Assembly: GCF_009617585.1 (NCBI RefSeq)
Contig: NZ_WIXI01000042.1
Span: 124,001 to 188,000, forward strand
DNA: 64,000 nucleotides
From: Endobacterium cereale
GTDB lineage: Bacteria; Pseudomonadota; Alphaproteobacteria; Rhizobiales; Rhizobiaceae
Reading direction: 5' to 3'
Of this stretch, positions 1-64,000 are shown one piece after another. Every line of letters starts with the position of its first letter. Position 1 is the first letter of the stretch. The notes under the pieces were generated by a model that searched no databases, was not told the origin of the DNA, and saw nothing but the letters and a program-made list of their open reading frames with translations. A program made the position numbers and the translations under genes.

Positions 1-115
1 TTTCAATCGGTACGCCGAGCCGAACCGCGATATGCTGAGCCTGAGCCGTCGCGGTGCCCATGCCCATGTCCGTGCACGGCGGTCGAGACTGTCACGTGGC
101 CTTCCACCAGGGAAC
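1..115 (-). pseudogene. remnant of xanthine dehydrogenase/aldehyde oxidase large subunit
   Basis: Read on the minus strand, positions 67 to 2 encode MGMGTATAQAQHIAVRLGV, which closely resembles the Moco-domain segment of YagR/XdhA-type proteins (usually H-E-M-G-M-G-T-A-T-x-Q-x-Q-H-A-A-x-R-L-G). The preceding residues GHVTVSTAVH lie in another frame (about 115 to 70), so a small insertion near 68-72 has broken the frame. In the family this segment sits in the middle of a protein of about 700 residues. The N-terminal half is therefore missing here, replaced by the tetR gene on the other strand. The rest, if present, would lie left of the window. Similarity was judged by eye only. Confidence 0.5.
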
Positions 116-697
116 AGGCGGCAACCGCAGAAGCAGCCGAGGTTACGCGCAGATACGCAGCGCAGTCGTGGAAAGCTGATCGAAGTTGCAGCAGACGCCT
201 TTGCCGAACGTGGAGCAGATGCTTCGCTGGAAGAGATCGCCCGGCAGGCGGGGGTGGGGATCGGTACGCTTTATCGGCACTTTCCGACCCGCGAACATCT
301 CGTCGAGGTCGTCTATCGGCGCGAACTGGAATTATTCGCCGTCGCCGCAACCGAACTCATGGCAGAAAACGCGCCCGATATTGCGCTTGCAGAATGGATG
401 CACCGGTTCGTCAGCTACATGGCCGCCAAACGTGGGATGGCGAGCAGTCTGAAACTGCTGTTCACATCGAACGCCGCTCTTTTCACGGAGGGCTCGGCAC
501 TGATGAATTCCACACTCGACAAGCTTCTGCGCACGGCGACAGAGGCTGGCACGATAAAAAGCGACATCGAAACGACGGATGTCCTTTATACCCTGTTCGG
601 CACCTACTCGACACCGGACACCCCCGACTGGCGGGCACGTGCGCACAGGATCGTTCGTCTGATCATGGACGGACTGCGTATTCGGCCTGAAGCCTGA
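32..697 (+). CDS. TetR/AcrR-family transcriptional regulator
   Basis: This is a DNA-binding repressor of the TetR family. The helix-turn-helix lies at about residues 45-95 (SRGKLIEVAADAF, then LEEIARQAGVGIGTLYRHFP, a textbook recognition helix). A ligand/dimer domain of the TetR_C type follows. The first 40 residues are Arg-rich, unlike normal TetR N-termini, and are encoded opposite the oxidoreductase remnant. The native protein probably began near PRLRADTQRSRGKL at about 150, but no in-frame ATG or GTG exists there. ATG 32 is the only visible start, and a start left of the window cannot be excluded. No target gene is adjacent in the window. Confidence 0.75.
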   Translation: MLSLSRRGAHAHVRARRSRLSRGLPPGNRRQPQKQPRLRADTQRSRGKLIEVAADAFAERGADASLEEIARQAGVGIGTLYRHFPTREHLVEVVYRRELELFAVAATELMAENAPDIALAEWMHRFVSYMAAKRGMASSLKLLFTSNAALFTEGSALMNSTLDKLLRTATEAGTIKSDIETTDVLYTLFGTYSTPDTPDWRARAHRIVRLIMDGLRIRPEA

Positions 698-721
698 CAC
701 GCCGAACGACCTTCAAGGATG

Positions 722-1600
722 TCAGCCAGCAGTCAAACGCGAAGAGGCCCTGAAGGTCTTGAAATCACTGAGTGACTGTATCGAGCGCCCGTCATCGATC
801 GACGCGAGGTCGAGAATGACGGCATTGGCGACAGTCATCGGCACCACCAGGGACTGCGATTCACCGGGGTCACCCCGAGAGACGAGGATCTGATGGTCCG
901 GTGCCGGATCGATGCGCGTGCCGCCGACATCCGTCACCGCCAGGGTTTTTGCTCCCCGTTGTGCCGCAATCTCGCGCACTTCCTGCATGAGCGGCGGCGC
1001 TCTTCTAAAAGCGAGCAGCCAGACGACATCCTGCGCAGATAAGGTAGACAGCATTTCGGTCAGCTGGTGCATCTGGCTGCTGAGATCCACAGCTTCGTAA
1101 CCGGATCGGTTGAGGCGAAGGGCGATCAGAGACGACAGGGCTGCAAAATGCCCTCGCCCGAAGACGAAAATCCGGCGACTGTCGCGCAGGCTTGTCGAGA
1201 ATGCGCGAATATCCGCATCGGAGACACTGTTGCGCGCCTGCTGCAGAGCTGCAATCTCGCTGTCCAGTACCGATGCCAGCAAGCCATCGCTTTCGGCCTT
1301 CACTAGGCGTGCGGCCATGCGTGCGGCAGGGCTTTCGAAGTCGCCGCCGCCTTCGGTCAGGCTGGATTGCAGAAATCCACGAAATTCCGGATATCCTTTG
1401 AAACCCAGGCGCCGTGCAAGCCGCACCGCAGAGGCGGGATGGACCCCTGCCCGCGAGGAAACATCCTTGCCGTTTTCCATCGCCGCACGGATCGGATCCT
1501 GTATCAGCACATCAAGCAGGCGCGTGTCGGCGTCGGTCAGTCGCGTCGAATGACGGCTGATGAGATCGCTCAGTGCGAGCGGTGTATCCTGCTTGTCCAT
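722..1600 (-). CDS. RpiR/MurR-family transcriptional regulator (HTH plus SIS)
   Basis: A 292-aa regulator with an N-terminal RpiR helix-turn-helix (about residues 10-85, including VSSRAGVHPASAVRLARRLGFKGYPEF) and a C-terminal SIS sugar-phosphate-binding domain (about 125-260, with VFGRGHFAALSSLIALRL). Family members sense phosphosugars. It is the last gene of the 6418-to-722 operon, 24 bp after the ATPase gene, so it probably senses a phosphorylated product of the imported compound and controls the operon. Control of a ugp-like system by RpiR rather than PhoB would be unusual. The start ATG at 1600 gives the normal family length. Confidence 0.9.
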   Translation of the reverse strand: MDKQDTPLALSDLISRHSTRLTDADTRLLDVLIQDPIRAAMENGKDVSSRAGVHPASAVRLARRLGFKGYPEFRGFLQSSLTEGGGDFESPAARMAARLVKAESDGLLASVLDSEIAALQQARNSVSDADIRAFSTSLRDSRRIFVFGRGHFAALSSLIALRLNRSGYEAVDLSSQMHQLTEMLSTLSAQDVVWLLAFRRAPPLMQEVREIAAQRGAKTLAVTDVGGTRIDPAPDHQILVSRGDPGESQSLVVPMTVANAVILDLASIDDGRSIQSLSDFKTFRASSRLTAG

Positions 1601-1624
1601 CGGCTTCCCAAGGCTTGGCTATCG

Positions 1625-2668
1625 TTACGGCTGCATTGCAACCGAAAGGTCAACACGGTCGCCATTCTCGCTATCGAAAAACAGCGCGCGGTCAAGATCG
1701 AAAGCAATCCAGAATTGTTCTTTATCCTTCGGCATATCCTGACGCGAAGCCGAGACCGTCAGACGCCCAGCCGGGCTTTCGCAATGGAGAAGCATGTCGG
1801 CACCGGTCATCTCGGACAGAAGCATACGCGCGGGGAGTGCCGCCTTGCTCGGCTTTTCAGCATGTACGGAAAGGATTTCAGGACGCAGCCCGGCCGTCAG
1901 ACCATGTGGCCCGGTCCAGCCTGGCAGCATGTCGGCGGCGACAAAATTCATCGGAGGGCTGCCGAGAAAACTTGCCACAAAACGATTGGCGGGCCGGTCG
2001 TAGATCACGTCAGGCCGATCAAACTGCAGAAGATGACCATCCTTCATGACCGCAATACGATCGGCCAGAGACAGGGCCTCGGTCTGATCGTGGGTGACAT
2101 AGACCATGGTCGCGCCGAGCTGCCGGTGAAGTTCCTTGATCTCGGTGCGCATGGTGATGCGGAGAGCGTTGTCGAGATTGGAGAGCGGCTCGTCCATCAG
2201 GAAGATCGAGGCATTGCGGGCCATCGCCCGCCCCATCGCAACGCGCTGACGCTGACCACCGGACAGGGCTGCCGGCTTGCGGTCGAGATAGCTTTCGAGT
2301 TGCAAAATTTTCGCAACACTCTGCGCCCTTTCATTGCGCTCCGCTTTTTTCATGCCGCGCAGTTCCAGTCCGAACGCAATGTTTTCGCGCACCGTCATAT
2401 GCGGATAAAGCGCGTAGTTCTGGAAGATCATGGCGATGTCGCGATCCTGTGGTGCCAGATCATTGGCGCGGCGTCCGCCGATTTCGATCGTGCCGTCCTC
2501 GCAGCGGTCAAGCCCCGCTATCAGTCGCAACAGCGTGGACTTGCCGCAGCCGGACGGACCGACAATAACGATGAATTCGCCCGGCTGAATATCGAGTGAG
2601 ACGCCGTGTAGAACCTGCGGACCGTTGACATAAGCCTTGCGAATGTCGCGTAGGGAAATGCCGCTCAT
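1625..2668 (-). CDS. ABC transporter ATP-binding protein, UgpC/MalK type
   Basis: Cytoplasmic ATPase (347 aa) energising the CUT1-type importer encoded upstream. Walker [10 protein letters not shown] is at residues 37-45, the signature LSGGQRQR is near 135, and Walker B is [14 protein letters not shown]-terminal TOBE/MalK-like regulatory domain starts at about residue 235. I chose ATG 2668 ([10 protein letters not shown]) because it overlaps the upstream GDPD stop codon by 4 bp (ATGA) and starts the family-typical N-terminus. An open frame extends further upstream but lies inside the GDPD gene. UgpC-like ATPases often serve several sugar importers, so the substrate cannot be read from this protein alone. 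Confidence 0.93.
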
Positions 2669-3414
2669 ACCGAGGCTTCCCCGCGATGTTCGGCACGGAC
2701 GGCGATCGCAAGTGTCGGGCGATCGGTCGTAAAGACCTTCACGCCGAGATCGAGCGCCTTGCTGATCTGCGCTCGGCTGTGGGCCGCCCAGCACCCGAAA
2801 TCAAGGCCGGCAGCCTGCACCTTCGCCATCAGGCCCGCATCGGCGGTATCGATGTGAACGCCAATCTCGGGAATGCCGTGGGCAATCGCCGTCTCGATGA
2901 CAGCGTCCGGCCCCAGTTGTCGCAGGACCGACGGACTGACGAGCCAAAGTCTGGGACGGCTGCTCGCCTCACCGATCTCGTCCATGGAGGCGACAAGGAA
3001 GGATGAAAACGTGGTGCGCTCCAGCATGGAATGACGCTTTAGTTCCGCAATTACGGGTGCCACAAAACCATCATATGGAAGCCCGTCCGTGCCCGGCTTG
3101 ATCTCGCAGCGGAAATTCACATGGCTGCCCGCATAAAGCGCACACAACTCCTCAAGCGTCATCGGGTGGCTGCCGGCACCATAACGGATCGTCGCCGCCT
3201 TGACTTCGGCCAGCGTCATGTCGGCGATGGCGCCTGTCATATCCGTGGTGGCATCGAGCGTGGCGTCATGATGGACGACGATGGCGCCATCGGCCGTCGG
3301 GTGAAGATCGAACTCGACTTCTTCGAGCGCCATGGCGGCGGTTGCGGCAAAACCGTGTGGCGTGCTGTCGCCGAATTCCAGCGTACCACCGCGATGGGAT
3401 GCAATGCGTGTCAT
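2665..3414 (-). CDS. glycerophosphodiester phosphodiesterase (UgpQ-like)
   Basis: A GDPD-family TIM barrel of 249 aa that hydrolyses glycerophosphodiesters to glycerol-3-phosphate plus an alcohol. Visible motifs are the N-terminal SHRGG (residues 6-10), the metal ligands in [11 protein letters not shown], the [12 protein letters not shown] signature and a later EIKPG. It has no signal peptide, so it acts in the cytoplasm on imported diesters, as UgpQ does. It lies between the inner permease and the ATPase genes with 4-bp overlap to the latter. This makes glycerol-3-phosphate or glycerophosphodiesters the most likely transport substrate of the operon. Confidence 0.93.
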
Positions 3415-3431
3415 ATCAAAAATGTCCTGGA

Positions 3432-4241
3432 TTATTTGACGGCGCCCATGGTGATGCCGCGCACGAGATGGCGCTCCACCAGAAGGAAACCGAGGAGAAC
3501 GGGAAGAATGGTGATGGTCGACGCGGCCATGACCAGCGGCCAGTCGATCAGGCCTTCACCAGGATTGATGCGGTATAGGCGGGCAAGGCCGATCTGCAGC
3601 GTGTAGAGATCCTGCTTGCCGACCGCGACCAGCGGCCAGATGTAATTGTTCCATTCCGTGATGAAGATGTAGAGCGCCATGGACGCAATGGCCGGGCGCG
3701 ACAACGGCACGATGATGCGCCATAGAACCTGAAGCGATGTCGCGCCATCCATATAGGCCGCCTCGTCCAGCACCTTCGGGATGCCGCGAATATACTGGCG
3801 CAGGAAGAAGGCGGCAAAACCGTTGGAAATCGCCGGCAGGATGAGACCGGCATAACTGTCCAGCAGCCCGACCTTGGCCAGTGTCAGATAGTTCGGAATG
3901 AGGCTGATATGGCTCGGGATCATCAAGGTCGCGACGGTGGCCGCGAACAGGAAATTGCCGCCCCGGAATGAATATCGGGCAAACGCGTAGGCTGCCATGG
4001 TCGCGAAGGTAATGCCGATAAGCGTCACAAGTCCCGAGACGATCAGGCTGTTCAACAGGTAGCGGGCGAAATTGTACTGCCCGACCGCCCGCGCATAATT
4101 GTCGAGGGTGAATCCGAGTTCGCCGGCATAATATGCGTCCACCGTCTGGAACGACATCCAGATGGAATAGAGCACCGGCGACAGGAACAGCAGGCCGGCG
4201 ACCAGCGCCAGCCCGGCAAGAATGGGGTTTTCAGGCTTCAT
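3432..4241 (-). CDS. CUT1 ABC transporter permease, UgpE/MalG type
   Basis: Inner-membrane permease of 269 aa with six predicted membrane segments. The EAA loop that contacts the ATPase is at residues 160-180 (EAAYMDGATSLQVLWR), typical of the MalG/UgpE subfamily. The first membrane helix is ILAGLALVAGLLFLSPVLYSIW. The start overlaps the upstream permease gene by 11 bp, and the GDPD gene follows after 17 bp. Together with the UgpA-like subunit it forms the translocation pore for the substrate delivered by the binding protein at 5159-6418. Confidence 0.93.
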   Translation of the reverse strand: MKPENPILAGLALVAGLLFLSPVLYSIWMSFQTVDAYYAGELGFTLDNYARAVGQYNFARYLLNSLIVSGLVTLIGITFATMAAYAFARYSFRGGNFLFAATVATLMIPSHISLIPNYLTLAKVGLLDSYAGLILPAISNGFAAFFLRQYIRGIPKVLDEAAYMDGATSLQVLWRIIVPLSRPAIASMALYIFITEWNNYIWPLVAVGKQDLYTLQIGLARLYRINPGEGLIDWPLVMAASTITILPVLLGFLLVERHLVRGITMGAVK

Positions 4242-5109
4242 AATGCACCTTCCGGCCGATGATGCGCGATTTCAGGATGGCGAGACCGACCAGCAGGATG
4301 AACAGCAGCACCGCCAGGGCCGATCCACGGCCGATATCGAACAGCACGAAGCCGATCTCGTAGAGAAGGTTGACGAGCATGTCGGTTGCGCCCGCCGGAC
4401 CACCTTTCGTCATGACGTTGACGATCGTGAAAACCTGGAAGGCCTCGATGACCGAAATCACCAGCAGGAAATAGGTGGTCGGCATTACCAGCGGCATGGT
4501 GATGCGGCGAAACACATGCAGGCGCTTGCCACCATCGACGGCTGCGGCGTCATAGAGTTCGCGGGGAATTGCCTGCAGGCCGGCGATATAGATGACGATG
4601 TCATAGCCGATCTGCTTCCAAGTGTTGACGAAGATCAGCACCCAGAGGGCCAGATGCGGATTTTGCAGCCACTGAACCTTCCCTAGGCCGAACGTGCCGA
4701 GCAACGCGTTGACCATGCCGTAATCCGTCGAGAAGACCCACGAAAACACGACCGCGATGGACACCGTCGACGTGACCGAAGGCAGAAACAACGCGCCGCG
4801 CAGCAGCCGCACATGCATGCTTTCCCGCACGAGATAGTTGGCAATCAACAGCGCAAGGCCGAGCCGCAGCGGCACGGACAGGACCGCAAACAGTGTCGTC
4901 ACCCAGAGCGAGTTCCACAGGTCGCGGGAGGCAAGCAACTGCTCGTAGTTTCGAAAACCGACAAAGGGCATGTCGGGTGTTAGAAAATTCCATTCGCGAA
5001 AGCTCAGATTGATGCTGGCGAGAATGGGGATGTAGGTGAACAGCGCGATGAAGATCATCAGCGGTGCCACGAAAAGATAGGGCGTGAGTTTGCGAAGCAT
5101 GGTCATCAT
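4231..5109 (-). CDS. CUT1 ABC transporter permease, UgpA/MalF type
   Basis: A 292-aa inner-membrane permease with six membrane helices, the first at about residues 10-32 (YLFVAPLMIFIALFTYIPIL). The EAA-type motif appears as YDAAAVDGGKRLHVFRRIT (residues 186-204). The N-terminus is short, as in UgpA rather than the longer MalF. It is preceded by a 49-bp gap containing a strong stem-loop (5111-5143) and overlaps the next permease gene by 11 bp, indicating translational coupling. Confidence 0.93.
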   Translation of the reverse strand: MMTMLRKLTPYLFVAPLMIFIALFTYIPILASINLSFREWNFLTPDMPFVGFRNYEQLLASRDLWNSLWVTTLFAVLSVPLRLGLALLIANYLVRESMHVRLLRGALFLPSVTSTVSIAVVFSWVFSTDYGMVNALLGTFGLGKVQWLQNPHLALWVLIFVNTWKQIGYDIVIYIAGLQAIPRELYDAAAVDGGKRLHVFRRITMPLVMPTTYFLLVISVIEAFQVFTIVNVMTKGGPAGATDMLVNLLYEIGFVLFDIGRGSALAVLLFILLVGLAILKSRIIGRKVHYEA

Positions 5110-5110
5110 T

Positions 5111-5143
5111 GCACCGACAGTCGCCTGAAGCGTCTGCCGGTGC
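5111..5143 (-). promoter_or_regulatory. intercistronic stem-loop between binding protein and permease genes
   Basis: Arms GCACCGACAG (5111-5120) and CTGCCGGTGC (5134-5143) pair at 9 of 10 positions, with a further CGC/GCG pair inside. No T-run follows, so it is unlikely to be a full terminator. Such structures after binding-protein genes (the malE-malF type) protect the upstream mRNA and limit permease expression. The role here is inferred. Confidence 0.6.
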
Positions 5144-5158
5144 CCTTTTCAGAGAGGA

Positions 5159-6418
5159 TCAGTGGCCGACGCGCTTTTCTTCAGCGCGGGTCTGCACTGC
5201 AAAGTCCTTCATCGTCTCTTCGACATTGCGCTGACCGAGCGCCATTGCTTCCCACATCTTGTATTCGGTGGTGCGCATCCAGGTGACAACGGTGGTGCGC
5301 GCACGACCATGGGCAACCGGCAGGGATTCGATTGCGACATCGATGCCCGGCTGGGTGGCAAGCGCTTCCTTGGCGACAGGGAGATCTGCGCTCTTCTTGT
5401 TGATCGGCAGGTAACCGGTGCCGGCAAACCAGGTCGCATTGGCCTCAGGCGATGCGGCATAGCTGATGAACTTGTAGGCCGCGTCCTGCACGTCCTTGTC
5501 AGAAGTCGACATGATGCCGATACCGGCGCCGCCGATCGGAACCGAGCAGGTCTTGTTGCACGGCATCGGACGGACGGCGAGATTGTCGCCAAGTGCCTTT
5601 TTCGAGCCGACATAATTGCCGGTCGAATTCATCATGATGCCGACCTTCTTGGCGAGGAAGGCGTCACGACCATTGTCTTCTTCCGTCACGCCGTCGGGCG
5701 AAGCGACCTTGTCGTCCTTCACCAGCGACGCCATCCACTGATAGGCCTCGATCGTGTTCGGCTTATCGAGAAGGATTTCGCCGGTCTTCGGGTCCACCAT
5801 TTCACTGTCATTGGCCATGACAAGGCCCCACCGCGCGAACTGGCCGGGTGCAGCAATGCCGGAAATGCCTTCCGAACCGAGCTTTTCGCTGATCGTCTTG
5901 GCGGCAGCACTGATGTCGGCGAACGTCTTCAGCGGCGTATCGGCGGAAAGGCCGGCGCGCGCGAAGATATCCTTGTTGAAATAAAGGACGGGCGTCGAGG
6001 AATTGAAAGGCACGACATAATTCTTGCCGTCGATAACGCCGACTTCGCGAGCATAATCGTACAGATCGGCCTTCAGTGGATCGGCATCGAAATAGGGCGT
6101 CAGATCGGTCAAAAGCTTGTTGTTGGCAAACAGGCCGTAACGCGTGACTTCGAGGATTACGGCATCGGGAGCACGGCGGGCCGGGATGGCGGCCTGCAGT
6201 TTGGCGATGATGTCATTATAACTGCCGACATATTCGGCCTCAATGTCGATGTCCGGATTGGCGGTTTCAAAGCCGGCGATAATCTTGTCGAGCGCTTCCC
6301 CGTTGGACTTGTTGAAGCTGTGCCAAAACTTTACCGTCGTCGCCGCTTCGGCCACGCCCACGCTGGCAAGTAGGGCAATCATGCTCGCCGCGATGGTAGT
6401 CTGCAATTTCTGTGACAT
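5159..6418 (-). CDS. extracellular solute-binding protein, family 1 (UgpB-like)
   Basis: Periplasmic binding protein of 419 aa. It carries a Sec signal peptide (MSQKLQTTIAASMIALLASVG, cleavage near AEA-ATT) followed by the UgpB-like opening TTVKFWHSFNKSNGEALDKI. The mature body has the family-1 features (YGLFANNKLLTDLTPYF, VLYFNKDIF). ATG 6418 is chosen because CAGGAG lies just upstream and the signal peptide starts cleanly there. An in-frame extension of 7 residues is less likely. It is the first gene of the operon, and its mRNA is followed by a stem-loop. Substrate by context: glycerol-3-phosphate or a glycerophosphodiester. Confidence 0.92.
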   Translation of the reverse strand: MSQKLQTTIAASMIALLASVGVAEAATTVKFWHSFNKSNGEALDKIIAGFETANPDIDIEAEYVGSYNDIIAKLQAAIPARRAPDAVILEVTRYGLFANNKLLTDLTPYFDADPLKADLYDYAREVGVIDGKNYVVPFNSSTPVLYFNKDIFARAGLSADTPLKTFADISAAAKTISEKLGSEGISGIAAPGQFARWGLVMANDSEMVDPKTGEILLDKPNTIEAYQWMASLVKDDKVASPDGVTEEDNGRDAFLAKKVGIMMNSTGNYVGSKKALGDNLAVRPMPCNKTCSVPIGGAGIGIMSTSDKDVQDAAYKFISYAASPEANATWFAGTGYLPINKKSADLPVAKEALATQPGIDVAIESLPVAHGRARTTVVTWMRTTEYKMWEAMALGQRNVEETMKDFAVQTRAEEKRVGH

Positions 6419-6438
6419 CCGTATCTCCTGTGCAAACA

Positions 6439-6469
6439 CAATTGCAATGGCGGCGATCTAGCAATTGCA
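6439..6469. promoter_or_regulatory. paired CAATTGCA boxes upstream of the ugp-like operon
   Basis: The octamer CAATTGCA occurs at 6439-6446 and again at 6462-6469, 23 bp apart, just upstream of the binding-protein start. Both contain the palindromic core CAATTG. Their place immediately before the operon makes them candidate operator half-sites for the operon's own RpiR protein. No experimental or comparative support is available from the sequence alone. Confidence 0.35.
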
Positions 6470-6880
6470 GGAGACAGTTTCGTGAAGGCCATGCGACGGT
6501 TTGATGACGGATGTCGGCCGACGTTCATGTCTATACCGGCGATCGGCTGAGTGTTGAGGTTGAGACCGCGAACGAGAAGGGCCGCCTGACCGATCTTCCA
6601 TTCGCAGGCCTGCAGAGCGACGGTGCGAGACACCAGCGCCCACGAAGGGAATGATGACAGCGAGACTTGGCTGTTGGCGATAAAGACCGGTCCCTGCTAG
6701 AAACGCGTGTGCAAGATGCCATCGATGGCGGGGCCGACGACAATCCAGAGGTGGAGCGCGTTAATTGCTCCCGATATCGTCCTCGAACATCGAAAGGCTG
6801 ACAAACAGGATCCTTCGATAGCCGAAACGAGCGGCGAGTGCCCCATGGCAGTCGATGGAGAGCTTGCCTTCAGCTGATTT
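6470..6880. other. intergenic stretch without a convincing gene
   Basis: About 410 bp between the ugp-like operon and the tetR promoter region. All frames on both strands are broken. On the minus strand short protein-like pieces can be read in different frames (for example LAARFGYRRILFVSLSMF near 6780-6835, ending at a stop). This suggests a decayed gene, but I cannot assign a family. It presumably also carries the start of the leftward ugp transcript. Confidence 0.4.
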
Positions 6881-6891
6881 GAATTTATGCG

Positions 6892-6933
6892 AACGATCGT
6901 TTTTCTACTTGCTTTTATATACGACCGTTCGTA
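6892..6933. promoter_or_regulatory. two palindromic TetR-type operators in the tetR/RND promoter
   Basis: AACGATCGTT (6892-6901) is a perfect palindrome. TACGACCGTTCGTA (6920-6933) has perfect TACGA/TCGTA arms. The GAACG..CGTTC character is typical of AcrR/TetR operators controlling RND pumps. An AT-rich stretch (TTTTATATA) between them looks like a -10 region. Both boxes sit directly before the regulator start at 6963, which fits autoregulation of tetR and the downstream pump genes. Confidence 0.6.
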
Positions 6934-6962
6934 AATCGTACGTGACGCAAGTGGAGAGTGAC

Positions 6963-7517
6963 GTGGGTCGTATTCGCAAAATCATGAAGGACGACATCCT
7001 GGATGCAGCCGAACGGGTGGTGATGAAGCTTGGCGCGGCCGGGCTTTCGATCGATGCCGTGGCTCAAGAGGCAGGCGTCAGCAAGTCGACCGTTGTCTAC
7101 GATCACAAGTCAAAGAGTGTGCTCCTCGAAGCACTGATCGACCGTCGCATGAAGATCGAAATCGATCGGCAAGCGGAGGAGGTGGAGAAAGCGAAGGATA
7201 CGCCGCATCCTGAACTATTCGGCCGAATCAAAGCCGCGGAGCAAGGCATGACTGACCTCGACCGTGCGGTCTCGATGGCGATCGGCGCTTCCGTTTCACA
7301 GGACGAGAAGGTTCAGAAGCTGATGCGCGACTGGACGTTGGTCGACCTTGAGGCGATGTCGGGTGGCCCCAAACCGGAGGCTGCCCTGATGGCCTACCTC
7401 GCACTGACCGGTATCTACGTCACGGAACTCTTTGCCTACCATCAATGGACCGAGGACGAGCGGGCCAAAATCCTCGAGGGCGTGCGAACGATCTACGCGA
7501 CCTACCCCAACACGTAA
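6963..7517 (+). CDS. TetR/AcrR-family regulator of the adjacent RND pump
   Basis: A 184-aa repressor. The helix-turn-helix lies at about residues 10-50 (DDILDAAERVVMKLGAAGLSIDAVAQEAGVSKSTVVYDHKSK, read in pieces). The recognition helix has KSTVVYDHKSK where most members have TLYRHF, and the C-terminal half resembles TetR_C proteins that bind small molecules. I prefer the GTG at 6963, preceded by GGAGAG, over an in-frame ATG at 6855. The longer form would start inside the promoter/operator palindromes and would add an unusual N-terminus. It lies 45 bp before the adaptor gene in the same direction, so it very likely represses the pump operon. Confidence 0.88.
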   Translation: MGRIRKIMKDDILDAAERVVMKLGAAGLSIDAVAQEAGVSKSTVVYDHKSKSVLLEALIDRRMKIEIDRQAEEVEKAKDTPHPELFGRIKAAEQGMTDLDRAVSMAIGASVSQDEKVQKLMRDWTLVDLEAMSGGPKPEAALMAYLALTGIYVTELFAYHQWTEDERAKILEGVRTIYATYPNT

Positions 7518-7562
7518 CAAGCTGGCCGACACGGCCTAATCCGAATATCCAAAGGAAACATC

Positions 7563-8738
7563 ATGTACCGCTGCAGCCAGCTGCCGCGCCTAAAGGCGTG
7601 CCTTATTGCCACCTCCATCATCGCCCTGACGGCGACCACATCGCTTGCACAGGATATGGGCGAGATGCCGCCTGCCTCCGTTGGTGTCGTCGATCTCAAG
7701 GCACATCCCATCCCGGTCGTCAGCGAACTGCCGGGACGTGTCGCCGCCACCCGAATCTCGGAAGTCCGTGCGCGGGTCTCAGGAATCCTTCAGGAGCGCG
7801 TCTTCGAACAGGGGGCGCTGGTGAAGGAAGGCGACATTCTCTATCGCATCGACCCGCGCCTTTTCAAAGTCAGGGTTGCGAGTGCCGAAGCGACACTGCG
7901 TCGTGCCGAAGCCACCCGTGATAACGCAAAGGTCCAGCTCGAACGCCAGAAGACCCTGCGTGAGCGCAATGTCGCAAGTGGTATCGAATACGACACCGCG
8001 GCCGTCAATCTGGCGCAGGCCGAGGCAGACGTTGCCCTTCAGCAGGCCGCGCTCGAAGAAGCGAAGATCAATCTCGAATATACCGAGGTGAAGGCTCCGA
8101 TCACCGGGATCATCGGCGGCGCACTCGTCACCGAAGGCGCCCTGGTGACGGCCGATGGCACATCGAACCTCGCGCTCATCCAGCAGATCGACCCGGTCTA
8201 TGCTGATTTCACCCAGTCGGCCCAGGATCTTCTCAGCCTGCGTCGCGCCGTCACCGAAGGCAAGCTCGCCAGTCCCGCTCCGGGCCAAGCCAGCGTCGAA
8301 CTCCTCTTCGACGGCGGCGACGCATACGGCGAGAAGGGCAAGCTGCTGTTCTCCAGCGCCAATGTGGATTCCACCACGGGTCAGGTGACATTGCGCGCCG
8401 AATTCCCGAACCCGAATGGCGACCTGCTGCCGGGCATGTATGTCCGGGTCAAGGTCGAGCAGGCGGTCCGTCAGAATGCGATCACCATCCCGCAGCGTTC
8501 AGTGCTGCGCACGCAGGATGGCCGGGCGCAGGTCTACGTGGTCGAGGCCGACGACACGGCAAAGCTGCGCGATGTCGAACTCGGTCAGGCGCTCGATCAG
8601 GAATGGGTGGTCGAAAGCGGTCTCAAGGCAGGCGAGAAGGTCGTCGTCGATGGCGTGCAGAAGGTGCAGCCGGACGCAAAGGTCGCGCCGGAACCATGGG
8701 CACCGGGCAACCAGCAGCCAGCCGCAGCGGCCAAGTAA
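7563..8738 (+). CDS. RND efflux periplasmic adaptor (MexA/AcrA family)
   Basis: A 391-aa membrane-fusion protein linking the inner-membrane pump to the outer-membrane channel. It has an N-terminal signal peptide (about residues 1-30, ending SLA-QDM) without a clear lipobox, so unlike AcrA it may be soluble or retained by its signal. The lipoyl-type half-motif VRARVSGILQERVFEQGALVKEGDILYRIDP, a helical hairpin (about 95-160, ATLRRAEATRDNAKVQLERQ), the second lipoyl half (YTEVKAPITGIIGG) and the beta-barrel (SANVDSTTGQVTLRAEFPNP) are visible in order. AAAGGA precedes the ATG. The pump gene follows after 10 bp. Confidence 0.95.
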   Translation: MYRCSQLPRLKACLIATSIIALTATTSLAQDMGEMPPASVGVVDLKAHPIPVVSELPGRVAATRISEVRARVSGILQERVFEQGALVKEGDILYRIDPRLFKVRVASAEATLRRAEATRDNAKVQLERQKTLRERNVASGIEYDTAAVNLAQAEADVALQQAALEEAKINLEYTEVKAPITGIIGGALVTEGALVTADGTSNLALIQQIDPVYADFTQSAQDLLSLRRAVTEGKLASPAPGQASVELLFDGGDAYGEKGKLLFSSANVDSTTGQVTLRAEFPNPNGDLLPGMYVRVKVEQAVRQNAITIPQRSVLRTQDGRAQVYVVEADDTAKLRDVELGQALDQEWVVESGLKAGEKVVVDGVQKVQPDAKVAPEPWAPGNQQPAAAAK

Positions 8739-8748
8739 GGTAAGACAA

Positions 8749-11700
8749 ATGGCACAGTTCTTCATCAGCCGCCCGATCCTTGCCTGGGTCTTTGCGCTGT
8801 TCATCTCCATCGCAGGCATCATCGCCCTGCCCTTCCTGTCGATTGCGCAGTACCCCAAGGTTGCGCCGCCTCAGCTGACCATCTCGACCTCCTATCCGGG
8901 CGCATCGCCCCAGGAGATTTATCAGGGCGTGACACGCCTGATCGAGGAGGAGTTGAACGGCGTTACCGGGATGATGTATTTCGAGTCGACCTCCGACACG
9001 TCCGGCTCGGTCAGCATCAACGCCACATTCGAAGCCGGCACCGATCTGGATCAGGCCTCGGTCAAGGTGCAGAACGCGATCCGTCGTGTCGAATCCCGCC
9101 TTCCCTCCGCCGTGACCTCGCAGGGCGTGACCGTCGAGGAAGCCGCATCCGGCTTCCTGATGATGATCACCCTCACCTCGACCGATGGAAAGATGGATGA
9201 GGTCGCGCTCGGCGACTACCTGAACCGCAACGTGCTGGGCGAAATCCGCCGTCTCGGTGGTGTCGGCCGCGCACAGTTGTTCGCCGCCCAGCGCGCCATG
9301 CGCGTCTGGATCGATCCTGACAAGCTGGTCGGCCTTAACATGACTGCCGCCGACGTAAACGCTGCGATCACCGCGCAGAATGCACAGGTCGCCGCCGGCC
9401 AGATCGGCGCGGCTCCCAACCCGGTCAACCAGGATCTGACGGCAACGGTCCTCGTACAGGGACAGCTGAGCGATCCGAAGGCGTTCGGCAACATCATTCT
9501 GCGCGCCAATGCGGACGGCAGCGCGGTGCTGCTGAAGGATGTGGCGCGCATCGAACTGGGTGCCGAAAACTACAATTTTTCCAGCCGCTTGAACGGACAG
9601 CCGAGTGCTGCCGTCGGCATCCAGCTTTCGTCCACCGGCAACGCCGTCTCGACGTCGGCTGCCGTGCAGGCCAAGCTTGCGGAACTGTCCGAGTTCTTCC
9701 CAACTGGCGTCAAGTATGACGTGCCTTACGACACCAGCCCGTTCGTCTCGGCATCGATCGAGAAGGTTCTGCACACGCTCGTTGAAGCCATCGTGCTGGT
9801 CTTCATCGTCATGTTCGTCTTCCTGCAGAACTTCCGCTACACCGTCATCCCGACGCTGGTCGTTCCGGTCGCCCTGCTCGGTACCTGCGCGATCATGTAC
9901 GCCACCGGGTTCTCCATCAACGTGCTGACCATGTTCGCCATGGTTCTCGCCATCGGCATTCTGGTCGACGACGCGATCGTCGTCGTCGAGAATGTGGAAC
10001 GCATCATGGCCGAGGAAGGCCTGTCACCGCGGGCCGCCACCCGCAAGGCGATGAAGCAAATCACCGGCGCGATCCTCGGGATCACGCTTGTGCTCTCCTG
10101 CGTATTCATCCCCATGGCCATGTTCCCCGGCTCCACCGGCATCATCTATCGTCAGTTCTCGCTGACCATGGTCGTGTCGATCCTGTTTTCGGCATTCCTG
10201 GCGCTGTCGCTCACGCCTGCTCTGTGCGCGACTTTCCTCAAGCCGATCAAGGGCGGCCATCACGAGAAGAAGGGACTGGCGGGCTGGTTCAACCGCAAGT
10301 TCGATGGTCTGACCAACGGCTATGTGAAGAGCACCACCGGGATGACGCGACGCGCTGGCCGCATGATGGTCATCTATCTCGCGCTCGTCGTCGGCCTCGG
10401 ATACCTGTTCGTGAACCTGCCTTCGGGCTTCGTTCCTGCCGAAGACCAGGGCAATCTGATCGTCGACATCCAGGGACCACCGGAAGCCAGCGCCAACCGC
10501 ACACAGGCATCAGTCGAACAGATCGAAGAGATCTTCAAGGGGGAGCCTGCCGTCAAGGATGTCATCGCCATCCAGGGCTTCAGCTTCTCCGGAAGCGGCG
10601 CCAACGCTGCCCTGATGTTCGTGACGCTGAAGGACTGGAGCGAACGCGGTGAAGGCAATTCCGCGCAGGAGATCGCCGACCGCATCAACATGGCCCTGTT
10701 CGGCCTCAAGGATGCGACCAGCTATGCGCTATCTCCGCCCGCCATCGAAGGTTTTGGGGCGACAGGCGGTTTCGCCTTCCGCCTTCAGGACCGAAATGGC
10801 ATCGGACAGGCAGCTCTGTCGGCGGCGGGTGCCGAGCTGATGGAGAAGGCAAGCCAGAGCCCCGTCCTCACCGGGATGCGCGTCGAAGGACTGCCGGATG
10901 CCGCACAGGTTCTGCTCGTGATCGACCGCGAGAAGGCGAACACGTTCGGCGTGACCTTTGCCGACATCAACAACACGATCACCGCAAACCTCGGATCGTC
11001 CTATATCAACGACTTCCCGAATGCAGGTCGCATGCAGCGTGTCATCGTACAGGCTCAGGATCGCGACCGTCTGCAGACCGAGGATCTGCTCAAGCTGAAC
11101 GTGCGCAACGCCAGCGGCGGTATGGTGCCCCTGTCTTCCTTTGCTATCGCACAGTGGCAGAAAGGATCCCCGCAGATCGTCGGCTATAACGGCTATCCGA
11201 CTGTGCGTATTGCCGGCGAGCCGGCACCCGGCACCTCTTCCGGTGCGGCAATCGCGGAGATGGAGCGCCTCGCGGGCGAGATGCCGGACGGCATCGGTTT
11301 CGAATGGACAGGTCAGTCCCTCGAGGAGATCAAGTCCGGTTCGCAGGCACCATTCCTGTTCGGCATCAGCATGCTGTTTGTCTTCCTGCTGCTGGCGGGC
11401 CTTTACGAAAGCTGGTCTATCCCGCTGTCGGTCATCCTCGTCGTGCCGCTCGGCGTGATCGGCACCGTTCTCGCCGTCATGACGGCCGGGATGTCCAACG
11501 ACATCTACTTCAAGGTCGGCCTGATCGCGATCATCGGCCTGTCCGCGAAGAACGCCATCCTGATCATCGAGTTTGCCAAGGACAACTATGCCGAAGGCAA
11601 GCCGCTGCTGGAATCCGCCATGGAAGCGGCACGGCTGCGGTTCCGGCCGATCATCATGACCTCGCTGGCGTTCACGCTCGGCGTGGTGCCGCTGGTGATC

Positions 11701-11901
11701 GCATCGGGCGCAAGTGCCGCCAGCCAGAACGCCATCGGCACAGCCGTGCTTGGTGGCATGATCTCGGCGACGGTGCTTGCCGTGTTCTTCGTGCCCACCT
11801 TCTTCGTCTTCGTCCTGAAGCTGTCCCGGACGAAGCGGCCGGAGACGGAGGAAATCGAGGCCGGCGCGGCGTCTTCGACCTCAGGTCAAAGCGGCCACTG
11901 A
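8749..11901 (+). CDS. RND multidrug efflux inner-membrane transporter (MexB/AcrB family, HAE1)
   Basis: A proton-driven drug exporter of 1050 aa, the normal AcrB length. It opens with MAQFFISRPILAWVFALFI, the hallmark start of HAE1 pumps, which fixes ATG 8749. The frame is open upstream but overlaps the adaptor gene. The TM4 proton-relay motif GILVDDAIVVVENVERIM and the matching TM10 region (GLSAKNAILIIEFAKD) are intact. Two large periplasmic loops are present, with the QYP, PGASP and YPGA family motifs near residues 30-45. The C-terminus is short and charged. It forms the core of a tripartite pump with the adaptor and the outer-membrane factor. Confidence 0.96.
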   Translation: MAQFFISRPILAWVFALFISIAGIIALPFLSIAQYPKVAPPQLTISTSYPGASPQEIYQGVTRLIEEELNGVTGMMYFESTSDTSGSVSINATFEAGTDLDQASVKVQNAIRRVESRLPSAVTSQGVTVEEAASGFLMMITLTSTDGKMDEVALGDYLNRNVLGEIRRLGGVGRAQLFAAQRAMRVWIDPDKLVGLNMTAADVNAAITAQNAQVAAGQIGAAPNPVNQDLTATVLVQGQLSDPKAFGNIILRANADGSAVLLKDVARIELGAENYNFSSRLNGQPSAAVGIQLSSTGNAVSTSAAVQAKLAELSEFFPTGVKYDVPYDTSPFVSASIEKVLHTLVEAIVLVFIVMFVFLQNFRYTVIPTLVVPVALLGTCAIMYATGFSINVLTMFAMVLAIGILVDDAIVVVENVERIMAEEGLSPRAATRKAMKQITGAILGITLVLSCVFIPMAMFPGSTGIIYRQFSLTMVVSILFSAFLALSLTPALCATFLKPIKGGHHEKKGLAGWFNRKFDGLTNGYVKSTTGMTRRAGRMMVIYLALVVGLGYLFVNLPSGFVPAEDQGNLIVDIQGPPEASANRTQASVEQIEEIFKGEPAVKDVIAIQGFSFSGSGANAALMFVTLKDWSERGEGNSAQEIADRINMALFGLKDATSYALSPPAIEGFGATGGFAFRLQDRNGIGQAALSAAGAELMEKASQSPVLTGMRVEGLPDAAQVLLVIDREKANTFGVTFADINNTITANLGSSYINDFPNAGRMQRVIVQAQDRDRLQTEDLLKLNVRNASGGMVPLSSFAIAQWQKGSPQIVGYNGYPTVRIAGEPAPGTSSGAAIAEMERLAGEMPDGIGFEWTGQSLEEIKSGSQAPFLFGISMLFVFLLLAGLYESWSIPLSVILVVPLGVIGTVLAVMTAGMSNDIYFKVGLIAIIGLSAKNAILIIEFAKDNYAEGKPLLESAMEAARLRFRPIIMTSLAFTLGVVPLVIASGASAASQNAIGTAVLGGMISATVLAVFFVPTFFVFVLKLSRTKRPETEEIEAGAASSTSGQSGH

Positions 11902-11936
11902 ACCGAAACTGACCGATCATCCCCAGTCGGTCGGGA

Positions 11937-11966
11937 GCCCCTCTCCCATTCTTACGGGAGTGGGGC
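11937..11966 (+). promoter_or_regulatory. stem-loop between RND pump and outer-membrane factor genes
   Basis: Arms GCCCCTCTCCC (11937-11947) and GGGAGTGGGGC (11956-11966) pair at 10 of 11 positions with an 8-nt loop. No T-tract follows, so read-through into the outer-membrane gene is expected. It could reduce distal expression or stabilise the upstream message. Confidence 0.5.
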
Positions 11967-11994
11967 ACTTCACATATTGCTTCCAGGAATTCCC

Positions 11995-13482
11995 ATGTAC
12001 GCCTCGACGATCAAACCCCGCCGGTTCAAGCGCTTCGCCAAACTGTCCCTTTGCATTTCAATTGTGGCCCTCCTTTCAGGATGCATGGTTGGCCCGGATT
12101 ATGAGCGTCCCACCCTTTTCGTTCCCGCAGAATGGAACGGCGCCAAAACGAAGGACGCTATTCGCCCTGCCGAACTGGCATTCTGGTGGAAGAACCTCAG
12201 GGATCCTCAACTCGATTCGCTGATTGAGCGCGCCATCGCAAACAACCGAAGCGTAGCAATGGCTCAGGCGCGGCTGCGTCAAGCACGCGCCGCGCTGGAC
12301 CAGGAAGCCGGTACGCTCGCGCCCACCATCGGTACTTCCACGGCTGCCACCCGGACAAAGACAGCGGACGCGTTAACGGCTGACGGAGAGAATATTTCGA
12401 CGCTTTACAAAAGCGGGTTTGACGCAAGTTGGGAACTTGACCTGTTTGGCGGAAAACGTCGCAGCGTGGAAGCTGCGAGATACGGCCTCGACGCCTCCGA
12501 GGAAGAACTTCGCAATACGATGCTTGTCCTGATCGGCGATGTTGCCGCAAATTACGTGCAGGTCCGCGCCACTCAGGCGAAAATCTCGCTCGCAAGTCGC
12601 ACCGCAAAATCCCAGAGACAGTCCGCATCGCTGACGCGCGCCAAACTCGAAGCCGGATCTGGCACGACTGCCGACGTCGCACGCGCCGAGGCATTGGCAG
12701 CGACCACGGAGGCTGACCTGCCAACCCAGGAAATTTCCAAGGCGACGGCGGTCAACCGCCTTGGTGTCTTGCTGGGATTGCCGCCAGCCAGTTTGTCTAC
12801 TGAACTGGCGCGATCCCGGCCAATTCCGCGACCTCAATTCCCGATGCCAGTTGGCATTCCGGCGGAAATTCTGCTTTCGCGACCAGACGTGCGTATGGCG
12901 GAGCGCCAGCTGGCGCAATCGACAGCGAAAATCGGTGTCGCGGACGCTGCGCGTTATCCCGCGATCAGCCTCACCGGCAACATCGCATCCTCGGCGCTGC
13001 ACATCAGTGACCTTGCCAAGAGCTCGACCATTGGCTGGGCGATCGGCCCCACTGTGACGGTGCCGCTGTTCCGTGGCGGGCAGTTGAAGGCTGCGCTCGA
13101 GGTGGCGAAAGCAGCCCGTGACGAATCCTTCGCGACATACGAAGCCTCGGTACTGACCGCGATGGAAGACGTAGAAAACGCCATCGTCTCACTGTCGCAG
13201 CAGCGACGCCGGTCCGCAAAACTTGCAGTGGCCGTCGATGCATACCGCAGGGCAAACAACGCCTCTACGGCGCAATATCAATCCGGTGTCCTGAACTATC
13301 TCGACCTGCTCGACGGACAGCGTCAGCTTTACAGTGCCGAAGCTTCGCTGATTGATAGCCAGCTTGCCGTAACGACCGCATATATCTCGCTGAACAAAGC
13401 GCTGGGCGGTGGATGGACAGGAGCCGTCGTCGCAAAGAGAGCATCGAAAGCCACAATGGAAAACGGCAGGACGCGAGACTGA
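11995..13482 (+). CDS. outer-membrane efflux lipoprotein (OprM/NodT family)
   Basis: The outer-membrane channel of the pump, 495 aa, in the usual range for the family. It has a lipoprotein signal ending in the lipobox LLSGC, with acylated Cys30 followed by MVGPDYERP, the standard opening of NodT/OprM proteins. Two tandem OEP repeats follow (first from about residue 60, second from about 280), with the conserved GGGKRR-like turn (ELDLFGGKRRSVEAA) and the second-repeat counterpart (VPLFRGGQLKAALEVA). ATG 11995 is preferred over a TTG 18 bp upstream because AGGAAT precedes it at the right distance. Confidence 0.94.
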   Translation: MYASTIKPRRFKRFAKLSLCISIVALLSGCMVGPDYERPTLFVPAEWNGAKTKDAIRPAELAFWWKNLRDPQLDSLIERAIANNRSVAMAQARLRQARAALDQEAGTLAPTIGTSTAATRTKTADALTADGENISTLYKSGFDASWELDLFGGKRRSVEAARYGLDASEEELRNTMLVLIGDVAANYVQVRATQAKISLASRTAKSQRQSASLTRAKLEAGSGTTADVARAEALAATTEADLPTQEISKATAVNRLGVLLGLPPASLSTELARSRPIPRPQFPMPVGIPAEILLSRPDVRMAERQLAQSTAKIGVADAARYPAISLTGNIASSALHISDLAKSSTIGWAIGPTVTVPLFRGGQLKAALEVAKAARDESFATYEASVLTAMEDVENAIVSLSQQRRRSAKLAVAVDAYRRANNASTAQYQSGVLNYLDLLDGQRQLYSAEASLIDSQLAVTTAYISLNKALGGGWTGAVVAKRASKATMENGRTRD

Positions 13483-13654
13483 TTTAAAGCACGCGTCTGA
13501 CAAAGAAAAAGCGTCGGCCACCGCCGCGTTTCGGGAAAATCCGACCTGACCATGAAACACCGAACCTGCTCAAGCAGGATTGCATGCTGTTGCAACACTT
13601 GAAGGAACTGCTCCAAGGGGCAGTCGTTGGTTAAGTGAAAGGAGTTCGTTTATT

Positions 13655-13834
13655 ATGCAAGACAACACTGTTCAAAACTACACGCCTTCTGAGCTTAGCG
13701 ACCGTTACTCGATCGAGCTGGGTGAGGCGCAAAGGCTCATCACCAGTTTTGGGGCGGACCGGACCGAACTTGACCGTCTGCTCGGAGCACGTGGTCGCAT
13801 ACATGAAGAAATAGAAACCAGACTTGCCGCGTGA
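13655..13834 (+). CDS. small hypothetical protein, 59 aa
   Basis: I do not recognise the family. The 59-residue product begins MQDNTVQNYTPSELSDRYSI and is rich in charged residues, with likely two helices (GEAQRLITSFGADRTELDRL and GRIHEEIETRLAA). It has no signal peptide or membrane segment. A good ribosome-binding site (AAAGGAG, 13637-13643) lies before the ATG. Its length and helical DNA-binding-like second half are reminiscent of short DUF3606-type rhizobial proteins, but I would not assign it. The stop codon lies inside a perfect inverted repeat that probably ends its transcript. Confidence 0.65.
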   Translation: MQDNTVQNYTPSELSDRYSIELGEAQRLITSFGADRTELDRLLGARGRIHEEIETRLAA

Positions 13835-13849
13835 CAGTAGCAAGTCTGG
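13818..13849 (+). terminator. perfect inverted repeat spanning the stop codon of the 59-aa gene
   Basis: CCAGACTTGC (13818-13827) and GCAAGTCTGG (13840-13849) are perfect 10-bp arms around a 12-nt loop that contains the TGA stop (13832-13834). It is followed by TAGG rather than a T-run. It may be a weak terminator, an mRNA-stabilising element or a protein-binding site. Confidence 0.45.
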
Positions 13850-13958
13850 TAGGATGAAATACCATGCAGCGTCCGGAAATCGGTTTTCGGGCGTGTAGTC
13901 AAACTGAAGGCTTTGAGTTTGGCTTGCGCGCTGCTGGTATCAAGCACCGTGGATGCCA

Positions 13959-14312
13959 CTATGCCTCATGAACTTCCGACCAATGCGGATAGGTGACATA
14001 GGCTGTCAGAGCACCCTCTCCTTCCGTCACGATCGTTACGGTTTCGCCCTTCGGCATGTAAACGATATCTCCCGGTCCAGCTATGTGTGTGCCGGCTGTT
14101 GTCGAAACAGCTACTCGCCCCTCCAGCACGATCATGACGTCATCGACAGCCATCGTCTCGGTGAGCTTCTGGTTTGCGGCGTAGCGACCATAGCCAATCG
14201 TGATCGGCCCACCGTGCCTTTCGTCCACCAGATTTCCGACATAGATATCTCCAGTCTGACCTGGTGACCGCGAAAATTCGGCATCAGATGGGCTGAATTT
14301 CTGAACTTTCAT
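13959..14312 (-). CDS. cupin-domain protein (EutQ-like small cupin)
   Basis: A 117-aa single-domain cupin. The motifs of a double-stranded beta-helix are visible: a first motif around VDDVMIVLEGRVAVSTTAG (about residues 55-75) and a second GPGDIVYMPKGETVTIVTEGEG (about 78-100). The usual metal-binding His residues of the first motif are largely replaced, so metal binding is uncertain. EutQ-like small cupins include acetate kinases and uncharacterised binding proteins. It is a single gene, convergent to the 59-aa gene and separated by about 100 bp from the EmrB-like gene. The substrate is unknown. Confidence 0.8.
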   Translation of the reverse strand: MKVQKFSPSDAEFSRSPGQTGDIYVGNLVDERHGGPITIGYGRYAANQKLTETMAVDDVMIVLEGRVAVSTTAGTHIAGPGDIVYMPKGETVTIVTEGEGALTAYVTYPHWSEVHEA

Positions 14313-14416
14313 TGCAACCTCCCGCTTATCTGAAGCCGAATTAGGGCGTCTATCGCCGACGCCAAGAAATTGACCTGAACGGAGGCATCATGTCGCAGGA
14401 TCGAGACAAGGCAGCT

Positions 14417-16033
14417 TTAATGTGCGCTCGTGTTCTCCGCCTTCAGATTGACGTTGCGCAGGATGAGCGCCAAGGGCACCACGGCGATCGAAATCAGCGC
14501 AAGAACATGGAATACGTCGATATAGGCGAGAAAACTCGCCTGCGTCTGCACCTGAGCGCCGATCCAGCCGGTCGCCCGGCTCTGGGCGTCGGCAAGCGTC
14601 GAGCCATGTTGAGTAAAATAGCCCTCTACGGTTTTCATCGTCTGCTGGAAGGCAGGGTCTGAAGGTATGGTGTGCTCGACCAGCATGTTCTGATGCCATT
14701 GTTCGCGGTGCGCCAGAACGTTGGTTGCAATACACACGCCAATAGAGCCACCAGTGTTTCGTGCTGCATTGATCAATGCCGAGGCCTGATCTGTCTGTTC
14801 GGGTTTGAGGCCGTCATAGGATGCGGCGGTTATGGGAATGAAAATCAGTGGAAGACCGATGCCGAGGAAAAACCGCGACTCCACGAAGAAGCCGAAATTG
14901 AGCCCGGGATTAAGACTGGTCATGAACCACATCGAATAAGCGATGGTCGCCGCACCTGTGGCAATCAGATATTTGGGCTGAACCTTGGTAACCAGACGCC
15001 CGGTCACGAACATCATGACCATGGTGACGACACCACCCGGTGAAAGCGCCAATCCGGCCCAGGTTGCGGTATAACCGTAATTTTCCTGGAGTACCTGCGG
15101 TACGAACTGTGTCGTAGCGATCAGGATCGCTCCGATTGCCAGCATGACGATGAAACAGGATCCGAATTGTCGTGTCGCCAGCAGGCGTACATCGACGGCG
15201 GGATTCTTCGCCGTCATCAACCATGGGATCGAGGCCAGGAAGGCCCCGATGCAGATGACTGTGGCAACGATTATAAACGTTGAATCGAACCAGTCTTCGG
15301 TCTGGCCGCGGTCGAGCACCAACTCAAGCGCACCAAGGAAGATAGCGACCAGGGCGAAACCGACGATATCGAAGCGAATGCCATCACGCTTCATCTTCTG
15401 GCGTTCCTGCTCTGCAGACGGCGGATCCTGAACCAGCATGTAAACAAGGAAAAATGCCAGGACGCCGACCGGTCCGTTGATCAGAAAGCACCAGTGCCAG
15501 GAAAAATTGTCGGACAGATAGCCGCCGAGCGTCGGTCCGATGACCGGCGCAACAACAACAGCAATCCCAAAGACCGCAAAGGCTTGCCCGCGTTTTTCCG
15601 GCGGAAACGAATCCGTCAGGATCGACTGCGATACCGGCACCATGCCGCCGCCTGCAAAACCCTGGATCATGCGAAAGATCAGCAATGACGGCAGATCCCA
15701 AGCAAGCCCGCAGAGAACTGACGAGATGGTGAACGTGGCAAGGCAGATCAGGTAGAAACGTTTTCGCCCGTAACGTTGTGCAATGAAACTCGAGGCCATC
15801 AACGCGATGGCATTGGACACCAGATAGGTTGTCACCACCCAACTGGCTTCGTCGGAACTGATCGCGAGGCCGCCTGAAATGTAGCGCAGGGCGACGTTGG
15901 CGATCGTTGTATCTAGCACTTCCATGAAGGCGGCAACCGCCACTACGATTGCCACGATCCACGGATTGGTTACGCGGCCGGCCCCAGCGCCCTCTCCCCC
16001 GGCGCTGGCCGCCACCCCGCTTGCGCCCGCCAT
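14417..16033 (-). CDS. DHA2-family MFS multidrug exporter (EmrB-like)
   Basis: A proton-coupled drug exporter of 538 aa with about 14 membrane helices, as in EmrB. It shows the motif AFMEVLDTTIANVAL in helix 1 (signature D/T motif of DHA2 proteins), the antiporter motif C region (FGIAVVVAPVIGPTLGGYLSDNFSWHWCFLINGPVG), and SQ(S)ILTDSFPPEKRGQA. It is translated from ATG 16033, only 1 bp after the EmrA-like gene's stop, so the two are co-expressed and form a tripartite pump with an outer-membrane factor from elsewhere. The first 20 residues are Gly/Ala-rich and cytosolic. Confidence 0.94.
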   Translation of the reverse strand: MAGASGVAASAGGEGAGAGRVTNPWIVAIVVAVAAFMEVLDTTIANVALRYISGGLAISSDEASWVVTTYLVSNAIALMASSFIAQRYGRKRFYLICLATFTISSVLCGLAWDLPSLLIFRMIQGFAGGGMVPVSQSILTDSFPPEKRGQAFAVFGIAVVVAPVIGPTLGGYLSDNFSWHWCFLINGPVGVLAFFLVYMLVQDPPSAEQERQKMKRDGIRFDIVGFALVAIFLGALELVLDRGQTEDWFDSTFIIVATVICIGAFLASIPWLMTAKNPAVDVRLLATRQFGSCFIVMLAIGAILIATTQFVPQVLQENYGYTATWAGLALSPGGVVTMVMMFVTGRLVTKVQPKYLIATGAATIAYSMWFMTSLNPGLNFGFFVESRFFLGIGLPLIFIPITAASYDGLKPEQTDQASALINAARNTGGSIGVCIATNVLAHREQWHQNMLVEHTIPSDPAFQQTMKTVEGYFTQHGSTLADAQSRATGWIGAQVQTQASFLAYIDVFHVLALISIAVVPLALILRNVNLKAENTSAH

Positions 16034-16034
16034 C

Positions 16035-17204
16035 TCAGTTCCTCGGGCGAACGGTCACGGTCGGCACGACCGACATTCCCGGGCCGATCGAGATGTCCTT
16101 TGGCCATTCGTCGATGGTCACCTTGACCGGCACGCGCTGCGTCACTTTCACGTAATTGCCGGTCGCATTTTCCGCCGGCAACAGAGAAAAAGCGGTTCCC
16201 GAACCGGGCTGTACCGACGCCACCCTGCCATGCAGGACATGAGCGGGATAGGCATCAATGGTGAGATCCACAGACTGGCCGGGACGCATATCCGACAGCT
16301 GGGTTTCCTTGAAATTGGCCGAAATCCACATATCGTCCGGCACGAACATGGCGATCGCCTGTCCGGCCTCCACGAACTGGCCCTTTGCCCCGCTGAGCTG
16401 AACGACGCGGCCGGGCTGTTCCGCATGCAGTTCGGTATAGTTCAGGTTCTGCTGTGCACTTTCCCTCTGGGCTTGCGCCTGCTTGAGGCTCGCAAGCGCA
16501 TTTGCCCGCTGCGCCTGCGCCGCAACCTTGTTCTTGGTCGCCGAGGTGACGCTGGCTCCCGCCTGATTGAACGTGGCCTGCGCCTGCCTCAAGTTGGATT
16601 CGGATTGCTGCGAGGTCTGGACGGTGCCGGCACCGCCTTGCACGAGCTCGCGCTGGCGATTTGCCTCGTCTCTGGCAAATTGAAGCGCAGCTTCGGCTGA
16701 AGATTGCTGCGCCTGAGCCTCGGCGATGGATGCATCGCTGACCTCGACCTGCGCATCGGCACTGGCAATCGAGGCTTTGGCGGCTTCCACCTGACCGTCG
16801 GCCTGGTCAAGCGCGATCTGGTAATCTCTGGGGACGATTTTGGCGATCACTGCTCCGGCGGCCAGATGTTGGTTGTCGGTCACGGCGACGTCTTCGAGAT
16901 AGCCGGAAACCTTAGCGGCTATCGAGAAGCTTCTTGCATCGATGAAAGCATCATCGGTGGTCTCATACGGATGGAAATAAACTAGCCATACAAAATAAGT
17001 GACGATCGCCAGTGCAATGATCACCACGACGGTCAGGAGCGTGGCAATGGGATGCCGCCTGAAGAAGGAAAACTTTCGTTTCTCTCCGTCCGAACCCTTC
17101 TCAGATTTTCGCTTATCGCCGGTAGCGTCCTTGTCGCGAATGTCTTTGAGAACGGATTGGCGATCAGTACCGTTGTCCGGTGCGGTGTCTTGGACCTGAG
17201 CCAC
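16035..17204 (-). CDS. HlyD-family membrane-fusion adaptor (EmrA-like)
   Basis: A 389-aa adaptor partner of the EmrB-like exporter. It has a cytosolic Lys/Asp-rich tail (residues 1-48), one membrane anchor (about 50-72, PIATLLTVVVIIALAIVTYF), then the lipoyl half-motif (YETTDDAFIDARSFSIAAKVSGYLEDVAV). A long Ala/Gln-rich coiled-coil hairpin follows (about 125-250, with repeated AQA/QAQ), then the second lipoyl half and a beta-barrel ending in VTVRP. The cytosolic tail is longer than in E. coli EmrA. Transcription probably starts in the 17205-17560 gap shared with pqqA. Confidence 0.93.
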   Translation of the reverse strand: MAQVQDTAPDNGTDRQSVLKDIRDKDATGDKRKSEKGSDGEKRKFSFFRRHPIATLLTVVVIIALAIVTYFVWLVYFHPYETTDDAFIDARSFSIAAKVSGYLEDVAVTDNQHLAAGAVIAKIVPRDYQIALDQADGQVEAAKASIASADAQVEVSDASIAEAQAQQSSAEAALQFARDEANRQRELVQGGAGTVQTSQQSESNLRQAQATFNQAGASVTSATKNKVAAQAQRANALASLKQAQAQRESAQQNLNYTELHAEQPGRVVQLSGAKGQFVEAGQAIAMFVPDDMWISANFKETQLSDMRPGQSVDLTIDAYPAHVLHGRVASVQPGSGTAFSLLPAENATGNYVKVTQRVPVKVTIDEWPKDISIGPGMSVVPTVTVRPRN

Positions 17205-17560
17205 GTTTTGCCCCTGCTGAAATGATGGGAAAGATCATTTTCAACGCGGCAATTCGGCAGGGGTTCCGATCAAGTGCCTGTTCTCGAATGACACCCCATG
17301 TCGGATTTTTCTGCACATCTCGATACAATCGAGCATATTATGTCGGTTCACGTCGCGACCGTTATTCGTCGTCAAAGGCTTGCTGACCACGTGCGGCCCC
17401 AGCGTCCAGGTCCCACTTCGGCATATCCTCGGCAATGTCTTCAGGAACACTTGGCATTTGTGAGCATTGACGAGTTCGTGAGGGCTGTTTCAATTTGGCA
17501 ATTCGGCCCCATATCCTCAACGGGTGGCCTCGGCCCCTATTCGAAATAAGGAGTATCAAT
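17205..17560. other. divergent intergenic region between emrA-like and pqqA
   Basis: About 356 bp without a supportable gene. It must hold the leftward promoter for the EmrAB-like pair and the rightward promoter for pqqA. I see no repeated operator or regulator gene. The ribosome-binding site AAGGAG for pqqA lies at 17548-17553. Confidence 0.5.
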
Positions 17561-17656
17561 ATGAAATGGACTGCACCTAAGTTTGTTGAAGTATCGTGCG
17601 GCATGGAAATCAACCGTTACGCACCGGCAGACGGTAGCGAGCCGGTTCTGTTCTGA
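17561..17656 (+). CDS. pqqA: PQQ precursor peptide PqqA
   Basis: A 31-residue ribosomal peptide that supplies the glutamate and tyrosine from which pyrroloquinoline quinone is built. It reads MKWTAPKFVEVSCGMEINRY and continues to end PVLF. The two modified residues Glu16 and Tyr20 are present in the invariant E-x-x-x-Y spacing. It is too short for routine gene callers. AAGGAG lies 7 bp before the ATG, and pqqB starts 2 bp after its stop, so translation is likely coupled. Confidence 0.97.
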   Translation: MKWTAPKFVEVSCGMEINRYAPADGSEPVLF

Positions 17657-17658
17657 TC

Positions 17659-18582
17659 ATGACGGGCACGGGGTTCATGACCGGCCTCCGGTTTCTCGTG
17701 CTCGGCGCTGCCGCCGGCGGCGGACTGCCGCAATGGAACTGCAATTGTTCCAATTGCGCCGCCGCCCGCGATCCGTCTTCAGGACTTGCCGCCCAGACGC
17801 AGTCTTCGCTTGCCGTCAGCATTGATGGTGAGAACTGGGCGATCTTCAACGCCTCACCCGACATTCGCCAGCAAATCCAGCAGACGCCGCAGCTTCATCC
17901 GAAAGCACTACGCCACAGCCCGATCAGGAGCGTCATCATAACCAATGCCGATGTCGATCATATCGGTGGGCTTCTGACGATCCGTGAAAAGCAGGCCTTC
18001 GATCTTTTCTCGACCTCGGCGATCGGCGCCGTCATCGACGCCAATCCGGTGTTCCGGGTGCTCGATCGGGCCTTTGTCAAGCGCCACGCGATCCGTCTGG
18101 ATGAGGATTTCTCGCCGCTTGAAGGGCTTGAAGCTCGCATTTTTGCCGTACCTGGAAAGGTCGCGCTTTTCCTGGAAGAGGGCGAGCCGGAACTGGGGCT
18201 TGAGGGTGAGCAGACAATCGGCATCGAGTTCATTGCCGCAGGAAAGCGCGCCTATTACATTCCAGGTTGTGCAACATTGCCGGACTGGCTTTGCGAGCGC
18301 ATACGCGGTGCGGATCTGGTCTTCTTCGATGGCACGGTCTTCACCGATGATGAGATGATCCGCGTTGGCACCGGCATCAAGACCGGCGAGAGAATGGGTC
18401 ACATGCCCATTACGGGCGACGGCGGCAGCCTTGAGGCGCTGTCGAAGCTCGACATAGGCCGGATGGTCTATGTGCATATCAACAATACGAACCCGATCTG
18501 GCGCAATGGCGCGGAACGGGATGCCGTCAACGCCGCCGGTTTCGAGGTCGGACATGACGGGATGGAGATCGACCTTGACTGA
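17659..18582 (+). CDS. pqqB: PqqB, metallo-beta-lactamase-fold protein of PQQ biosynthesis
   Basis: A 307-aa protein of the metallo-beta-lactamase superfamily, reported to hydroxylate a tyrosine-derived intermediate of PQQ. The family signature LGAAAGGGLPQWNCNCSNC (about residues 15-33), with its Cys-rich PqqB-specific element, and the metal motif NADVDHIGGL are intact, as are YVHINNTNPI and GHDGMEIDL near the C-terminus. The N-terminus is about 6 residues longer than in most PqqB. An internal ATG at 17677 would give the usual start, but 17659 sits directly behind pqqA. Confidence 0.96.
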   Translation: MTGTGFMTGLRFLVLGAAAGGGLPQWNCNCSNCAAARDPSSGLAAQTQSSLAVSIDGENWAIFNASPDIRQQIQQTPQLHPKALRHSPIRSVIITNADVDHIGGLLTIREKQAFDLFSTSAIGAVIDANPVFRVLDRAFVKRHAIRLDEDFSPLEGLEARIFAVPGKVALFLEEGEPELGLEGEQTIGIEFIAAGKRAYYIPGCATLPDWLCERIRGADLVFFDGTVFTDDEMIRVGTGIKTGERMGHMPITGDGGSLEALSKLDIGRMVYVHINNTNPIWRNGAERDAVNAAGFEVGHDGMEIDLD

Positions 18583-19369
18583 AGTACGGAACAGAAACGA
18601 TTTCGAAGCCCGGCTGCGCGCCATCGGCGACGCCCGCTATCATGACAAGCATCCCTTCCATGGCATGCTGCATGGCGGTCAGTGCACGATCACGCAGGTT
18701 CGCGCCTGGGTCATCAACCGCTTCTATTACCAGAGCCGTATACCGCTCAAGGATGCAGCCTTCATGTCGCGTTGCGAAGATGCCGCAATCCGCCGCGCAT
18801 GGCGAAAGCGCATCGAGGACCATGATGGCGGCCGCGAGGAAGGCGGCGGCATTCGTCGCTGGCTGAAGCTGGCCGAAGCAGTCGGCCTTGATCCCGACTA
18901 TGTTGCCTCCAATCGCGGCGTTCTGGCGGGCACGCGCTTTGCCTGCGATGCCTATGTGCGTTTCGTGCGCGACATGCCGATGCTGGACGCCGTCGCCGCC
19001 TCACTGACAGAACTCTTTGCGCCGACCATTCACAAGAACCGCATTGCCGGCCTGATCGAACACTATGCCTTCGCCAATGAAGAGGCGCTTTCCTATTTCC
19101 GCAAACGCCTCGATGAGGCGCCGGTGGATGTCGCCTTCGGCCTCAACTACGTTCTGGATCATGCCGACACGAAGGAAAAACAGGATGCCGCCGCCGCCGC
19201 TCTGACCTTCAAGACCGATGTCTTGTGGGCGCAGCTTGATGCGTTGCATCATGCCTATGTTTCCCCTGCCCTTCTTCCGCCCGGCGGCTGGGATGGCAAG
19301 GAAGGCGTGATCGGCGATCTCGATCAGCCGGCGCTGAAGCAGGACATCAAGGGAGTTGCAGTTTCATGA
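18575..19369 (+). CDS. pqqC: PqqC, pyrroloquinoline-quinone synthase
   Basis: Cofactor-free oxidase (264 aa) that catalyses the last ring closure and eight-electron oxidation to PQQ. The all-helical TENA/THI-4-like fold is recognisable from RNRNDFEARLRAIGDARYHD, the HPFHGMLHGGQC segment, RFYYQSRIPLKDAAF, the EDHDG motif and HYAFANEEALSYFRKRL. The start is a TTG at 18575 that overlaps the pqqB stop by 8 bp and follows GGGATGGAGA. An upstream ATG at 18470 would add residues with no family similarity. Confidence 0.96.
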   Translation: MTEVRNRNDFEARLRAIGDARYHDKHPFHGMLHGGQCTITQVRAWVINRFYYQSRIPLKDAAFMSRCEDAAIRRAWRKRIEDHDGGREEGGGIRRWLKLAEAVGLDPDYVASNRGVLAGTRFACDAYVRFVRDMPMLDAVAASLTELFAPTIHKNRIAGLIEHYAFANEEALSYFRKRLDEAPVDVAFGLNYVLDHADTKEKQDAAAAALTFKTDVLWAQLDALHHAYVSPALLPPGGWDGKEGVIGDLDQPALKQDIKGVAVS

Positions 19370-19665
19370 GCGAGCCTTCCGCCGTCACCGTAACGTCTCA
19401 GACCATTGCCAAACTTGCCCGCGGCGTGCGGCTGCGGGAAGATCCTGTTCGTGGCCAGACCGTCCTTCTGGCGCCGGAGCGGGCGCTGGCGCTCGATGAG
19501 ATTGCTGTCATGATCGTCAACGCACTGGATGGTGAACGCACTCTGGACGCCATTGCCGCGGAGTTTTCGGTCAGGTTCGAAGCGCCGAAGGATCAGATCC
19601 TGTCCGACATGATCGCCTTCGTCGACGAGTTTTCCAAACGCAGGATGCTGGAGCTTAAGTCGTGA
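19366..19665 (+). CDS. pqqD: PqqD, peptide chaperone (RRE domain)
   Basis: A 99-aa RiPP-recognition-element protein that binds PqqA and presents it to the radical-SAM enzyme PqqE. Features: KLARGVRLREDPVRGQTVLLAPERA and the conserved LDEIAVMIVNALDGERTLDAIAAEFS segment with the winged-helix pattern. ATG 19366 overlaps the pqqC stop by 4 bp, and its own stop overlaps the pqqE GTG by 4 bp. The length is typical, and this copy is separate, not fused to PqqC as in Methylobacterium. Confidence 0.95.
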   Translation: MSEPSAVTVTSQTIAKLARGVRLREDPVRGQTVLLAPERALALDEIAVMIVNALDGERTLDAIAAEFSVRFEAPKDQILSDMIAFVDEFSKRRMLELKS

Positions 19666-20807
19666 ACGAGCATGTCAGCATTGCGCGCACGAGCGAATGG
19701 AACGGGGGACGTGTTCGTATCCCCGCGCCGATCGCCCTGCTTGCCGAATTGACGCATCGCTGTCCGCTTGCCTGCCCCTATTGCTCGAACCCTCTGGAAC
19801 TGGATGGCGTAAAATCAGAGCTCACCACAGAAGAATGGATTTCCGTGTTCCAGCAGGCGGCGGCCCTTGGCGTGTTGCACCTTCACCTTTCCGGCGGCGA
19901 GCCGGCCGCGCGGCGCGATCTGGTCGAACTGACGATCGCTGCCGCAAAGGCCGGGCTCTATACCAACCTGATAACCTCGGGCATCGGCCTCACCGAAAAA
20001 CGCATCGCGGAATTGTCGGATGCCGGCCTCGATCATCTGCAACTTTCCATCCAGGGATCGACACCTGCGCTGGCTGACAAGGTGGGTGGATACAAGGGCG
20101 GATATGCCCGCAAGATCGCCGTTGCCGAATGGACCCATGCGGCGGGCATTCCGCTCACGGTCAATGCCGTCTGCCACAAGCAGAACATGGACCAGATCGG
20201 CGACATGCTGGATCTGGCGGTCACGCTCGATGCACGGCGCATCGAGATCGCCACCGTACAGTTCCATGGCTGGGCCGAAAGAAACCGCAAGGCGCTGATG
20301 CCGACGAAAGAGCAGGTTCTGCGCACCAATACTTTTGTCGACGAAGCCCGCAAGCGGCTCGAAGGCATCATCGTTATCGATTATGTTCCGGCCGACCATC
20401 ATTCAACCTACCCGAAAGCCTGTATGGGCGGCTGGGGGCGCACCGGTATCAACGTTACGCCATCCGGCAAGGTTTTGCCGTGCCATGCGGCAGAGAGTAT
20501 CCCGTCCCTAAACTTCCAGACGATACGGGACATGTCGCTTGAAGACATCTGGTACGATAGCGACGCATTCAACGCCTATCGCGGCGACAGCTGGATGCCG
20601 GACCTTTGCCGCAGCTGTGACCGCAAGGCAATCGATATGGGTGGCTGCCGCTGTCAGGCCATGGCGCTGGCCGGTGACGCATCGGCGACGGATCCGGTCT
20701 GCATACGTTCTCCGATGCGGCAGCTTCTCGTTGAGCAGGCGGACGCAGACAGCCGCGCCGAACCACCCGAGTTCGTCTATCGTGGCAGATCGATTGAAGC
20801 AGATTAG
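19662..20807 (+). CDS. pqqE: PqqE, radical SAM Glu-Tyr crosslinking enzyme
   Basis: A 381-aa radical S-adenosylmethionine enzyme that forms the carbon-carbon bond between Glu16 and Tyr20 of PqqA. The [4Fe-4S] motif C-x3-C-x2-C is at Cys34, Cys38 and Cys41 (HRCPLACPYCSNP). A SPASM auxiliary-cluster domain follows at the C-terminus, with CMGGWGRTGINVTPSGKVLPC, LCRSCDRKAIDMGGCRCQ and a final DPVC. The GTG start at 19662 overlaps the pqqD stop by 4 bp. This completes pqqABCDE. No pqqF/G protease is present, as is common when a housekeeping protease substitutes. Confidence 0.96.
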   Translation: MNEHVSIARTSEWNGGRVRIPAPIALLAELTHRCPLACPYCSNPLELDGVKSELTTEEWISVFQQAAALGVLHLHLSGGEPAARRDLVELTIAAAKAGLYTNLITSGIGLTEKRIAELSDAGLDHLQLSIQGSTPALADKVGGYKGGYARKIAVAEWTHAAGIPLTVNAVCHKQNMDQIGDMLDLAVTLDARRIEIATVQFHGWAERNRKALMPTKEQVLRTNTFVDEARKRLEGIIVIDYVPADHHSTYPKACMGGWGRTGINVTPSGKVLPCHAAESIPSLNFQTIRDMSLEDIWYDSDAFNAYRGDSWMPDLCRSCDRKAIDMGGCRCQAMALAGDASATDPVCIRSPMRQLLVEQADADSRAEPPEFVYRGRSIEAD

Positions 20808-21185
20808 GGGAACGTGAAGCGAACCTCCGCTTGACGGATCTGACAAACCGGCCTGCGGGCCCGTTGCAACCGCGCTTCAAACGCACCAAGGATAGCCGGC
20901 ATGCTTTCCCGGTCGCGCGAGACATCATCGATCGGTTATCCGCACTCGTCATCGACTGGGATACCGGCAAGAGAATCACCTTGATATCAGGGACAGCGTT
21001 CGACTGCGTCAACAATCGGCGCGGTATTCACGTACTACCTCCGTTATTTCGCCGACGTTTACTGTCGTAGCCGCCAGTCGTCTGTCAGACGTTATTGCGG
21101 CAACTGTTCGAAACAGTGGTAAACGACTTGAGATTCCCGAAAATTATTGGCCATATGAAATGACGATCATGCGTGGAGGAGCGCC
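20808..21185. other. intergenic region between pqqE and the histidine kinase, with two palindromes
   Basis: About 378 bp with no credible gene. It contains a palindrome with arms GTCTG/CAGAC (21080-21090) and another with arms ACTGTT/AACAGT around CGA (21103-21117). Both lie 70-105 bp upstream of the kinase start and are plausible operators or the -35 neighbourhood of its promoter. GGAGGA precedes the kinase ATG. Confidence 0.5.
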
Positions 21186-22574
21186 ATGAGTCTCAGGCAC
21201 CAGATCATCGCGCTGACGGTGATACCGCTCATCGTCGCCATCCTGACGGTGACGACGTTCATTACCCTGCAATCCGCCAATCTGATCGGCAGCAGTATCG
21301 GCACCTTCGAGCGAAACATGCTCAAGGCCAAGGAAACCGAACTGCTGAACATGACCAACCTTGCGCTGTCGGCCATCCAGGGCATCTATCAGGCCGCAGG
21401 CCCGGATGACGAGGCGGCCAAGGAAAAGGTTCGCGAGATCCTGACATCGCTCGATTACGGGCAGGATGGCTATTTCTTCGCCTATGATTATGACGGCAAC
21501 AATATCGTCCATCCGCGGCAGACCTATCGGCCCGGCCGCAACTGGCTGGACCTCACCGATCCCGACGGCGATCACGTCATCGCCAACCTGATCGGCAAGG
21601 CGAAGGCCGGCGGTGGCCTGCATCAGTACAAGTGGCAAAAACCCTCGTCTGGCGAAATGGCCGACAAGCTCTCCTTTGCCGTCGGCCTCGACAAATGGAA
21701 GTGGATGCTGGGAACAGGCGTCTATCTCGATGACGTCTTTCTGCAGACCGCAGCCGCGAAAGCCGATCTGCGCGCCAATATCCGCCGAACATTCACCATC
21801 GTGGCGCTGACGGCACTGCCCTCGGTGCTTCTCGTGTTTGCGGCCTGCATTCTGGTGACGCTGCGCGAGCGGCGGATGGCGGACGGAAAGCTGAAGGAAC
21901 TGACCAAACGCATCATCGGCGCGCAGGAACAGGAACGCGCCCGGCTTGCCCGCGAACTGCATGACGGTATCTCGCAAAACCTTGTCGGCGTGCGCTACGC
22001 CATCGATCTCGCCAGCCGCAAGGTGAAAAGCGGAGCCAACGACGCGGCGCAGGCCATCGGCAAGGGCGCCGACGCCTTGAACGGTGCGATCAAGGAAGTC
22101 CGTCGCCTTTCACACGATCTACGCCCCAGAGCATTGGACGATCTCGGGCTTTCAGCGGCATTGCAGGCATTGCTATCGGAATTTTTCGAGAGAACGGGCA
22201 TCGCCATGTCGCTCGATGCCGCGCCTTTTCGCGATACGCTGAAGCCGGAAGCGGCGACAGCGCTTTACCGTGTGGCGCAGGAGGCTCTGCACAATATCGA
22301 AAAACATTCCGGTGCGACGCGCGGCGACATCAAGGTCTGGACAGTTACCGGCCGTGTGCGGATGACAGTGTCCGATAACGGCGGCGGTTTCGAAAAAAGT
22401 GCGAAACGCAATGCCAGCAGCGAAGGCGGGCTCGGCATCCGCAACATGCAGGAGCGCATGGCCCATTTCGGCGGCGTACTGCTGATCCGCTCCGCGGAAG
22501 ACGGCACGACGCTGACGGCGATGTTGCCACGATCGGCCTCGCTCGCCGCCATCAAGACAAAGGATGCGGCATGA
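21186..22574 (+). CDS. sensor histidine kinase with single Cache domain (NarX/UhpB-type core)
   Basis: A membrane sensor of 462 aa. TM1 is at about residues 8-30, a periplasmic sCache_2 domain at about 35-185 (DYGQDGYFFAYDYDGNNIVHP, WKWMLGTGVYLDDV), TM2 at about 200-222, a short linker, then a HisKA_3 dimerisation box with phospho-acceptor His259 (ARELHDGISQNLVG). A HATPase domain ends with GGGFEKS and GGLGIRNMQERM. Cache domains bind small carboxylates or amino acids directly. It overlaps the response regulator gene by 4 bp, and a TRAP transporter follows. It therefore probably senses the TRAP substrate. Confidence 0.94.
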   Translation: MSLRHQIIALTVIPLIVAILTVTTFITLQSANLIGSSIGTFERNMLKAKETELLNMTNLALSAIQGIYQAAGPDDEAAKEKVREILTSLDYGQDGYFFAYDYDGNNIVHPRQTYRPGRNWLDLTDPDGDHVIANLIGKAKAGGGLHQYKWQKPSSGEMADKLSFAVGLDKWKWMLGTGVYLDDVFLQTAAAKADLRANIRRTFTIVALTALPSVLLVFAACILVTLRERRMADGKLKELTKRIIGAQEQERARLARELHDGISQNLVGVRYAIDLASRKVKSGANDAAQAIGKGADALNGAIKEVRRLSHDLRPRALDDLGLSAALQALLSEFFERTGIAMSLDAAPFRDTLKPEAATALYRVAQEALHNIEKHSGATRGDIKVWTVTGRVRMTVSDNGGGFEKSAKRNASSEGGLGIRNMQERMAHFGGVLLIRSAEDGTTLTAMLPRSASLAAIKTKDAA

Positions 22575-23221
22575 CCATCCGCGTGCTTCTCATCGACAAT
22601 CACCCGCTCGTTCTGGAAGGACTGGAGGCGCTGCTTCGAACCTTCGACCATATAGAAGTCGTCGGCACGGCAGCCACCGCACGAGTGGGACTGGAACGGG
22701 CTGTGCAGACCCGACCCGATGTCGTGCTGATGGATATCAACATGCCGCAGATGAGCGGGATCGAGGCGATCGAGCTTTTTCGGGAAAACCTGCCGCAGAC
22801 AAAAATCCTGATGCTGTCCATGCATGACAGCAAGGAATACATCTCCACCTCGGTTCTTCATGGCGCGTCCGGTTATATCCTGAAGGACGTTTCCACCGAC
22901 GAGATCATTTCGGCCATCGAGGCGGTCGCGGCCGGAGGCACCTATTTTTCATCGGGCGTATCCGCCGCGCTTCTCGATAAAAAGGACAATGCCGCATCGT
23001 CACTGCTGACAACGCGCGAGCACGATGTCCTGTTGTTGATCGCCAGCGGCCGCAGCAACCGCGACATCGCGCAGGCACTGGCGATCTCCGAAGCGACGGC
23101 CGAGACGCATCGCAAGAAGGTCAAGAAAAAGCTCGGCATCACAACGACGGCCGGGCTTGTCCGTTTCGCGATCGACAACGGTCTGGCGGCGCAAGAAGCG
23201 GACATACCCACTACTGGGTAG
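22571..23221 (+). CDS. NarL/FixJ-family response regulator
   Basis: A 216-aa two-domain regulator: a receiver domain (residues 1-120) with phospho-acceptor Asp55 (VVLMDINMPQMSG) and conserved Lys near 105, then a LuxR-type helix-turn-helix (about 145-205, TTREHDVLLLIASGRSNRDIAQALAISEATAETHRKKVKKKL). Phosphorylated by the overlapping kinase gene's product, it most likely activates the TRAP operon 105 bp downstream. Its last codons coincide with a NarL-like inverted repeat. Confidence 0.95.
   Translation: MTIRVLLIDNHPLVLEGLEALLRTFDHIEVVGTAATARVGLERAVQTRPDVVLMDINMPQMSGIEAIELFRENLPQTKILMLSMHDSKEYISTSVLHGASGYILKDVSTDEIISAIEAVAAGGTYFSSGVSAALLDKKDNAASSLLTTREHDVLLLIASGRSNRDIAQALAISEATAETHRKKVKKKLGITTTAGLVRFAIDNGLAAQEADIPTTG
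23205..23220. promoter_or_regulatory. 7-2-7 inverted repeat (NarL-type box) upstream of the TRAP operon
   Basis: TACCCAC-TA-CTGGGTA (23205-23220) is an inverted pair of heptamers separated by 2 bp. The spacing is that of NarL dimer sites (TACYYMT heptamers), and 5 of the first heptamer positions fit that consensus well. It lies about 105 bp before the TRAP start, overlapping the end of the regulator gene. A second stem with arms CGCCACG/CGTGGCG lies at 23236-23262. I propose the regulator binds the first element to activate the TRAP genes. Confidence 0.5.
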
Positions 23222-23325
23222 GGATGGTAATTTAGCGCCACGGCATTCTTGTCGGCGTGGCGAGGCGGCGATAGCAATTGCTGGATGGCAGGCCTTCGGT
23301 CCGGCTGTCACGGGGAGGAGAAAAC

Positions 23326-23874
23326 ATGACCGCATTCCTGAGCGTGTCGCGTGCGATAGACGCGATGAATACCCTATTGGGCAAAGCCGTTTCCTGGCTG
23401 CTTCTGGCCGCCGTGCTGATCAGTGCCATCAATGCGGTCACTCGCAAGCTTTTCAATCTCAGCTCGAATGCCTGGCTCGAGGCGCAATGGTACCTGTTTT
23501 CGGCAGCCTTTCTGCTGGCTGCCGCCTGGACCCTGCTCAGCAGCGAACATGTGAAGGTCGATCTGGTTTACGGCCAGCTGTCGCGCCGCACGCAGCTGTG
23601 GATCGAGGTTCTCGGCACGATCTTCTTCCTGCTGCCATTCTGCCTGATCACCATCTACCTGTCCTGGCCGATCGTCCTGTCCAAATTCCAGAGCGGCGAA
23701 GTCTCCAACAACACGGGCGGCCTCGTGCTGTGGCCTGTCTGGGCAATGATCCCGTTGGGCTTCGGTTTTCTGGCGCTTCAGGGCGTATCGGAACTGATCA
23801 AGCGTATCGCCATCCTTCGCGGCGCCATACCCGATGCGGTGGCGCTTGCCGACGCCGAAGCAAAAACGCTTTAA
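23326..23874 (+). CDS. TRAP transporter small permease (DctQ family)
   Basis: A 182-aa inner-membrane subunit with four helices (for example AVSWLLLAAVLISAINAVTRKLF and YLFSAAFLLAAAWTLL). It has the DctQ hallmarks WLEAQWYLFSAAFLLAA and EHVKVDLVYGQLSRR. ATG 23326 follows GGGGAGGAGAAAAC, an excellent ribosome-binding site. A longer frame upstream lacks family similarity. It pairs with the large subunit encoded 20 bp downstream. Confidence 0.94.
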   Translation: MTAFLSVSRAIDAMNTLLGKAVSWLLLAAVLISAINAVTRKLFNLSSNAWLEAQWYLFSAAFLLAAAWTLLSSEHVKVDLVYGQLSRRTQLWIEVLGTIFFLLPFCLITIYLSWPIVLSKFQSGEVSNNTGGLVLWPVWAMIPLGFGFLALQGVSELIKRIAILRGAIPDAVALADAEAKTL

Positions 23875-23894
23875 ACCCAGCAGGATACGTTCAC

Positions 23895-25484
23895 ATGTTT
23901 GCATTTTTCGCGGAAAATCTCGCGCCGATCATGTTCCTGTCGCTGATCGTCGTCTTGCTGCTCGGTTATCCCGTCGCCTTCGCGCTGGCCTTTGTCGGCT
24001 TCGTGTTCGGTTTTATCGGCATCGAGATGGGGCTTTTGCCCATCAACCTGTTCGGCGCCATCCCCGACCGCATTTTCGGGCAGATGTCCAACGAGACGCT
24101 GCTCGCCATCCCCTTCTTCACCTTCATGGGCCTGATCCTTGAACGAAGCGGCATGGCCGAGGCCCTGCTCGACACGATCGGGCAATTGTTCGGCCCGATC
24201 CGCGGCGGTCTTGCCTTTGCCGTCATTTTCGTGGGCGCCATTCTGGCCGCGACCACCGGTGTCGTTGCCGCATCCGTCATTTCGATGGGCCTGATTTCGC
24301 TGCCGATCATGCTGCGTTACGGCTATGATCGCCGTGTTGCAGCCGGCACGATTGCCGCATCCGGCACGCTGGCGCAGATCATCCCGCCGAGCCTTGTGCT
24401 GATCATTCTCGCAGACCAGCTCGGCCGCTCGGTCGGCGACATGTACAAGGGCGCGCTGGTGCCCGGCCTGCTGCTCGTTGCAGCCTATTCCGGTTACATC
24501 ATATTGATGTCGTTCCTGCAGCCTGCCAGCGTTCCGGCTCTGCCGCCGCAGGCTCGTACGCTGCGTGGCTGGAAACTGTTCGGCAGGGTGATCACCTCAC
24601 TGGTGCCGCCGCTTGTGCTGATCTTCCTCGTTCTCGGCACGATCTTCATCGGCGTGGCGACGCCGACCGAAGGTGGTGCGATGGGTGCCGTCGGCGCGCT
24701 CGCACTTGCCGCCATGAACCGCAAGCTCAATCTGGCGATGATCCAGTCGGCGCTTTATGCCACGGTAAAACTGTCATCCTTCGTGATCTTCATCCTGCTC
24801 GGCGCGCGCGTCTTTTCGCTGACCTTTTATGGCGTCAACGGCCATGTCTGGGTCGAGCACCTGATGACCTCCATTCCGGGCGGCGAGATCGGCTTCCTGA
24901 TCGTCGCCAACCTTCTGGTGTTTTTTCTGGCCTTCTTCCTCGATTATTTCGAGCTGGCCTTCATCATCATCCCGCTGCTGGCACCGGTCGCCGATGCTCT
25001 CGGCATCGACCTGATCTGGTTCGGCGTGATGCTTGCCATCAACATGCAGACCTCGTTCATGCATCCGCCCTTCGGTTTCTCGCTGTTCTATCTGCGATCC
25101 GTGGCGCCGACGCGGGCCTACAAGGACCGAATAACCGGGGCGACGATCCAGCCCGTCACCTCCGGGCAGATCTATATGGGTTCCCTGCCCTACCTCGCCA
25201 TCCAGCTGGTCATGGTGGCTGTTGTCATCACCTTCCCCGGCCTCGTGACGCACTACAAATCCGGCAGCGTCGCAGTCGATCCGTCGACCATCCAGCTCAA
25301 CGTGCCGATGCCCGGTGCGGGTGGGGAAAACCCGTTCGGCACCCCGACCCAGCCGTTCGGCGCACCGGAACAGTCTTCGGGCGATCCGGCACCACCATCC
25401 TTCGGCAGCCCTGCACCGGATTTCGGCTCGCCGACGCCGAGTTTCGGCTCACCATCGGAAACACCTGCACAACAGAACCCATGA
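23895..25484 (+). CDS. TRAP transporter large permease (DctM family) with FG-rich tail
   Basis: The sodium-coupled translocation subunit, 529 aa with about 12-13 membrane helices. Landmarks include YPVAFALAFVGFVFGFIG, the hairpin GRSVGDMYKGALVPGLLL, VATPTEGGAMGAVGAL and the C-terminal INMQTSFMHPPFGFSLFYL. This is about 60 residues longer than the usual large subunit of the TakP-associated class. The extra tail from about residue 470 is Pro/Gly/Ser-rich with five F-G-[TAS]-P units. ATG 23895 is chosen because it starts the first membrane helix. The open frame further upstream overlaps DctQ. Confidence 0.93.
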   Translation: MFAFFAENLAPIMFLSLIVVLLLGYPVAFALAFVGFVFGFIGIEMGLLPINLFGAIPDRIFGQMSNETLLAIPFFTFMGLILERSGMAEALLDTIGQLFGPIRGGLAFAVIFVGAILAATTGVVAASVISMGLISLPIMLRYGYDRRVAAGTIAASGTLAQIIPPSLVLIILADQLGRSVGDMYKGALVPGLLLVAAYSGYIILMSFLQPASVPALPPQARTLRGWKLFGRVITSLVPPLVLIFLVLGTIFIGVATPTEGGAMGAVGALALAAMNRKLNLAMIQSALYATVKLSSFVIFILLGARVFSLTFYGVNGHVWVEHLMTSIPGGEIGFLIVANLLVFFLAFFLDYFELAFIIIPLLAPVADALGIDLIWFGVMLAINMQTSFMHPPFGFSLFYLRSVAPTRAYKDRITGATIQPVTSGQIYMGSLPYLAIQLVMVAVVITFPGLVTHYKSGSVAVDPSTIQLNVPMPGAGGENPFGTPTQPFGAPEQSSGDPAPPSFGSPAPDFGSPTPSFGSPSETPAQQNP

Positions 25485-25539
25485 TCTTCGGCCGCATTAC
25501 ACACGGCAGCCACATATCAACCTTGAGGAGGAGGACACC

Positions 25540-26655
25540 ATGACGGACAGGATCAACAGACGAAACTTTCTGACGAAAGGCGCCATCGGCGGTGCGGCAA
25601 CCGTTGCCGGTGCAGCGCTAGCCGCACCGGCCGTGGCACAGGAACTGCCGACCATCAAATGGCGCCTGACGTCGGGCTTCCCGAACAACCTCGACACGAT
25701 CTATGGCGGCGCCGTGGTGATGTCGCAGGCGCTATCGAAAATCACCGGCGGCAAGTTCGAAATCCAGGTGTTTCAGGCCGGCGAAATTGTGCCCGGCCCG
25801 CAGGCCATCGATGCCGTGAAGGCCAATACGGTGGAAATCGCCCATACCTGCGGTTATTATTTCACCGGCAAGGATCCGACCTTCGCAATCGGCTCGACCA
25901 TTCCCTTCGGCCTCAACGGTCGCCAGCAGAATGCCTGGCTTTACCATGGCGGCGGCAACGAAGCCTATAACGAATTTCTGGCCGATTACGGCGTGATCGG
26001 CGTCCCCGGCGGCGCCACCGGTGCCCAGATGGGTGGCTGGTTCCGCAAGGAGATCAAGGGGCTTGCCGATCTCAAGGGCGTCAAGATGCGTATTGCCGGC
26101 GTGGCCGGTGAAGTTATGTCGCGCCTCGGCGTGGTGCCGCAGCAGCTGCCGGGCGGCGATATCTATCCGGCGCTGGAGCGCGGTACGATTGATGCGGCCG
26201 AATGGATCGGTCCCTATGACGACGAGCGCCTTGGCTTCTACCAGATCGCCCCGAACTATTATTACCCGGCCTATTGGGAAGGTGGCCTGACCATCCACTT
26301 CTTCATCAACAAGGCCCAGTATGAAGCCCTGCCGGATGCCTACAAGGCGGCGCTCGATGCCGCATGCAAGGCCGCCAACATCAACATGCAGGCGCTTTAC
26401 GACGTCAAGAACACGACGGCGATCCGCTCGCTCGTCGGCAAGGGCGTCAAACTGCGTCCGCTGCCGCGCGATGTGATGGATGCCGCCTACAAGACGACAT
26501 TCGAGCTTTACGCCGAATACAGCGCCAAGCACCCGGCATGGGCAAAGATCTATCCGGGCTGGAAGAAGTTCCGCGACGAGTCCTTCGAATGGTTCCGCGT
26601 CGCCGAATACAGCTATGACAGCTACATGTATGCGGCGCAGGCTTCGGGGAAATAA
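25540..26655 (+). CDS. TRAP transporter substrate-binding protein (DctP family, TakP-like), Tat-exported
   Basis: Periplasmic receptor of 371 aa. It starts with a twin-arginine signal (NRRNFLTKGAIGGAATVAGAALA, first 20 residues shown as RRNFLTKG), cleaved near VAQ-ELP. The mature part matches the TakP-type DctP group that binds 2-oxo acids or related carboxylates: SGFPNNLDTIYGGAVVMSQAL, GGDIYPALERGTIDAAEWIGP and YYYPAYWEGG, with the conserved Arg (MRIAGVAGEV) for carboxylate binding. The start is fixed by GAGGAGGAGGACACC before the ATG. It is the last gene of the TRAP operon and is followed by a strong terminator. Confidence 0.93.
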   Translation: MTDRINRRNFLTKGAIGGAATVAGAALAAPAVAQELPTIKWRLTSGFPNNLDTIYGGAVVMSQALSKITGGKFEIQVFQAGEIVPGPQAIDAVKANTVEIAHTCGYYFTGKDPTFAIGSTIPFGLNGRQQNAWLYHGGGNEAYNEFLADYGVIGVPGGATGAQMGGWFRKEIKGLADLKGVKMRIAGVAGEVMSRLGVVPQQLPGGDIYPALERGTIDAAEWIGPYDDERLGFYQIAPNYYYPAYWEGGLTIHFFINKAQYEALPDAYKAALDAACKAANINMQALYDVKNTTAIRSLVGKGVKLRPLPRDVMDAAYKTTFELYAEYSAKHPAWAKIYPGWKKFRDESFEWFRVAEYSYDSYMYAAQASGK

Positions 26656-26707
26656 GAGCGATCCCGGTCAGGGGTCCGTTGAAGGCTCCAAACCCTGAAA
26701 GTTACGT

Positions 26708-26736
26708 GCCCGCGAGACAATCTCGCGGGCATTTTT
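26708..26736 (+). terminator. rho-independent terminator of the TRAP operon
   Basis: Perfect 10-bp arms GCCCGCGAGA (26708-26717) and TCTCGCGGGC (26721-26730) around CAA are followed by ATTTTTAA. This is a classic intrinsic terminator, 53 bp after the binding-protein stop. Confidence 0.92.
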
Positions 26737-26769
26737 AAGGGCGGAAATACCAGTACGGTAGCCGGCGAA

Positions 26770-27399
26770 TCACATCGGCGGAACGACGCCATTGGTGCCG
26801 ACGACAACGCGACCGCTCGACATAGAGCCGTCAGGTGCCTTTTCGGACGGTACGAACACCGTGGCGCCGGCCTTGATGTCGGAGACGGTGGCAGGCGCGA
26901 ACGTCACGACCGGTGTGCCGTCCGGAATGGCGATCTTCTTTTCTTTTCCCTTGTAGGTCACGGTCACGGTTCGTCCGTCGACCGATTTCACCGCATCTGC
27001 GACCGTCGCATTGGTCATCGAGCTGTTGGGTTTCAAATCCCAAGCATAGCTACCCTCGCCGGTGCCTTTCATGGCCGCCGGAAAAATCAGCACTTCAAGT
27101 GCGCCGTCGCCGCCGTCAGCGGTCGGCAGGGAGGCGATGCCGACGAAGTCGCCCGGCTTGATATCATCGACGGATGCCTTGGCGACGCTCGATACCTTCC
27201 AGTCGTCCTTGAGCATGATCTTCGCATCAGTGCCCTCGCGGGTCTTCACCGACAAGGTCTGACCGTCGAGGCTTTCGACGGTGCCGCGGACACGAACCTG
27301 ATCAGCCGCATGCGCTGCGAACCCGGCCGACATGGCCAGCAGCGTACCGGCGATGACCGATGTCCCGGTTCTAGAAATGATTTTGGAAATGGATAGCAT
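26770..27399 (-). CDS. secreted DUF5666-like beta-rich protein
   Basis: A 209-aa exported protein of unknown function. A signal peptide (about residues 1-32, ending AAHA-ADQ) is followed by two small beta-barrel (OB-like) units: VRVRGTVESLDGQTLSVKTREG at about 35-60, and VKSVDGRTVTVTYKGKEKKIAIPDGTPV at about 130-160. Each is followed by a D-x-K-A/P-G-D/A phrase (VDDIKPGDFVGI, VSDIKAGATVFV). That duplicated pattern is typical of DUF5666 domains. It is the last gene of the leftward stress block, but 112 bp separates it from the oxidoreductase gene, so it may have its own promoter. Confidence 0.75.
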   Translation of the reverse strand: MLSISKIISRTGTSVIAGTLLAMSAGFAAHAADQVRVRGTVESLDGQTLSVKTREGTDAKIMLKDDWKVSSVAKASVDDIKPGDFVGIASLPTADGGDGALEVLIFPAAMKGTGEGSYAWDLKPNSSMTNATVADAVKSVDGRTVTVTYKGKEKKIAIPDGTPVVTFAPATVSDIKAGATVFVPSEKAPDGSMSSGRVVVGTNGVVPPM

Positions 27400-27511
27400 A
27401 TCTTGTTCCTTTTAGAGCCCTCGTCTCAAATCCCCGGTGGATGCGGGTGAAATCCGCCGGTGTCCCAAGCGGCAGCCATCGCGGCTGCCGGTGAACCAAA
27501 TTCAGCGAAAA

Positions 27512-28288
27512 TTAGATACCGGCGTACCACTCATAGCCGCGGTCTTCCCAGAAGCCGCCATTGCCGCCATAGAGGCCCGCCAGATCTCCCACTGCCTCGA
27601 TGCGCATTAGGTACTTCGCCTGTTTGTAACCAAGTTGCCGTTCGACCCTCAGCCGCAGCGGCGCACCGTGCGGCACTTCCAGATCATGGCCGTTCATCGA
27701 ATGGGCGAGGATCGTTTGCGGGTGATAGGCATCGACCAGATCGATGCTTTCATAATACCAGCCGCTGCCGTCGAGGCTTTTCTCGTATTCGTCGGCGCAA
27801 TGGAAAACGATGTATCGTGCCTCCGGTTTCAGTCCCACCTTGTCGAGCACGGCGGCAAGCGGAACGCCGGTCCACTGCCCGATGGCGCTCCAGCCTTCGA
27901 CACAGTCATGCCGGGTGATCTGGGTACGTGACGGCATCGCCTTGATCGCCGCAAGCGACAGTTTCGTCGGGCGTTCGACCAGACCGCCGACCTCCAGGTT
28001 CCATTGCGAGAATTTTTGCGAGAGCAGGGTCTGATATTCGGCGCCGTCCGGCATGCTGGTGCCATTGGCGCGGAAGGTCGGCGAGATGTCGGCCACGCTG
28101 AATTCGCGGGCCAGCGTCTTGTCGCCGATCAGCAGGCGCTGGGTGCGCATGGTCAAGCCCTCGGCCATCCGTAATGCCTGCTGCATGGTCGGGTTTTCGA
28201 CCAGCAGATCGCAGCCGCTGAGGCCGAGTGCCGAGGCCGTGAGCGTCGAGCCGATCAGGAACCGGCGGCGGGTGATCAGGCGGCTCAT
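27512..28288 (-). CDS. periplasmic molybdopterin-dependent oxidoreductase (sulfite-oxidase/MsrP-like fold)
   Basis: A 258-aa Moco enzyme. It carries a Tat signal with RRRFLIGS followed by a lipobox-like GLSGC, so it may be a Tat-exported lipoprotein. The sulfite-oxidase-fold domain has the Moco-ligating Cys in TRHDCVEGWSAIGQW and the later HGAPLRLRVERQLGYKQAKY phrase. ATG 28288 overlaps the stop of the cytochrome b gene by 4 bp. Together they resemble a YedYZ/MsrPQ-like couple, with the cytochrome donating electrons. The usual MsrQ (six-helix) is replaced by a hydrogenase-type cytochrome b. The substrate could be an oxidised periplasmic thiol or sulfoxide. Confidence 0.88.
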   Translation of the reverse strand: MSRLITRRRFLIGSTLTASALGLSGCDLLVENPTMQQALRMAEGLTMRTQRLLIGDKTLAREFSVADISPTFRANGTSMPDGAEYQTLLSQKFSQWNLEVGGLVERPTKLSLAAIKAMPSRTQITRHDCVEGWSAIGQWTGVPLAAVLDKVGLKPEARYIVFHCADEYEKSLDGSGWYYESIDLVDAYHPQTILAHSMNGHDLEVPHGAPLRLRVERQLGYKQAKYLMRIEAVGDLAGLYGGNGGFWEDRGYEWYAGI

Positions 28289-29136
28289 GGTTTCGGCTCC
28301 CCTTGAGGCTGCACATGGATGGCGTAACGGCCGGTGATCATCGAGCGCATGTTGTTGAAGACGCCGGAGGCCAGAACCATGGCGACATGCACGATGACGA
28401 AGGCAACGAGCGAAAAGGCGGTGATGAAATGCAGGGTGCGGGCCGACTGGCGACCGCCGAAAACATCGAGCAGCCATGGTGCAAAGGCATTGAAGCCAGG
28501 CGACATGGTCAGGCCGGTGGCGATCATCAGCGGCAACAGCACAAAGATCACCAGCAGATAGGTGAGTTTCTGCAAAGCGTTGTAGTGGCGCGCCTGTTCG
28601 CCCTTCGGGAAACGCAGGCGGGCATGGTCGGCAATCTCGTGGCCGAGATGTGATGGCGTCAGTTCATTTTTCGTGGGCAACAGATCGCGGCGAAAATGCC
28701 GGGCGACAAAGCCATAGGCCATGTAGATCAGGCCGTTGATGACGAACAGCCAGGCAAAAAAGAAATGCCAGCGTCGGCCGGTGGCAAGATCCTGATAGCT
28801 CGGCAATGTTGCCCAAGCGGGAAAGCCGCGCGCCGTCTGCTCGCCATCGACAGCGGAAACGCCAAGCACGCCAGTGGTGTCGAAAGAGAGACTGCCGATG
28901 CGCGTGACACCCTTGACCGTATCACCATCCTCTACCGCCTGCATGGCGATGAATGACAGGTCTTCGTCGGCACCATACTGGCCCCAATAGAGGCTCGGAT
29001 GAGCGTTGAAGATCTGCAGGCCGCTGAACAGCAGCACGGTCATGCACAGCACGTTCAGCCAATGCGACAGGCGAATAGTCAGGCTATGGCGACGAATAAG
29101 CGTGCGGGTGGCGGCAGGCTGGGCTGAAGCATCCAT
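28285..29136 (-). CDS. cytochrome b561/hydrogenase-type cytochrome b
   Basis: A 283-aa inner-membrane di-haem cytochrome b of the Ni-hydrogenase cytochrome b family. Helix 1 holds HSLTIRLSHWLNVLCMTVLLFSG with paired His ligands. Further helices include WHFFFAWLFVINGLIYMAYGFVARH, LLVIFVLLPLMIATGL and LHFITAFSLVAFVIVHVAMVL, with more His ligands. A periplasmic loop of about 70 residues lies between helices 1 and 2. It passes quinol-derived electrons to the molybdoenzyme encoded by the overlapping downstream gene. Confidence 0.9.
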   Translation of the reverse strand: MDASAQPAATRTLIRRHSLTIRLSHWLNVLCMTVLLFSGLQIFNAHPSLYWGQYGADEDLSFIAMQAVEDGDTVKGVTRIGSLSFDTTGVLGVSAVDGEQTARGFPAWATLPSYQDLATGRRWHFFFAWLFVINGLIYMAYGFVARHFRRDLLPTKNELTPSHLGHEIADHARLRFPKGEQARHYNALQKLTYLLVIFVLLPLMIATGLTMSPGFNAFAPWLLDVFGGRQSARTLHFITAFSLVAFVIVHVAMVLASGVFNNMRSMITGRYAIHVQPQGEPKP

Positions 29137-29218
29137 GGATTTTTCTCACGGAAACAGGGTGACCATATTGACGAAGGCGCCCCTGCAACAGTTGCAGGCT
29201 GCAAGGGCGCGAAGGCGA

Positions 29219-29482
29219 TTATTTCATCGCGTCGCAGGACTTCATCATGTCCGCCTTCTTCATGCTGTCCTTTTCCATGCCGGCCTTGTGCATGCAGTCG
29301 GCCTTGGTGCCGCCCATCTTCGTCGCGTCGGCCTTCATGCCATCCTTTTTCATGGTGTCCGATTTCATCGTATCGGTCTTTTTCATGGAATCGTTGCTGG
29401 TCTGCGCCTGCGCGATGCCGGAAGCCAGCGACAGGCCGAGAAGGGCTGCAAGGCAGGTGGTGTTGAAAAGACGCGCTCTCAT
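29219..29482 (-). CDS. MXKDX-repeat exported protein
   Basis: An 87-aa secreted protein of the pentapeptide MXKDX repeat family. Residues 1-27 form a signal peptide (ending AQA-QTS). The rest is built of M-K-x-D units (DTMKSDTMKKDGMKAD, MEKDSMKKADMMK) with two Cys (DCMHK and KSCDAMK). It is very rich in Met, Lys and Asp and is expected to be disordered. Met and Cys could bind Cu(I)/Cd or be oxidised as a scavenger. The function is not established. It is the first gene downstream of a GTAACC/CGAA promoter and precedes the cytochrome b gene by 82 bp, a gap with a GC-rich stem (29190-29218 area). Confidence 0.88.
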   Translation of the reverse strand: MRARLFNTTCLAALLGLSLASGIAQAQTSNDSMKKTDTMKSDTMKKDGMKADATKMGGTKADCMHKAGMEKDSMKKADMMKSCDAMK

Positions 29483-29542
29483 GATGTTTCTCCCAGTGGA
29501 TGTGCTCGCCGCATGTCGCGCCGAAGGTTCACAGGAAGCTCA

Positions 29543-29567
29543 TTCGATGGGCTGACGGATCGGTTAC
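29543..29567 (-). promoter_or_regulatory. ECF (sigma-F-type) promoter of the MXKDX/cytochrome/molybdoenzyme genes
   Basis: On the minus strand GTAACC (29567-29562) is followed after 15 bp by CGAA (29546-29543), about 60 bp before the MXKDX start. GTAACC and CGAA are the elements described for Caulobacter sigma-F promoters. The same -35 and spacer occur in front of the sigma gene itself. Confidence 0.7.
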
Positions 29568-29633
29568 AGGCATCACGGCGATGTGATTGAATGATCGGTC
29601 ACCGCCGTTTCTCGCTTTTCTTTCTTCAGCCGT

Positions 29634-29658
29634 GTAACCGTTTTCCGGTCAGGCCGTA
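29634..29658 (+). promoter_or_regulatory. autoregulatory ECF promoter of the sigma factor operon
   Basis: GTAACC (29634-29639), a 15-bp spacer and CGTA (29655-29658) lie just upstream of the sigma factor ATG at 29674. The match in -35 and spacing to the divergent promoter indicates recognition by the same sigma factor. The short distance to the ATG means a very short leader. Confidence 0.6.
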
Positions 29659-29673
29659 TGAAGCGGAAACGAC

Positions 29674-30231
29674 ATGAAGCATTTGACCGAACTTGAACTG
29701 AAAGCGCTGATGCTCTTGTCCCTCGATGGGGACGAGATTGCCTATCGCTGCCTGCTGGATATGCTGCGGCATCTGCTGGTCAGCTATTACGCAAGACGGC
29801 TTGGAGGGTCGGCGGCGGCACATGTCGACGATCTGGTTCAAGATACGCTGCTCGCCCTGCATCAACGCCGTATCACCTATGATCGCGATCGGCCGTTCAC
29901 GGCGTGGTTCTTCACGATCGCCCGGCACAAGCTGGTCGATCATCACCGGCGTTCACGTGGACGTGCGCATGTCGGGCTGGAAGCAATCGGCGAGGTGGCG
30001 GATGATTACAGCGAGGATGCCGTGGCGGCGAATATGGACGTCACCCGGCTGCTGGCCAGCCTGCCTGCATGGCAGGGCGAGATGATCCGGCAAGTGCGGC
30101 TGGAAGGGCGGTCCGTCGCGGACACGGCCAAAGGTAGCGGTCGCACCGAAGCAATGGTGAAGGTCGGCGTGCATCGCGGCATCAAGGCATTGGCTGCGAG
30201 ATTGAGAGGCGAGCGTGGCGAAGATGGATAA
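29674..30231 (+). CDS. ECF RNA polymerase sigma factor (Caulobacter SigF-like)
   Basis: A 185-aa ECF sigma factor. Region 2 (about residues 20-90) includes the core-binding VDDLVQDTLLALHQRR and the -10-reading stretch FTAWFFTIARHKLVDHHRR. Region 4 (about 120-180) includes LPAWQGEMIRQVRLEGRSVADTAKGSGRTEAMVKVGVHRGIKAL. It lies 17 bp into an overlap with the anti-sigma gene. The gene pair and the GTAACC promoter match the SigF/NrsF systems of alphaproteobacteria that respond to heavy metal or oxidative envelope stress. Confidence 0.93.
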   Translation: MKHLTELELKALMLLSLDGDEIAYRCLLDMLRHLLVSYYARRLGGSAAAHVDDLVQDTLLALHQRRITYDRDRPFTAWFFTIARHKLVDHHRRSRGRAHVGLEAIGEVADDYSEDAVAANMDVTRLLASLPAWQGEMIRQVRLEGRSVADTAKGSGRTEAMVKVGVHRGIKALAARLRGERGEDG

Positions 30232-30862
30232 CATAATCGATGAGTTGGCGAAGGATCTTCAACCTGTGCGCAAACATGCACTGCACAGGCTGTTGATGCT
30301 TTCACTCATGCCGGGCATTGCCTTTTCGGCAGCATTTATCCTGCTGGGGCATGGCTTTCGCCCCGATATTGCTGCCGCCGTCTCGCAGGCCGCATTCTGG
30401 GCAAAATCCGCTTATCCGCTATTGCTGTCCATCGTGGGAGTGGTTGCCCTCATCAAGGTAGCACGTCCGGGCGGACGGCCGGTTGCCGCTGCAGCCCCAG
30501 TGTTGGTTATCTACGCCCTTTTGATCATTCTCGGACTTCTGCAACTGAATGCCGCAACTTCAGCGTATGAACACCATCGGCTGATCATGGGCATTTCCTA
30601 CTGGTTCTGCCCATTGATCATTCTGGCTGCCGGTGCACCGCTGATGGCGGCAACCTTCTGGTTCCTGCGCCGCGCCGCGCCGACCCAACCACGCCTTGCC
30701 GGCTTCATTGCAGGGGCCACTGCCGGCTCCATCGGCGCCTGGGTCTACAGCTGGGGCTGTATCGAGAACGGCCTAACGTTTGTGGCGTTGTGGTACACGC
30801 TTGGCATCGTGTTATGCGGCCTGATCGGGATGCTGCTCGGAAGGCAATTACTCCGTTGGTAA
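30215..30862 (+). CDS. nrsF: NrsF-family membrane anti-sigma factor (DUF1109)
   Basis: A 215-aa integral membrane anti-sigma factor with six hydrophobic segments after a short cytosolic N-terminus (residues 1-25), which would hold the sigma factor. Cys132 (YWFCPLI) and Cys182 (WGCIENG) lie almost exactly where the two conserved cysteines reported to be needed for NrsF response in Caulobacter are found. A third Cys is at 201. Redox or metal sensing by this pair is therefore plausible. ATG 30215 overlaps the sigma gene by 17 bp. A start at Met4 (30224) is also possible. Confidence 0.92.
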   Translation: MAKMDNIIDELAKDLQPVRKHALHRLLMLSLMPGIAFSAAFILLGHGFRPDIAAAVSQAAFWAKSAYPLLLSIVGVVALIKVARPGGRPVAAAAPVLVIYALLIILGLLQLNAATSAYEHHRLIMGISYWFCPLIILAAGAPLMAATFWFLRRAAPTQPRLAGFIAGATAGSIGAWVYSWGCIENGLTFVALWYTLGIVLCGLIGMLLGRQLLRW

Positions 30863-31049
30863 ACGGCGATCTCACCCGCAGGCAATGTTTGCACTTTTTT
30901 GGATTTGGTGTCAGATTGCCTGTCTTGATGGGATGCGAACTAGTGATCCACGCTCCGCAACGCATAAACCATTGCAGTTTGTGTTACTTTACAGATTCAA
31001 TACGTAATTCACGCCATAAAAGCCCGTTATGGAACTGAACATATCGCAG

Positions 31050-31985
31050 TTATTCAGCCTCATATCCTGAGGCTTTGAGGAATTTTCTTCATCCATCAAC
31101 TGGCAAAAGGTTGATGATGTCGCCGAATGCTTGTGCGATCGTATCGAAGCTTCTTTCCGTTTACTTTGGCAACCGCGCCTTAATTTTCGAGAACGCCATG
31201 TAGATCGGGTTCAGATTCGGCGAATAGGGTGGCAGGCACAAAAGCCACGCTCCCTGCGCATTGACCCGTTGCGCGGCTCGCCCGCTTTTTTTGGAAACCG
31301 ACATTGTCGAGGATGGCAACGTTACCGGGCTACTGTGTCGGTACGAGTTGCGTCTCGACCCATGTTTCGACTATGCGGCTGTGCATCGGCGCAGTGAAGA
31401 TCCATGGCGCCCTCAGACCATGGCACAGAAGACCAATGAAGGTCTCGATTTTCCAGCGGCAGAAAGGTGCATAGGCGTTGAACCGACTGCCCTTTTGCGA
31501 CCATCCGGTACGTTTTATCAGGCGTGTTCGTGGAAGGTCTCATCAATAAAGATGAGAGGCCACAATGTCTTGTTGAAGAGCGGCTTTCTCCGGTTCATCC
31601 ATAGGTCACGCGCCCTTGCGATCTCGGACTGCGCTGTTCATGTGCCGTATGGCTTTTTTGCTCAGCCAAGCCGGTGCAGAAACCGGCTGGCTATTAAGCG
31701 GTGGACTTCAACGCCGCGCGCGGCGAGCTCGACACACAGTTCGTCCAAGGCCATTTCGCCGGGGGCGAGATTTTGCTCCAGGCGGATGCCCCTGCTTTTC
31801 TGGGTGAAATGAGCCGCAAGAGCGCAGCAGGATCATCATGTTGTTGACGCAAGGTGGCGAAACGCGGAGATGCCGCACGGCATTTCCGGTGACTATTGCC
31901 GTCGTAGACAAACGCCACGCTCACACGACTCGATCGGACGCGGCTTGCCCTTGGCGTCTCTCCTTCCACAGGCATAGTGAATCAC
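31050..31985 (-). pseudogene. decayed IS630-family transposase
   Basis: Reading the minus strand, fragments of an IS630 (Tc1/mariner-like) transposase appear in order but in different frames. They are an N-terminal helix-turn-helix piece ending VSPPCVNNMMILLRSCGSFHPEKQG (about 31850), a middle piece around FIDETFHEHA (about 31520), the hallmark PPYSPNLNPIYMAFSKIKAR (about 31175), and the tail RKFLKASGYEAE then stop (31050-31085). Several frameshifts, an in-frame stop before RKFL and replacement of the catalytic Glu (NPIE to NPIY) show it is dead. I could not find clear terminal inverted repeats. The flanks 30863-31049 and 31986-32080 are AT-richer and hold no gene. Confidence 0.85.
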
Positions 31986-32081
31986 AGCTCATGTCAAACG
32001 AGCATCGCGGATCTTGTTTGGTGCAACATCTTTAGCCACTAGTTTGGTGAAACGGCCAGACATCTGAACTTTACAGGATCT

Positions 32082-32114
32082 GCTTCCTCGCAGGCATTTT
32101 CGCTGCGAAGAAGC
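32082..32114. terminator. stem-loop at the end of the tetronate/ABC operon
   Basis: GCTTCCTCGCAG (32082-32093) pairs with CTGCGAAGAAGC (32103-32114), 11 of 12 with one G-U. On the plus side AATTTTT follows. On the minus side it begins 5 nt after the permease stop. It likely ends the leftward operon and may block rightward read-through from the transposase remnant. Confidence 0.65.
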
Positions 32115-32119
32115 AATTT

Positions 32120-33028
32120 TTACTCCTTAACCGCACCGGTCATCGACGACACGTAATAATCGACGAAGAAGGAATAGAGGATCACCACCGGCAGCGAGCC
32201 GAACAGCGCGCCTGCCATCAGCGAGCCCCACTCGAACACATCGCCGCGCACCAGTTCGGTCAAGACGCCGACCGGGATCGTCTTGTTTTCCGACGACTGG
32301 ATGAAGGTGAGCGCGTAGATGAACTCGTTCCACGATAGGGTGAAGGCAAAGATGCCGGCCGAGATCAGGCCCGGCACCGCCAGCGGCAGGATGATTTTTA
32401 TGAGAATCTGCCAGCGGCTTGCGCCATCCACCAGCGCGCTTTCCTCCAGTTCAAATGGGATCGAGCGAAAGTACCCCATCAGCAGCCATGTGCAGAAGGG
32501 AATGAGGAAAGTCGGGTACGTGAAGATGAGCGCCAGCCGGCTGTCATAGATGCCCAGTTTGAAAACGATGAAGGCCAGTGGAATGAACAGGATTGATGGC
32601 GGGATCAGATAGGCGAGGAAAATCACAAGGCCGACCTGTCGCGAGCCGGTGAACCGGATGCGCTCGATGGCATAGGCGCCGAGCACCGAGGCCACCAGCG
32701 ACAGCGCAGTGGAGCCGATCGCTACCAGCATCGTATTCCAGAGCCAGCCCGGATAGGAGGTTTCGAAGAACAGGTATTTGATGTGGTCGAGCGTTGGGCC
32801 GACCACCCAGAACGGGCTGTAATTGGTGTAGTCGGTCAACTGATCATTGGGTTTTACCGCCGTGATCGCCATCCAGTAGAACGGAAAAAGCAATACGAAG
32901 ATGAAGACCGCCATCGGCAGGTACAGCATCACGACGCGGCGGGGCAGACGGTTGAGATAGCTCATGCCTTCGGCATTGTCGGTCAGGACGGCGTCAGTCG
33001 GGCGGGTGGTCGTGGTTTGTGTGGTCAT
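32120..33028 (-). CDS. CUT1 ABC transporter permease (MalG type), tetronate operon
   Basis: A 302-aa inner-membrane permease with six helices. The first is VVMLYLPMAVFIFVLLFPFYWM after a 30-residue Thr-rich cytosolic lead. The EAA loop reads LEESALVDGASRWQILIKIILP. It is the last gene of the ten-gene leftward operon, 12 bp after its partner permease. Its substrate is presumably the sugar acid handled by the upstream enzymes. Confidence 0.93.
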   Translation of the reverse strand: MTTQTTTTRPTDAVLTDNAEGMSYLNRLPRRVVMLYLPMAVFIFVLLFPFYWMAITAVKPNDQLTDYTNYSPFWVVGPTLDHIKYLFFETSYPGWLWNTMLVAIGSTALSLVASVLGAYAIERIRFTGSRQVGLVIFLAYLIPPSILFIPLAFIVFKLGIYDSRLALIFTYPTFLIPFCTWLLMGYFRSIPFELEESALVDGASRWQILIKIILPLAVPGLISAGIFAFTLSWNEFIYALTFIQSSENKTIPVGVLTELVRGDVFEWGSLMAGALFGSLPVVILYSFFVDYYVSSMTGAVKE

Positions 33029-33040
33029 TGGTCTATCCCC

Positions 33041-33973
33041 TCAATCCTGTCCGCCCTGCTGCCATTTGCGGCGTTGCAGTCCGAAGAAGCTGAACATGAT
33101 GGCGGCGAGCAGGAAGGGCACCATGGCAACGGCAATCGCCGCACCTTCGCCCAGCTGTCCGCCGGGAATGCCGCGCTGGAAAGACAAGGTCGCCATCAGA
33201 TGCGTGGCATTGACCGGGCCGCCCTTGGTCAGCACGTAGATGAGCTGGAAATCGGTGAAGGTGAACAGCACCGAAAAGGTCATGACCACGGCGATGATGG
33301 GCGTCAGCATAGGCAGTGTGACATAGCGAAAGCGTTGCCAGCCGCTGGCACCGTCGAGTGAGGCGGCTTCCTGTAGGGAGGCCGGAATGGTCTGCAGGCC
33401 GGCGAGCAGCGAGATCGCCACGAAGGGAATGCCGCGCCAGACATTGGCCAGGATTACCGAGATACGGGCATTGGTGGCATCGCCGAGGAAATTGATCGGG
33501 CTGGAGATCAGGCCCATCTGCATCAGCGACCATGAGATGATCGAGAACTGCGCATCGTAGATCCACCAGAAGGCCAGCGCCGACAGCACGGTCGGCACCA
33601 CCCATGGCAAGAGGATGATTGCGCGGAAGAAGGATTTGAACGGCAGATGCTGGTTGAGCAGCAGCGCCAGCCAGAGGCCGAGCGCGAATTTCAGCACCGA
33701 GGCGACAAAGGTGTAGAGCACGGTGTTGAACACCGACAGCCAGAACACGTCGTCTTCCATCAGGAACTGGTAGTTTTCCAGCCCGATGAAAATGCCGTCA
33801 CGGCCGATCTTGGTGTCGGTGAAGCCGAGCCAGACACCCAATCCAAGCGGGTAGGTGAGAAAACACAAAAGAAAAATCGCCGCCGGCAGCATGAACAGGG
33901 CGCCGAGCACATTGTTGTTCTGCAAGAGCGAATAAAACGGCCCTCGCGTTTCCTTAGTAATCACCGTCGCCAT
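33041..33973 (-). CDS. CUT1 ABC transporter permease (MalF type), tetronate operon
   Basis: A 310-aa permease with six helices (first: LGALFMLPAAIFLLCFLTYPLGLGVWL). The EAA loop is LQEAASLDGASGWQRFRYVTLP, and the C-terminus ends in a short basic tail (RRKWQQGGQD). A strong stem-loop (34010-34035) separates it from the binding-protein gene. It forms the pore with the MalG-type subunit. Confidence 0.93.
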   Translation of the reverse strand: MATVITKETRGPFYSLLQNNNVLGALFMLPAAIFLLCFLTYPLGLGVWLGFTDTKIGRDGIFIGLENYQFLMEDDVFWLSVFNTVLYTFVASVLKFALGLWLALLLNQHLPFKSFFRAIILLPWVVPTVLSALAFWWIYDAQFSIISWSLMQMGLISSPINFLGDATNARISVILANVWRGIPFVAISLLAGLQTIPASLQEAASLDGASGWQRFRYVTLPMLTPIIAVVMTFSVLFTFTDFQLIYVLTKGGPVNATHLMATLSFQRGIPGGQLGEGAAIAVAMVPFLLAAIMFSFFGLQRRKWQQGGQD

Positions 33974-34009
33974 GACAAACCTCCTGATAGGGCCTCCAGA
34001 TCAGCGATG

Positions 34010-34035
34010 GCGACACGCCGTAACCGGCGTGTCGC
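34010..34035 (-). promoter_or_regulatory. intercistronic stem-loop after the binding-protein gene
   Basis: Perfect 11-bp arms GCGACACGCCG (34010-34020) and CGGCGTGTCGC (34025-34035) enclose TAAC. No T-tract follows. It sits in the 81-bp gap between the binding-protein stop and the permease start. Confidence 0.7.
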
Positions 34036-34054
34036 ATGAAATCATTTGGTCATG

Positions 34055-35359
34055 TCAGACGCGGTAATAGCGGTTGGCCCGGCGTTCGGCCTCCTTCATG
34101 GCGTCTTCCGGCGAACGCTGGCCGGTGACGGCGGCGGCGAACATGTCGACCAGAACGTAATCGGCCATGGTGGCGGCCGATGCATAACCGAGCGGGCCGG
34201 CATACCCGTTCGGGCGCAGCGTTTCCGATGCGCGCGAGTAGGGCGCGTGAATCGGATCGGCGGTCCAGATCGGGTTTTTCGCGAAGGATTTGAGCGCCTG
34301 GCAGCAATAGGCGCTGGAGCCGGTCAGCCACGCATTCATCTGGTCGGCTTCCATCATGAACTTGATATAGGCCTTGGCAGCTTCCGGGTATTTCGTGTGC
34401 TTGAACAGCAGCAGCGAACTGGTCTGGTGCAATTCCACGCTCTTGCCGACCGGGCCGATCGGAAAATTCGTGGTGCGGATATCGGCGGCGATTTCCGCCA
34501 GTTTCGGATCGCCCTTGGCGGTGTAATAGACAGACACGCCATTGGCGATCAGCGACACCTGACCGGCGAGGAAGGCGCGGTTGTTATTGACGTCCTGCCA
34601 GCTTTCCGTGCCGGGAATGAAGGTGGCGTAAAGCTCCTTGGCATAATTGATCGCCGCCAGTGTTTCCGGGCTGTTGATCGTCACCTTGCCTTCGGCATCG
34701 ACCATCTGTGCGCCGTGGCTCCACAAAAGCCAATGGGCATAGTTGTTGCCGTCGCCGACGGCCTTGCCATGCGGGAAGCCGGCGGGCGTGCCCTTGGCCT
34801 TCATCGCCTTGCACAGTTCGAGGAAACCGGCTGTATCCTTTGGGAACTCGTTGAAACCGGCGGCCTTGACGTGGCTGTCGCGGTAGACGACGGCATTGCC
34901 GATGGCGGCAAGCGGCATGGCGATGAACTGGTCGCCTCGGGCGGCGTAACCACGCATGCCGTCATACCAGCCGCCATATTTGCCGCCGAGATAGTTGGCG
35001 AGTTCGGTGAGATCCACCAGCTTGTCGGGATACTGGTGGGCGTCGTCGAACCAGCACATCACGAGGTCGGGACCGGACCCGACATTGGCGGCAACCGCTG
35101 CCTTGGGGCGAATATCCTCCCAGCTTTCCTTGTCGACCCGGACTTCTACGCCGGTCGCCTCGGTGAATTTTTTTGTGTTGGCAAGCCAGGCCTCTTCGTC
35201 ACCCTTCACAAACGGCGTCCAGCGCAGAAGCCTCAGGCTTGCGCCGCTTTCCGGTTTGTAGGCCGGTTCGACCTGCGCGAAAGTCGGGCGGATGCCGAGG
35301 CCCGCGACGCCGGCGGTGGCAGCGGTTACTGCGAGAAAGTCACGTCTTCTGATCGTCAT
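34055..35359 (-). CDS. CUT1 extracellular solute-binding protein, Tat-exported
   Basis: Periplasmic receptor of 434 aa with a twin-arginine signal (TIRRRDFLAVTAATAGVAGL) cleaved near FAQ-VEP. The mature protein has the family-1 pattern: LRLLRWTPFVKGDEEAWLANTKKFTEATGVEVRV, DLVMCWFDDAHQYPDKLVDLTELANYLG and AIGNAVVYRDSHVKAAGFNEFP. ATG 35359 is fixed by GAGGAGGAATATC before it. The frame upstream of this is not protein-like. In context it should bind a C4 sugar acid or a conjugate containing one, an unusual ligand for a CUT1-type receptor. Confidence 0.92.
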   Translation of the reverse strand: MTIRRRDFLAVTAATAGVAGLGIRPTFAQVEPAYKPESGASLRLLRWTPFVKGDEEAWLANTKKFTEATGVEVRVDKESWEDIRPKAAVAANVGSGPDLVMCWFDDAHQYPDKLVDLTELANYLGGKYGGWYDGMRGYAARGDQFIAMPLAAIGNAVVYRDSHVKAAGFNEFPKDTAGFLELCKAMKAKGTPAGFPHGKAVGDGNNYAHWLLWSHGAQMVDAEGKVTINSPETLAAINYAKELYATFIPGTESWQDVNNNRAFLAGQVSLIANGVSVYYTAKGDPKLAEIAADIRTTNFPIGPVGKSVELHQTSSLLLFKHTKYPEAAKAYIKFMMEADQMNAWLTGSSAYCCQALKSFAKNPIWTADPIHAPYSRASETLRPNGYAGPLGYASAATMADYVLVDMFAAAVTGQRSPEDAMKEAERRANRYYRV

Positions 35360-35523
35360 GATATTCCTCCTCCAAAATGCGGGAAAGGTTTCCCCGGCAT
35401 TCACACCCCGCTTGGTGAATGGCGGTCCTTGCATTCTCGTCATTGTAAGTTCATGCGGAATGCGCCGACGGGGATGGTGAAACGGGAAGGCTCCTCCTCC
35501 TGCCCGTTGCCATCCTCGCGGTA

Positions 35524-36591
35524 TCAGTCGGTCAATCGCCTGCCGGTTTCGACATCGAAAAGATGCACATGGGCAGCATCGATCGAGACGTTCAGCGTTT
35601 CGCCCGGACGCGCGTTGATCCGTTCGCGGAACACGCAATTGGCATCGCTGCCGCCAAGGCGGACGATGAGATGTGTTTCGTAACCGGTCGGTTCGATCAC
35701 CACGATCTCGACCGGCATGCCGCCCGCATCGAGCGTGATGTATTCGGGGCGAAGACCGTAAACGAGGTCACAGCCAACCGCTTCCGCCGGGGCATTGGCA
35801 ACGGGCAGAACGGTGCCGTCCGTGGCGATGAAACGGTTGCGGTCCTGCGGATCAAGCTTGCCCTTGATCATGTTCATCGAAGGCGAGCCGATAAAACCGG
35901 CGACGAACAGATTGGCCGGCCGATCGTAAAGCTCCAGCGGGCTGCCGATCTGCTCGACCACGCCGTCATGCATGACGACGATCTTGTCGGCCATGGTCAT
36001 CGCCTCGATCTGGTCGTGCGTGACATAGACGGTGGTGGTTTTCAGCCGCTGATGCAGTTCCTTGATCTCGGCACGCATGGCAACGCGCAGCTTGGCGTCG
36101 AGGTTGGAGAGCGGCTCGTCGAACAGGAACACTTTTGGATCGCGCACGATGGCGCGGCCCATGGCGACACGCTGGCGCTGGCCACCGGAAAGCTGGCGCG
36201 GATACCGTTCGAGCAGCTTGTCGAGACCGAGAATGCCAGCGGCATATTTGACGCGTTTGTCGGCTTCTTCCTTCGGCGCCTTGTTGAGCATTAGCGAGAA
36301 CGCCATGTTCTGCTCAACCGTCATATGCGGATAAAGCGCATAATTCTGGAACACCATGGCAATATCGCGTTCCTTCGGCGGCAGCGTATTGACCACCTTG
36401 CCGCCGATGCTGATCTCGCCGCCGGAAATGTTTTCCAGCCCCGCCAGCATGCGCAGCAGCGTCGATTTTCCGCAGCCGGAGGGGCCGACGAGGATGACGA
36501 ACTCGCCATCGGCGATCTCGATGTCCACACCCTTGATGACCGGAAATGCGCCGAACGATTTTCGAACATCGGTGAATTGAACGTCTGCCAT
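35524..36591 (-). CDS. ABC transporter ATP-binding protein (UgpC/MsmK type), tetronate operon
   Basis: A 355-aa ATPase. Walker [10 protein letters not shown] is near residues 37-45, the signature [14 protein letters not shown] near 135, Walker [13 protein letters not shown] near 155, and a switch His in YVTHDQIEAMTMADKI. A TOBE regulatory region covers about 240-355. It lies 164 bp upstream of the binding-protein gene and 69 bp after the dehydrogenase gene. It is one of three closely related ATPases in the window, each in its own operon. Confidence 0.94.
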   Translation of the reverse strand: MADVQFTDVRKSFGAFPVIKGVDIEIADGEFVILVGPSGCGKSTLLRMLAGLENISGGEISIGGKVVNTLPPKERDIAMVFQNYALYPHMTVEQNMAFSLMLNKAPKEEADKRVKYAAGILGLDKLLERYPRQLSGGQRQRVAMGRAIVRDPKVFLFDEPLSNLDAKLRVAMRAEIKELHQRLKTTTVYVTHDQIEAMTMADKIVVMHDGVVEQIGSPLELYDRPANLFVAGFIGSPSMNMIKGKLDPQDRNRFIATDGTVLPVANAPAEAVGCDLVYGLRPEYITLDAGGMPVEIVVIEPTGYETHLIVRLGGSDANCVFRERINARPGETLNVSIDAAHVHLFDVETGRRLTD

Positions 36592-36660
36592 GGTCCCTCC
36601 CTGGGTATTTTTATGAAGTCCCGTCTTGTCTCTCTGCGTATGCGATTGTCATAGGTATGC

Positions 36661-37431
36661 TTAGCCGCGCCCGACAAAGGGCATCTTTGTCGCCATCACG
36701 GTCATCGTCAGCACATTGGCATCGAGCGGCAGGCTCGCCATATAGGCGACGGCATTGGCGATATGGCTGGCATCGATGGTCGGCTCGACGGCGATCTCGC
36801 CATTGGCCTGCGCCACACCTTTCGCCATTTTCCGCGTCATTTCCGTTGAGGCGTTGCCGATATCGATCTGGCCGCAGGCGATATCGAAATGCCGGCCGTC
36901 GAGCGCCGTGGATTTGGTCAGCCCGGTAATGGCGTGTTTGGTGGCGGTATAGGGCGCCGTGTTCGGGCGCGGCGCCGTGGCCGAGATCGAACCGTTGTTG
37001 ATGATGCGGCCGCCTTGCGGCTGCTGTGCCTTCATCAGTCGAAAAGCCTGCTGGGTGCAGAGAAAAGCGCCGGTGAGGTTGGCGGCAACGATGGCGTTCC
37101 AATCCTCGAAGGACAGTTCCTCCATCGGCACGTTGGGCACATTGATGCCGGCATTGTTCACCAGCAGATCGAGCCGGCCATATTGTTCGGAGATCCTGTC
37201 GAACAGCGTGCGCACCGAAACGGGATCGCCGACATCGGCGGAAACAGCCAGAAACTCGGCTCCGGTTTCACTCGCCAGTTCCGAAGCGGCAGATTTCAAC
37301 ACGTCCTCACGGCGACCGGAAATCACCACCTTGTAACCGGCACTTCCGAGCGCATTGGCAATAGCCCGCCCGACACCGGTGCCGCCACCCGTGACCAATG
37401 CGATCTGTCCGCTGTTATCCGTCTGCGTCAT
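36661..37431 (-). CDS. SDR-family NAD(P)-dependent oxidoreductase
   Basis: A classical short-chain dehydrogenase of 256 aa. The cofactor motif is [12 protein letters not shown] (residues 15-26), NNAG is near 91, the catalytic Ser is in SISA, and the Y-x-x-x-K motif is YTATK near 160. Arg rather than Asp after the second strand (ISGRRED) hints at NADP. ATG 37431 overlaps the denD stop by 4 bp, so it belongs to the tetronate pathway operon. It may oxidise an alternative C4 or C5 acid or lactone. The exact substrate is not visible. Confidence 0.9.
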
Positions 37432-38414
37432 GCAATTTTACCTTCCAACTCGTCCTCGATATGCGCCTGTATTATCTCTTCGAAATTCGTTTCCGCCTTG
37501 AAACCCAGCGCCAAAGCCCGTTGCGCATCGAACTGCGTTGCCCAGCCGGCCACGATCCGTTCGATCACCGGGTCCGGTTCACGGCGGATCAGCGCCACGG
37601 CCCTGTCGCCGGCAACGCGTCGCAGCGCCTCGATCTCGTCGGCAACGAGGGCAGAGAGGCCCGGCATGGTAAGGTTTCTGCGCGGTCCGATCTTTTGGGT
37701 GTCGATCGTTGCCGCATGTACGAAAAAGCCGACGGCAGAACGCGGGCTGGCAAACCAGTGGCGCACCTGATCGCTGACCGGCAAGATCGCCGGCTGGCCG
37801 ACCAGCGGCTCACGCAGAATGTTGGAAAAGAAACCCGACGCTGCCTTGTTCGGCGCTCCCGGTCGCACGCAAATGGTCGGCAGGCGGATGCCGAGGCCGT
37901 CAAAAATGCCGCGGCGGGAATAATCGGCGAGCAGCAGTTCGGCGATGGCCTTCTGCGTGCCGTAGCTGGTGAGCGGCGTGGTGAAAAAATCGTCAGGGAT
38001 GATATCGGGGAAAGGCGTGCCGAAAACGGCGATCGACGAGGCGAACAGGACGCGCGGAACGTAGCGGTCCTTCAGGCCTTCATGGCGGATGGTTTCGAAC
38101 AGAGCGCGTGTGCCGTCGAGATTAACCGAATAACCCTTGTCGAAATCGGCTTCCGCCTCGCCCGAAACGATGGCGGCAAGATGAAAGATAAGGTCGGGCC
38201 GCGTTGCGATCAGTTTTGGCGCAACGGTCGCATCGGCCAGATCCGCCGTCTGCGCGGTGGTGATCGATTGCAGCGCTGCCGGTACAGTCGGCTGAAAGGC
38301 ATCCACCAGTGTCAGCCGGGTGATCTCTCCACCCAGAATGTGCGGGCTCGATGCAATCCGGTCGGTGAGCTTGCGACCTACCATGCCTGCCGCGCCCAAA
38401 ATCATCACATGCAT
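37428..38414 (-). CDS. denD: D-erythronate dehydrogenase-like NAD-dependent epimerase/dehydratase-fold enzyme
   Basis: An extended SDR of 328 aa with an N-terminal Rossmann motif [12 protein letters not shown] (G-x-x-G-x-x-G), SSIAVFG and the catalytic Y-x-x-x-K as YGTQK. Whole-length similarity to DenD (NAD-dependent oxidation of D-erythronate to 2-oxo-tetronate) is clear, including [32 protein letters not shown]. It is followed by a 4-bp overlap with the SDR gene and preceded by the isomerase that would act on its product. That neighbourhood is the basis for the specific name. Confidence 0.85.
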
Positions 38415-38493
38415 TCCGGCTTCTCCTCCCAGTGTTGCCGTGGATGTTATTTCTTCGGCGGCTCGCTCCTCACTTCGAACCGCTAAACGTCAC

Positions 38494-39300
38494 TCAGACA
38501 TATAAAATGCTCTCCGCAGTCTTCATCCGTTGTGTCTCCCGGCATGTCTTCAGCCAGCCCAGCCCGGCTTCGGTGGATATCGCCGGCCGGTATTCGGCAC
38601 CGATTGGGCGGTCATAGCCAATCGCATCGAGATGGCCGAGAATGTGGCCGTAATCCACTTCGCCATGATCCGGTTCACGGCGATCCGGCACGGCGGCGAT
38701 CTGGATATGGCCGATCACCTCCATGGCAGCCTGCAATCTACGCGTCAGATCACCTTGCATGATCTGCACATGGTAGCAATCGAACATAAGTCTGACATTG
38801 GTGGCGCCGACGGCGGCGATGATGTCGAGCGCCTGGTCGGTCGTGTGCAGGAAATAGCCTGGCGCATCGCGGCTGTTCAGCGGCTCGATCAGGATTCCGA
38901 TGCCTGCTTCTGCAGCCTTTTTTGCCGCATAACGCAGGTTGTCAATGAACGTGTTGCGAGCTTCCTCACCAGCAGCCTTGCCGGCCATGACATGCACATT
39001 GCGCGTAGCCGTTCTGGCAGCGTAGTCGATTGCCTTGTCGATCGCCTCGACGGCCTCTTGCCGACGATCTGGAAGCGCAGACAGCCCGTTGTCGCCGGCC
39101 TGCGGGTTGCCACGGCTGGTGTTGAGACCGAGCATGGCAAGGCCGGTCTCGTCGAGCGCGCGCCGCGTTTCTTCCGGTGGTGTATCGTAAGGCCAATGGC
39201 ATTCCACCGCGTCGAAGCCGGCCGCACTGGCAGCACGGATGGCATCGGGCAGCGAAAGCTCCTGCCAGAGAAAACCGAGATTTGCGGAAAAGCGAGCCAT
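38494..39300 (-). CDS. otnI: 2-oxo-tetronate isomerase (hydroxypyruvate isomerase family)
   Basis: A 268-aa xylose-isomerase-like TIM barrel. Key segments are MARFSANLGFLWQELSLPDA, AGFDAVECHWPYDTP, VHVMAGKAAGEEA, EPLNSRDAPGYF, FDCYHVQIMQGDLTRRL and HIQIAAVPDRREPDHGEVDY, with metal-binding Glu and His residues in place. OtnI converts 2-oxo- to 3-oxo-tetronate, the step needed after DenD. ATG 39300 is chosen over an in-frame ATG 21 bp upstream because it begins the family consensus and sits 1 bp from the otnC stop. Confidence 0.88.
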   Translation of the reverse strand: MARFSANLGFLWQELSLPDAIRAASAAGFDAVECHWPYDTPPEETRRALDETGLAMLGLNTSRGNPQAGDNGLSALPDRRQEAVEAIDKAIDYAARTATRNVHVMAGKAAGEEARNTFIDNLRYAAKKAAEAGIGILIEPLNSRDAPGYFLHTTDQALDIIAAVGATNVRLMFDCYHVQIMQGDLTRRLQAAMEVIGHIQIAAVPDRREPDHGEVDYGHILGHLDAIGYDRPIGAEYRPAISTEAGLGWLKTCRETQRMKTAESILYV

Positions 39301-39301
39301 A

Positions 39302-39952
39302 TCAATCCCACTCCACATCATAGGTTTTCACGAGATCAGCGATTTGCGCATCGCTCAGAAGTTTCGGGTTGGCCCCGCGCGTGAGCATGGCGAGTTTGGC
39401 CGTCTCCTCCAGTTCCTCGATGGCATAAACGGCTGCTTCCAGTTCCTTTGCAGCCACAACAGGCCCGTGGGCCGCCAGCATCACGGCCGAGCGTTTGCCG
39501 GCAAGGCCGCGTATGGCGTCGCCCATGGCCGGATCGCCGGGCATGAAATAGGGCAACAGTTTCACCTTGCCGAGCTTCATCACCGAATAGGCAGTGAGCG
39601 GCGGCAGCATGTTGTCGGGATCGACCTCGGACAACAGCGACAACGCCACCGAATGGCAGGAATGCAGATGTACTACCGCGCCCGTCTTTTGCGGCCGCGT
39701 TTCGTAAAAGGCGGCGTGAAGCGGCATTTCCTTTGTGGGCTTGTCGCCATCCGTCAGCTTTCCATCGGCAGAGAATAACGAAAGACGCGATGGATCAAGC
39801 CGGCCGAAGGAACTGCCGGTCGGCGTCACCAGAAGGCGACCGTCGCTTAGTCGGGCGGAAATATTTCCGGATGCGCCTGCCGTCAGGCCGCGGTCGTAAA
39901 GAGACTTGGCCATCAGGCAGATATCGTCGCGCAGTCTTGCCTCTTCGCTCAT
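39302..39952 (-). CDS. otnC: 3-oxo-tetronate 4-phosphate decarboxylase (class II aldolase family)
   Basis: A 216-aa zinc-dependent class II aldolase/adducin-domain protein. TAGASGNISARL and TPTGSSFGRLDP mark the substrate loop. The zinc His motif is HLHSCHSVAL with a later HGPVVAAKELEAAV. OtnC decarboxylates 3-oxo-tetronate 4-phosphate to dihydroxyacetone phosphate. ATG 39952 overlaps the kinase stop by 4 bp, so kinase and decarboxylase are made together. Confidence 0.88.
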   Translation of the reverse strand: MSEEARLRDDICLMAKSLYDRGLTAGASGNISARLSDGRLLVTPTGSSFGRLDPSRLSLFSADGKLTDGDKPTKEMPLHAAFYETRPQKTGAVVHLHSCHSVALSLLSEVDPDNMLPPLTAYSVMKLGKVKLLPYFMPGDPAMGDAIRGLAGKRSAVMLAAHGPVVAAKELEAAVYAIEELEETAKLAMLTRGANPKLLSDAQIADLVKTYDVEWD

Positions 39953-41232
39953 GCCGCCTCCAATGTGGTGAAGGCATCATCGAAGAAAGTCTTTTCGCCG
40001 AAATTACCGGATTTCAGCGCCAGCGCGATCCGTTCTCCCTGAACCGTCGTATAGGTCCACGGCACACCCGGAGCAATTTCACGGCCGATCTGCAGTCGCG
40101 AGATGCCGAGCGCCTCGGTCACGGCGCCGGATGTTTCGCCACCGGCAATCACAAAACGCCGTATGCCGAGCGAAAATGCTTCGTCGGCGAGTTCCGCGAG
40201 TGCCTGTTCGACAACCAGCCCAGCTTTTTCCGAGCCCAAAACCTCCTGGGCGTGACGCACTTCGTCCGGTTCGGCGGTGGCGTAAATCAGCTTTGCCTGA
40301 TCGACCGGCTGCCGCCGCAGCCAGTTGCGGGCGGCCTCGGTGCCTTCATTGGCAATCGCAACCGGATCCAGCCGCAGGCTGGCAGCTTTGGCACTGTAAT
40401 GGGTGACCTGGCTGCGGGTCATGGCAGAACAGCTACCGGACAGCACCAGTTGTCCGGGACCAATCTCATCCTTCAGCAAGGTTTGCCGGTTTTGCTCAGG
40501 CGCCGCCATAAGGCCGTGTTTGACGTAGAGGTTTGGCAATTGCCCCGCGATTGCGCTGCCACCGGTCACGAGCGGCATGGTCATCACGGCCGCGGCAATG
40601 GTGGCGAGATCGTTGTCGCTAAGCGTATCGATTATGACGTGCGCAACGCCATCGACAGCAAGTTTCTCCAGCTCCCGCGTCACAGAACCGGCTCCTTGCA
40701 AAACCGTGTTGCGGTCGATCACACCGGTTTTGCCGCGCACTTGCGGTTGAAGAAGGCGAACAAGATCGGACTGGCGCATAGGCGTCAGCGGATGGTCCTT
40801 CATCGGACTTTCGGAAAGCAATTGCCGGCCGACGAACAGATGGCCCATATAGACGCTGCGACCGTTCTGCGGGAACGCCGGGCAGTAGATCGTCTGCTGC
40901 GCCCCAAGCTTTTCCATCAGCATCTCGGCGACCGGACCGATATTGCCTTTCTCCGTGCTGTCGAAGGTGGAGCAATATTTCCAGAAGATTTTCTTGGCAC
41001 CTGCGTCCTGCAGCCAGGTCAGGGCATGGTTTGCCTGCTCGATTGCATTTTCGGCAACTAGATTGCGGATTTTAAGCGCAATCACTTCAAATGCGGCGGC
41101 ATCTGTTGCAGGCTCGCCGGCATCCGGGACGCCGATGCGCAACGACACCGGAAAACCACTGCGCGCCAAAAGGGCGGCAAGGTCGGTGGCGCCAGTAAAA
41201 TCGTCAGCGATGCAGCCGAGCACGATGGCCAT
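39949..41232 (-). CDS. otnK: 3-oxo-tetronate kinase (DUF1537 family)
   Basis: A four-carbon acid sugar kinase of 427 aa, typical length. The N-terminal DUF1537_N motif is IADDFTGATDLAALLARSGF. The FWKYCSTFDSTEKGNIGP phrase is the conserved nucleotide/substrate segment, and the C-terminal nucleotide-binding domain has VIAGGETSGAVTEALG. The N-terminal domain with KYCSTFDST is the OtnK type. The related apionate-pathway kinase OiaK is an alternative, since the two differ mainly in specificity. It sits 3 bp after the dehydrogenase gene. Confidence 0.9.
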   Translation of the reverse strand: MAIVLGCIADDFTGATDLAALLARSGFPVSLRIGVPDAGEPATDAAAFEVIALKIRNLVAENAIEQANHALTWLQDAGAKKIFWKYCSTFDSTEKGNIGPVAEMLMEKLGAQQTIYCPAFPQNGRSVYMGHLFVGRQLLSESPMKDHPLTPMRQSDLVRLLQPQVRGKTGVIDRNTVLQGAGSVTRELEKLAVDGVAHVIIDTLSDNDLATIAAAVMTMPLVTGGSAIAGQLPNLYVKHGLMAAPEQNRQTLLKDEIGPGQLVLSGSCSAMTRSQVTHYSAKAASLRLDPVAIANEGTEAARNWLRRQPVDQAKLIYATAEPDEVRHAQEVLGSEKAGLVVEQALAELADEAFSLGIRRFVIAGGETSGAVTEALGISRLQIGREIAPGVPWTYTTVQGERIALALKSGNFGEKTFFDDAFTTLEAA

Positions 41233-41235
41233 CCG

Positions 41236-42144
41236 TCAGCCTTTCATGCCGGGCAGCGTGGTGCCGCTTCTAAAGGCGAGGATTTTTGCGACGGCGGCGT
41301 CGTCCTCCAAACCCAGCCCCTGATTCGAAGCATCGGCAAACAGGCTGAGTGCCAAGCTTGCAAGCGGCGTCACCGCCCCGCTTTTCTGCGCTTCCGAGGT
41401 GACGATACCGAGGTCCTTGACGAAAATGTTGACCGTCGATCGCGGCGTATAATCACCCGATACGATGTGCTCGCCGCGATTTTCGAACATCCATGAAGAA
41501 CCGGCAGAGACGCGCAGAACGTCATAGACGGTTTGCAGATCCATGCCGGCACTGGCAGCCAGCGTCATCGCTTCGGCGGCAGCGGCAATATGAACACCGG
41601 CCAGCAGCTGATTGATCATCTTGATCTGCGAACCGGGACCAACTTCATCACCCAGGTGAAAAATCTTGGCCGACACGGCGTCGAGTGCGGATGCGGCAGC
41701 ATCGAATGCCGCAGCCCTGCCGGAAGCCATGACTGTGATCTCGCCCGACAGCGCCTTCAGGTGGCCGCCCGATACGGGCGCATCGATCACCTGCATATTG
41801 GCGGCTTCGAGTTTGCCGGCGATGGATACGGCGTCACTGGGCGCCATGGTGGTGCAGAGCAGAAAAACGGTTCCGGCTTGAGCGGTTTCGAGAGCGCCAT
41901 TCGAACCGAACAGGACGTCTTCCACCTGTAGGGCATTCACCACATAGACGAAGACGATTTGTGCCGTGGTGCAGGCTTCGGCGGGCGTCGCGAAACCATG
42001 CCCGCCTTCATCGGCAAATCGATCACGCACATCGGCACGGACGTCACATCCATGTACGGTGAAACCGGCTTTCAATAACGATAAGGCAGCACCCCAGCCC
42101 ATCGATCCAAGACCGATGACCGCGACATTCTTGAAGTCCTGCAC
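41236..42144 (-). CDS. ltnD: L-threonate dehydrogenase-like beta-hydroxyacid dehydrogenase
   Basis: A 302-aa enzyme of the 3-hydroxyisobutyrate dehydrogenase superfamily. The NAD-binding motif is VAVIGLGSMGWGAALSLL near the N-terminus. The substrate loop is DAPVSGGHLKALSGEITVMASG, and the catalytic Lys is in GSQIKMINQLLAGVHIAAAAEAM. LtnD oxidises L-threonate to 2-oxo-tetronate or the 3-oxo isomer. I chose the GTG at 42144, preceded by GGGGAGGAAAC, over an upstream ATG at 42210. The latter would place the start inside the promoter and operator. It is the first gene of the ten-gene operon. Confidence 0.87.
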   Translation of the reverse strand: MQDFKNVAVIGLGSMGWGAALSLLKAGFTVHGCDVRADVRDRFADEGGHGFATPAEACTTAQIVFVYVVNALQVEDVLFGSNGALETAQAGTVFLLCTTMAPSDAVSIAGKLEAANMQVIDAPVSGGHLKALSGEITVMASGRAAAFDAAASALDAVSAKIFHLGDEVGPGSQIKMINQLLAGVHIAAAAEAMTLAASAGMDLQTVYDVLRVSAGSSWMFENRGEHIVSGDYTPRSTVNIFVKDLGIVTSEAQKSGAVTPLASLALSLFADASNQGLGLEDDAAVAKILAFRSGTTLPGMKG

Positions 42145-42190
42145 GGCGTTTCCTCCCCAGGTGCCACACAAGTTGCGATGCCGTGATAAC

Positions 42191-42235
42191 GGTACCGGTA
42201 TCGATAACATGGGCGATTTTTTTGGATATTGTCAA
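42191..42235 (-). promoter_or_regulatory. promoter and LacI-type operator of the tetronate operon
   Basis: On the minus strand TTGACA (42235-42230) is a perfect -35. Downstream, where the -10 should lie, a near-palindrome GGTACCGGTATC (42191-42202, centre CCGG, one mismatch from GATACCGGTATC) overlaps it. CG-centred palindromes of this kind are typical LacI-family operators. Repression by the divergent LacI protein is the obvious reading. Confidence 0.6.
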
Positions 42236-42284
42236 TAGGAGGCAGTTTTCCTTCGATCGCAAACGTCCTATGACTGTGGTTGCG

Positions 42285-42294
42285 CCGGTATCGA
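42285..42294. promoter_or_regulatory. second CCGGTATCGA half-operator before lacI
   Basis: The decamer CCGGTATCGA at 42285-42294 repeats exactly the one at 42195-42204, 90 bp away. It lies 32 bp before the lacI start, so the LacI protein could repress its own gene and loop the two sites together. Confidence 0.45.
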
Positions 42295-42326
42295 ATGCTC
42301 CGGGTGCGGGAGGGAATTGATCGTCG

Positions 42327-43346
42327 ATGCGCAGGTCCACCCTGGAGGAAGTCGCTGCTTTGGCGGGCGTCAGCAAAATGACAGCTTCACGGGCGCTGCG
42401 CGGTTCTTCCGACGTGGCAGAAGAGACGCGCAGACGCGTCCAGCAGGCCGCGGAGCGGCTAAGTTATGTCGGCAACCGTCTGGCACTTTCTCTCTCTTCG
42501 CAACGCACAAATCTCGTGGCTGTTGTTGTGCCCAGCATGTCCAATACCGTGTTCCCCGAAGTGCTTTCCGGCATCACGACCGGGCTTGCCGGAACGGGAA
42601 TGCAGGCGGTGTTCGGCATTTCCGATTATGACGAGGTCAAGGAACGCGAGATCATTCGCGACATGTTGTCCTGGCAGCCCTCGGCGATCATCGTCACAGG
42701 GCTCGACCAGCCGCACGATACGGTGCGCATGCTGAAAAGTGCCGGCATTCCGGTCATTCAGGTCATGGATCTCGACGGTACGCCGATCGATTTCAACGTC
42801 GGTCTCTCGCATGGCGATGCAGGTCGCGACATGGCCGTGGCGCTGCTGGCGGCGGGACGGAAAAAGATCGCCTATGTCGGCAGCGCGCTCGACAAGGATT
42901 TGCGGGCAGGAAAACGCAAGGCGGCATTCCAGCGTGTTTTGGCGGCGCAGAGCCTGTCCTTTGTGTCGGAGCAGCTGGATGATGGTTTTTCCTCGATTGC
43001 ACTCGGAAAACGGCTGACGGCGCACATGTTGGCGGCGAAACCCGAGATAGACTGCATCTATTATTCCAACGACGATATGGCGGCCGGGGGCCTGTTTGCC
43101 TGCATGGAGGCAGGTATCATCGTCCCGTCGCAGATCGTGCTCGCCGGCTTTAATGGTCTGGATCTTACGGACAGCCTGCCGGCGCCAATCGCCACCAGCA
43201 AATCGCCGCGCAGGGCGATGGGCGAAGCGGCGGCAAGGTTGATCACCGATGCCATGAAAGATGGCGAAAAAAGCTCCGGCGAAGCAGGCCCGAAAACGAT
43301 TGTCTTCAAACCACCGATCACCGGGCTGAAACAGGGCTGGACATGA
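42327..43346 (+). CDS. LacI-family transcriptional regulator (GntR-like)
   Basis: A 339-aa repressor. The helix-turn-helix and hinge helix are at residues 1-60 (STLEEVAALAGVSKMTASRAL, then RRRVQQAAERLSYVGN). A periplasmic-binding-protein-like effector domain follows (VAVVVPSMSNTVFPEVLSGI to the end). Its family neighbours include GntR, which senses gluconate, so a sugar-acid effector is reasonable. It is divergent from ltnD by 182 bp containing two matching operator boxes. Two catabolic genes follow it on the same strand. Confidence 0.93.
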   Translation: MRRSTLEEVAALAGVSKMTASRALRGSSDVAEETRRRVQQAAERLSYVGNRLALSLSSQRTNLVAVVVPSMSNTVFPEVLSGITTGLAGTGMQAVFGISDYDEVKEREIIRDMLSWQPSAIIVTGLDQPHDTVRMLKSAGIPVIQVMDLDGTPIDFNVGLSHGDAGRDMAVALLAAGRKKIAYVGSALDKDLRAGKRKAAFQRVLAAQSLSFVSEQLDDGFSSIALGKRLTAHMLAAKPEIDCIYYSNDDMAAGGLFACMEAGIIVPSQIVLAGFNGLDLTDSLPAPIATSKSPRRAMGEAAARLITDAMKDGEKSSGEAGPKTIVFKPPITGLKQGWT

Positions 43347-43393
43347 CAAGAGCGAGCGGATCGCAGCAATTCTAGGAGGCATGTGGGAGCGAC

Positions 43394-44182
43394 ATGAGCG
43401 AGAATGAATTCAAAAAAGCCATAGTCAACGGCAAACGGCAGATCGGCCTGTGGCTCAACACCGGTGAGGCCGTTGTTGCCGATATCGTCGGGCGCACCGG
43501 TTTCGATTGGCTGGTGATCGATGGTGAACATGGACCGAACGATCTGCGCAGCATCATGCGGCAATTGCAGGTGCTGGATGGCCTTCCCGTGGAGCCGGTG
43601 GTGCGCCCGCCAGTCGGGTCGAAATGGATGATCAAGCAATTGCTCGATATCGGCGCCCGAACGCTGCTGATCCCTATGGTCAACACGCCGGAAGAGGCTG
43701 CCGAGTGCGTGCGCTCCGTCCGCTATCCTCCGAATGGCGACCGCGGCATGGGGGCGATCGTTGCCCGCGCCTCGCGTTACGGCACGGTTCCCGATTACGC
43801 TGCAAACGCAAGCGACGAAATCTGCCTTCTGGTTCAGGTGGAGACCAAGCAAGCCCTGGAAAACCTCGATGCGATTGCCCGCACGGATGGCGTCGATGGC
43901 GTTTTCATCGGGCCGGCCGATCTTTCCGCCGATATCGGCCAGCCGCTGAGAAGCGACGAGGTTCTCTCCATGATCGATCAGGCGATCGAAACCATCGTTG
44001 CCGCCGGCAAACCGGCCGGTATCCTTACTTTCGACGAGGAGCTGAACCGCCGCTTTATCGACAAGGGCGCAAGTTTTGTCGCGGTCGGCGCCGACGTCAC
44101 GGTCCTGCTGACGACCCTGGCTTCGCTTTCGAACCGATACAAGGACGTCGATGCCGGCCCGGCGAAGGTCGCCAGCTATTGA
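43394..44182 (+). CDS. HpcH/HpaI-family aldolase
   Basis: A class II pyruvate aldolase-type enzyme of 262 aa. It shows GLWLNTGEAVVADIVGRTGFDWLVIDGEHGPND (catalytic His and Arg region), a metal site in LLVQVETKQALEN, and GPADLSADIGQP. It resembles HpaI and GarL, which cleave 2-keto-3-deoxy acids to pyruvate and an aldehyde. It lies 47 bp after lacI and 47 bp before the Dld-type gene. It could process a 2-keto-3-deoxy acid made from a co-imported sugar acid. The substrate is inferred from context only. Confidence 0.88.
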   Translation: MSENEFKKAIVNGKRQIGLWLNTGEAVVADIVGRTGFDWLVIDGEHGPNDLRSIMRQLQVLDGLPVEPVVRPPVGSKWMIKQLLDIGARTLLIPMVNTPEEAAECVRSVRYPPNGDRGMGAIVARASRYGTVPDYAANASDEICLLVQVETKQALENLDAIARTDGVDGVFIGPADLSADIGQPLRSDEVLSMIDQAIETIVAAGKPAGILTFDEELNRRFIDKGASFVAVGADVTVLLTTLASLSNRYKDVDAGPAKVASY

Positions 44183-44229
44183 TTGCGGAACGATGACGGT
44201 CGATGTCGCGGCCGGTGAAGGTGAATAAT

Positions 44230-45945
44230 ATGGACGATCTTCTCGACAAACTGCGTGATGCGGTGGGTCGGCGGCATGTGCTGACGGGCGATACCCAGAC
44301 CCGCCGGTTCCGTCAGGGCTATCGTTATGGCGGCGGGGCGGCGTTGGCCGTCGTGCGGCCGGGTACGCTCGTGGAGATGTGGCGGGCGCTGCAGGCCTGC
44401 CACCGCGCCGGTGTCGTCATCATCATGCAGGCGGCCAATACGGGACTGACGGGTGGTTCGACGCCGGTGCCGGAAGGGTATGACCGGTCCGTCGTTGTGA
44501 TCAATACGATGCGACTGAAACGGCTCGATCTTGTCAAGGGTGGTGAGCAGGTCGTGTCGCATCCGGGTGTGACGCTCGACCAATTGGAAAAGGCGCTGCG
44601 ACCGATCGGCCGGGAGCCGCATTCGGTAATCGGCTCCAGTTGCATCGGGGCTTCCGTTACGGGAGGCGTTTGCAACAATTCCGGCGGCGCGCTCATCCGG
44701 CGAGGTCCGGCCTTTACGCAATTCGCGCTTTATGCGCGCATCGATGCGGATGGCGAACTACGGCTCGTCAACAATCTCGGCATGGCGCTGGGTGAGGCTC
44801 CCGAAGATATTCTGCGGCGGCTGGATAGCGGCAGCTTCAGCGAGACGGATCTCGTCGAGGCCTCGAACCCGCACGCGTCCGACCATGAATACTGCGATCA
44901 TGTGCGCGATATTTCCGCCGACACACCGGCACGGTTCAATGCCGATCCGCGCCGTCTGTACGAGGCTTCCGGTTCAGCCGGAAAGCTCGCCGTCTTCGCG
45001 CTGCGGCTTGATACCTTTGCTGCGGACGAAGAAAGCCAAGTCTTTTACATCGGAAGTAACGATCCAGCCGAGCTTGAAACCATTCGGCGTGATATTCTCG
45101 GCGGTTTCACCAACCTGCCGATCGCCGGTGAATACATGCATCGTTCCGCTTACAAGGCCAGTGAACGGTACGGCAAGGACCTCTTTCTCTACATCCAGAC
45201 ATTTGGCACCGATAAGGTCCCGCTGGCGTTTTCATGCAAAAGCCGCTTCGACGGCATTACCGAAAAACTCGGGCTCGGCGGCACGGTCAGCGATTGCGTC
45301 CTGCAGTTCATTTTCGATCGCATGCCGAACCATCTGCCGCGCCGCATGAACGACTACCGCGACCGCTACGAGCATCATCTCCTCTTGAAAATGGGGGATG
45401 CCGGCATCGATGAGGCGCGTGTCTATCTCGCAAGGCGCTTTCCGTCTGTGAGCGGTGACTATTTCGAGTGTGACGAGAAGGAAGGCAAGGCGGCACTGCT
45501 CAACCGGTTTTCCGTCGGCGGGGCCATGGTGCGATACCGCGCCGTGCATCCCAAAACAGTCGAGGATATCGTCGCTCTCGACATTGCACTGCCACGGAAC
45601 ACGCTCGACTGGTTCGAACGCCTGCCGCCGGAAATCGCCCAGAAGATCGAGTTCACCATGTATTGCGGGCATTTTTTCTGCCATGTCCTGCATCAGGAAT
45701 ATCAGGTGAAGAAGGGGGAGGATTGCGAGGCGCTCAAGCACGATATTCTGGCACTGTTGACAGCGCGCGGTGCGCAATACCCGGCCGAGCACAATGTCGG
45801 CCATCTTTATGAAGCGGCCGAAAGCCTGCAGGCATTTTATCGCGAACTTGATCCGACCAATGCCTTCAATCCCGGCATCGGCAAGACCTCGCTCAATCTC
45901 CACTGGAAGGATGCCGGCCATCATGGCCGGCAGGAAAGAACCTGA
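44230..45945 (+). CDS. dld: quinone-dependent D-lactate dehydrogenase (Dld type)
   Basis: A 571-aa FAD enzyme of the membrane-associated respiratory D-lactate dehydrogenase family. It matches E. coli Dld along its full length, including the PCMH FAD domain (PHSVIGSSCIGASVTGG with the CNNSGG turn), RVRDIxADTPARxNADPxRL, AGEYMHR and the C-terminal YPAEHNVGHLY with GIGKTS. It oxidises D-lactate or similar D-2-hydroxyacids and passes electrons to quinone. ATG 44230 has AAGGTG upstream and gives the E. coli-like start. An in-frame ATG at 44203 has a weaker site. Confidence 0.93.
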   Translation: MDDLLDKLRDAVGRRHVLTGDTQTRRFRQGYRYGGGAALAVVRPGTLVEMWRALQACHRAGVVIIMQAANTGLTGGSTPVPEGYDRSVVVINTMRLKRLDLVKGGEQVVSHPGVTLDQLEKALRPIGREPHSVIGSSCIGASVTGGVCNNSGGALIRRGPAFTQFALYARIDADGELRLVNNLGMALGEAPEDILRRLDSGSFSETDLVEASNPHASDHEYCDHVRDISADTPARFNADPRRLYEASGSAGKLAVFALRLDTFAADEESQVFYIGSNDPAELETIRRDILGGFTNLPIAGEYMHRSAYKASERYGKDLFLYIQTFGTDKVPLAFSCKSRFDGITEKLGLGGTVSDCVLQFIFDRMPNHLPRRMNDYRDRYEHHLLLKMGDAGIDEARVYLARRFPSVSGDYFECDEKEGKAALLNRFSVGGAMVRYRAVHPKTVEDIVALDIALPRNTLDWFERLPPEIAQKIEFTMYCGHFFCHVLHQEYQVKKGEDCEALKHDILALLTARGAQYPAEHNVGHLYEAAESLQAFYRELDPTNAFNPGIGKTSLNLHWKDAGHHGRQERT

Positions 45946-46124
45946 GACCGGTTAGTCAGCCAAACATCTTCAACATTTCGTCTCCGCGAGCTGAGAGCCG
46001 CAGCCATGCAGATGTGTGATGAGATAGCACGCTTGCAAGCAGTACAGGCGCACGCGACGAAGACATTTTCGCCCGGAGCGCGGTGACTTTACATTGCCCC
46101 TTCAATTGCCAGCCCCTCTGCATA

Positions 46125-47180
46125 TCAGTCAATCCGTTCCTCACTGACTGGATCAAAAAAGTGGACTTGCGCTGCGCTGATTGACAGGCGGATTTCCTGA
46201 CCAGCGGCGAAATCGACACGATCATTGACCACGCAGGTGATTTCCGTACCGCCGATATCGGCCAGAACATGCGTGTCGGCGCCGGTCGGCTCCACCACTT
46301 TCACAGTGGCCTTTGCGCCGTTCTGTGTGCCGATGGCAAAGCCTTGTGGTCGAATACCAACGACCAGCTCACCGCCGGCATTGCGCGGAACAGATGGCAG
46401 TACCAATCTTTCTCCACCTGACAAGAGCAGTGAACCTCCCTCAATCGTCCCGCGCAGAAAATTCATCGACGGCGAGCCTAGGAAACCCGCGACGAACATG
46501 TTTTCCGGGTGGTCGTAGAGCTCCAGCGGCGTGCCGATCTGTTCGACGCGCCCTGCCCGCAGAACCACGATACGGTCGGCCATCGTCATCGCTTCCACCT
46601 GATCGTGGGTGACGTAAACGATGGTGGAGCCGAGCCTCTGGTGAAGCGCCTTGATCTCAGCGCGCATCTGTACACGCAGCTTGGCGTCGAGATTGGAAAG
46701 CGGTTCATCGAAGAGAAAAACATCTGGATCGCGAACGATGGCGCGCCCCATGGCAACGCGCTGCCGTTGACCACCGGACAACTGCGATGGTTTGCGCTGA
46801 AGCAGCGGATTAAGTCCGAGGATCTCGGAGGCATCCGCCACCTTTTTCTCGATTTCGGCTTTTTTCATGCCGGAGATTTCCAGCGAAAAACCCATGTTTT
46901 GAGCGACCGTCATTTGCGGATAGAGCGCGTAGTTCTGGAAAACCATCGCGATGTTGCGTTCCTTCGGCGAGAGCGCATTGACGACCCGACCGGCGATTTC
47001 GATCCGCCCTCCCGATATGTCCTCAAGCCCCGCAATCATGCGCAACAGGGTAGATTTTCCGCAACCCGATGGCCCCACAAGGATGAGGAACTCGCCATCC
47101 CTGATATCGATTGAAACACCTTTGACTACTTCGAGCGCACCGAAACTCTTGCGCAGACCGGAGACCTGAACCATCGCCAT
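46125..47180 (-). CDS. ABC transporter ATP-binding protein (UgpC/MsmK type), glycoside operon
   Basis: A 351-aa ATPase with Walker [10 protein letters not shown] near 37-45, [14 protein letters not shown] near 135, Walker [13 protein letters not shown], and a TOBE domain from about 240. It is the last gene of the leftward operon, 12 bp after the glycosidase gene, and powers the CUT1 permeases encoded at 48737-50508. The gap to the convergent dld gene (45946-46124) holds nothing recognisable. Confidence 0.94.
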   Translation of the reverse strand: MAMVQVSGLRKSFGALEVVKGVSIDIRDGEFLILVGPSGCGKSTLLRMIAGLEDISGGRIEIAGRVVNALSPKERNIAMVFQNYALYPQMTVAQNMGFSLEISGMKKAEIEKKVADASEILGLNPLLQRKPSQLSGGQRQRVAMGRAIVRDPDVFLFDEPLSNLDAKLRVQMRAEIKALHQRLGSTIVYVTHDQVEAMTMADRIVVLRAGRVEQIGTPLELYDHPENMFVAGFLGSPSMNFLRGTIEGGSLLLSGGERLVLPSVPRNAGGELVVGIRPQGFAIGTQNGAKATVKVVEPTGADTHVLADIGGTEITCVVNDRVDFAAGQEIRLSISAAQVHFFDPVSEERID

Positions 47181-47192
47181 GATATTATCTCC

Positions 47193-48710
47193 TCAATGCT
47201 TTCTGCGCGGTCGTATGCGGACGGCAAGAAATGGCCTGCCTGGCAGTTTGAGCCCGAACGCCGCAGCAAACTGGTTGGTGATATGAGACCCACCGGTGAT
47301 ACGTTGTGGATGCACTTTTGGAAGCGCCGCCTTTTCCAGCGGCGAGACCGTCATGTTCCAGACGTCGATGAGATCGATCTCGTAATCACCGTCCTTCTCA
47401 GGCAGGCCAAGCGCCCATTCCACCGGCTGGTGCTCGGAGAAATAGATATAACGCACCTCGCCGTCCGCGACGGCGGACACCCGCTTGAATGTCGATCCGC
47501 GCTCCATCAGCGGGGTCAGTCCATTGGCGGCATCCTCTTCGAAGATCTTTCGCAGGAAAGCGATCCGGCTCACCGCCTCGCCGCGCAGGACCCCGCCCTT
47601 GGCCCACCAGAGTTCGTCGGCATCGTCCAGGAAGGTTTCGCCGTGGCCGATATAACCGCCGCGGCACAGGGTCAGCCAATATCGATTGACCAGTTCATGT
47701 CCGGAAATATTGCCCCATTCCTTGGCAATATTGCCTTCATATTCCGGCTCGTCGTTGATCACCGGCTTGCCGGAGGCTTCCCTCCAGGCAAGCGTCTTCT
47801 TGACGTCCCAATTCTGAATGCAGACGTGATCAACCCATGGCTTGCGGTGGTCGTAGTTCTTGTCAACATCGCCATTGTGGATGGATTTCGGATGGCGCAG
47901 CGGATCGCCCTCTTCGATGATGTGGAAGAAGCGATCCCATCGCTCCATCGGCTTCGTATCGAGAAGAAAATCGTACTCGTTCGCGAGTGACCACCAGACG
48001 TTCCGATAGGCTGCTATGCGGGCAACGATATAGCGGAGATAGCGGAAATCCTGCTCCTCCGTCATCGTGCAGTAGCCCCAGCGGTCGTAAGGATGGAAAA
48101 GGATGATATCGGCTTCGATCCCCATATCCATCAGCCGCCCGATCTGGGTTTCGAAATGCCGGAAGCATTCGAAGTTCGGCCGATCCATGTCGTGGCTGCC
48201 ATCGGCGCGCTTTTCATAAACGTCGTAGAGCGGTTCGTTGGTATTGTAGATGTAGTCCTTGGGGAAAACGCCCATGCGGATCTTGTTGAACGGACTTTCG
48301 GCCAACGTCTTCAAGGTCTGCTCCTGAAGAGCCTCCGGCTGATGGGTCCAGGCGTAACATGTCGTGCCGAACGGCAGATATGGCTTGCCGTCCGCATGGG
48401 CGAAATGGAACTGGTTGCGAACCCTGACCGGACCATTGACATTCGCACGAGCGGGGCCGACAGACAAACGGCCTTTAAGGCCCGCCAGCGGCTTGGCACT
48501 GGAGGTGGTGGCGAACGACCATTCGCCTTCTGTGTCCGGGCAGAAACGGACCTTGTAGACACCTTCGCCGTCATAAAAGCCCGGAACGGTCACCTGCCGA
48601 TTGTCGAGCGAGAACGTCGCAGCAAAGGATACCTCGAGATAAGGGTTTCCCTCTGTCGGCCCATTTGCCGAAAACTCGAAAACGTCCCAGCGGCTCGATT
48701 GTTCTGTCAT
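47193..48710 (-). CDS. cytoplasmic glycoside hydrolase-like protein (DUF5060-DUF4038-DUF5605)
   Basis: A 505-aa protein. An N-terminal beta-sandwich (DUF5060-like, residues 5-90: WDVFEFSANGPTEGNPYLEV, GFYDGEGVYKVRFCPDTEGE) is followed by a (beta/alpha)8 barrel of the DUF4038 type (about 105-375: GKPYLPFGTTCYAWTH, NKIRMGVFPK, FHPYDRWGY). A C-terminal beta domain covers about 400-505. A clan GH-A arrangement is visible, with Asn244-Glu245 (SLANEYDF) as likely acid/base and Glu321 or Glu323 (VINDEPEYEGN) as nucleophile. DUF4038 proteins include D-apiosidases (GH140). It has no signal peptide, so it cleaves sugars after import. ATG 48710 follows AAGGAG. Confidence 0.85.
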   Translation of the reverse strand: MTEQSSRWDVFEFSANGPTEGNPYLEVSFAATFSLDNRQVTVPGFYDGEGVYKVRFCPDTEGEWSFATTSSAKPLAGLKGRLSVGPARANVNGPVRVRNQFHFAHADGKPYLPFGTTCYAWTHQPEALQEQTLKTLAESPFNKIRMGVFPKDYIYNTNEPLYDVYEKRADGSHDMDRPNFECFRHFETQIGRLMDMGIEADIILFHPYDRWGYCTMTEEQDFRYLRYIVARIAAYRNVWWSLANEYDFLLDTKPMERWDRFFHIIEEGDPLRHPKSIHNGDVDKNYDHRKPWVDHVCIQNWDVKKTLAWREASGKPVINDEPEYEGNIAKEWGNISGHELVNRYWLTLCRGGYIGHGETFLDDADELWWAKGGVLRGEAVSRIAFLRKIFEEDAANGLTPLMERGSTFKRVSAVADGEVRYIYFSEHQPVEWALGLPEKDGDYEIDLIDVWNMTVSPLEKAALPKVHPQRITGGSHITNQFAAAFGLKLPGRPFLAVRIRPRRKH

Positions 48711-48736
48711 TTTCGGCTCCTTGATATGATTGCTGT

Positions 48737-49612
48737 TCAGCCTTTGACCGCGCCTGATGTCAGTCCGCTGACGAAGTATCTCTGGAAGATCATGTAGACG
48801 AGTACGGCGGGGATGACTGTCATGGCGATCGCCGCATTCAATTGACCGTAGTCGGTGGAAAACTGCCCCTGGAATGACATCAGCCCGAGCGGCAGTGTCC
48901 ACATATGGCGGTCCTGAAGAAGCACCAGCGCCATCGCGAACTCGTTCCAGGTGGACACGAAATCGAGTATCAGTAGCGCCGCCAGAACCGGCAGTGAGAT
49001 CGGCAAGAATATTCGGCGAAAGACCGTCACATGCGAAGCGCCATCGATAAGCGCCGCCTCCGACAGCTCCTTCGGAACCGCCTTGAAGAAACCATGCAGG
49101 ATGAAGACCTGATACGGCACCCCGAAGGCGAGGTAGGGAAGAATCACGCCGGGATAGGTATCGATCAGCCCAAAGCCGTTCACCAGCGTGAAGATCGGTG
49201 CCAGCATGACCTGGAACGGGATCATCGCGCCGAACAGGAAAAACAGCAGAAGCAGCTTTCCGAATTTCAGCCTGATCCTTGCAAGCGCATAAGCGGCCAT
49301 CGCCGAAAATATCAGGCCGAGCGGCACTTTGATGACAGTGATGATGGCACTGTTGGTAAAGGTCGTCGCAAAATTGCCGCGCGCCCAAGCCCCTGAAAAA
49401 TTGCTCCAAGCAACCGTTTCGGGCGGTGCGAAGGCGCTCGTCGCCATCACCTCGGCATTGGATTTCAAGGCGGTGAATGCGATGAGGACGACCGGTGCGA
49501 TCCACACCAGAGCGAAGGTGACAAGCACGATCCAGAGAAGGATCAGGAAAGGGTCCCTGCGCCGTTTGACCAGCACCATATCGTCTTCGAAGCGTGTCCC
49601 CGAGGCCGTCAT
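48737..49612 (-). CDS. CUT1 ABC transporter permease (MalG type), glycoside operon
   Basis: A 291-aa six-helix permease (LLWIVLVTFALVWIAPVVLIAF first). The EAA loop reads LSEAALIDGASHVTVFRRIFLP. It overlaps the MalF-type gene by 4 bp and precedes the glycosidase gene by 26 bp. Its place next to a glycosidase suggests it imports an oligosaccharide or glycoside rather than a free monosaccharide. Confidence 0.93.
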   Translation of the reverse strand: MTASGTRFEDDMVLVKRRRDPFLILLWIVLVTFALVWIAPVVLIAFTALKSNAEVMATSAFAPPETVAWSNFSGAWARGNFATTFTNSAIITVIKVPLGLIFSAMAAYALARIRLKFGKLLLLFFLFGAMIPFQVMLAPIFTLVNGFGLIDTYPGVILPYLAFGVPYQVFILHGFFKAVPKELSEAALIDGASHVTVFRRIFLPISLPVLAALLILDFVSTWNEFAMALVLLQDRHMWTLPLGLMSFQGQFSTDYGQLNAAIAMTVIPAVLVYMIFQRYFVSGLTSGAVKG

Positions 49613-50508
49613 TCGCTGGCTCCTTCATCGCGTTGCGACCAGCGCAGGTAAGGTACGACAATGGTCAGGGTAACAAGCAGGAGGATGACCGAGATGGCGG
49701 ATCCTCTGCCGAAATCGAAAATCTGCATTGACTGCATGAAAGCCCACAAAGCCAACATCTGCGTGGATTGCGCCGGTCCGCCTCCGGTCATGCCGTAGAC
49801 GATGTCGAATGCCTTCAGCGAGGAGATTGTCGACAGAACCAAGACAATGGCGATGGTGACGCGTAGCGCCGGCAGCGTCACATGCTTGAAACTCTGCCAT
49901 CGGTTGGCACCATCGATGCGCGCAGCCTCGACCAGCGAGCGATCGACGCTCTGTAGGCCCGCCAGAAACAGCACCATAGAGAAGCCCACATATTGCCAGG
50001 TATAGGCGACGAACATCGAATATAGGGCGATCTCACGGTCACCAAGCCAGTCCTTGATCCATGCCTGCAGGCCAATATTGGTCAGAACCTGATTGAACAG
50101 TCCGAAGAACGGATCGTACATCCACTTCCACATTGTCGCGACGGCGATCGGAGCGATGATAACCGGCAGATAATAGATCGCCCGCATCGGCACTCGGCCG
50201 AACAGTTGCTCATTGAGGCCGAGCGCCAGAAGCAGGCCGATCGTCGGTGGAAAGAGAACCGCAAGCAAGGTCCATGTTATGGTGTTGCGCAAGGCAATCC
50301 AGAACACCGGGTCTTTCGTCAGGATATACTGGTAGTTCTCCAGTCCAACCCATTCTCTTTGCGGATCCAGACCATTCCAGTGCTGGAAGCTGAGAAACAC
50401 CACCTCGATCATTGGCCATATCGCGAAGGTCGCATAGACAACGAGCGCGGGACCAATCAGCAGAAGCGCTTGCGTCCGCGAGGACTGCATGACTTTGGAA
50501 TTCAACAT
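49609..50508 (-). CDS. CUT1 ABC transporter permease (MalF type), glycoside operon
   Basis: A 299-aa six-helix permease (ALLLIGPALVVYATFAIWPMIEVVFLSF first). Its EAA loop is LVEAARIDGANRWQSFKHVTLP. An in-frame Met7 is an alternative start. A very strong hairpin (50554-50578) separates it from the binding-protein gene upstream. Confidence 0.93.
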   Translation of the reverse strand: MLNSKVMQSSRTQALLLIGPALVVYATFAIWPMIEVVFLSFQHWNGLDPQREWVGLENYQYILTKDPVFWIALRNTITWTLLAVLFPPTIGLLLALGLNEQLFGRVPMRAIYYLPVIIAPIAVATMWKWMYDPFFGLFNQVLTNIGLQAWIKDWLGDREIALYSMFVAYTWQYVGFSMVLFLAGLQSVDRSLVEAARIDGANRWQSFKHVTLPALRVTIAIVLVLSTISSLKAFDIVYGMTGGGPAQSTQMLALWAFMQSMQIFDFGRGSAISVILLLVTLTIVVPYLRWSQRDEGASE

Positions 50509-50553
50509 GGGAAACCCGCCTGTTCAAATCCTGACCTGAGTGCAGGTCAACGG

Positions 50554-50578
50554 TCTCCGCGGCTTCAAGCCGCGGAGA
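50554..50578 (-). promoter_or_regulatory. intercistronic stem-loop after the binding-protein gene
   Basis: Arms TCTCCGCGGCTT (50554-50565) and AAGCCGCGGAGA (50567-50578) are perfectly complementary around a single C, so the real hairpin has a loop of about 5 nt. No T-run follows on the minus strand. Confidence 0.75.
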
Positions 50579-50597
50579 GATCAGGGTGCCTTGCGGC

Positions 50598-51836
50598 TTA
50601 CTTCTTGCGGTTGCCTATAAACGTCTGCATCGCTGCTGCGGCTGCCTGGGGCTCTATCCTGGCTGCGGCGACATCGTTGATGACACGGAAGTATTCGGTT
50701 GTCACATCAAGCGGGAATGCCTGGTCACCGTTCACAAAAGTGCCCTTCGCATTGGCGAAGATTTCGGTCCACTCCTTGTGCATGGCAGAGGCATCGGCCT
50801 TCAACTTCACGTCCTTATTGACGGATAGCGCGCCGAACACCCCGGCGATCTCGGTCTGGAACTCGGTAGATGTGAAGGAATTGATGAATTCCGCCGCCAG
50901 TTCTGCCTTCTTTGTTTTCGACGAAACATAGAAATATTCCGCGAATCCGTAGAGGCGATCCGTGCCGTTGGGGAATGGGAAGACGTCGTAGTCATCGACG
51001 CTGCCACCCTCCTTGATCTGCGACACCAGCCAGTCGCCCTCGAGCATCATCGCTGCGCGCTTGGCAAGGAACAGCGTGAAGGACTGTTTCTGATCGACGC
51101 CCATGAACGGTGACAGGATGTAGTTCTGCCCCCACATTTGCATCTCTGCGAAGGCCTTGGTGGCGCACTCCGTCTTGCCCCAATCCGCCTTCAGCGATTT
51201 CAGCTGATCGTGAACGTCAGCGCCGCAGGTGGTTTCCAGGATTTCATCCATCAGGCGCATCAGATGCCAATTGACGGAACCGCCAAAGGTGAAAGCCGGA
51301 ATGCCCGCCTCTTTCAGCTTTTTAGCGGCGGCGACCAACTCATCGTAGGTCTTTGGTTCCTGTGTGATGCCGGCCTTCTCGAACATCGCCTTGTTATAAT
51401 AGACGCCTTCGCCTGAGAAGCGGAACGGCACGCCGTGCTGCCCCGACCCATAACTCTTGGAGAAAGCCAGAGACGGCGCCGTAAGCCGGTCGTTCCATCC
51501 GTATTTGGCGTAATCGGCCGTAATGTCCTTGCTGAGCCCAGCCTTGACATACTCGCCACCCAGGCCAAGGCCCGCCCAGCTCATATAGACGTCCGGACCT
51601 TTGTCGGACCCGGCAGCGACACGCAATGCGGTTTTGTGTTCATCGACACCACGCATGACGATTTCAACGTTCACGCCGGGATGGGATTTTTCGAAATTAT
51701 CAGCTGCGGTCTGAAGCGCCTTTACCTGCGATTCCGCAGAATAACTGATGGTCCAGACCGTCAGATCGTCAGCCTGGGCAGATGTTGCGATTGCCGCCAA
51801 AGCGGACGCCGCCATAAATCTCGCGAAAGTTCTCAT
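50598..51836 (-). CDS. CUT1 extracellular solute-binding protein, glycoside operon
   Basis: A 412-aa periplasmic receptor with a Sec signal (MRTFARFMAASALAAIATS, cleavage near AQA-DDL). The mature body is family-1: DLTVWTISYSAESQVKALQTAADNFEKSHPGVNVEI, FSGEGVYYNKAMFEKAGIT and MMLEGDWLVSQI. ATG 51836 is chosen because GGAGGAGATCTT precedes it. A start 15 bp upstream overlaps the ribosome-binding site. A 127-bp gap upstream with a repeated decamer suggests its own promoter. Ligand inferred: the glycoside cleaved by the DUF4038 enzyme. Confidence 0.92.
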   Translation of the reverse strand: MRTFARFMAASALAAIATSAQADDLTVWTISYSAESQVKALQTAADNFEKSHPGVNVEIVMRGVDEHKTALRVAAGSDKGPDVYMSWAGLGLGGEYVKAGLSKDITADYAKYGWNDRLTAPSLAFSKSYGSGQHGVPFRFSGEGVYYNKAMFEKAGITQEPKTYDELVAAAKKLKEAGIPAFTFGGSVNWHLMRLMDEILETTCGADVHDQLKSLKADWGKTECATKAFAEMQMWGQNYILSPFMGVDQKQSFTLFLAKRAAMMLEGDWLVSQIKEGGSVDDYDVFPFPNGTDRLYGFAEYFYVSSKTKKAELAAEFINSFTSTEFQTEIAGVFGALSVNKDVKLKADASAMHKEWTEIFANAKGTFVNGDQAFPLDVTTEYFRVINDVAAARIEPQAAAAAMQTFIGNRKK

Positions 51837-51864
51837 AAGATCTCCTCCCAAAGATCGCTGATGC

Positions 51865-51904
51865 TTCTGTCAATACTGTCAGATCATTTTCGAATTCTGT
51901 CAAT
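51865..51904. repeat. direct repeat TTCTGTCAAT, 30-bp period, upstream of the binding-protein gene
   Basis: TTCTGTCAAT occurs at 51865-51874 and 51895-51904, exactly 30 bp apart (about three helical turns), with a partial copy ACTGTCAG at 51875-51882. Read leftward each copy contains ATTGACAG, similar to a -35. This is a candidate operator/promoter for the CUT1 genes inside the larger operon. Confidence 0.45.
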
Positions 51905-51963
51905 TAGTTTCATATGTTTTTGTATCTTTGGTTTTTTCAATTTTCCGAGAATATTTGTAAGTG

Positions 51964-52926
51964 TCACACAGATTTGCGCGCGATCGCCTTGCGGGCCGAT
52001 TTGGCAATTCCGGAAGCTGTCAGGCCATAGTGCTTGAAGAGCCATTCCACGGCACCCGTCGGGACAAAACCCGGAAATCCCATGCGCTCGACAGGTACCG
52101 GAAAGTGCGCGGACGTATGCTCCGCCACCGCACCGCCGAGCCCGCCATGAATATTGGCCTCCTCGACGGTGACGATTGCACCAGTCTCGCTTGCGGCTTG
52201 GGAAATCGCCACGCCATCGAGCGGACTGATGGTCGCCATATTGAGAACCCGCACGGAAATGCCATCTGCAGCAAGCTCTTCAGCGGCGCTCACGGCAAGA
52301 TGCACCATCGTTCCGCATGCAATGACAGTGACATCGCCACCCTCGCGCACCATCTCCGCCTTACTAGGTTGAAACCTGCGATTCTCCACCAAAAGATCGG
52401 GCACTGGCATTCTGCTGAGGCGGATATAGACCGGCCCCACATGGGCAGCGGCCCATTTCACCGCCTCGGCGGTTTCCCAGGCGTCCGCGGGAGCAATGAC
52501 CGTGATATTGCTCAACGGACGCAGCCAGGCGAAGTCCTCGATCGAGTGATGCGTCGGCCCCAGTTCGCCATAGGCTACGCCCGAGGACTGGCCAACAAGT
52601 TTTACGTTGAAATTGGCGTAGGCAATATCGGCCTTGACCTGTTCCAGCGCGCGACCGGTGAGAAAACACGACGCGGCAGACACGAATGGAATGCGGCCAC
52701 CATTGGCAAGACCCGCGCCGACCCCAACCATCGTTTGTTCGGCGATACCAACATTGATGAGCCGATCCGGAAACGCCTTCTGAAAACCTCCGAGCTTTGA
52801 GGACCCGACGGAATCGTTCACAACGGCGACGATGCGCGGATCTTCTGCGGCAAGCGCCTCGATTGTGCGTGCCCAGGCGTCACGGCAATCGTGAAAGCCC
52901 TGCTGTTTTGCTGCCGGAGCGGCCAT
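51964..52926 (-). CDS. transketolase C-terminal subunit (split transketolase)
   Basis: A 320-aa protein holding the pyrimidine-binding (about residues 10-180: INVGIAEQTMVGVGAGLANGGRIPFVSAASCFLTGRALEQVK) and C-terminal (about 195-315: VIACGTMVHLAVSAAEELAADGISVRVLNM) domains of transketolase. The Glu that activates thiamine diphosphate is in VGIAEQ. It needs the N-terminal subunit encoded by the overlapping upstream gene (TGATG stop/start). Split transketolases are often pathway-specific, for example for apulose 4-phosphate or sulfosugars. Confidence 0.93.
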   Translation of the reverse strand: MAAPAAKQQGFHDCRDAWARTIEALAAEDPRIVAVVNDSVGSSKLGGFQKAFPDRLINVGIAEQTMVGVGAGLANGGRIPFVSAASCFLTGRALEQVKADIAYANFNVKLVGQSSGVAYGELGPTHHSIEDFAWLRPLSNITVIAPADAWETAEAVKWAAAHVGPVYIRLSRMPVPDLLVENRRFQPSKAEMVREGGDVTVIACGTMVHLAVSAAEELAADGISVRVLNMATISPLDGVAISQAASETGAIVTVEEANIHGGLGGAVAEHTSAHFPVPVERMGFPGFVPTGAVEWLFKHYGLTASGIAKSARKAIARKSV

Positions 52927-53747
52927 CAGGCGAGTTCCTCCATAGCAATGGCGAGTTGCTCTGCATTTGGCACGCCGTGGTGCCAGGACGCCTTGTTCTC
53001 CATGAACGAAACACCTTTGCCCTTGATCGTATTGGCGATGACGCACAAAGGCTTCGATCGCCCACCCGCGGGTTCGGACAGGACAGCCATGAGCGCTTCG
53101 ACGTCGTGCCCGTCGACCATTGCGACATCCCAGCCGAAAGCACGAAACTTGTCGTCGAGCGGATCGAGGCCGTTGGTTTCTTCGGTCCCCATTCCCTGCT
53201 GCAGCCGGTTGCGATCGACAATAAGCGTCAGCTTGCCGAGTTTGCGGTGACCGGCAGTCATCGCCGCCTCCCAGTTGGAGCCTTCCTGCAATTCGCCGTC
53301 CCCGGTCAAAACGAATGTCCTGTAGTCGCTGTTCGTCAACTGGCCGGAAATCGCAATACCGACCGCAACCGGCATTCCGTGGCCGAGCGGCCCGGTATTG
53401 GTCTCGACACCGGGCAAATAATTGCGGTTCGGGTGGCCATTCAATTTGGACTGCGGCTGCATATAGGTCGCAAGCCAGTCTTCCGGATAATAACCTGCGG
53501 CGCAAAGAGCCGTGTAGAGCGCGCCGGTGGCATGGCCCTTCGACATGATGAAGCGATCCCGCTCCGCCATGTCCGGTTGTTGTGAATCATAGCGCATGAC
53601 CCCGAAATAAAGGGTCGCGACGATATCGATCGCCGAAAAGTCTCCACCGGGATGCCCGAGTTGGGCATCGAAGACCATCGTGAAAGCCTTCCGGCGCATC
53701 CACAACGCTTTGTCGCGGATGCCGCCGGCAATATCATTCTTCAACAT
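52926..53747 (-). CDS. transketolase N-terminal subunit (split transketolase)
   Basis: A 273-aa protein with the thiamine-diphosphate domain: FDAQLGHPGGDFSAIDIVATLYF, SKGHATGALYTALCAAGYYP, GPLGHGMPVAVGIAIS and the cofactor motif GDGELQEGSNWEAAMTAGHRKLGKL ending with Asn in DRN. It is about 40 percent of a full transketolase and complements the C-terminal subunit. It lies 44 bp downstream of the TIM-barrel isomerase gene. Confidence 0.93.
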   Translation of the reverse strand: MLKNDIAGGIRDKALWMRRKAFTMVFDAQLGHPGGDFSAIDIVATLYFGVMRYDSQQPDMAERDRFIMSKGHATGALYTALCAAGYYPEDWLATYMQPQSKLNGHPNRNYLPGVETNTGPLGHGMPVAVGIAISGQLTNSDYRTFVLTGDGELQEGSNWEAAMTAGHRKLGKLTLIVDRNRLQQGMGTEETNGLDPLDDKFRAFGWDVAMVDGHDVEALMAVLSEPAGGRSKPLCVIANTIKGKGVSFMENKASWHHGVPNAEQLAIAMEELA

Positions 53748-53791
53748 GGCGAAAAGCCTTTCAGTGCCAAATTGCCTGTTGGCGAGCCAAT

Positions 53792-54772
53792 TTACATCGC
53801 GCCGAACAAAGCCTTCTGGGCAATTTTCAAGGCGCCGATGGCGTCATGACGGCTTTGCGCCTCGCGTAGAGCGTCGATATCGAGAGCCTCAAGCCCCTTG
53901 TCCGCCGCCTTGAGGAAATCGATGGCATGATTGGCGGTTTCGACGCTGTCTTCGCGGAACGGAAACTGGTCGAGTTGCCAGACGCCTTCCCACTTGTTCT
54001 TGCGCAGCACGTAGAAGAACTCGAAAAGCTCGATCGGGTGCAGGCTGCCCGCGACGAGGTCGTCATCCCAGGAACGATAATTGTCGTTGACGTCCATGCC
54101 GAACAGGCGACCGTAATCGATGGCGAGCTGGGCGCTGTCGGCGGCCGATTCCCCACCCATGATGGCATGGCCGAAATCGAGCAGGATGCCAACATTGGGC
54201 AGGCCGATCTTTTCGATGCCGAGGAGGGTGCGGGCGACCGAACCGAAACTCATGCGCACACGCGGTTCGCGCGGCTTGTATTCGATGACGAATTTGAGGT
54301 CGGGGTTTTCGCTGGCAAGCTGACCGACGCCATCCAGCGAATGTTTCCACAACGTGCCGTAATCCACCTGGAACGGATAGTCCCAACCATCCTGACCCGG
54401 CCAAAGTTTTACGTAATCCGCACCGAAATAACGGACCTGATCGCAAGCTTCCGTGACCACTTCATGCGTGCGGCGGCGCACGCCGGCATCCGGGTTGGTG
54501 AAGGAGCCTTTGACGAATTCGCGGGTGTAGATTTCCGGCGTGATGCCGATAACGCCGAGCTTGTTGCGATCCAGCGCCTCCTTCACCTGGGCGTTCGAAA
54601 AATCACCGCCGAAGAAGGGATAGTTGATATCCACCACCGACAGATCCCTGACCTGACCGGCAAGATCGATCGCGTCTATAACGCTGCGCGGTGTTCCATA
54701 ACCGTCCGTCGCGTAGCGATCGAGATAAGTCGCGAAATGCCAGATACCGGCGCCAAAACGTTGTGTCGTCAT
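53792..54772 (-). CDS. xylose-isomerase-like TIM-barrel sugar isomerase/epimerase
   Basis: A 326-aa AP-endonuclease-2/xylose-isomerase-like barrel. Metal-binding candidates appear in [42 protein letters not shown] (Glu), [15 protein letters not shown] (Asp, His), [20 protein letters not shown] (Asp) and [11 protein letters not shown] (Asp). This set matches cation-dependent ketose/aldose isomerases rather than DNA repair enzymes. As the first gene of an operon with split transketolase and a DUF4038 glycosidase, it could be a D-apiose isomerase or a rhamnose/xylose isomerase relative. I cannot decide the substrate. Confidence 0.85.
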
Positions 54773-56107
<1,335 letters not shown>

Positions 56108-56122
56108 CGCAACCGCCGTTTT

Positions 56123-56148
56123 CCACCCGGAGCAAAGCCTCCGGGTGG
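56123..56148 (+). promoter_or_regulatory. intercistronic stem-loop after the CUT2 binding-protein gene
   Basis: CCACCCGGAG (56123-56132) and CTCCGGGTGG (56139-56148) form a perfect 10-bp stem with loop CAAAGC, 15 bp after the stop. The weak T content after it (CTCTTGCTTTC) suggests partial termination at most. Confidence 0.75.
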
Positions 56149-56177
56149 CTCTTGCTTTCAAGAAAGTGCGGATACCC

Positions 56178-56801
56178 ATGAAGATCACGAGCCTGCTTGC
56201 GGCAAGCCTGCTTGCCGCGTCCCTTTCCGGCTGCAAGCTGGTCAAGACCGATACGGCTGAGGCCGGCGGCACCGCTGCCGATCCCATTGCCGCAATCGTC
56301 GAGACGACTTTCGACACCAAACTCGTTCCCGCCCTGAGCGAGAAGGCGGTTGATCTTGCGACCCTGAGGGACGCCATCAAGACCGGGCTGGACAAGGCCG
56401 GCGAAAGCCATGGCACCCGCGTCGGCGGCGCCGGTGGCGGCTGGAATTTCCCGGTGAAGGGAAGTGCGACGGTTACCGAGGAAAACCGCGCGTCAAAAGC
56501 CGCGACGGCCGATATCGACCTCGATGGCGACGGCCAGGCGGATGCGACATTGCAGCTTGGCCCGGTCATCAAGGGCACGGCCCTGCGCGACACGACACCG
56601 CTCTACGATTTCTCGACTTTTCGCGATCAGATCGAATATGCAAAACTCGGCCGCGCCCTGAACGACAAGGCCATATCCAAGCTTCCGGGCGCCGATACCC
56701 CGCTTAAGGGCAAGCGCGTGAATTTCCTTGGCGCGGTGGTGATCCGCTCCGCCAGCGAAAAGCCGCTTGTCATGCCGGTCTCGATAGAGGTGGCGCCATG
56801 A
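56178..56801 (+). CDS. DUF2291 periplasmic lipoprotein of the CUT2 operon
   Basis: A 207-aa lipoprotein. The signal peptide ends in ASLSGC with the acylated Cys near residue 19. The body fits DUF2291 (VETTFDTKLVPALSEKAVDL, GWNFPVKGSATVTEENRASKAATADIDLDGDG, INFLGAVVIRS-like phrase VNFLGAVVIRS). DUF2291 genes occur between binding-protein and ATPase genes of CUT2 importers; their role is unknown. ATG 56178 starts the signal peptide, and the frame upstream is not protein-like. The stop overlaps the ATPase start by 4 bp. Confidence 0.88.
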   Translation: MKITSLLAASLLAASLSGCKLVKTDTAEAGGTAADPIAAIVETTFDTKLVPALSEKAVDLATLRDAIKTGLDKAGESHGTRVGGAGGGWNFPVKGSATVTEENRASKAATADIDLDGDGQADATLQLGPVIKGTALRDTTPLYDFSTFRDQIEYAKLGRALNDKAISKLPGADTPLKGKRVNFLGAVVIRSASEKPLVMPVSIEVAP

Positions 56802-58342
56802 GCGACATCGCGCCTGCCGAAGCGCATCCGATCGGCCTGAAGATCCGCAACGGATCGAAAATCTATCCCGGCACGCAGGCACTGAAAGACGTCGACTTCG
56901 ACCTGCGAATGGGTGCCGTCAATGTGCTGGTCGGCGAAAACGGCGCCGGAAAATCGACGCTGATGAAGGTGATCGCCGGCGTCGAACAATTGAATGGCGG
57001 CACGATCGAACTCGATGGCGCCGAGGTGACTTTTGCCGACAAGTCCGATGCGGCGAAACATGGCGTCGGCATCGTATTCCAGGAACTGAACCTCTTTCCC
57101 AACCTGACGGTGGCGGAAAACATCTTTGTCGGCCACGAAAAGACACGCGGTGGCATTCATATCGACCGGCGGGCACAGGTGACGGCAGCCCGGGCGCTGA
57201 TGAAGCGGCTCGAACAGGATATCGATCCCGACGCGCCGCTTGGAAACCTGCGGATCGGCCAGCAGCAGATCGTCGAAATTGCCAAGGCGCTGGCGGAAAA
57301 CGCCCGCATCCTGATCCTTGACGAGCCGACATCGGCGCTTTCGGCCACTGAAGTCGAAGTGCTGTTTCGCGTCATCAACGACCTCAAGAAACAGGGCGTC
57401 GGCATTGTCTATATCTCGCACCGGCTGGAAGAGCTGATCCGCATCGGCGATTACATCACCGTTCTGCGCGATGGCGCCATTACCGGATCACGCTCCATGC
57501 AGGGCGTCGATATTCCGTGGATCGTCGCCAACATGATCGGCAGCGCGTCGAAGGATTTTCCGAAAACCGTGGGTCACGACATGGGTGGAGAAGTGTTTCG
57601 GGTGGAAAACATCTGCCTGCCGAGTCCTGCGGGCGGTTATGCCGTCGATCACATGTCGCTTTCCGTGCGCGAGGGCGAGATCGTCGGCCTTTACGGGCTG
57701 ATGGGCGCCGGCCGTTCCGAACTGCTGGAATGCATCATGGCCCAGCACCCCAATTCCTCCGGCCAGCTTTTTATCGGTGGCAAACCGCTCAAGGAAAGAA
57801 GTGTGGCGGGGCGGATCCGGCGCGGACTGGCGTTGATCCCCGAGGATCGCAAGCGTGATGGCCTTGTGCAGATCATGACCATCCGCGAAAACCTGACCTT
57901 GTCGTCGCTTGCCGATTTTACCCGTGGTTTTCACCTCAGCCTCAAGGCCGAGGCGGCAAGAGCGGCTGAATTCGTCAAGCGCATGGCGATCAAGATCGCC
58001 AGCCTCGAACATCCCGTCTCCAGCCTTTCCGGCGGCAACCAGCAGAAGGTGGTGATCGGCAAGGCGCTGATGACGAAGCCAAAAATCCTGCTGATGGACG
58101 AACCGTCGCGCGGCATCGATATCGGCGCCAAGGCGGAAATCTTTCGCACCATGCGGCACCTCGCTGCCGATGGCCTCGGCATTCTTTTCGTCACCTCCGA
58201 TCTGGAAGAGGTTCTGGCCCTTTCCGATCGCATTCTCGTCATGGCGAATGGCCGGCTGACCGGGCAGTTTCCGGCCGGCGCCAGTGCGGCGGACGTCGTT
58301 TCTGCGGCAACGCCCAATCTCAAGAAGGTTGAACTCACATGA
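56798..58342 (+). CDS. CUT2 sugar ABC transporter ATP-binding protein (RbsA family)
   Basis: A 514-aa tandem ATPase. The first domain has GENGAGKSTLMKV (about residue 47) and LILDEPTSALSATE, with the signature altered to LRIGQQQIVEIAKAL. The second has a degenerate P-loop (GLMGAGRSELLE), a normal LSGGNQQKVVIGKAL signature and LLMDEPSRGIDIGAKAE. This asymmetry is normal for RbsA-type proteins. It overlaps both neighbours by 4 bp. Confidence 0.95.
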   Translation: MSDIAPAEAHPIGLKIRNGSKIYPGTQALKDVDFDLRMGAVNVLVGENGAGKSTLMKVIAGVEQLNGGTIELDGAEVTFADKSDAAKHGVGIVFQELNLFPNLTVAENIFVGHEKTRGGIHIDRRAQVTAARALMKRLEQDIDPDAPLGNLRIGQQQIVEIAKALAENARILILDEPTSALSATEVEVLFRVINDLKKQGVGIVYISHRLEELIRIGDYITVLRDGAITGSRSMQGVDIPWIVANMIGSASKDFPKTVGHDMGGEVFRVENICLPSPAGGYAVDHMSLSVREGEIVGLYGLMGAGRSELLECIMAQHPNSSGQLFIGGKPLKERSVAGRIRRGLALIPEDRKRDGLVQIMTIRENLTLSSLADFTRGFHLSLKAEAARAAEFVKRMAIKIASLEHPVSSLSGGNQQKVVIGKALMTKPKILLMDEPSRGIDIGAKAEIFRTMRHLAADGLGILFVTSDLEEVLALSDRILVMANGRLTGQFPAGASAADVVSAATPNLKKVELT

Positions 58343-59421
58343 GCAGCATCGACGCCGCAGGCAACGTCAAGACCGTTATCGGAGGGCACAGATCCCGCAC
58401 ATCGGCGCTATTGCTGCTCCTGCACATGCGCACTTTCGTGGCTCTCATCCTCGTCTTCACCTTCTTTGCGATCGCGGCCCCGAACTTTCTGTCGATGGCC
58501 AACATGCTGATCATTTCCAAACATGTGGCGCTGAACGCGCTGCTCGCGATCGGCATGACGTTTGTCATCATCGCCGGCGGCATCGACCTGTCTGTCGGCT
58601 CGATTGTCGGGCTGTGCGCCATGGTGGCGGGTTATCTGGTGCTTTACGGCATCGATCTCGGCTTTCTCGGTGTCGCCTACAGCATCCAGTTCAACACGAT
58701 CGAAATCTGCATGATCGTGCTGGTCGTGGGCATTTTCATAGGCTGGATAAACGGGCTTTTGATCACCAAGCTGAATGTCGCCCCCTTCATCGCGACACTC
58801 GGCACGCTTTATGTCGCGCGCGGTGCCGCCCTCTTGTTTTCCGAGGGGCGAACCTTTCCCAATCTTTCCGGCAACCCTGAATACGGCTCGGACACGTTTC
58901 GCATCATCGGCTCCGGCACATTTCTCGGCCTGCCGGTATCGGTGTGGATCATGGTCGCGGTAGCGCTAGTGGCCGCCTATTTTGCAACCCGCACCCCGCT
59001 CGGACGGCATATCTACGCCGTTGGCGGCAACGAGCGTGGGGCAGCCCTTTCCGGTGTGCGCGTCGATCGCATCAAACTGTTCGTCTACATGTTTTCCGGC
59101 CTCTGCGCCGCCTTCGTCGGCCTGATCATCTCATCGCAACTGCAGGCGAGCCATCCGGCAACAGGTGAAACATTCGAGCTGAACGCGATTGCGGCGGCCG
59201 TTCTCGGCGGAACGTCGATGTCCGGTGGGCGGGGGCGGATTGCCGGCACGATCGTCGGCGCTTTCGTCATAGGCATATTAGCCGACGGCCTGATCATGAT
59301 GGGCGTCTCGTCCTTCTGGCAGACTGTGATCAAGGGTCTCGTCATCATCGCCGCCGTCGTCGTCGATCAGGTGCAGCAGAAACTGCAGGCCCGTGTGGTG
59401 CTGCAGCAGAACGCCAACTGA
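58339..59421 (+). CDS. CUT2 sugar ABC transporter permease (RbsC family)
   Basis: A 360-aa inner-membrane permease with about 8-10 helices. Signature segments are IAGGIDLSVGSIVGLCAMVAGYL, WINGLLITKLNVAPFIATLGTLYVARG, YAVGGNERGAALSGVRVDRIKLFVYMFSG and GGTSMSGGRGRIAGTIVGAFVIGIL. Some 35 extra residues lie around SIQFNTIEICMIVLVVGIF compared with E. coli RbsC. It starts within the ATPase stop. Confidence 0.95.
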   Translation: MSSIDAAGNVKTVIGGHRSRTSALLLLLHMRTFVALILVFTFFAIAAPNFLSMANMLIISKHVALNALLAIGMTFVIIAGGIDLSVGSIVGLCAMVAGYLVLYGIDLGFLGVAYSIQFNTIEICMIVLVVGIFIGWINGLLITKLNVAPFIATLGTLYVARGAALLFSEGRTFPNLSGNPEYGSDTFRIIGSGTFLGLPVSVWIMVAVALVAAYFATRTPLGRHIYAVGGNERGAALSGVRVDRIKLFVYMFSGLCAAFVGLIISSQLQASHPATGETFELNAIAAAVLGGTSMSGGRGRIAGTIVGAFVIGILADGLIMMGVSSFWQTVIKGLVIIAAVVVDQVQQKLQARVVLQQNAN

Positions 59422-59466
59422 GCGTTTGATGACGCCAACCGATGCTTGTAAGAGGTGGAGACAGAG

Positions 59467-59482
59467 TCGATCAGTTTCGATT
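59467..59482 (-). promoter_or_regulatory. third DeoR-type box, in front of the repressor gene
   Basis: TCGATCAGTTTCGATT (59467-59482) is the inverse of AATCGAAACTGATCGA and matches the box at 55100-55115 at 15 of 16 positions. It lies 32 bp before the chosen deoR start, implying autoregulation. Confidence 0.6.
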
Positions 59483-59513
59483 GATTGCGAATTCCGGGTT
59501 CAGGCAGGATCAG

Positions 59514-60323
59514 ATGGAAGCGAAAGACGAGCAGGACGCGTCGGAATCGATGGTCGGACTTTTGTCCGAACCCAGGCGCCGACGCATTCTCGAATGGCTT
59601 CAGGAGGAAGGTTCGGCCCGCGTCAGGGAACTGGCCGGTGCCTTCAGGGTATCGGAAGCCACCATCCGCCAGGATCTCGAAAAGCTTGAAAACGACGGTT
59701 TCATCACCCGCGAGCACGGCGGCGCCTACCTGAATTCGATCGCCCCCCAGACAGGCACCATGACGCTCCATCATCAGGAGAACATGGACAAGAAGCGTCG
59801 GATCGGCGCGCTTGCGGCCAGTCTGGTCAAGGATGGGGAAACGCTGATCCTCGATGCCGGCACGACGACGACCGAAATTGCCACAAGGCTGACCAGCCGC
59901 CGCGACCTGACGCTGATCACCAATGCGCTGAATATCGCGATCATTCTGGGATCGGTGCCGAGCTTTGCGGTTCACATGCCAGGCGGCCAGTTCAAGTCAC
60001 CGACGCTTTCGCTTTCCGGTGACAAGTCGGTCGAATATTTTCGCAACATCTTTGCCGGAAAACTGTTTCTGGCGACGGCAGGCGTGGCGCTCGATGCCGG
60101 CCTGACCTATCCGAGCTTTGCCGATCTGCAGCTGAAGGAAGCGATGATCAAGGCGGCGGCGCATGTCTATCTTGTCGCCGATTCCACCAAGATCAATCGT
60201 TCGTCCTTTACCCGTCTCGGCTCTCTGGACGTCATCCACTCCTTCATCACCGATGACGGCATTTCCGACCGGGATGCAAAAGAGTTCGAAAAGCGCGGCA
60301 TCGAATTGCTGATCGCGAAGTAG
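59514..60323 (+). CDS. DeoR/GlpR-family transcriptional repressor
   Basis: A 269-aa regulator. The winged helix-turn-helix is at about residues 15-70 (RRILEWLQEEGSARVRELAGAFRVSEATIRQDLEKLENDGFITREHGG). The DeoR sensor domain follows (LAASLVKDGETLILDAGTTTTEIATRL, LITNALNIAIIL, and ADSTKINRSSFTRLGSLDVI), which binds a sugar phosphate. I chose ATG 59514, as a start at 59442 would place the operator box inside the coding region. It follows the permease gene by 92 bp and most likely represses both sugar operons through the three related boxes. Confidence 0.92.
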   Translation: MEAKDEQDASESMVGLLSEPRRRRILEWLQEEGSARVRELAGAFRVSEATIRQDLEKLENDGFITREHGGAYLNSIAPQTGTMTLHHQENMDKKRRIGALAASLVKDGETLILDAGTTTTEIATRLTSRRDLTLITNALNIAIILGSVPSFAVHMPGGQFKSPTLSLSGDKSVEYFRNIFAGKLFLATAGVALDAGLTYPSFADLQLKEAMIKAAAHVYLVADSTKINRSSFTRLGSLDVIHSFITDDGISDRDAKEFEKRGIELLIAK

Positions 60324-60442
60324 ACTTCAACCGGTGAAGTTCCATGGCTTGCCCACTCTTTCTTTCTTGCAGCAAGCTTCGCGCTCAACGATTTGGCGAA
60401 CTGATGGTTTTCGGGCAAAATGGCCTGCTCGCCATGGCCAGA

Positions 60443-60616
60443 CTAAACAGGAACGCAGCTGTTCATCCGCTTCCCGAGATCGGACATGATAAACACCGTG
60501 CCAGATACCGTGGCCATGTAGGCACTGAATTCGGCGGGTTCTTCAATCAGTTGCGCGACATGGTCATTAAGGTGACTGAGGAAAAGCGGCGCGAGGGACT
60601 GCTCTTTAACCGTCAT
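60443..60616 (-). CDS. possible small hypothetical protein, 57 aa
   Basis: A short minus-strand frame encoding 57 residues, beginning MTVKEQSLAPLFLSHLNDHV and ending MNSCVPV, with codon choice like the neighbouring genes. No family is recognised and no convincing ribosome-binding site is present. A plus-strand frame over the same stretch (60344-60640) looks less protein-like. It could be a fragment of a lost gene. The rest of the 363-bp gap (60324-60686) holds only a small stem ACTTCA/TGAAGT right after the deoR stop. Confidence 0.3.
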   Translation of the reverse strand: MTVKEQSLAPLFLSHLNDHVAQLIEEPAEFSAYMATVSGTVFIMSDLGKRMNSCVPV

Positions 60617-60686
60617 CTATATCGTGTTTTCGCGCCCTGAATATTCGAGCCGCTCAGATAGGCCGTTCTAGCGACCGAACGATGCG

Positions 60687-60998
60687 CTATCTATGTGTGT
60701 AGGTCACTTTGGGGAACGGGTAAGCATGGGGTTCGCCACCCTGGAAAATGAAACCTTTGCGGGATAGGCAGCTACGCCATTCCGGTGCATCGTACCTGGT
60801 CTCAAAGACATGATCGCTCTGGCGTGACTGGTACCCTTCCAGTCTGCAATGGGCAAGAGCGTCGCTGTAGGCAAGCTCCAGTGTACGGTCACCACTCACC
60901 GGCACTGCGCCGTAGAGATGCCAACTTGTTCGTGCCTGCGCCCCTGTGGCTGCCGAAATGACGCCGACAGATATAATTAGCGCAAATTTGAAACGCAT
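60687..60998 (-). CDS. small secreted hypothetical protein, 103 aa
   Basis: A 103-aa protein with a clear signal peptide (MRFKFALIISVGVISAATG, cleavage near AQA-RTS). The mature part of about 80 residues has three Cys (AHCRLEG, RSCLSRK) and aromatic residues (SWHLYGAV, FIFQGGEPHAYPFPK). It resembles other short Cys-containing periplasmic proteins of rhizobia, but no family is recognised. ATG 60998 is preceded by GGAGATTGG. An upstream in-frame extension would mask the signal peptide. Confidence 0.75.
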   Translation of the reverse strand: MRFKFALIISVGVISAATGAQARTSWHLYGAVPVSGDRTLELAYSDALAHCRLEGYQSRQSDHVFETRYDAPEWRSCLSRKGFIFQGGEPHAYPFPKVTYTHR

Positions 60999-61431
60999 GA
61001 CCAATCTCCATGAAAGCCAGTGCCGCGTGAAACGGTAGACCGTCTGTTTTGTTCCGTTGGATCGATCCGACTGTTCGCTATTCGCTCCGCAGTCATTGGT
61101 AACTCCGTCTGCGGTTGTGCGGCCGCTTGCAGCTAGCGTTGACCCAGGCAAAGTTGATCGCGGTCACGCCGCCAGCATTAGTGCCGGAGTCAATCACCGT
61201 ATCGTCAGTCCTACTTAGACTGTCGACCATCACTCAAAATTGGCGCCCCACCGCAACGCGCGACTCTATCAGAGCCCAAAACAGCCTCGTCTGATGTCGC
61301 GCAGACACAAAACAGTACACCCGTACTAGTGGTTTGAGCCTGTTGCATGTGCTCAATGCAATACCTCGTCGTCTTTCTGAACGCTGGTGTGATTTGCCGG
61401 CTGGCGGCAATGACACTGGAGGGAAATACAT
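60999..61431. other. intergenic region before the autotransporter
   Basis: About 430 bp between the divergent secreted-protein gene and the autotransporter. No gene is supportable on either strand. It should contain both promoters. GGAGGG at 61418-61423 is the ribosome-binding site for the TTG start at 61432. Confidence 0.5.
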
Positions 61432-64000
61432 TTGAAAACGAGATTTAATTCAGCGGGCCATTACCTCGCCCTGACAAGTTCCACGACCCTTACCGCGGCC
61501 ATATCGCTCACTGCCGCCGTTGTTTCGTTCTCGCCGCAGGCGGTCGCGCAAGATGCAGATGATTATATTCATGACAATGGCAATGTCACCTGGGGCACAA
61601 GCCAGAGCTTTCCCGATGACTGGATTATCGGACTGAACAACGCCGGTGTTACCGCATCTATCCTGGACGGCGCAAAGGTTTCAGTCGCGCGTCGGGCGAT
61701 CATCGCCGGCCTCGAAGGCTCACAGGCGACGGTGACCGTTTCCGGCCCAGGTTCGGAACTCAACGTGGTCCGCAGCTCAATCATTCCCGGGAATACGTTG
61801 ACCATCGGCGGCGGCTGCAATGGCTACTCTGTGACCTGCGTCACCGGCGGCGACGGCACCCTAATCGTCGAAGGCGCCGGCAAGGTCGATGCAAAGACTG
61901 TGCTGATGGCAGATGGGCAGAAATCCAGCGGAAAGCTGCTGGTCACCGGTGCCGGATCGGTAGTGTCGGCAGATTACCTCGGTGCGCTGGCTTGGGCGGC
62001 AAATCCGAGCGCCATCACCATCGAGAAAAGCGGCTCGGTTCTCACGAACACGACCTCGATCGGCCAACACGCGCCGACTGACGGCCAGACCAATATCCAG
62101 ATCAAGGGCGAGGGTTCGAACTGGATCAATACAGGTCACTTCGATCTCGAAGGATTGCTGAGCGTCGAAGAGGGCGGAACATTACGGACGAATACGCTGA
62201 CCATCAATGATGACGCCGAATTGCTGGTGAGCGGCGACAAGTCGTCACTGACGGCAAGCGGTGGCATGCTCATCGCAGGCAACAGCCATCTGGTTGTGGC
62301 AAACGGTGCAAATGTGGACAGCGGCAGCGCCATCAATGTGGGCAAGGACGGTTATCTCGTTCTCGGTGGACAGGTGAATACAGATGCTCTGGCCGGAGAG
62401 GCGAAGGCCATTACCACGGTGGCAGCCGGTCGTGTCGATGCAAAAACGATCATCAATTTCAATTCTTCCGGCACTGGTCGGATCGTGTTCAACCACACCA
62501 ATTCCGCTTATCTGTTTTCCAACAAGCTGGCAGGCGACGGCTCCATTGTCAGCCTGGCCGGTGAGACAGTTCTCAGCGGCGACCTGACCGGTTTTGCCTC
62601 CTACGATTCTTATGAAGGCGGCGTTATCGTCGATGGTGGCAGCAAGCTCGCGCTGAAGGGTGATCTCGGTACGGCCATCAGGGGCGATAGCGACACAAGT
62701 CCTGAAACGACTGCGTTCCGGATTAAAAACGGCACATTGACCATTGGTGGCGAGACGGGTCAGATCGTCACCAATTTTCAGGGCAGCGAAATTTATAATA
62801 GCCGTGTCGATATCTGGGGTGAGAACAGGAACGCTGAACGTCAGACGACCGACGCTTACGGCACGCTTGCGGGATCCGGCACCGTCGGCTCAACGACTGT
62901 CGACAAAGGTGCACGGATTTCGCCCGGCGATATCGACAGCCCGCTCGGCAAGGTCACCGTGCGTGGCGCCTTGGATTTCAAGGACGGCTCGATCTACGCC
63001 GTGGACGTGGCCGGAAATGGTCAAAGCGACACGATCGCTGTCGAGACAGTCAAGCGATATGTCAGCGTCAACGATGACGGCAGCAAGAACTTCATCGATG
63101 GTTACGGGACCACGACTATCGGAAACAACACATCCGTAGAGGTCACCGCGCTCGATGCTGCCACGAGCTATCAGACTGGACAGTCCTATACGATCCTGAC
63201 CTCCGAGGGCGGCATTACCGGCTCATTCGCGGACGCCATCTCCAAATCGGCATTTCTCAATGTTGCGCTGGATCAGCGCGAAAAGGCGATCGATCTGAAA
63301 ATCGCCGTGAAGAATGGCGGCACGCAGCCGCCAGTCGATCCAGAGCCGCCGGTTACACCCGAACCGCCCGTCACAGAGCCACCGGTTACACCTGAGCCGC
63401 CCGTTACCGAGCCTCCGGTGACGCCGGAGCCGCCCGTAACTCCACAACCACCAGTCACTCCGCCGACGAATCCCGGCAATCCGGAAACAGGACTGTTCGA
63501 CAGCGTCGCAGACAGCTCAAATCAGGTCGCCGTCGCGCGATCCCTGAATAGCTTGCAGCAGAGCGGTGAATCACTGGCTCTCTACAACAGGCTACTGCTG
63601 CTGAGTGCCGATGAGGCCCGCACGGCGTTCGACCAGTTGTCGGGCGAAGCACATGCCTCGGCAAAGTCGGGACTGATCACCGGCAGCGGCATCACCCGTG
63701 ATGTCCTCAATGGGCGCATGAGATCCGCTTCGGGCGGTGTTGCATCCCAACCGCCGGCGGCTCTCAATTATTGGGACAACGGGCGCTGGGCCAAGGACGA
63801 CCCAACGGCAGCCATCCTAAAGGGGCCGCGCGAGCCAGTTTGGTCGGCTTGGGGCCAAGTCTTCGGCTCATGGAGCGACATCAACGGCCAGGGGGGCGTT
63901 GCCGGCACCGATGTTTCGACCGGGGGCATCATCACCGGTATCGACAGACTCTTTGGTGAAGATACACGTATCGGCCTGTTTGCCGGATACAGCCGCTCGA
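61432..64000 (+). CDS. autotransporter (type Va) passenger with start of beta-barrel, 3' end outside window
   Basis: At least 856 residues, running off the right edge. TTG 61432 follows GGAGGG. An extended signal peptide covers about 1-40 (ending AVA-QDA). A long passenger (about 45-630) is built of short Gly/Asn/Ser-rich beta-helix strands such as TLTIGGETGQIV, TLIVEGAGKVDAKT and GTLAGSGTVGSTTVDKGARISPG (the typical AIDA/pertactin spacer). A Pro-rich linker of PPVTPEP units follows (about 632-682), then a helix (SLNSLQQSGESLALYNRLLLLSADEAR). The first strands of an autotransporter barrel come last (WSAWGQVFGSWSDINGQGG to GLFAGYSRS). It probably makes a surface adhesin. No ATG is near the start. 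Confidence 0.9.
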   Translation, partial: MKTRFNSAGHYLALTSSTTLTAAISLTAAVVSFSPQAVAQDADDYIHDNGNVTWGTSQSFPDDWIIGLNNAGVTASILDGAKVSVARRAIIAGLEGSQATVTVSGPGSELNVVRSSIIPGNTLTIGGGCNGYSVTCVTGGDGTLIVEGAGKVDAKTVLMADGQKSSGKLLVTGAGSVVSADYLGALAWAANPSAITIEKSGSVLTNTTSIGQHAPTDGQTNIQIKGEGSNWINTGHFDLEGLLSVEEGGTLRTNTLTINDDAELLVSGDKSSLTASGGMLIAGNSHLVVANGANVDSGSAINVGKDGYLVLGGQVNTDALAGEAKAITTVAAGRVDAKTIINFNSSGTGRIVFNHTNSAYLFSNKLAGDGSIVSLAGETVLSGDLTGFASYDSYEGGVIVDGGSKLALKGDLGTAIRGDSDTSPETTAFRIKNGTLTIGGETGQIVTNFQGSEIYNSRVDIWGENRNAERQTTDAYGTLAGSGTVGSTTVDKGARISPGDIDSPLGKVTVRGALDFKDGSIYAVDVAGNGQSDTIAVETVKRYVSVNDDGSKNFIDGYGTTTIGNNTSVEVTALDAATSYQTGQSYTILTSEGGITGSFADAISKSAFLNVALDQREKAIDLKIAVKNGGTQPPVDPEPPVTPEPPVTEPPVTPEPPVTEPPVTPEPPVTPQPPVTPPTNPGNPETGLFDSVADSSNQVAVARSLNSLQQSGESLALYNRLLLLSADEARTAFDQLSGEAHASAKSGLITGSGITRDVLNGRMRSASGGVASQPPAALNYWDNGRWAKDDPTAAILKGPREPVWSAWGQVFGSWSDINGQGGVAGTDVSTGGIITGIDRLFGEDTRIGLFAGYSRS
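63328..63475 (+). repeat. proline-rich PPVTPEP/PPVTEP repeat encoding the autotransporter linker
   Basis: Roughly seven imperfect units of 15-24 bp encode PPV[TD]P[EQ] and PPVTE alternations. Codon variation between units shows this is an old, partly diverged repeat. It separates passenger from barrel and may vary in copy number between strains. Confidence 0.75.

Follow-up and report, generated by a model that had tools for sequence, protein, structure and literature searches.

The 64,000-nt window analysed here, a stretch of the Endobacterium cereale genome, carries at positions 46125-60323 two divergent blocks comprising 13 genes, every one of them open. Which sugar do these genes serve, and what is the role of the glycoside importer and cytoplasmic glycosidase encoded alongside the sugar enzymes? 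An earlier note had described divergent operons combining a CUT1 importer, a glycosidase, a TIM barrel, a split transketolase, a CUT2 importer, a DUF2291 protein and a DeoR regulator. All of these are present, and only the remark that such parts are rarely found together was overstated, similar sets recurring in other alphaproteobacteria. The features are as follows.

46125..47180, minus strand: CUT1 ATPase, UgpC/MalK type (NF008653 above cut-off); last gene of the minus block
47193..48710, minus strand: cytoplasmic glycosidase, predicted apiosidase, 505 aa (DUF5060, PF13204 'Apiosidase-like' and DUF5605)
48737..49612, minus strand: CUT1 permease 2 (PF00528)
49609..50508, minus strand: CUT1 permease 1 (PF00528)
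50598..51836, minus strand: CUT1 substrate-binding protein, glycoside binding predicted (PF01547; start placed by eye)
51837..51963, no strand: probable site where an AplK-type FGGY kinase gene was deleted (junction aligned to L020 and L036)
51964..52926, minus strand: split transketolase C half, AptB type (PF02779 and PF02780)
52926..53747, minus strand: split transketolase N half, AptA type (PF00456; GDG...N thiamine-diphosphate motif seen by eye)
53792..54772, minus strand: probable D-apiose isomerase, ApsI type (PF01261 TIM barrel); first gene of the minus block
54926..54942, plus strand: regulatory box on the minus-strand promoter side, exact TTTCGATCTCTTTCGAT
55101..55117, minus strand: regulatory box on the plus-strand promoter side, TTTCGATCTCTTTCGAT with one mismatch
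55166..56107, plus strand: CUT2 binding protein, RbsB-like, predicted ligand D-apiose (identity to PDB 5ibq/4ry0)
about 56178..56801, plus strand: DUF2291 lipoprotein (PF10054)
56798..58342, plus strand: CUT2 ATPase (PF00005, two stretches)
58339..59421, plus strand: CUT2 permease (PF02653)
59442..60323, plus strand: DeoR-family regulator (PF08220 and PF00455; true start probably 59514, by eye)

We read these genes, with a probability of roughly 0.74, as a D-apiose utilisation locus with two predicted entry routes, free apiose by CUT2 and apiosides by CUT1 plus the glycosidase, and with a kinase encoded on another contig (C10) acting in trans. That the locus imports and breaks down apiose is, judged from sequence, very probable.

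The binding protein of the CUT2 importer is identical at 239 of 286 positions (84%) to Rhizobium etli RHE_PF00037 (PDB 5ibq/4ry0); 5ibq we take to be the structure with apiose bound. This orthology is accompanied by linkage to apiose genes. Within a family sample of 151 genomes the binding protein is present in 28, and in 22 of these it lies no more than 10 kb from a match to the D-apionate lactonase ApnL (model NF049900 at E <= 1e-100), 20 of the matches exceeding the curated cut-off of 750 bits. Two further genomes have the match farther off (G038) or on another contig (G094), while the remaining four (the window genome G000, G046, G100 and G120) lack ApnL at E <= 1e-100; in each of these four an isomerase gene adjoins the importer. 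Free D-apiose would enter the cell via CUT2. Because the 4ry0 record is titled as a ribose transporter protein, the importer may take ribose as well.

The isomerase shares 192 of 320 residues (60%, 426 bits) with PDB 3ktc, presumably the Pectobacterium apiose isomerase, and copies 95-96% identical occupy the same slot in the Rhizobium clusters L008 and L009. Both an ApsI-type isomerase and a split AptA/AptB transketolase are therefore in place, as in the known D-apiose pathway of isomerase, kinase and transketolase (ApsI, AplK, AptA/AptB). Furthermore, the importer and transketolase halves are 42-56% identical to their counterparts in the E. coli SE15 apiose cluster (ATPase 47%, permease 56%, N half 46% to AptA, C half 42% to AptB), the DUF2291 lipoprotein being lower at 28%. 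The E. coli cluster likewise pairs an RbsB-type CUT2 importer with DUF2291; it differs in having AplK where the window has no local kinase, and a SorC-type regulator in place of DeoR. To this pathway the window adds the CUT1 importer and the cytoplasmic glycosidase. A passage in PMC13001218 describes growth on apiose by strains bearing an SE15-type cluster, SE15 itself not being among those tested. Taken together, the occurrence of the CUT2 family near ApnL, the likeness of the isomerase to 3ktc and the SE15-like importer and transketolases support the apiose interpretation of the earlier note.

On this basis, the TIM barrel would convert D-apiose to D-apulose, an FGGY kinase would make apulose 4-phosphate, and the split transketolase would transfer two carbons onto a C3 acceptor, yielding dihydroxyacetone phosphate and xylulose 5-phosphate. 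The latter reaction of the apiose route was reportedly described by Carter et al. in 2018.

Might the transketolase instead serve a different ketose, for instance sulfoquinovose or a sugar resembling rhamnose or hamamelose? The sulfoquinovose sulfo-transketolase route requires no sugar kinase, and none is present in the window. Additionally, a protein of the fucose isomerase family that takes the isomerase position in several other clusters (examples are L026:4052-5542 and one in L082) distantly resembles SftI, the isomerase for sulfoquinovose, scoring 88-106 bits where the cut-off is 700. The window isomerase itself, however, gave no match to the SftI model at E <= 0.001, and scored only 71 bits with the best xylose isomerase model (cut-off 447) and 61 bits with the best rhamnose isomerase model (cut-off 531). 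The sulfoquinovose route is defined by an SftI-type isomerase or a sulfoquinovosidase; neither was found in the cluster, which has a PF01261 isomerase and a PF13204 glycosidase. Near relatives moreover retain an AplK-type kinase in the gap, and genes of the binding-protein family lie close to those for apionate lactonase. With model scores far under the cut-offs and an importer family that tracks the lactonase, the sulfoquinovose and rhamnose pathways were rejected, and a pathway for any other ketose is very improbable. The earlier concern that the isomerase or transketolase might fall into another pathway clade was not borne out at this level of comparison, and the apiose reading survived it.

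The missing kinase required separate consideration. As noted earlier, a sugar kinase is absent from the window; indeed no FGGY kinase occurs anywhere on its contig. No FGGY apulose kinase lies within the cluster, including the interval between the transketolase C half and the CUT1 binding-protein gene. In nine loci (L008, L009, L020, L023, L033, L036, L078, L079 and L082) the kinase follows the transketolase C half, and the flanks of the 51837-51963 gap align to either side of the FGGY gene in L020 and L036. Since close relatives keep the kinase between the transketolase and CUT1 genes, the window probably lost it locally.

Contig C10 of the same genome carries a second apiose-type module that includes a transketolase, a kinase and two dehydrogenases. 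The binding protein of this module is only 28% like that of SE15, and its FGGY kinase (G000:C10, L063:9780-11297) is 42.5% identical to SE15 AplK, making it a plausible candidate for substituting in trans; after the local loss, this kinase would supply apulose 4-phosphate. An FGGY protein on contig C46 was rejected as a substitute because it scores above both glycerol kinase cut-offs. A kinase tree, from which L010-L012 and L014-L019 were omitted as duplicate or unneeded stretches, did not resolve apulose kinases from glycerol kinases. In it the C46 protein, which resembles glycerol kinases, clustered with the L050 and L057 kinases, the SE15 kinase fell outside, and the C10 kinase joined the one from an isomerase operon of Streptomyces (95/90), with long branches.

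The same observations could mean that losing the kinase broke the window pathway, so that just import and glycoside cleavage remain useful, feeding the second module, which has enzymes of its own. We consider this unlikely. The remaining window genes are all open, and other genomes keep the isomerase cassette together with an SDR-type module, which adjoins it in L075 and sits on a separate contig in L074 and L083, arrangements from which sharing a kinase looks workable. In our preferred reading, the window enzymes remain in use for apiose.

Expression of the two blocks may be coordinated. The 17-bp box (described earlier as 16 bp, and a real shared site) occurs once per divergent promoter, exact at 54926-54942 (+) and with one mismatch at 55101-55117 (-). 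At up to three mismatches the window holds 5 matches against 0.70 expected, and none of 100 shuffles reached 5. Inspection by eye shows similar boxes at the corresponding promoters in L020, L036 and L008 and, less distinctly, in L009. DeoR would repress both blocks through this shared box. The earlier note had suggested searching the genome for an FGGY kinase carrying the same box. The two window sites are the only copies genome-wide at up to one mismatch, so no kinase has a close copy, and the idea of a kinase sharing the box was rejected at that stringency.

We turn to the glycosidase. Its PF13204 domain matches at 64.5 bits (cut-off 26.5), and its AF2 model (pLDDT 93) has a fold like those of 4n0r, GH5 and GH140, near folds including the GH140 apiosidases 8t9w and BT_1012 (13-17% identity) and the GH5 mannanase ManDH5. 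BVU_0362 (PDB 4n0r), a putative glycoside hydrolase of the same family, has 35-36% identity and a TM of 0.87; its title names no activity. The Asn244-Glu245 site reported earlier as intact is, with Glu321, invariant in 34 aligned sequences. These comprise the window protein and 33 of 39 listed references (L021, L023, L024, L028, L036 and L055 were omitted as close to kept ones), the list having been drawn from 43 glycosidase loci with L052, L058, L059 and L062 left off. By eye, the protein has no signal peptide, in keeping with the cytoplasmic type proposed earlier; homologues from Alphaproteobacteria and Bacillota likewise lack one, and those of L041, L042, L043 and L050 have one.

The window glycosidase has in common with GH140 the PF13204-type catalytic barrel and, with 8t9w, a second Glu in a P-x4-E-x2-Y setting. 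It differs in its DUF5060 and DUF5605 domains, its lack of a signal peptide and its first catalytic site: Glu245, preceded by Asn, stands in the column of the GH140 Asp, for which it was rejected as a GH140 member. In the relevant section of PMC4032388, the catalytic residue of BT_1012 at this site is Asp187. Across the whole of PF13204, this column holds Glu in 17.3% of cases. The window protein is predicted to be a clan GH-A type enzyme of a distinct cytoplasmic apiosidase family, with Glu245 and Glu321 as catalytic residues; its probable role is the intracellular release of apiose from small plant compounds.

The known relatives of the CUT1 binding protein in the PDB are weak and mixed (best 82 bits, a xylo-oligosaccharide binder), and assigning its ligand from structures was dropped. 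At least one apiose-type gene (isomerase, transketolase half, FGGY, FucI-like, apiose-type CUT2 or ApnL) is in view at 19 of 43 glycosidase homologue loci, L058 contributing only a transketolase half and L025 and L039 only CUT2 importer parts (with DeoR in L039). Both known apiose routes are represented. ApsD is the dehydrogenase of the oxidative one, which has ApnL where the window genome has no match at E <= 1e-100. On plasmid pRL12 of R. johnstonii 3841 a single strand reads CUT2, Gfo/Idh, ApnL (1060.9 bits, cut-off 750), DhaK, DhaL, CUT1, glycosidase (RL_RS34825) and ATPase, and G128 carries the same row; this oxidative apiose/apionate arrangement thus has the CUT2 family and the CUT1-glycosidase module of the window. 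In the other of the two plasmid contexts examined (from 91 glycosidase-bearing plasmid records), that of Aureimonas AU20, the module adjoins aromatic-catabolism genes.

The glycosidase occurs in 9 of the 151 family genomes. An AptA-type half (E <= 1e-80) was found in all nine against 28 of 151 overall (p 8e-8; 4e-7 without the window genome), ApnL above cut-off in 7 against 26 (p 6e-5; 2e-5), and the CUT2 binding protein in 6 against 28 (p 1e-3; 5e-3), p values that are optimistic, since the genomes are related and the AptA threshold was chosen with the list already in view. At the eight other glycosidase loci of the sample, apiose genes lie within the 20-kb stretch covered at only two (L068, L073); L066, L067 and L069-L072 have none in that stretch, though their genomes have ApnL. 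A split transketolase match at 1e-40 was present in 21 of the 22 whole genomes behind glycosidase loci (22 of the 43 loci). The genome of L040 (Acuticoccus) lacks an AptA-type half at that threshold. Because such split enzymes are widespread outside Proteobacteria, the count of 21 was given no weight. The genome of L021 has a transketolase copy 89% identical, beyond the locus stretch compared.

Such neighbourhoods leave some room for a different role, whereby CUT2 and the enzymes handle apiose while CUT1 and the glycosidase free another sugar or an aglycone from glycans or glycosides that bear apiose, for example by cleaving at a glucoside or a galacturonide, and the association of the genes would reflect a common plant source. 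The GH5-like Asn-Glu site in place of the GH140 Asp would fit this, as would the presence of ManDH5 among the near folds and the GH127-type module that adjoins the apiose genes of L008 instead. So would the 24 of 43 loci with no apiose-type gene in view, many of which are short contigs. Yet the module accompanies two biochemically different routes whose shared compound is apiose, and in a comparison of 16 loci, which treated most of the flanking genes only as ORFs, no family recurred widely besides the module itself, further ABC components and a gene of ROK type present at 6 loci. We regard this alternative as doubtful. Under the preferred apiose reading, CUT1 would import small apiosides, such as apiosyl-glucosides and apiobiose, for cleavage by the glycosidase in the cytoplasm.

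The novel part is the CUT1 importer with its signal-less DUF5060-PF13204-DUF5605 glycosidase; a search of a library of open papers for apiose, apiosidases, GH140 and DUF5060 yielded no paper tying this glycosidase family to apiose use. We place at about even odds a broader, two-part proposal: that these proteins are a new family of intracellular apiosidases with a dedicated CUT1 importer, serving both alphaproteobacterial routes and having relatives near apiose-type genes in Lachnospiraceae and, with a signal peptide, in one Flavobacteriaceae species; and that the fucose-isomerase-family protein is a second, unrelated apiose isomerase replacing ApsI in otherwise alike operons. Apiose is a widespread, little-studied branched plant sugar, found in pectin RG-II and apiosylated flavonoids. 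If true, the finding would provide enzymes for trimming plant glycosides, give the DUF5060/DUF5605 domain set, hitherto of unassigned role, a testable function, and show how root bacteria take up intact apiosides and cleave them internally.

The gene set proposed for this locus in the earlier note was borne out, all of the genes being present in the window as described. They form two divergent blocks, given in order.

Leftward block:
53792-54772 (-): TIM barrel, a probable apiose isomerase of ApsI type
Transketolase N half (TktN, AptA type)
Transketolase C half (TktC, AptB type)
CUT1 binding protein
Two permeases
47193-48710 (-): 505-aa glycosidase
CUT1 ATPase
Rightward block:
RbsB-type binding protein
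DUF2291 lipoprotein
ATPase
Permease
DeoR

A 17-bp site is common to both divergent promoters; when three or fewer mismatches are allowed it occurs five times in the window, against 0.70 expected; similar promoter sites were seen by eye in loci L020, L036 and L008 of Rhizobium and relatives. The window genome comprises 6.1 Mb in 51 contigs. Adjoining the apiose locus is a C4 sugar-acid block (39949-42210 and 42327-45945), in which genes for L-threonate dehydrogenase and 3-oxo-tetronate kinase, each above its NCBIfam cut-off, are followed by those for a LacI regulator, an aldolase of HpaI type and D-lactate dehydrogenase.

Excerpts of PMC13001218 describe an apiose cluster in E. coli SE15 that includes aplK, aptA and aptB, record apiose growth for other strains bearing an SE15-type cluster, and propose its two oxidoreductases as the isomerase replacement. 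Comparison with this cluster revealed 47% identity for the window CUT2 binding protein, 47% for the ATPase, 56% for the permease, 46% for AptA, 42% for AptB and 28% for DUF2291. Additionally, the TIM barrel is identical to PDB 3ktc at 192 of 320 residues. There is a strong case for assigning the locus to the known apiose pathway.

The CUT2 binding protein matches Rhizobium etli RHE_PF00037 (PDB 5ibq, 4ry0) at 239 of 286 residues. We take 5ibq to be a structure with apiose bound; the title of 4ry0 names a ribose transporter protein. Counted at E <= 1e-90, the binding protein was found in 28 genomes of a 151-genome family sample. The neighbourhood of D-apionate lactonase (ApnL; NF049900 match at E <= 1e-100, no more than 10 kb away) provided an independent test. 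Such a match was present in 22 of the 28, with 20 exceeding the curated cut-off, while the match was more distant in G038 and on a separate contig in G094. No NF049900 match at E <= 1e-100 was obtained in the other four (the window genome, G046, G100 and G120); beside the importer, G046 has a FucI-type protein and the remaining three have the TIM-barrel isomerase. On these sequence comparisons, the right-hand CUT2 importer is very probably for apiose.

In several clusters that lack the TIM barrel, its slot is occupied by a FucI-type protein of about 500 aa. The L-fucose isomerase C-terminal domain (PF02952) scored above cut-off in the L026, L028, L029 and L033 proteins and below it in the more distant L057 protein (22.4 of 29.3); L054 and L055 carry copies of the latter at 97% identity. 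The L026 protein has relatives (61-70%) in L073, L060/L078 and L082. In genome G046, the coordinates of the binding protein and the transketolase left room for such a gene between them; the sequence, once fetched, did contain a FucI-type protein there, the locus (L082) reading DeoR-CUT2 // FucI type-TktN-TktC-FGGY. Assignment as sulfoquinovose isomerase was rejected because the four proteins scanned (L026, L033, L057, L073) scored 88-106 bits, far under the cut-off of 700. We infer that the FucI-type protein is an apiose isomerase replacing the TIM barrel.

In Rhizobium CC-CFT758 and SL42, L020, L023, L036 and others, the gene next after the transketolase encodes an FGGY kinase. The window transketolase gene end and CUT1 promoter align to opposite flanks of the kinase in L020 and L036, with some 30 unmatched bases in the window against about 1.6 kb in L020. 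Because the kinase is also present in more distant clusters, its absence from the aligned window sequence is read as a loss. Elsewhere, the window genome holds seven FGGY_N matches. The FGGY protein of contig C46 was rejected as the substitute kinase on scores above glycerol kinase cut-offs. A second apiose-type module contains another kinase:

C10:186001-206000 (L063): SorC // TktN-TktC-FGGY-CUT2-SDR-TpiA, second SDR beyond SorC

Relative to SE15, its SDRs are 60 and 65% identical, SorC 45%, the kinase 42.5% and the transketolase halves 48 and 37%; the binding protein, at 28%, is more remote. In the kinase tree, which has long branches, the C10 kinase groups with that of a Streptomyces isomerase-Tkt operon (95/90); the cluster kinases are not separated from the glycerol-kinase-like C46 protein, which groups with the L050 and L057 kinases. 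An isomerase cassette without its own kinase adjoins an SDR module in G100 (L075), and the two lie on separate contigs in G120 (L074, L083). Kinase sharing is plausible, and we infer that the window pathway relies on the kinase of C10.

The rhizobial SorC-TktN-TktC-FGGY-SDR-CUT2 module was seen in L063, L075, L083, L084, L086 and L088; its SDRs share 60-65% identity with the SE15 ones, and it may lead to apulose without an isomerase. A RibB-type paralogue (3,4-dihydroxy-2-butanone 4-phosphate synthase) was seen repeatedly next to transketolase modules of apiose or SDR type:

L008:7507-8139
L009:18688-19332
L032, about 11614
L063:15538-16182 (PF00926)
L075, about 10719
L085, about 533
L087, about 1407

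The glycosidase carries DUF5060, PF13204 and DUF5605 domains, with N244, E245 and E321 invariant among 34 aligned sequences. The closest fold to its AF2 model (pLDDT 93.2) is 4n0r, a putative glycoside hydrolase, followed by the GH5 mannanase ManDH5, 4qfu (a GH5-labelled Bacteroides protein), BT_1012 and the GH140 apiosidase 8t9w. A profile search matched 8t9w at 3e-5, aligning E321 with a Glu and E245 with an Asp. Excerpts of PMC4032388 give Asp187 and Glu284 for BT_1012, and Glu as the first-site residue in 17.3% of PF13204. The protein is apiosidase-like, with a fold related to 8t9w and BT_1012, yet membership of GH140 was rejected because E245 stands at their Asp. By eye, signal peptides were seen in the L041, L042, L043 and L050 homologues and in none from Alphaproteobacteria or Bacillota.

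Transketolase-route genes lie near the glycosidase in Rhizobium and relatives (L020, L022-L024, L036), Martelella (L026, L028), L029, Bradyrhizobium (L032), Roseibium (L033), Rubellimicrobium (L060/L078) and L073, and outside Alphaproteobacteria in Confluentibacter (L050) and Lachnospiraceae (L054, L055, L057). On pRL12 of R. johnstonii 3841, a single row comprises CUT2 permease, Gfo/Idh, ApnL (1060.9 bits, cut-off 750), DhaK, DhaL, CUT1 and glycosidase; G128 has the same oxidative-route row (ApnL 1032.9 bits), and the metagenome-assembled L030 a weaker, below-cut-off ApnL (512.5 bits). The partners are constant across lineages, while gene order and strand vary. Neighbours from both the transketolase and the oxidative routes thus indicate apiose, and judged by sequence apiosides are the likely substrates of the glycosidase. 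An apiose-type gene was in view at 19 of 43 glycosidase loci and at none of the other 24, many of them short contigs. Counter-examples are Acuticoccus (L040), which yielded no AptA-type half at 1e-40, and Aureimonas AU20, in which the module adjoins aromatic catabolism genes.

Other neighbours were observed. A GH127-type enzyme (beta-L-arabinofuranosidase family) was seen in the vicinity of apiose genes or of the CUT1-glycosidase module and may provide an alternative arm for glycosides, and an Sde182 nucleoside-hydrolase-like protein adjoins apiose-type genes in Confluentibacter and Croceibacterium:

L008:20463-22379, GH127 type
L071, about 1623, GH127 type
L013:8296-10251, GH127 type
L050:8328-9761, Sde182-like (PF07632)
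L010:15002-16456, Sde182-like (annotated 'nucleoside hydrolase-like domain')

A ROK-like regulator gene (by eye) precedes the CUT1-glycosidase module in six loci (L066, L069-L073). The glycosidase match at G094:C12:20493-21989 shows one internal TAG, which may be at the edge of the match given the open 504-aa frame there (L066).

Within the family sample (glycosidase at E <= 1e-60, AptA-type half at E <= 1e-80, ApnL over its cut-off), the glycosidase occurred in 9 of 151 genomes. All nine held the AptA-type half (28/151 overall), seven ApnL (26/151) and six the CUT2 binding protein (28/151). With the window genome excluded, hypergeometric testing gave 4e-7, 2e-5 and 5e-3, respectively; all three are optimistic through kinship, and the 1e-80 line was chosen after the list was seen. 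The glycosidase genomes without ApnL over cut-off are the window genome and G117, in which transketolase, kinase and FucI-type isomerase adjoin the glycosidase (L073). Apiose genes lay within 20 kb of the glycosidase at only two (L068, L073) of the eight other loci fetched; the link in this sample is mostly at genome level. We conclude that the CUT1-glycosidase module is a new, conserved arm on the known apiose pathway, with glycoside uptake as its predicted role.
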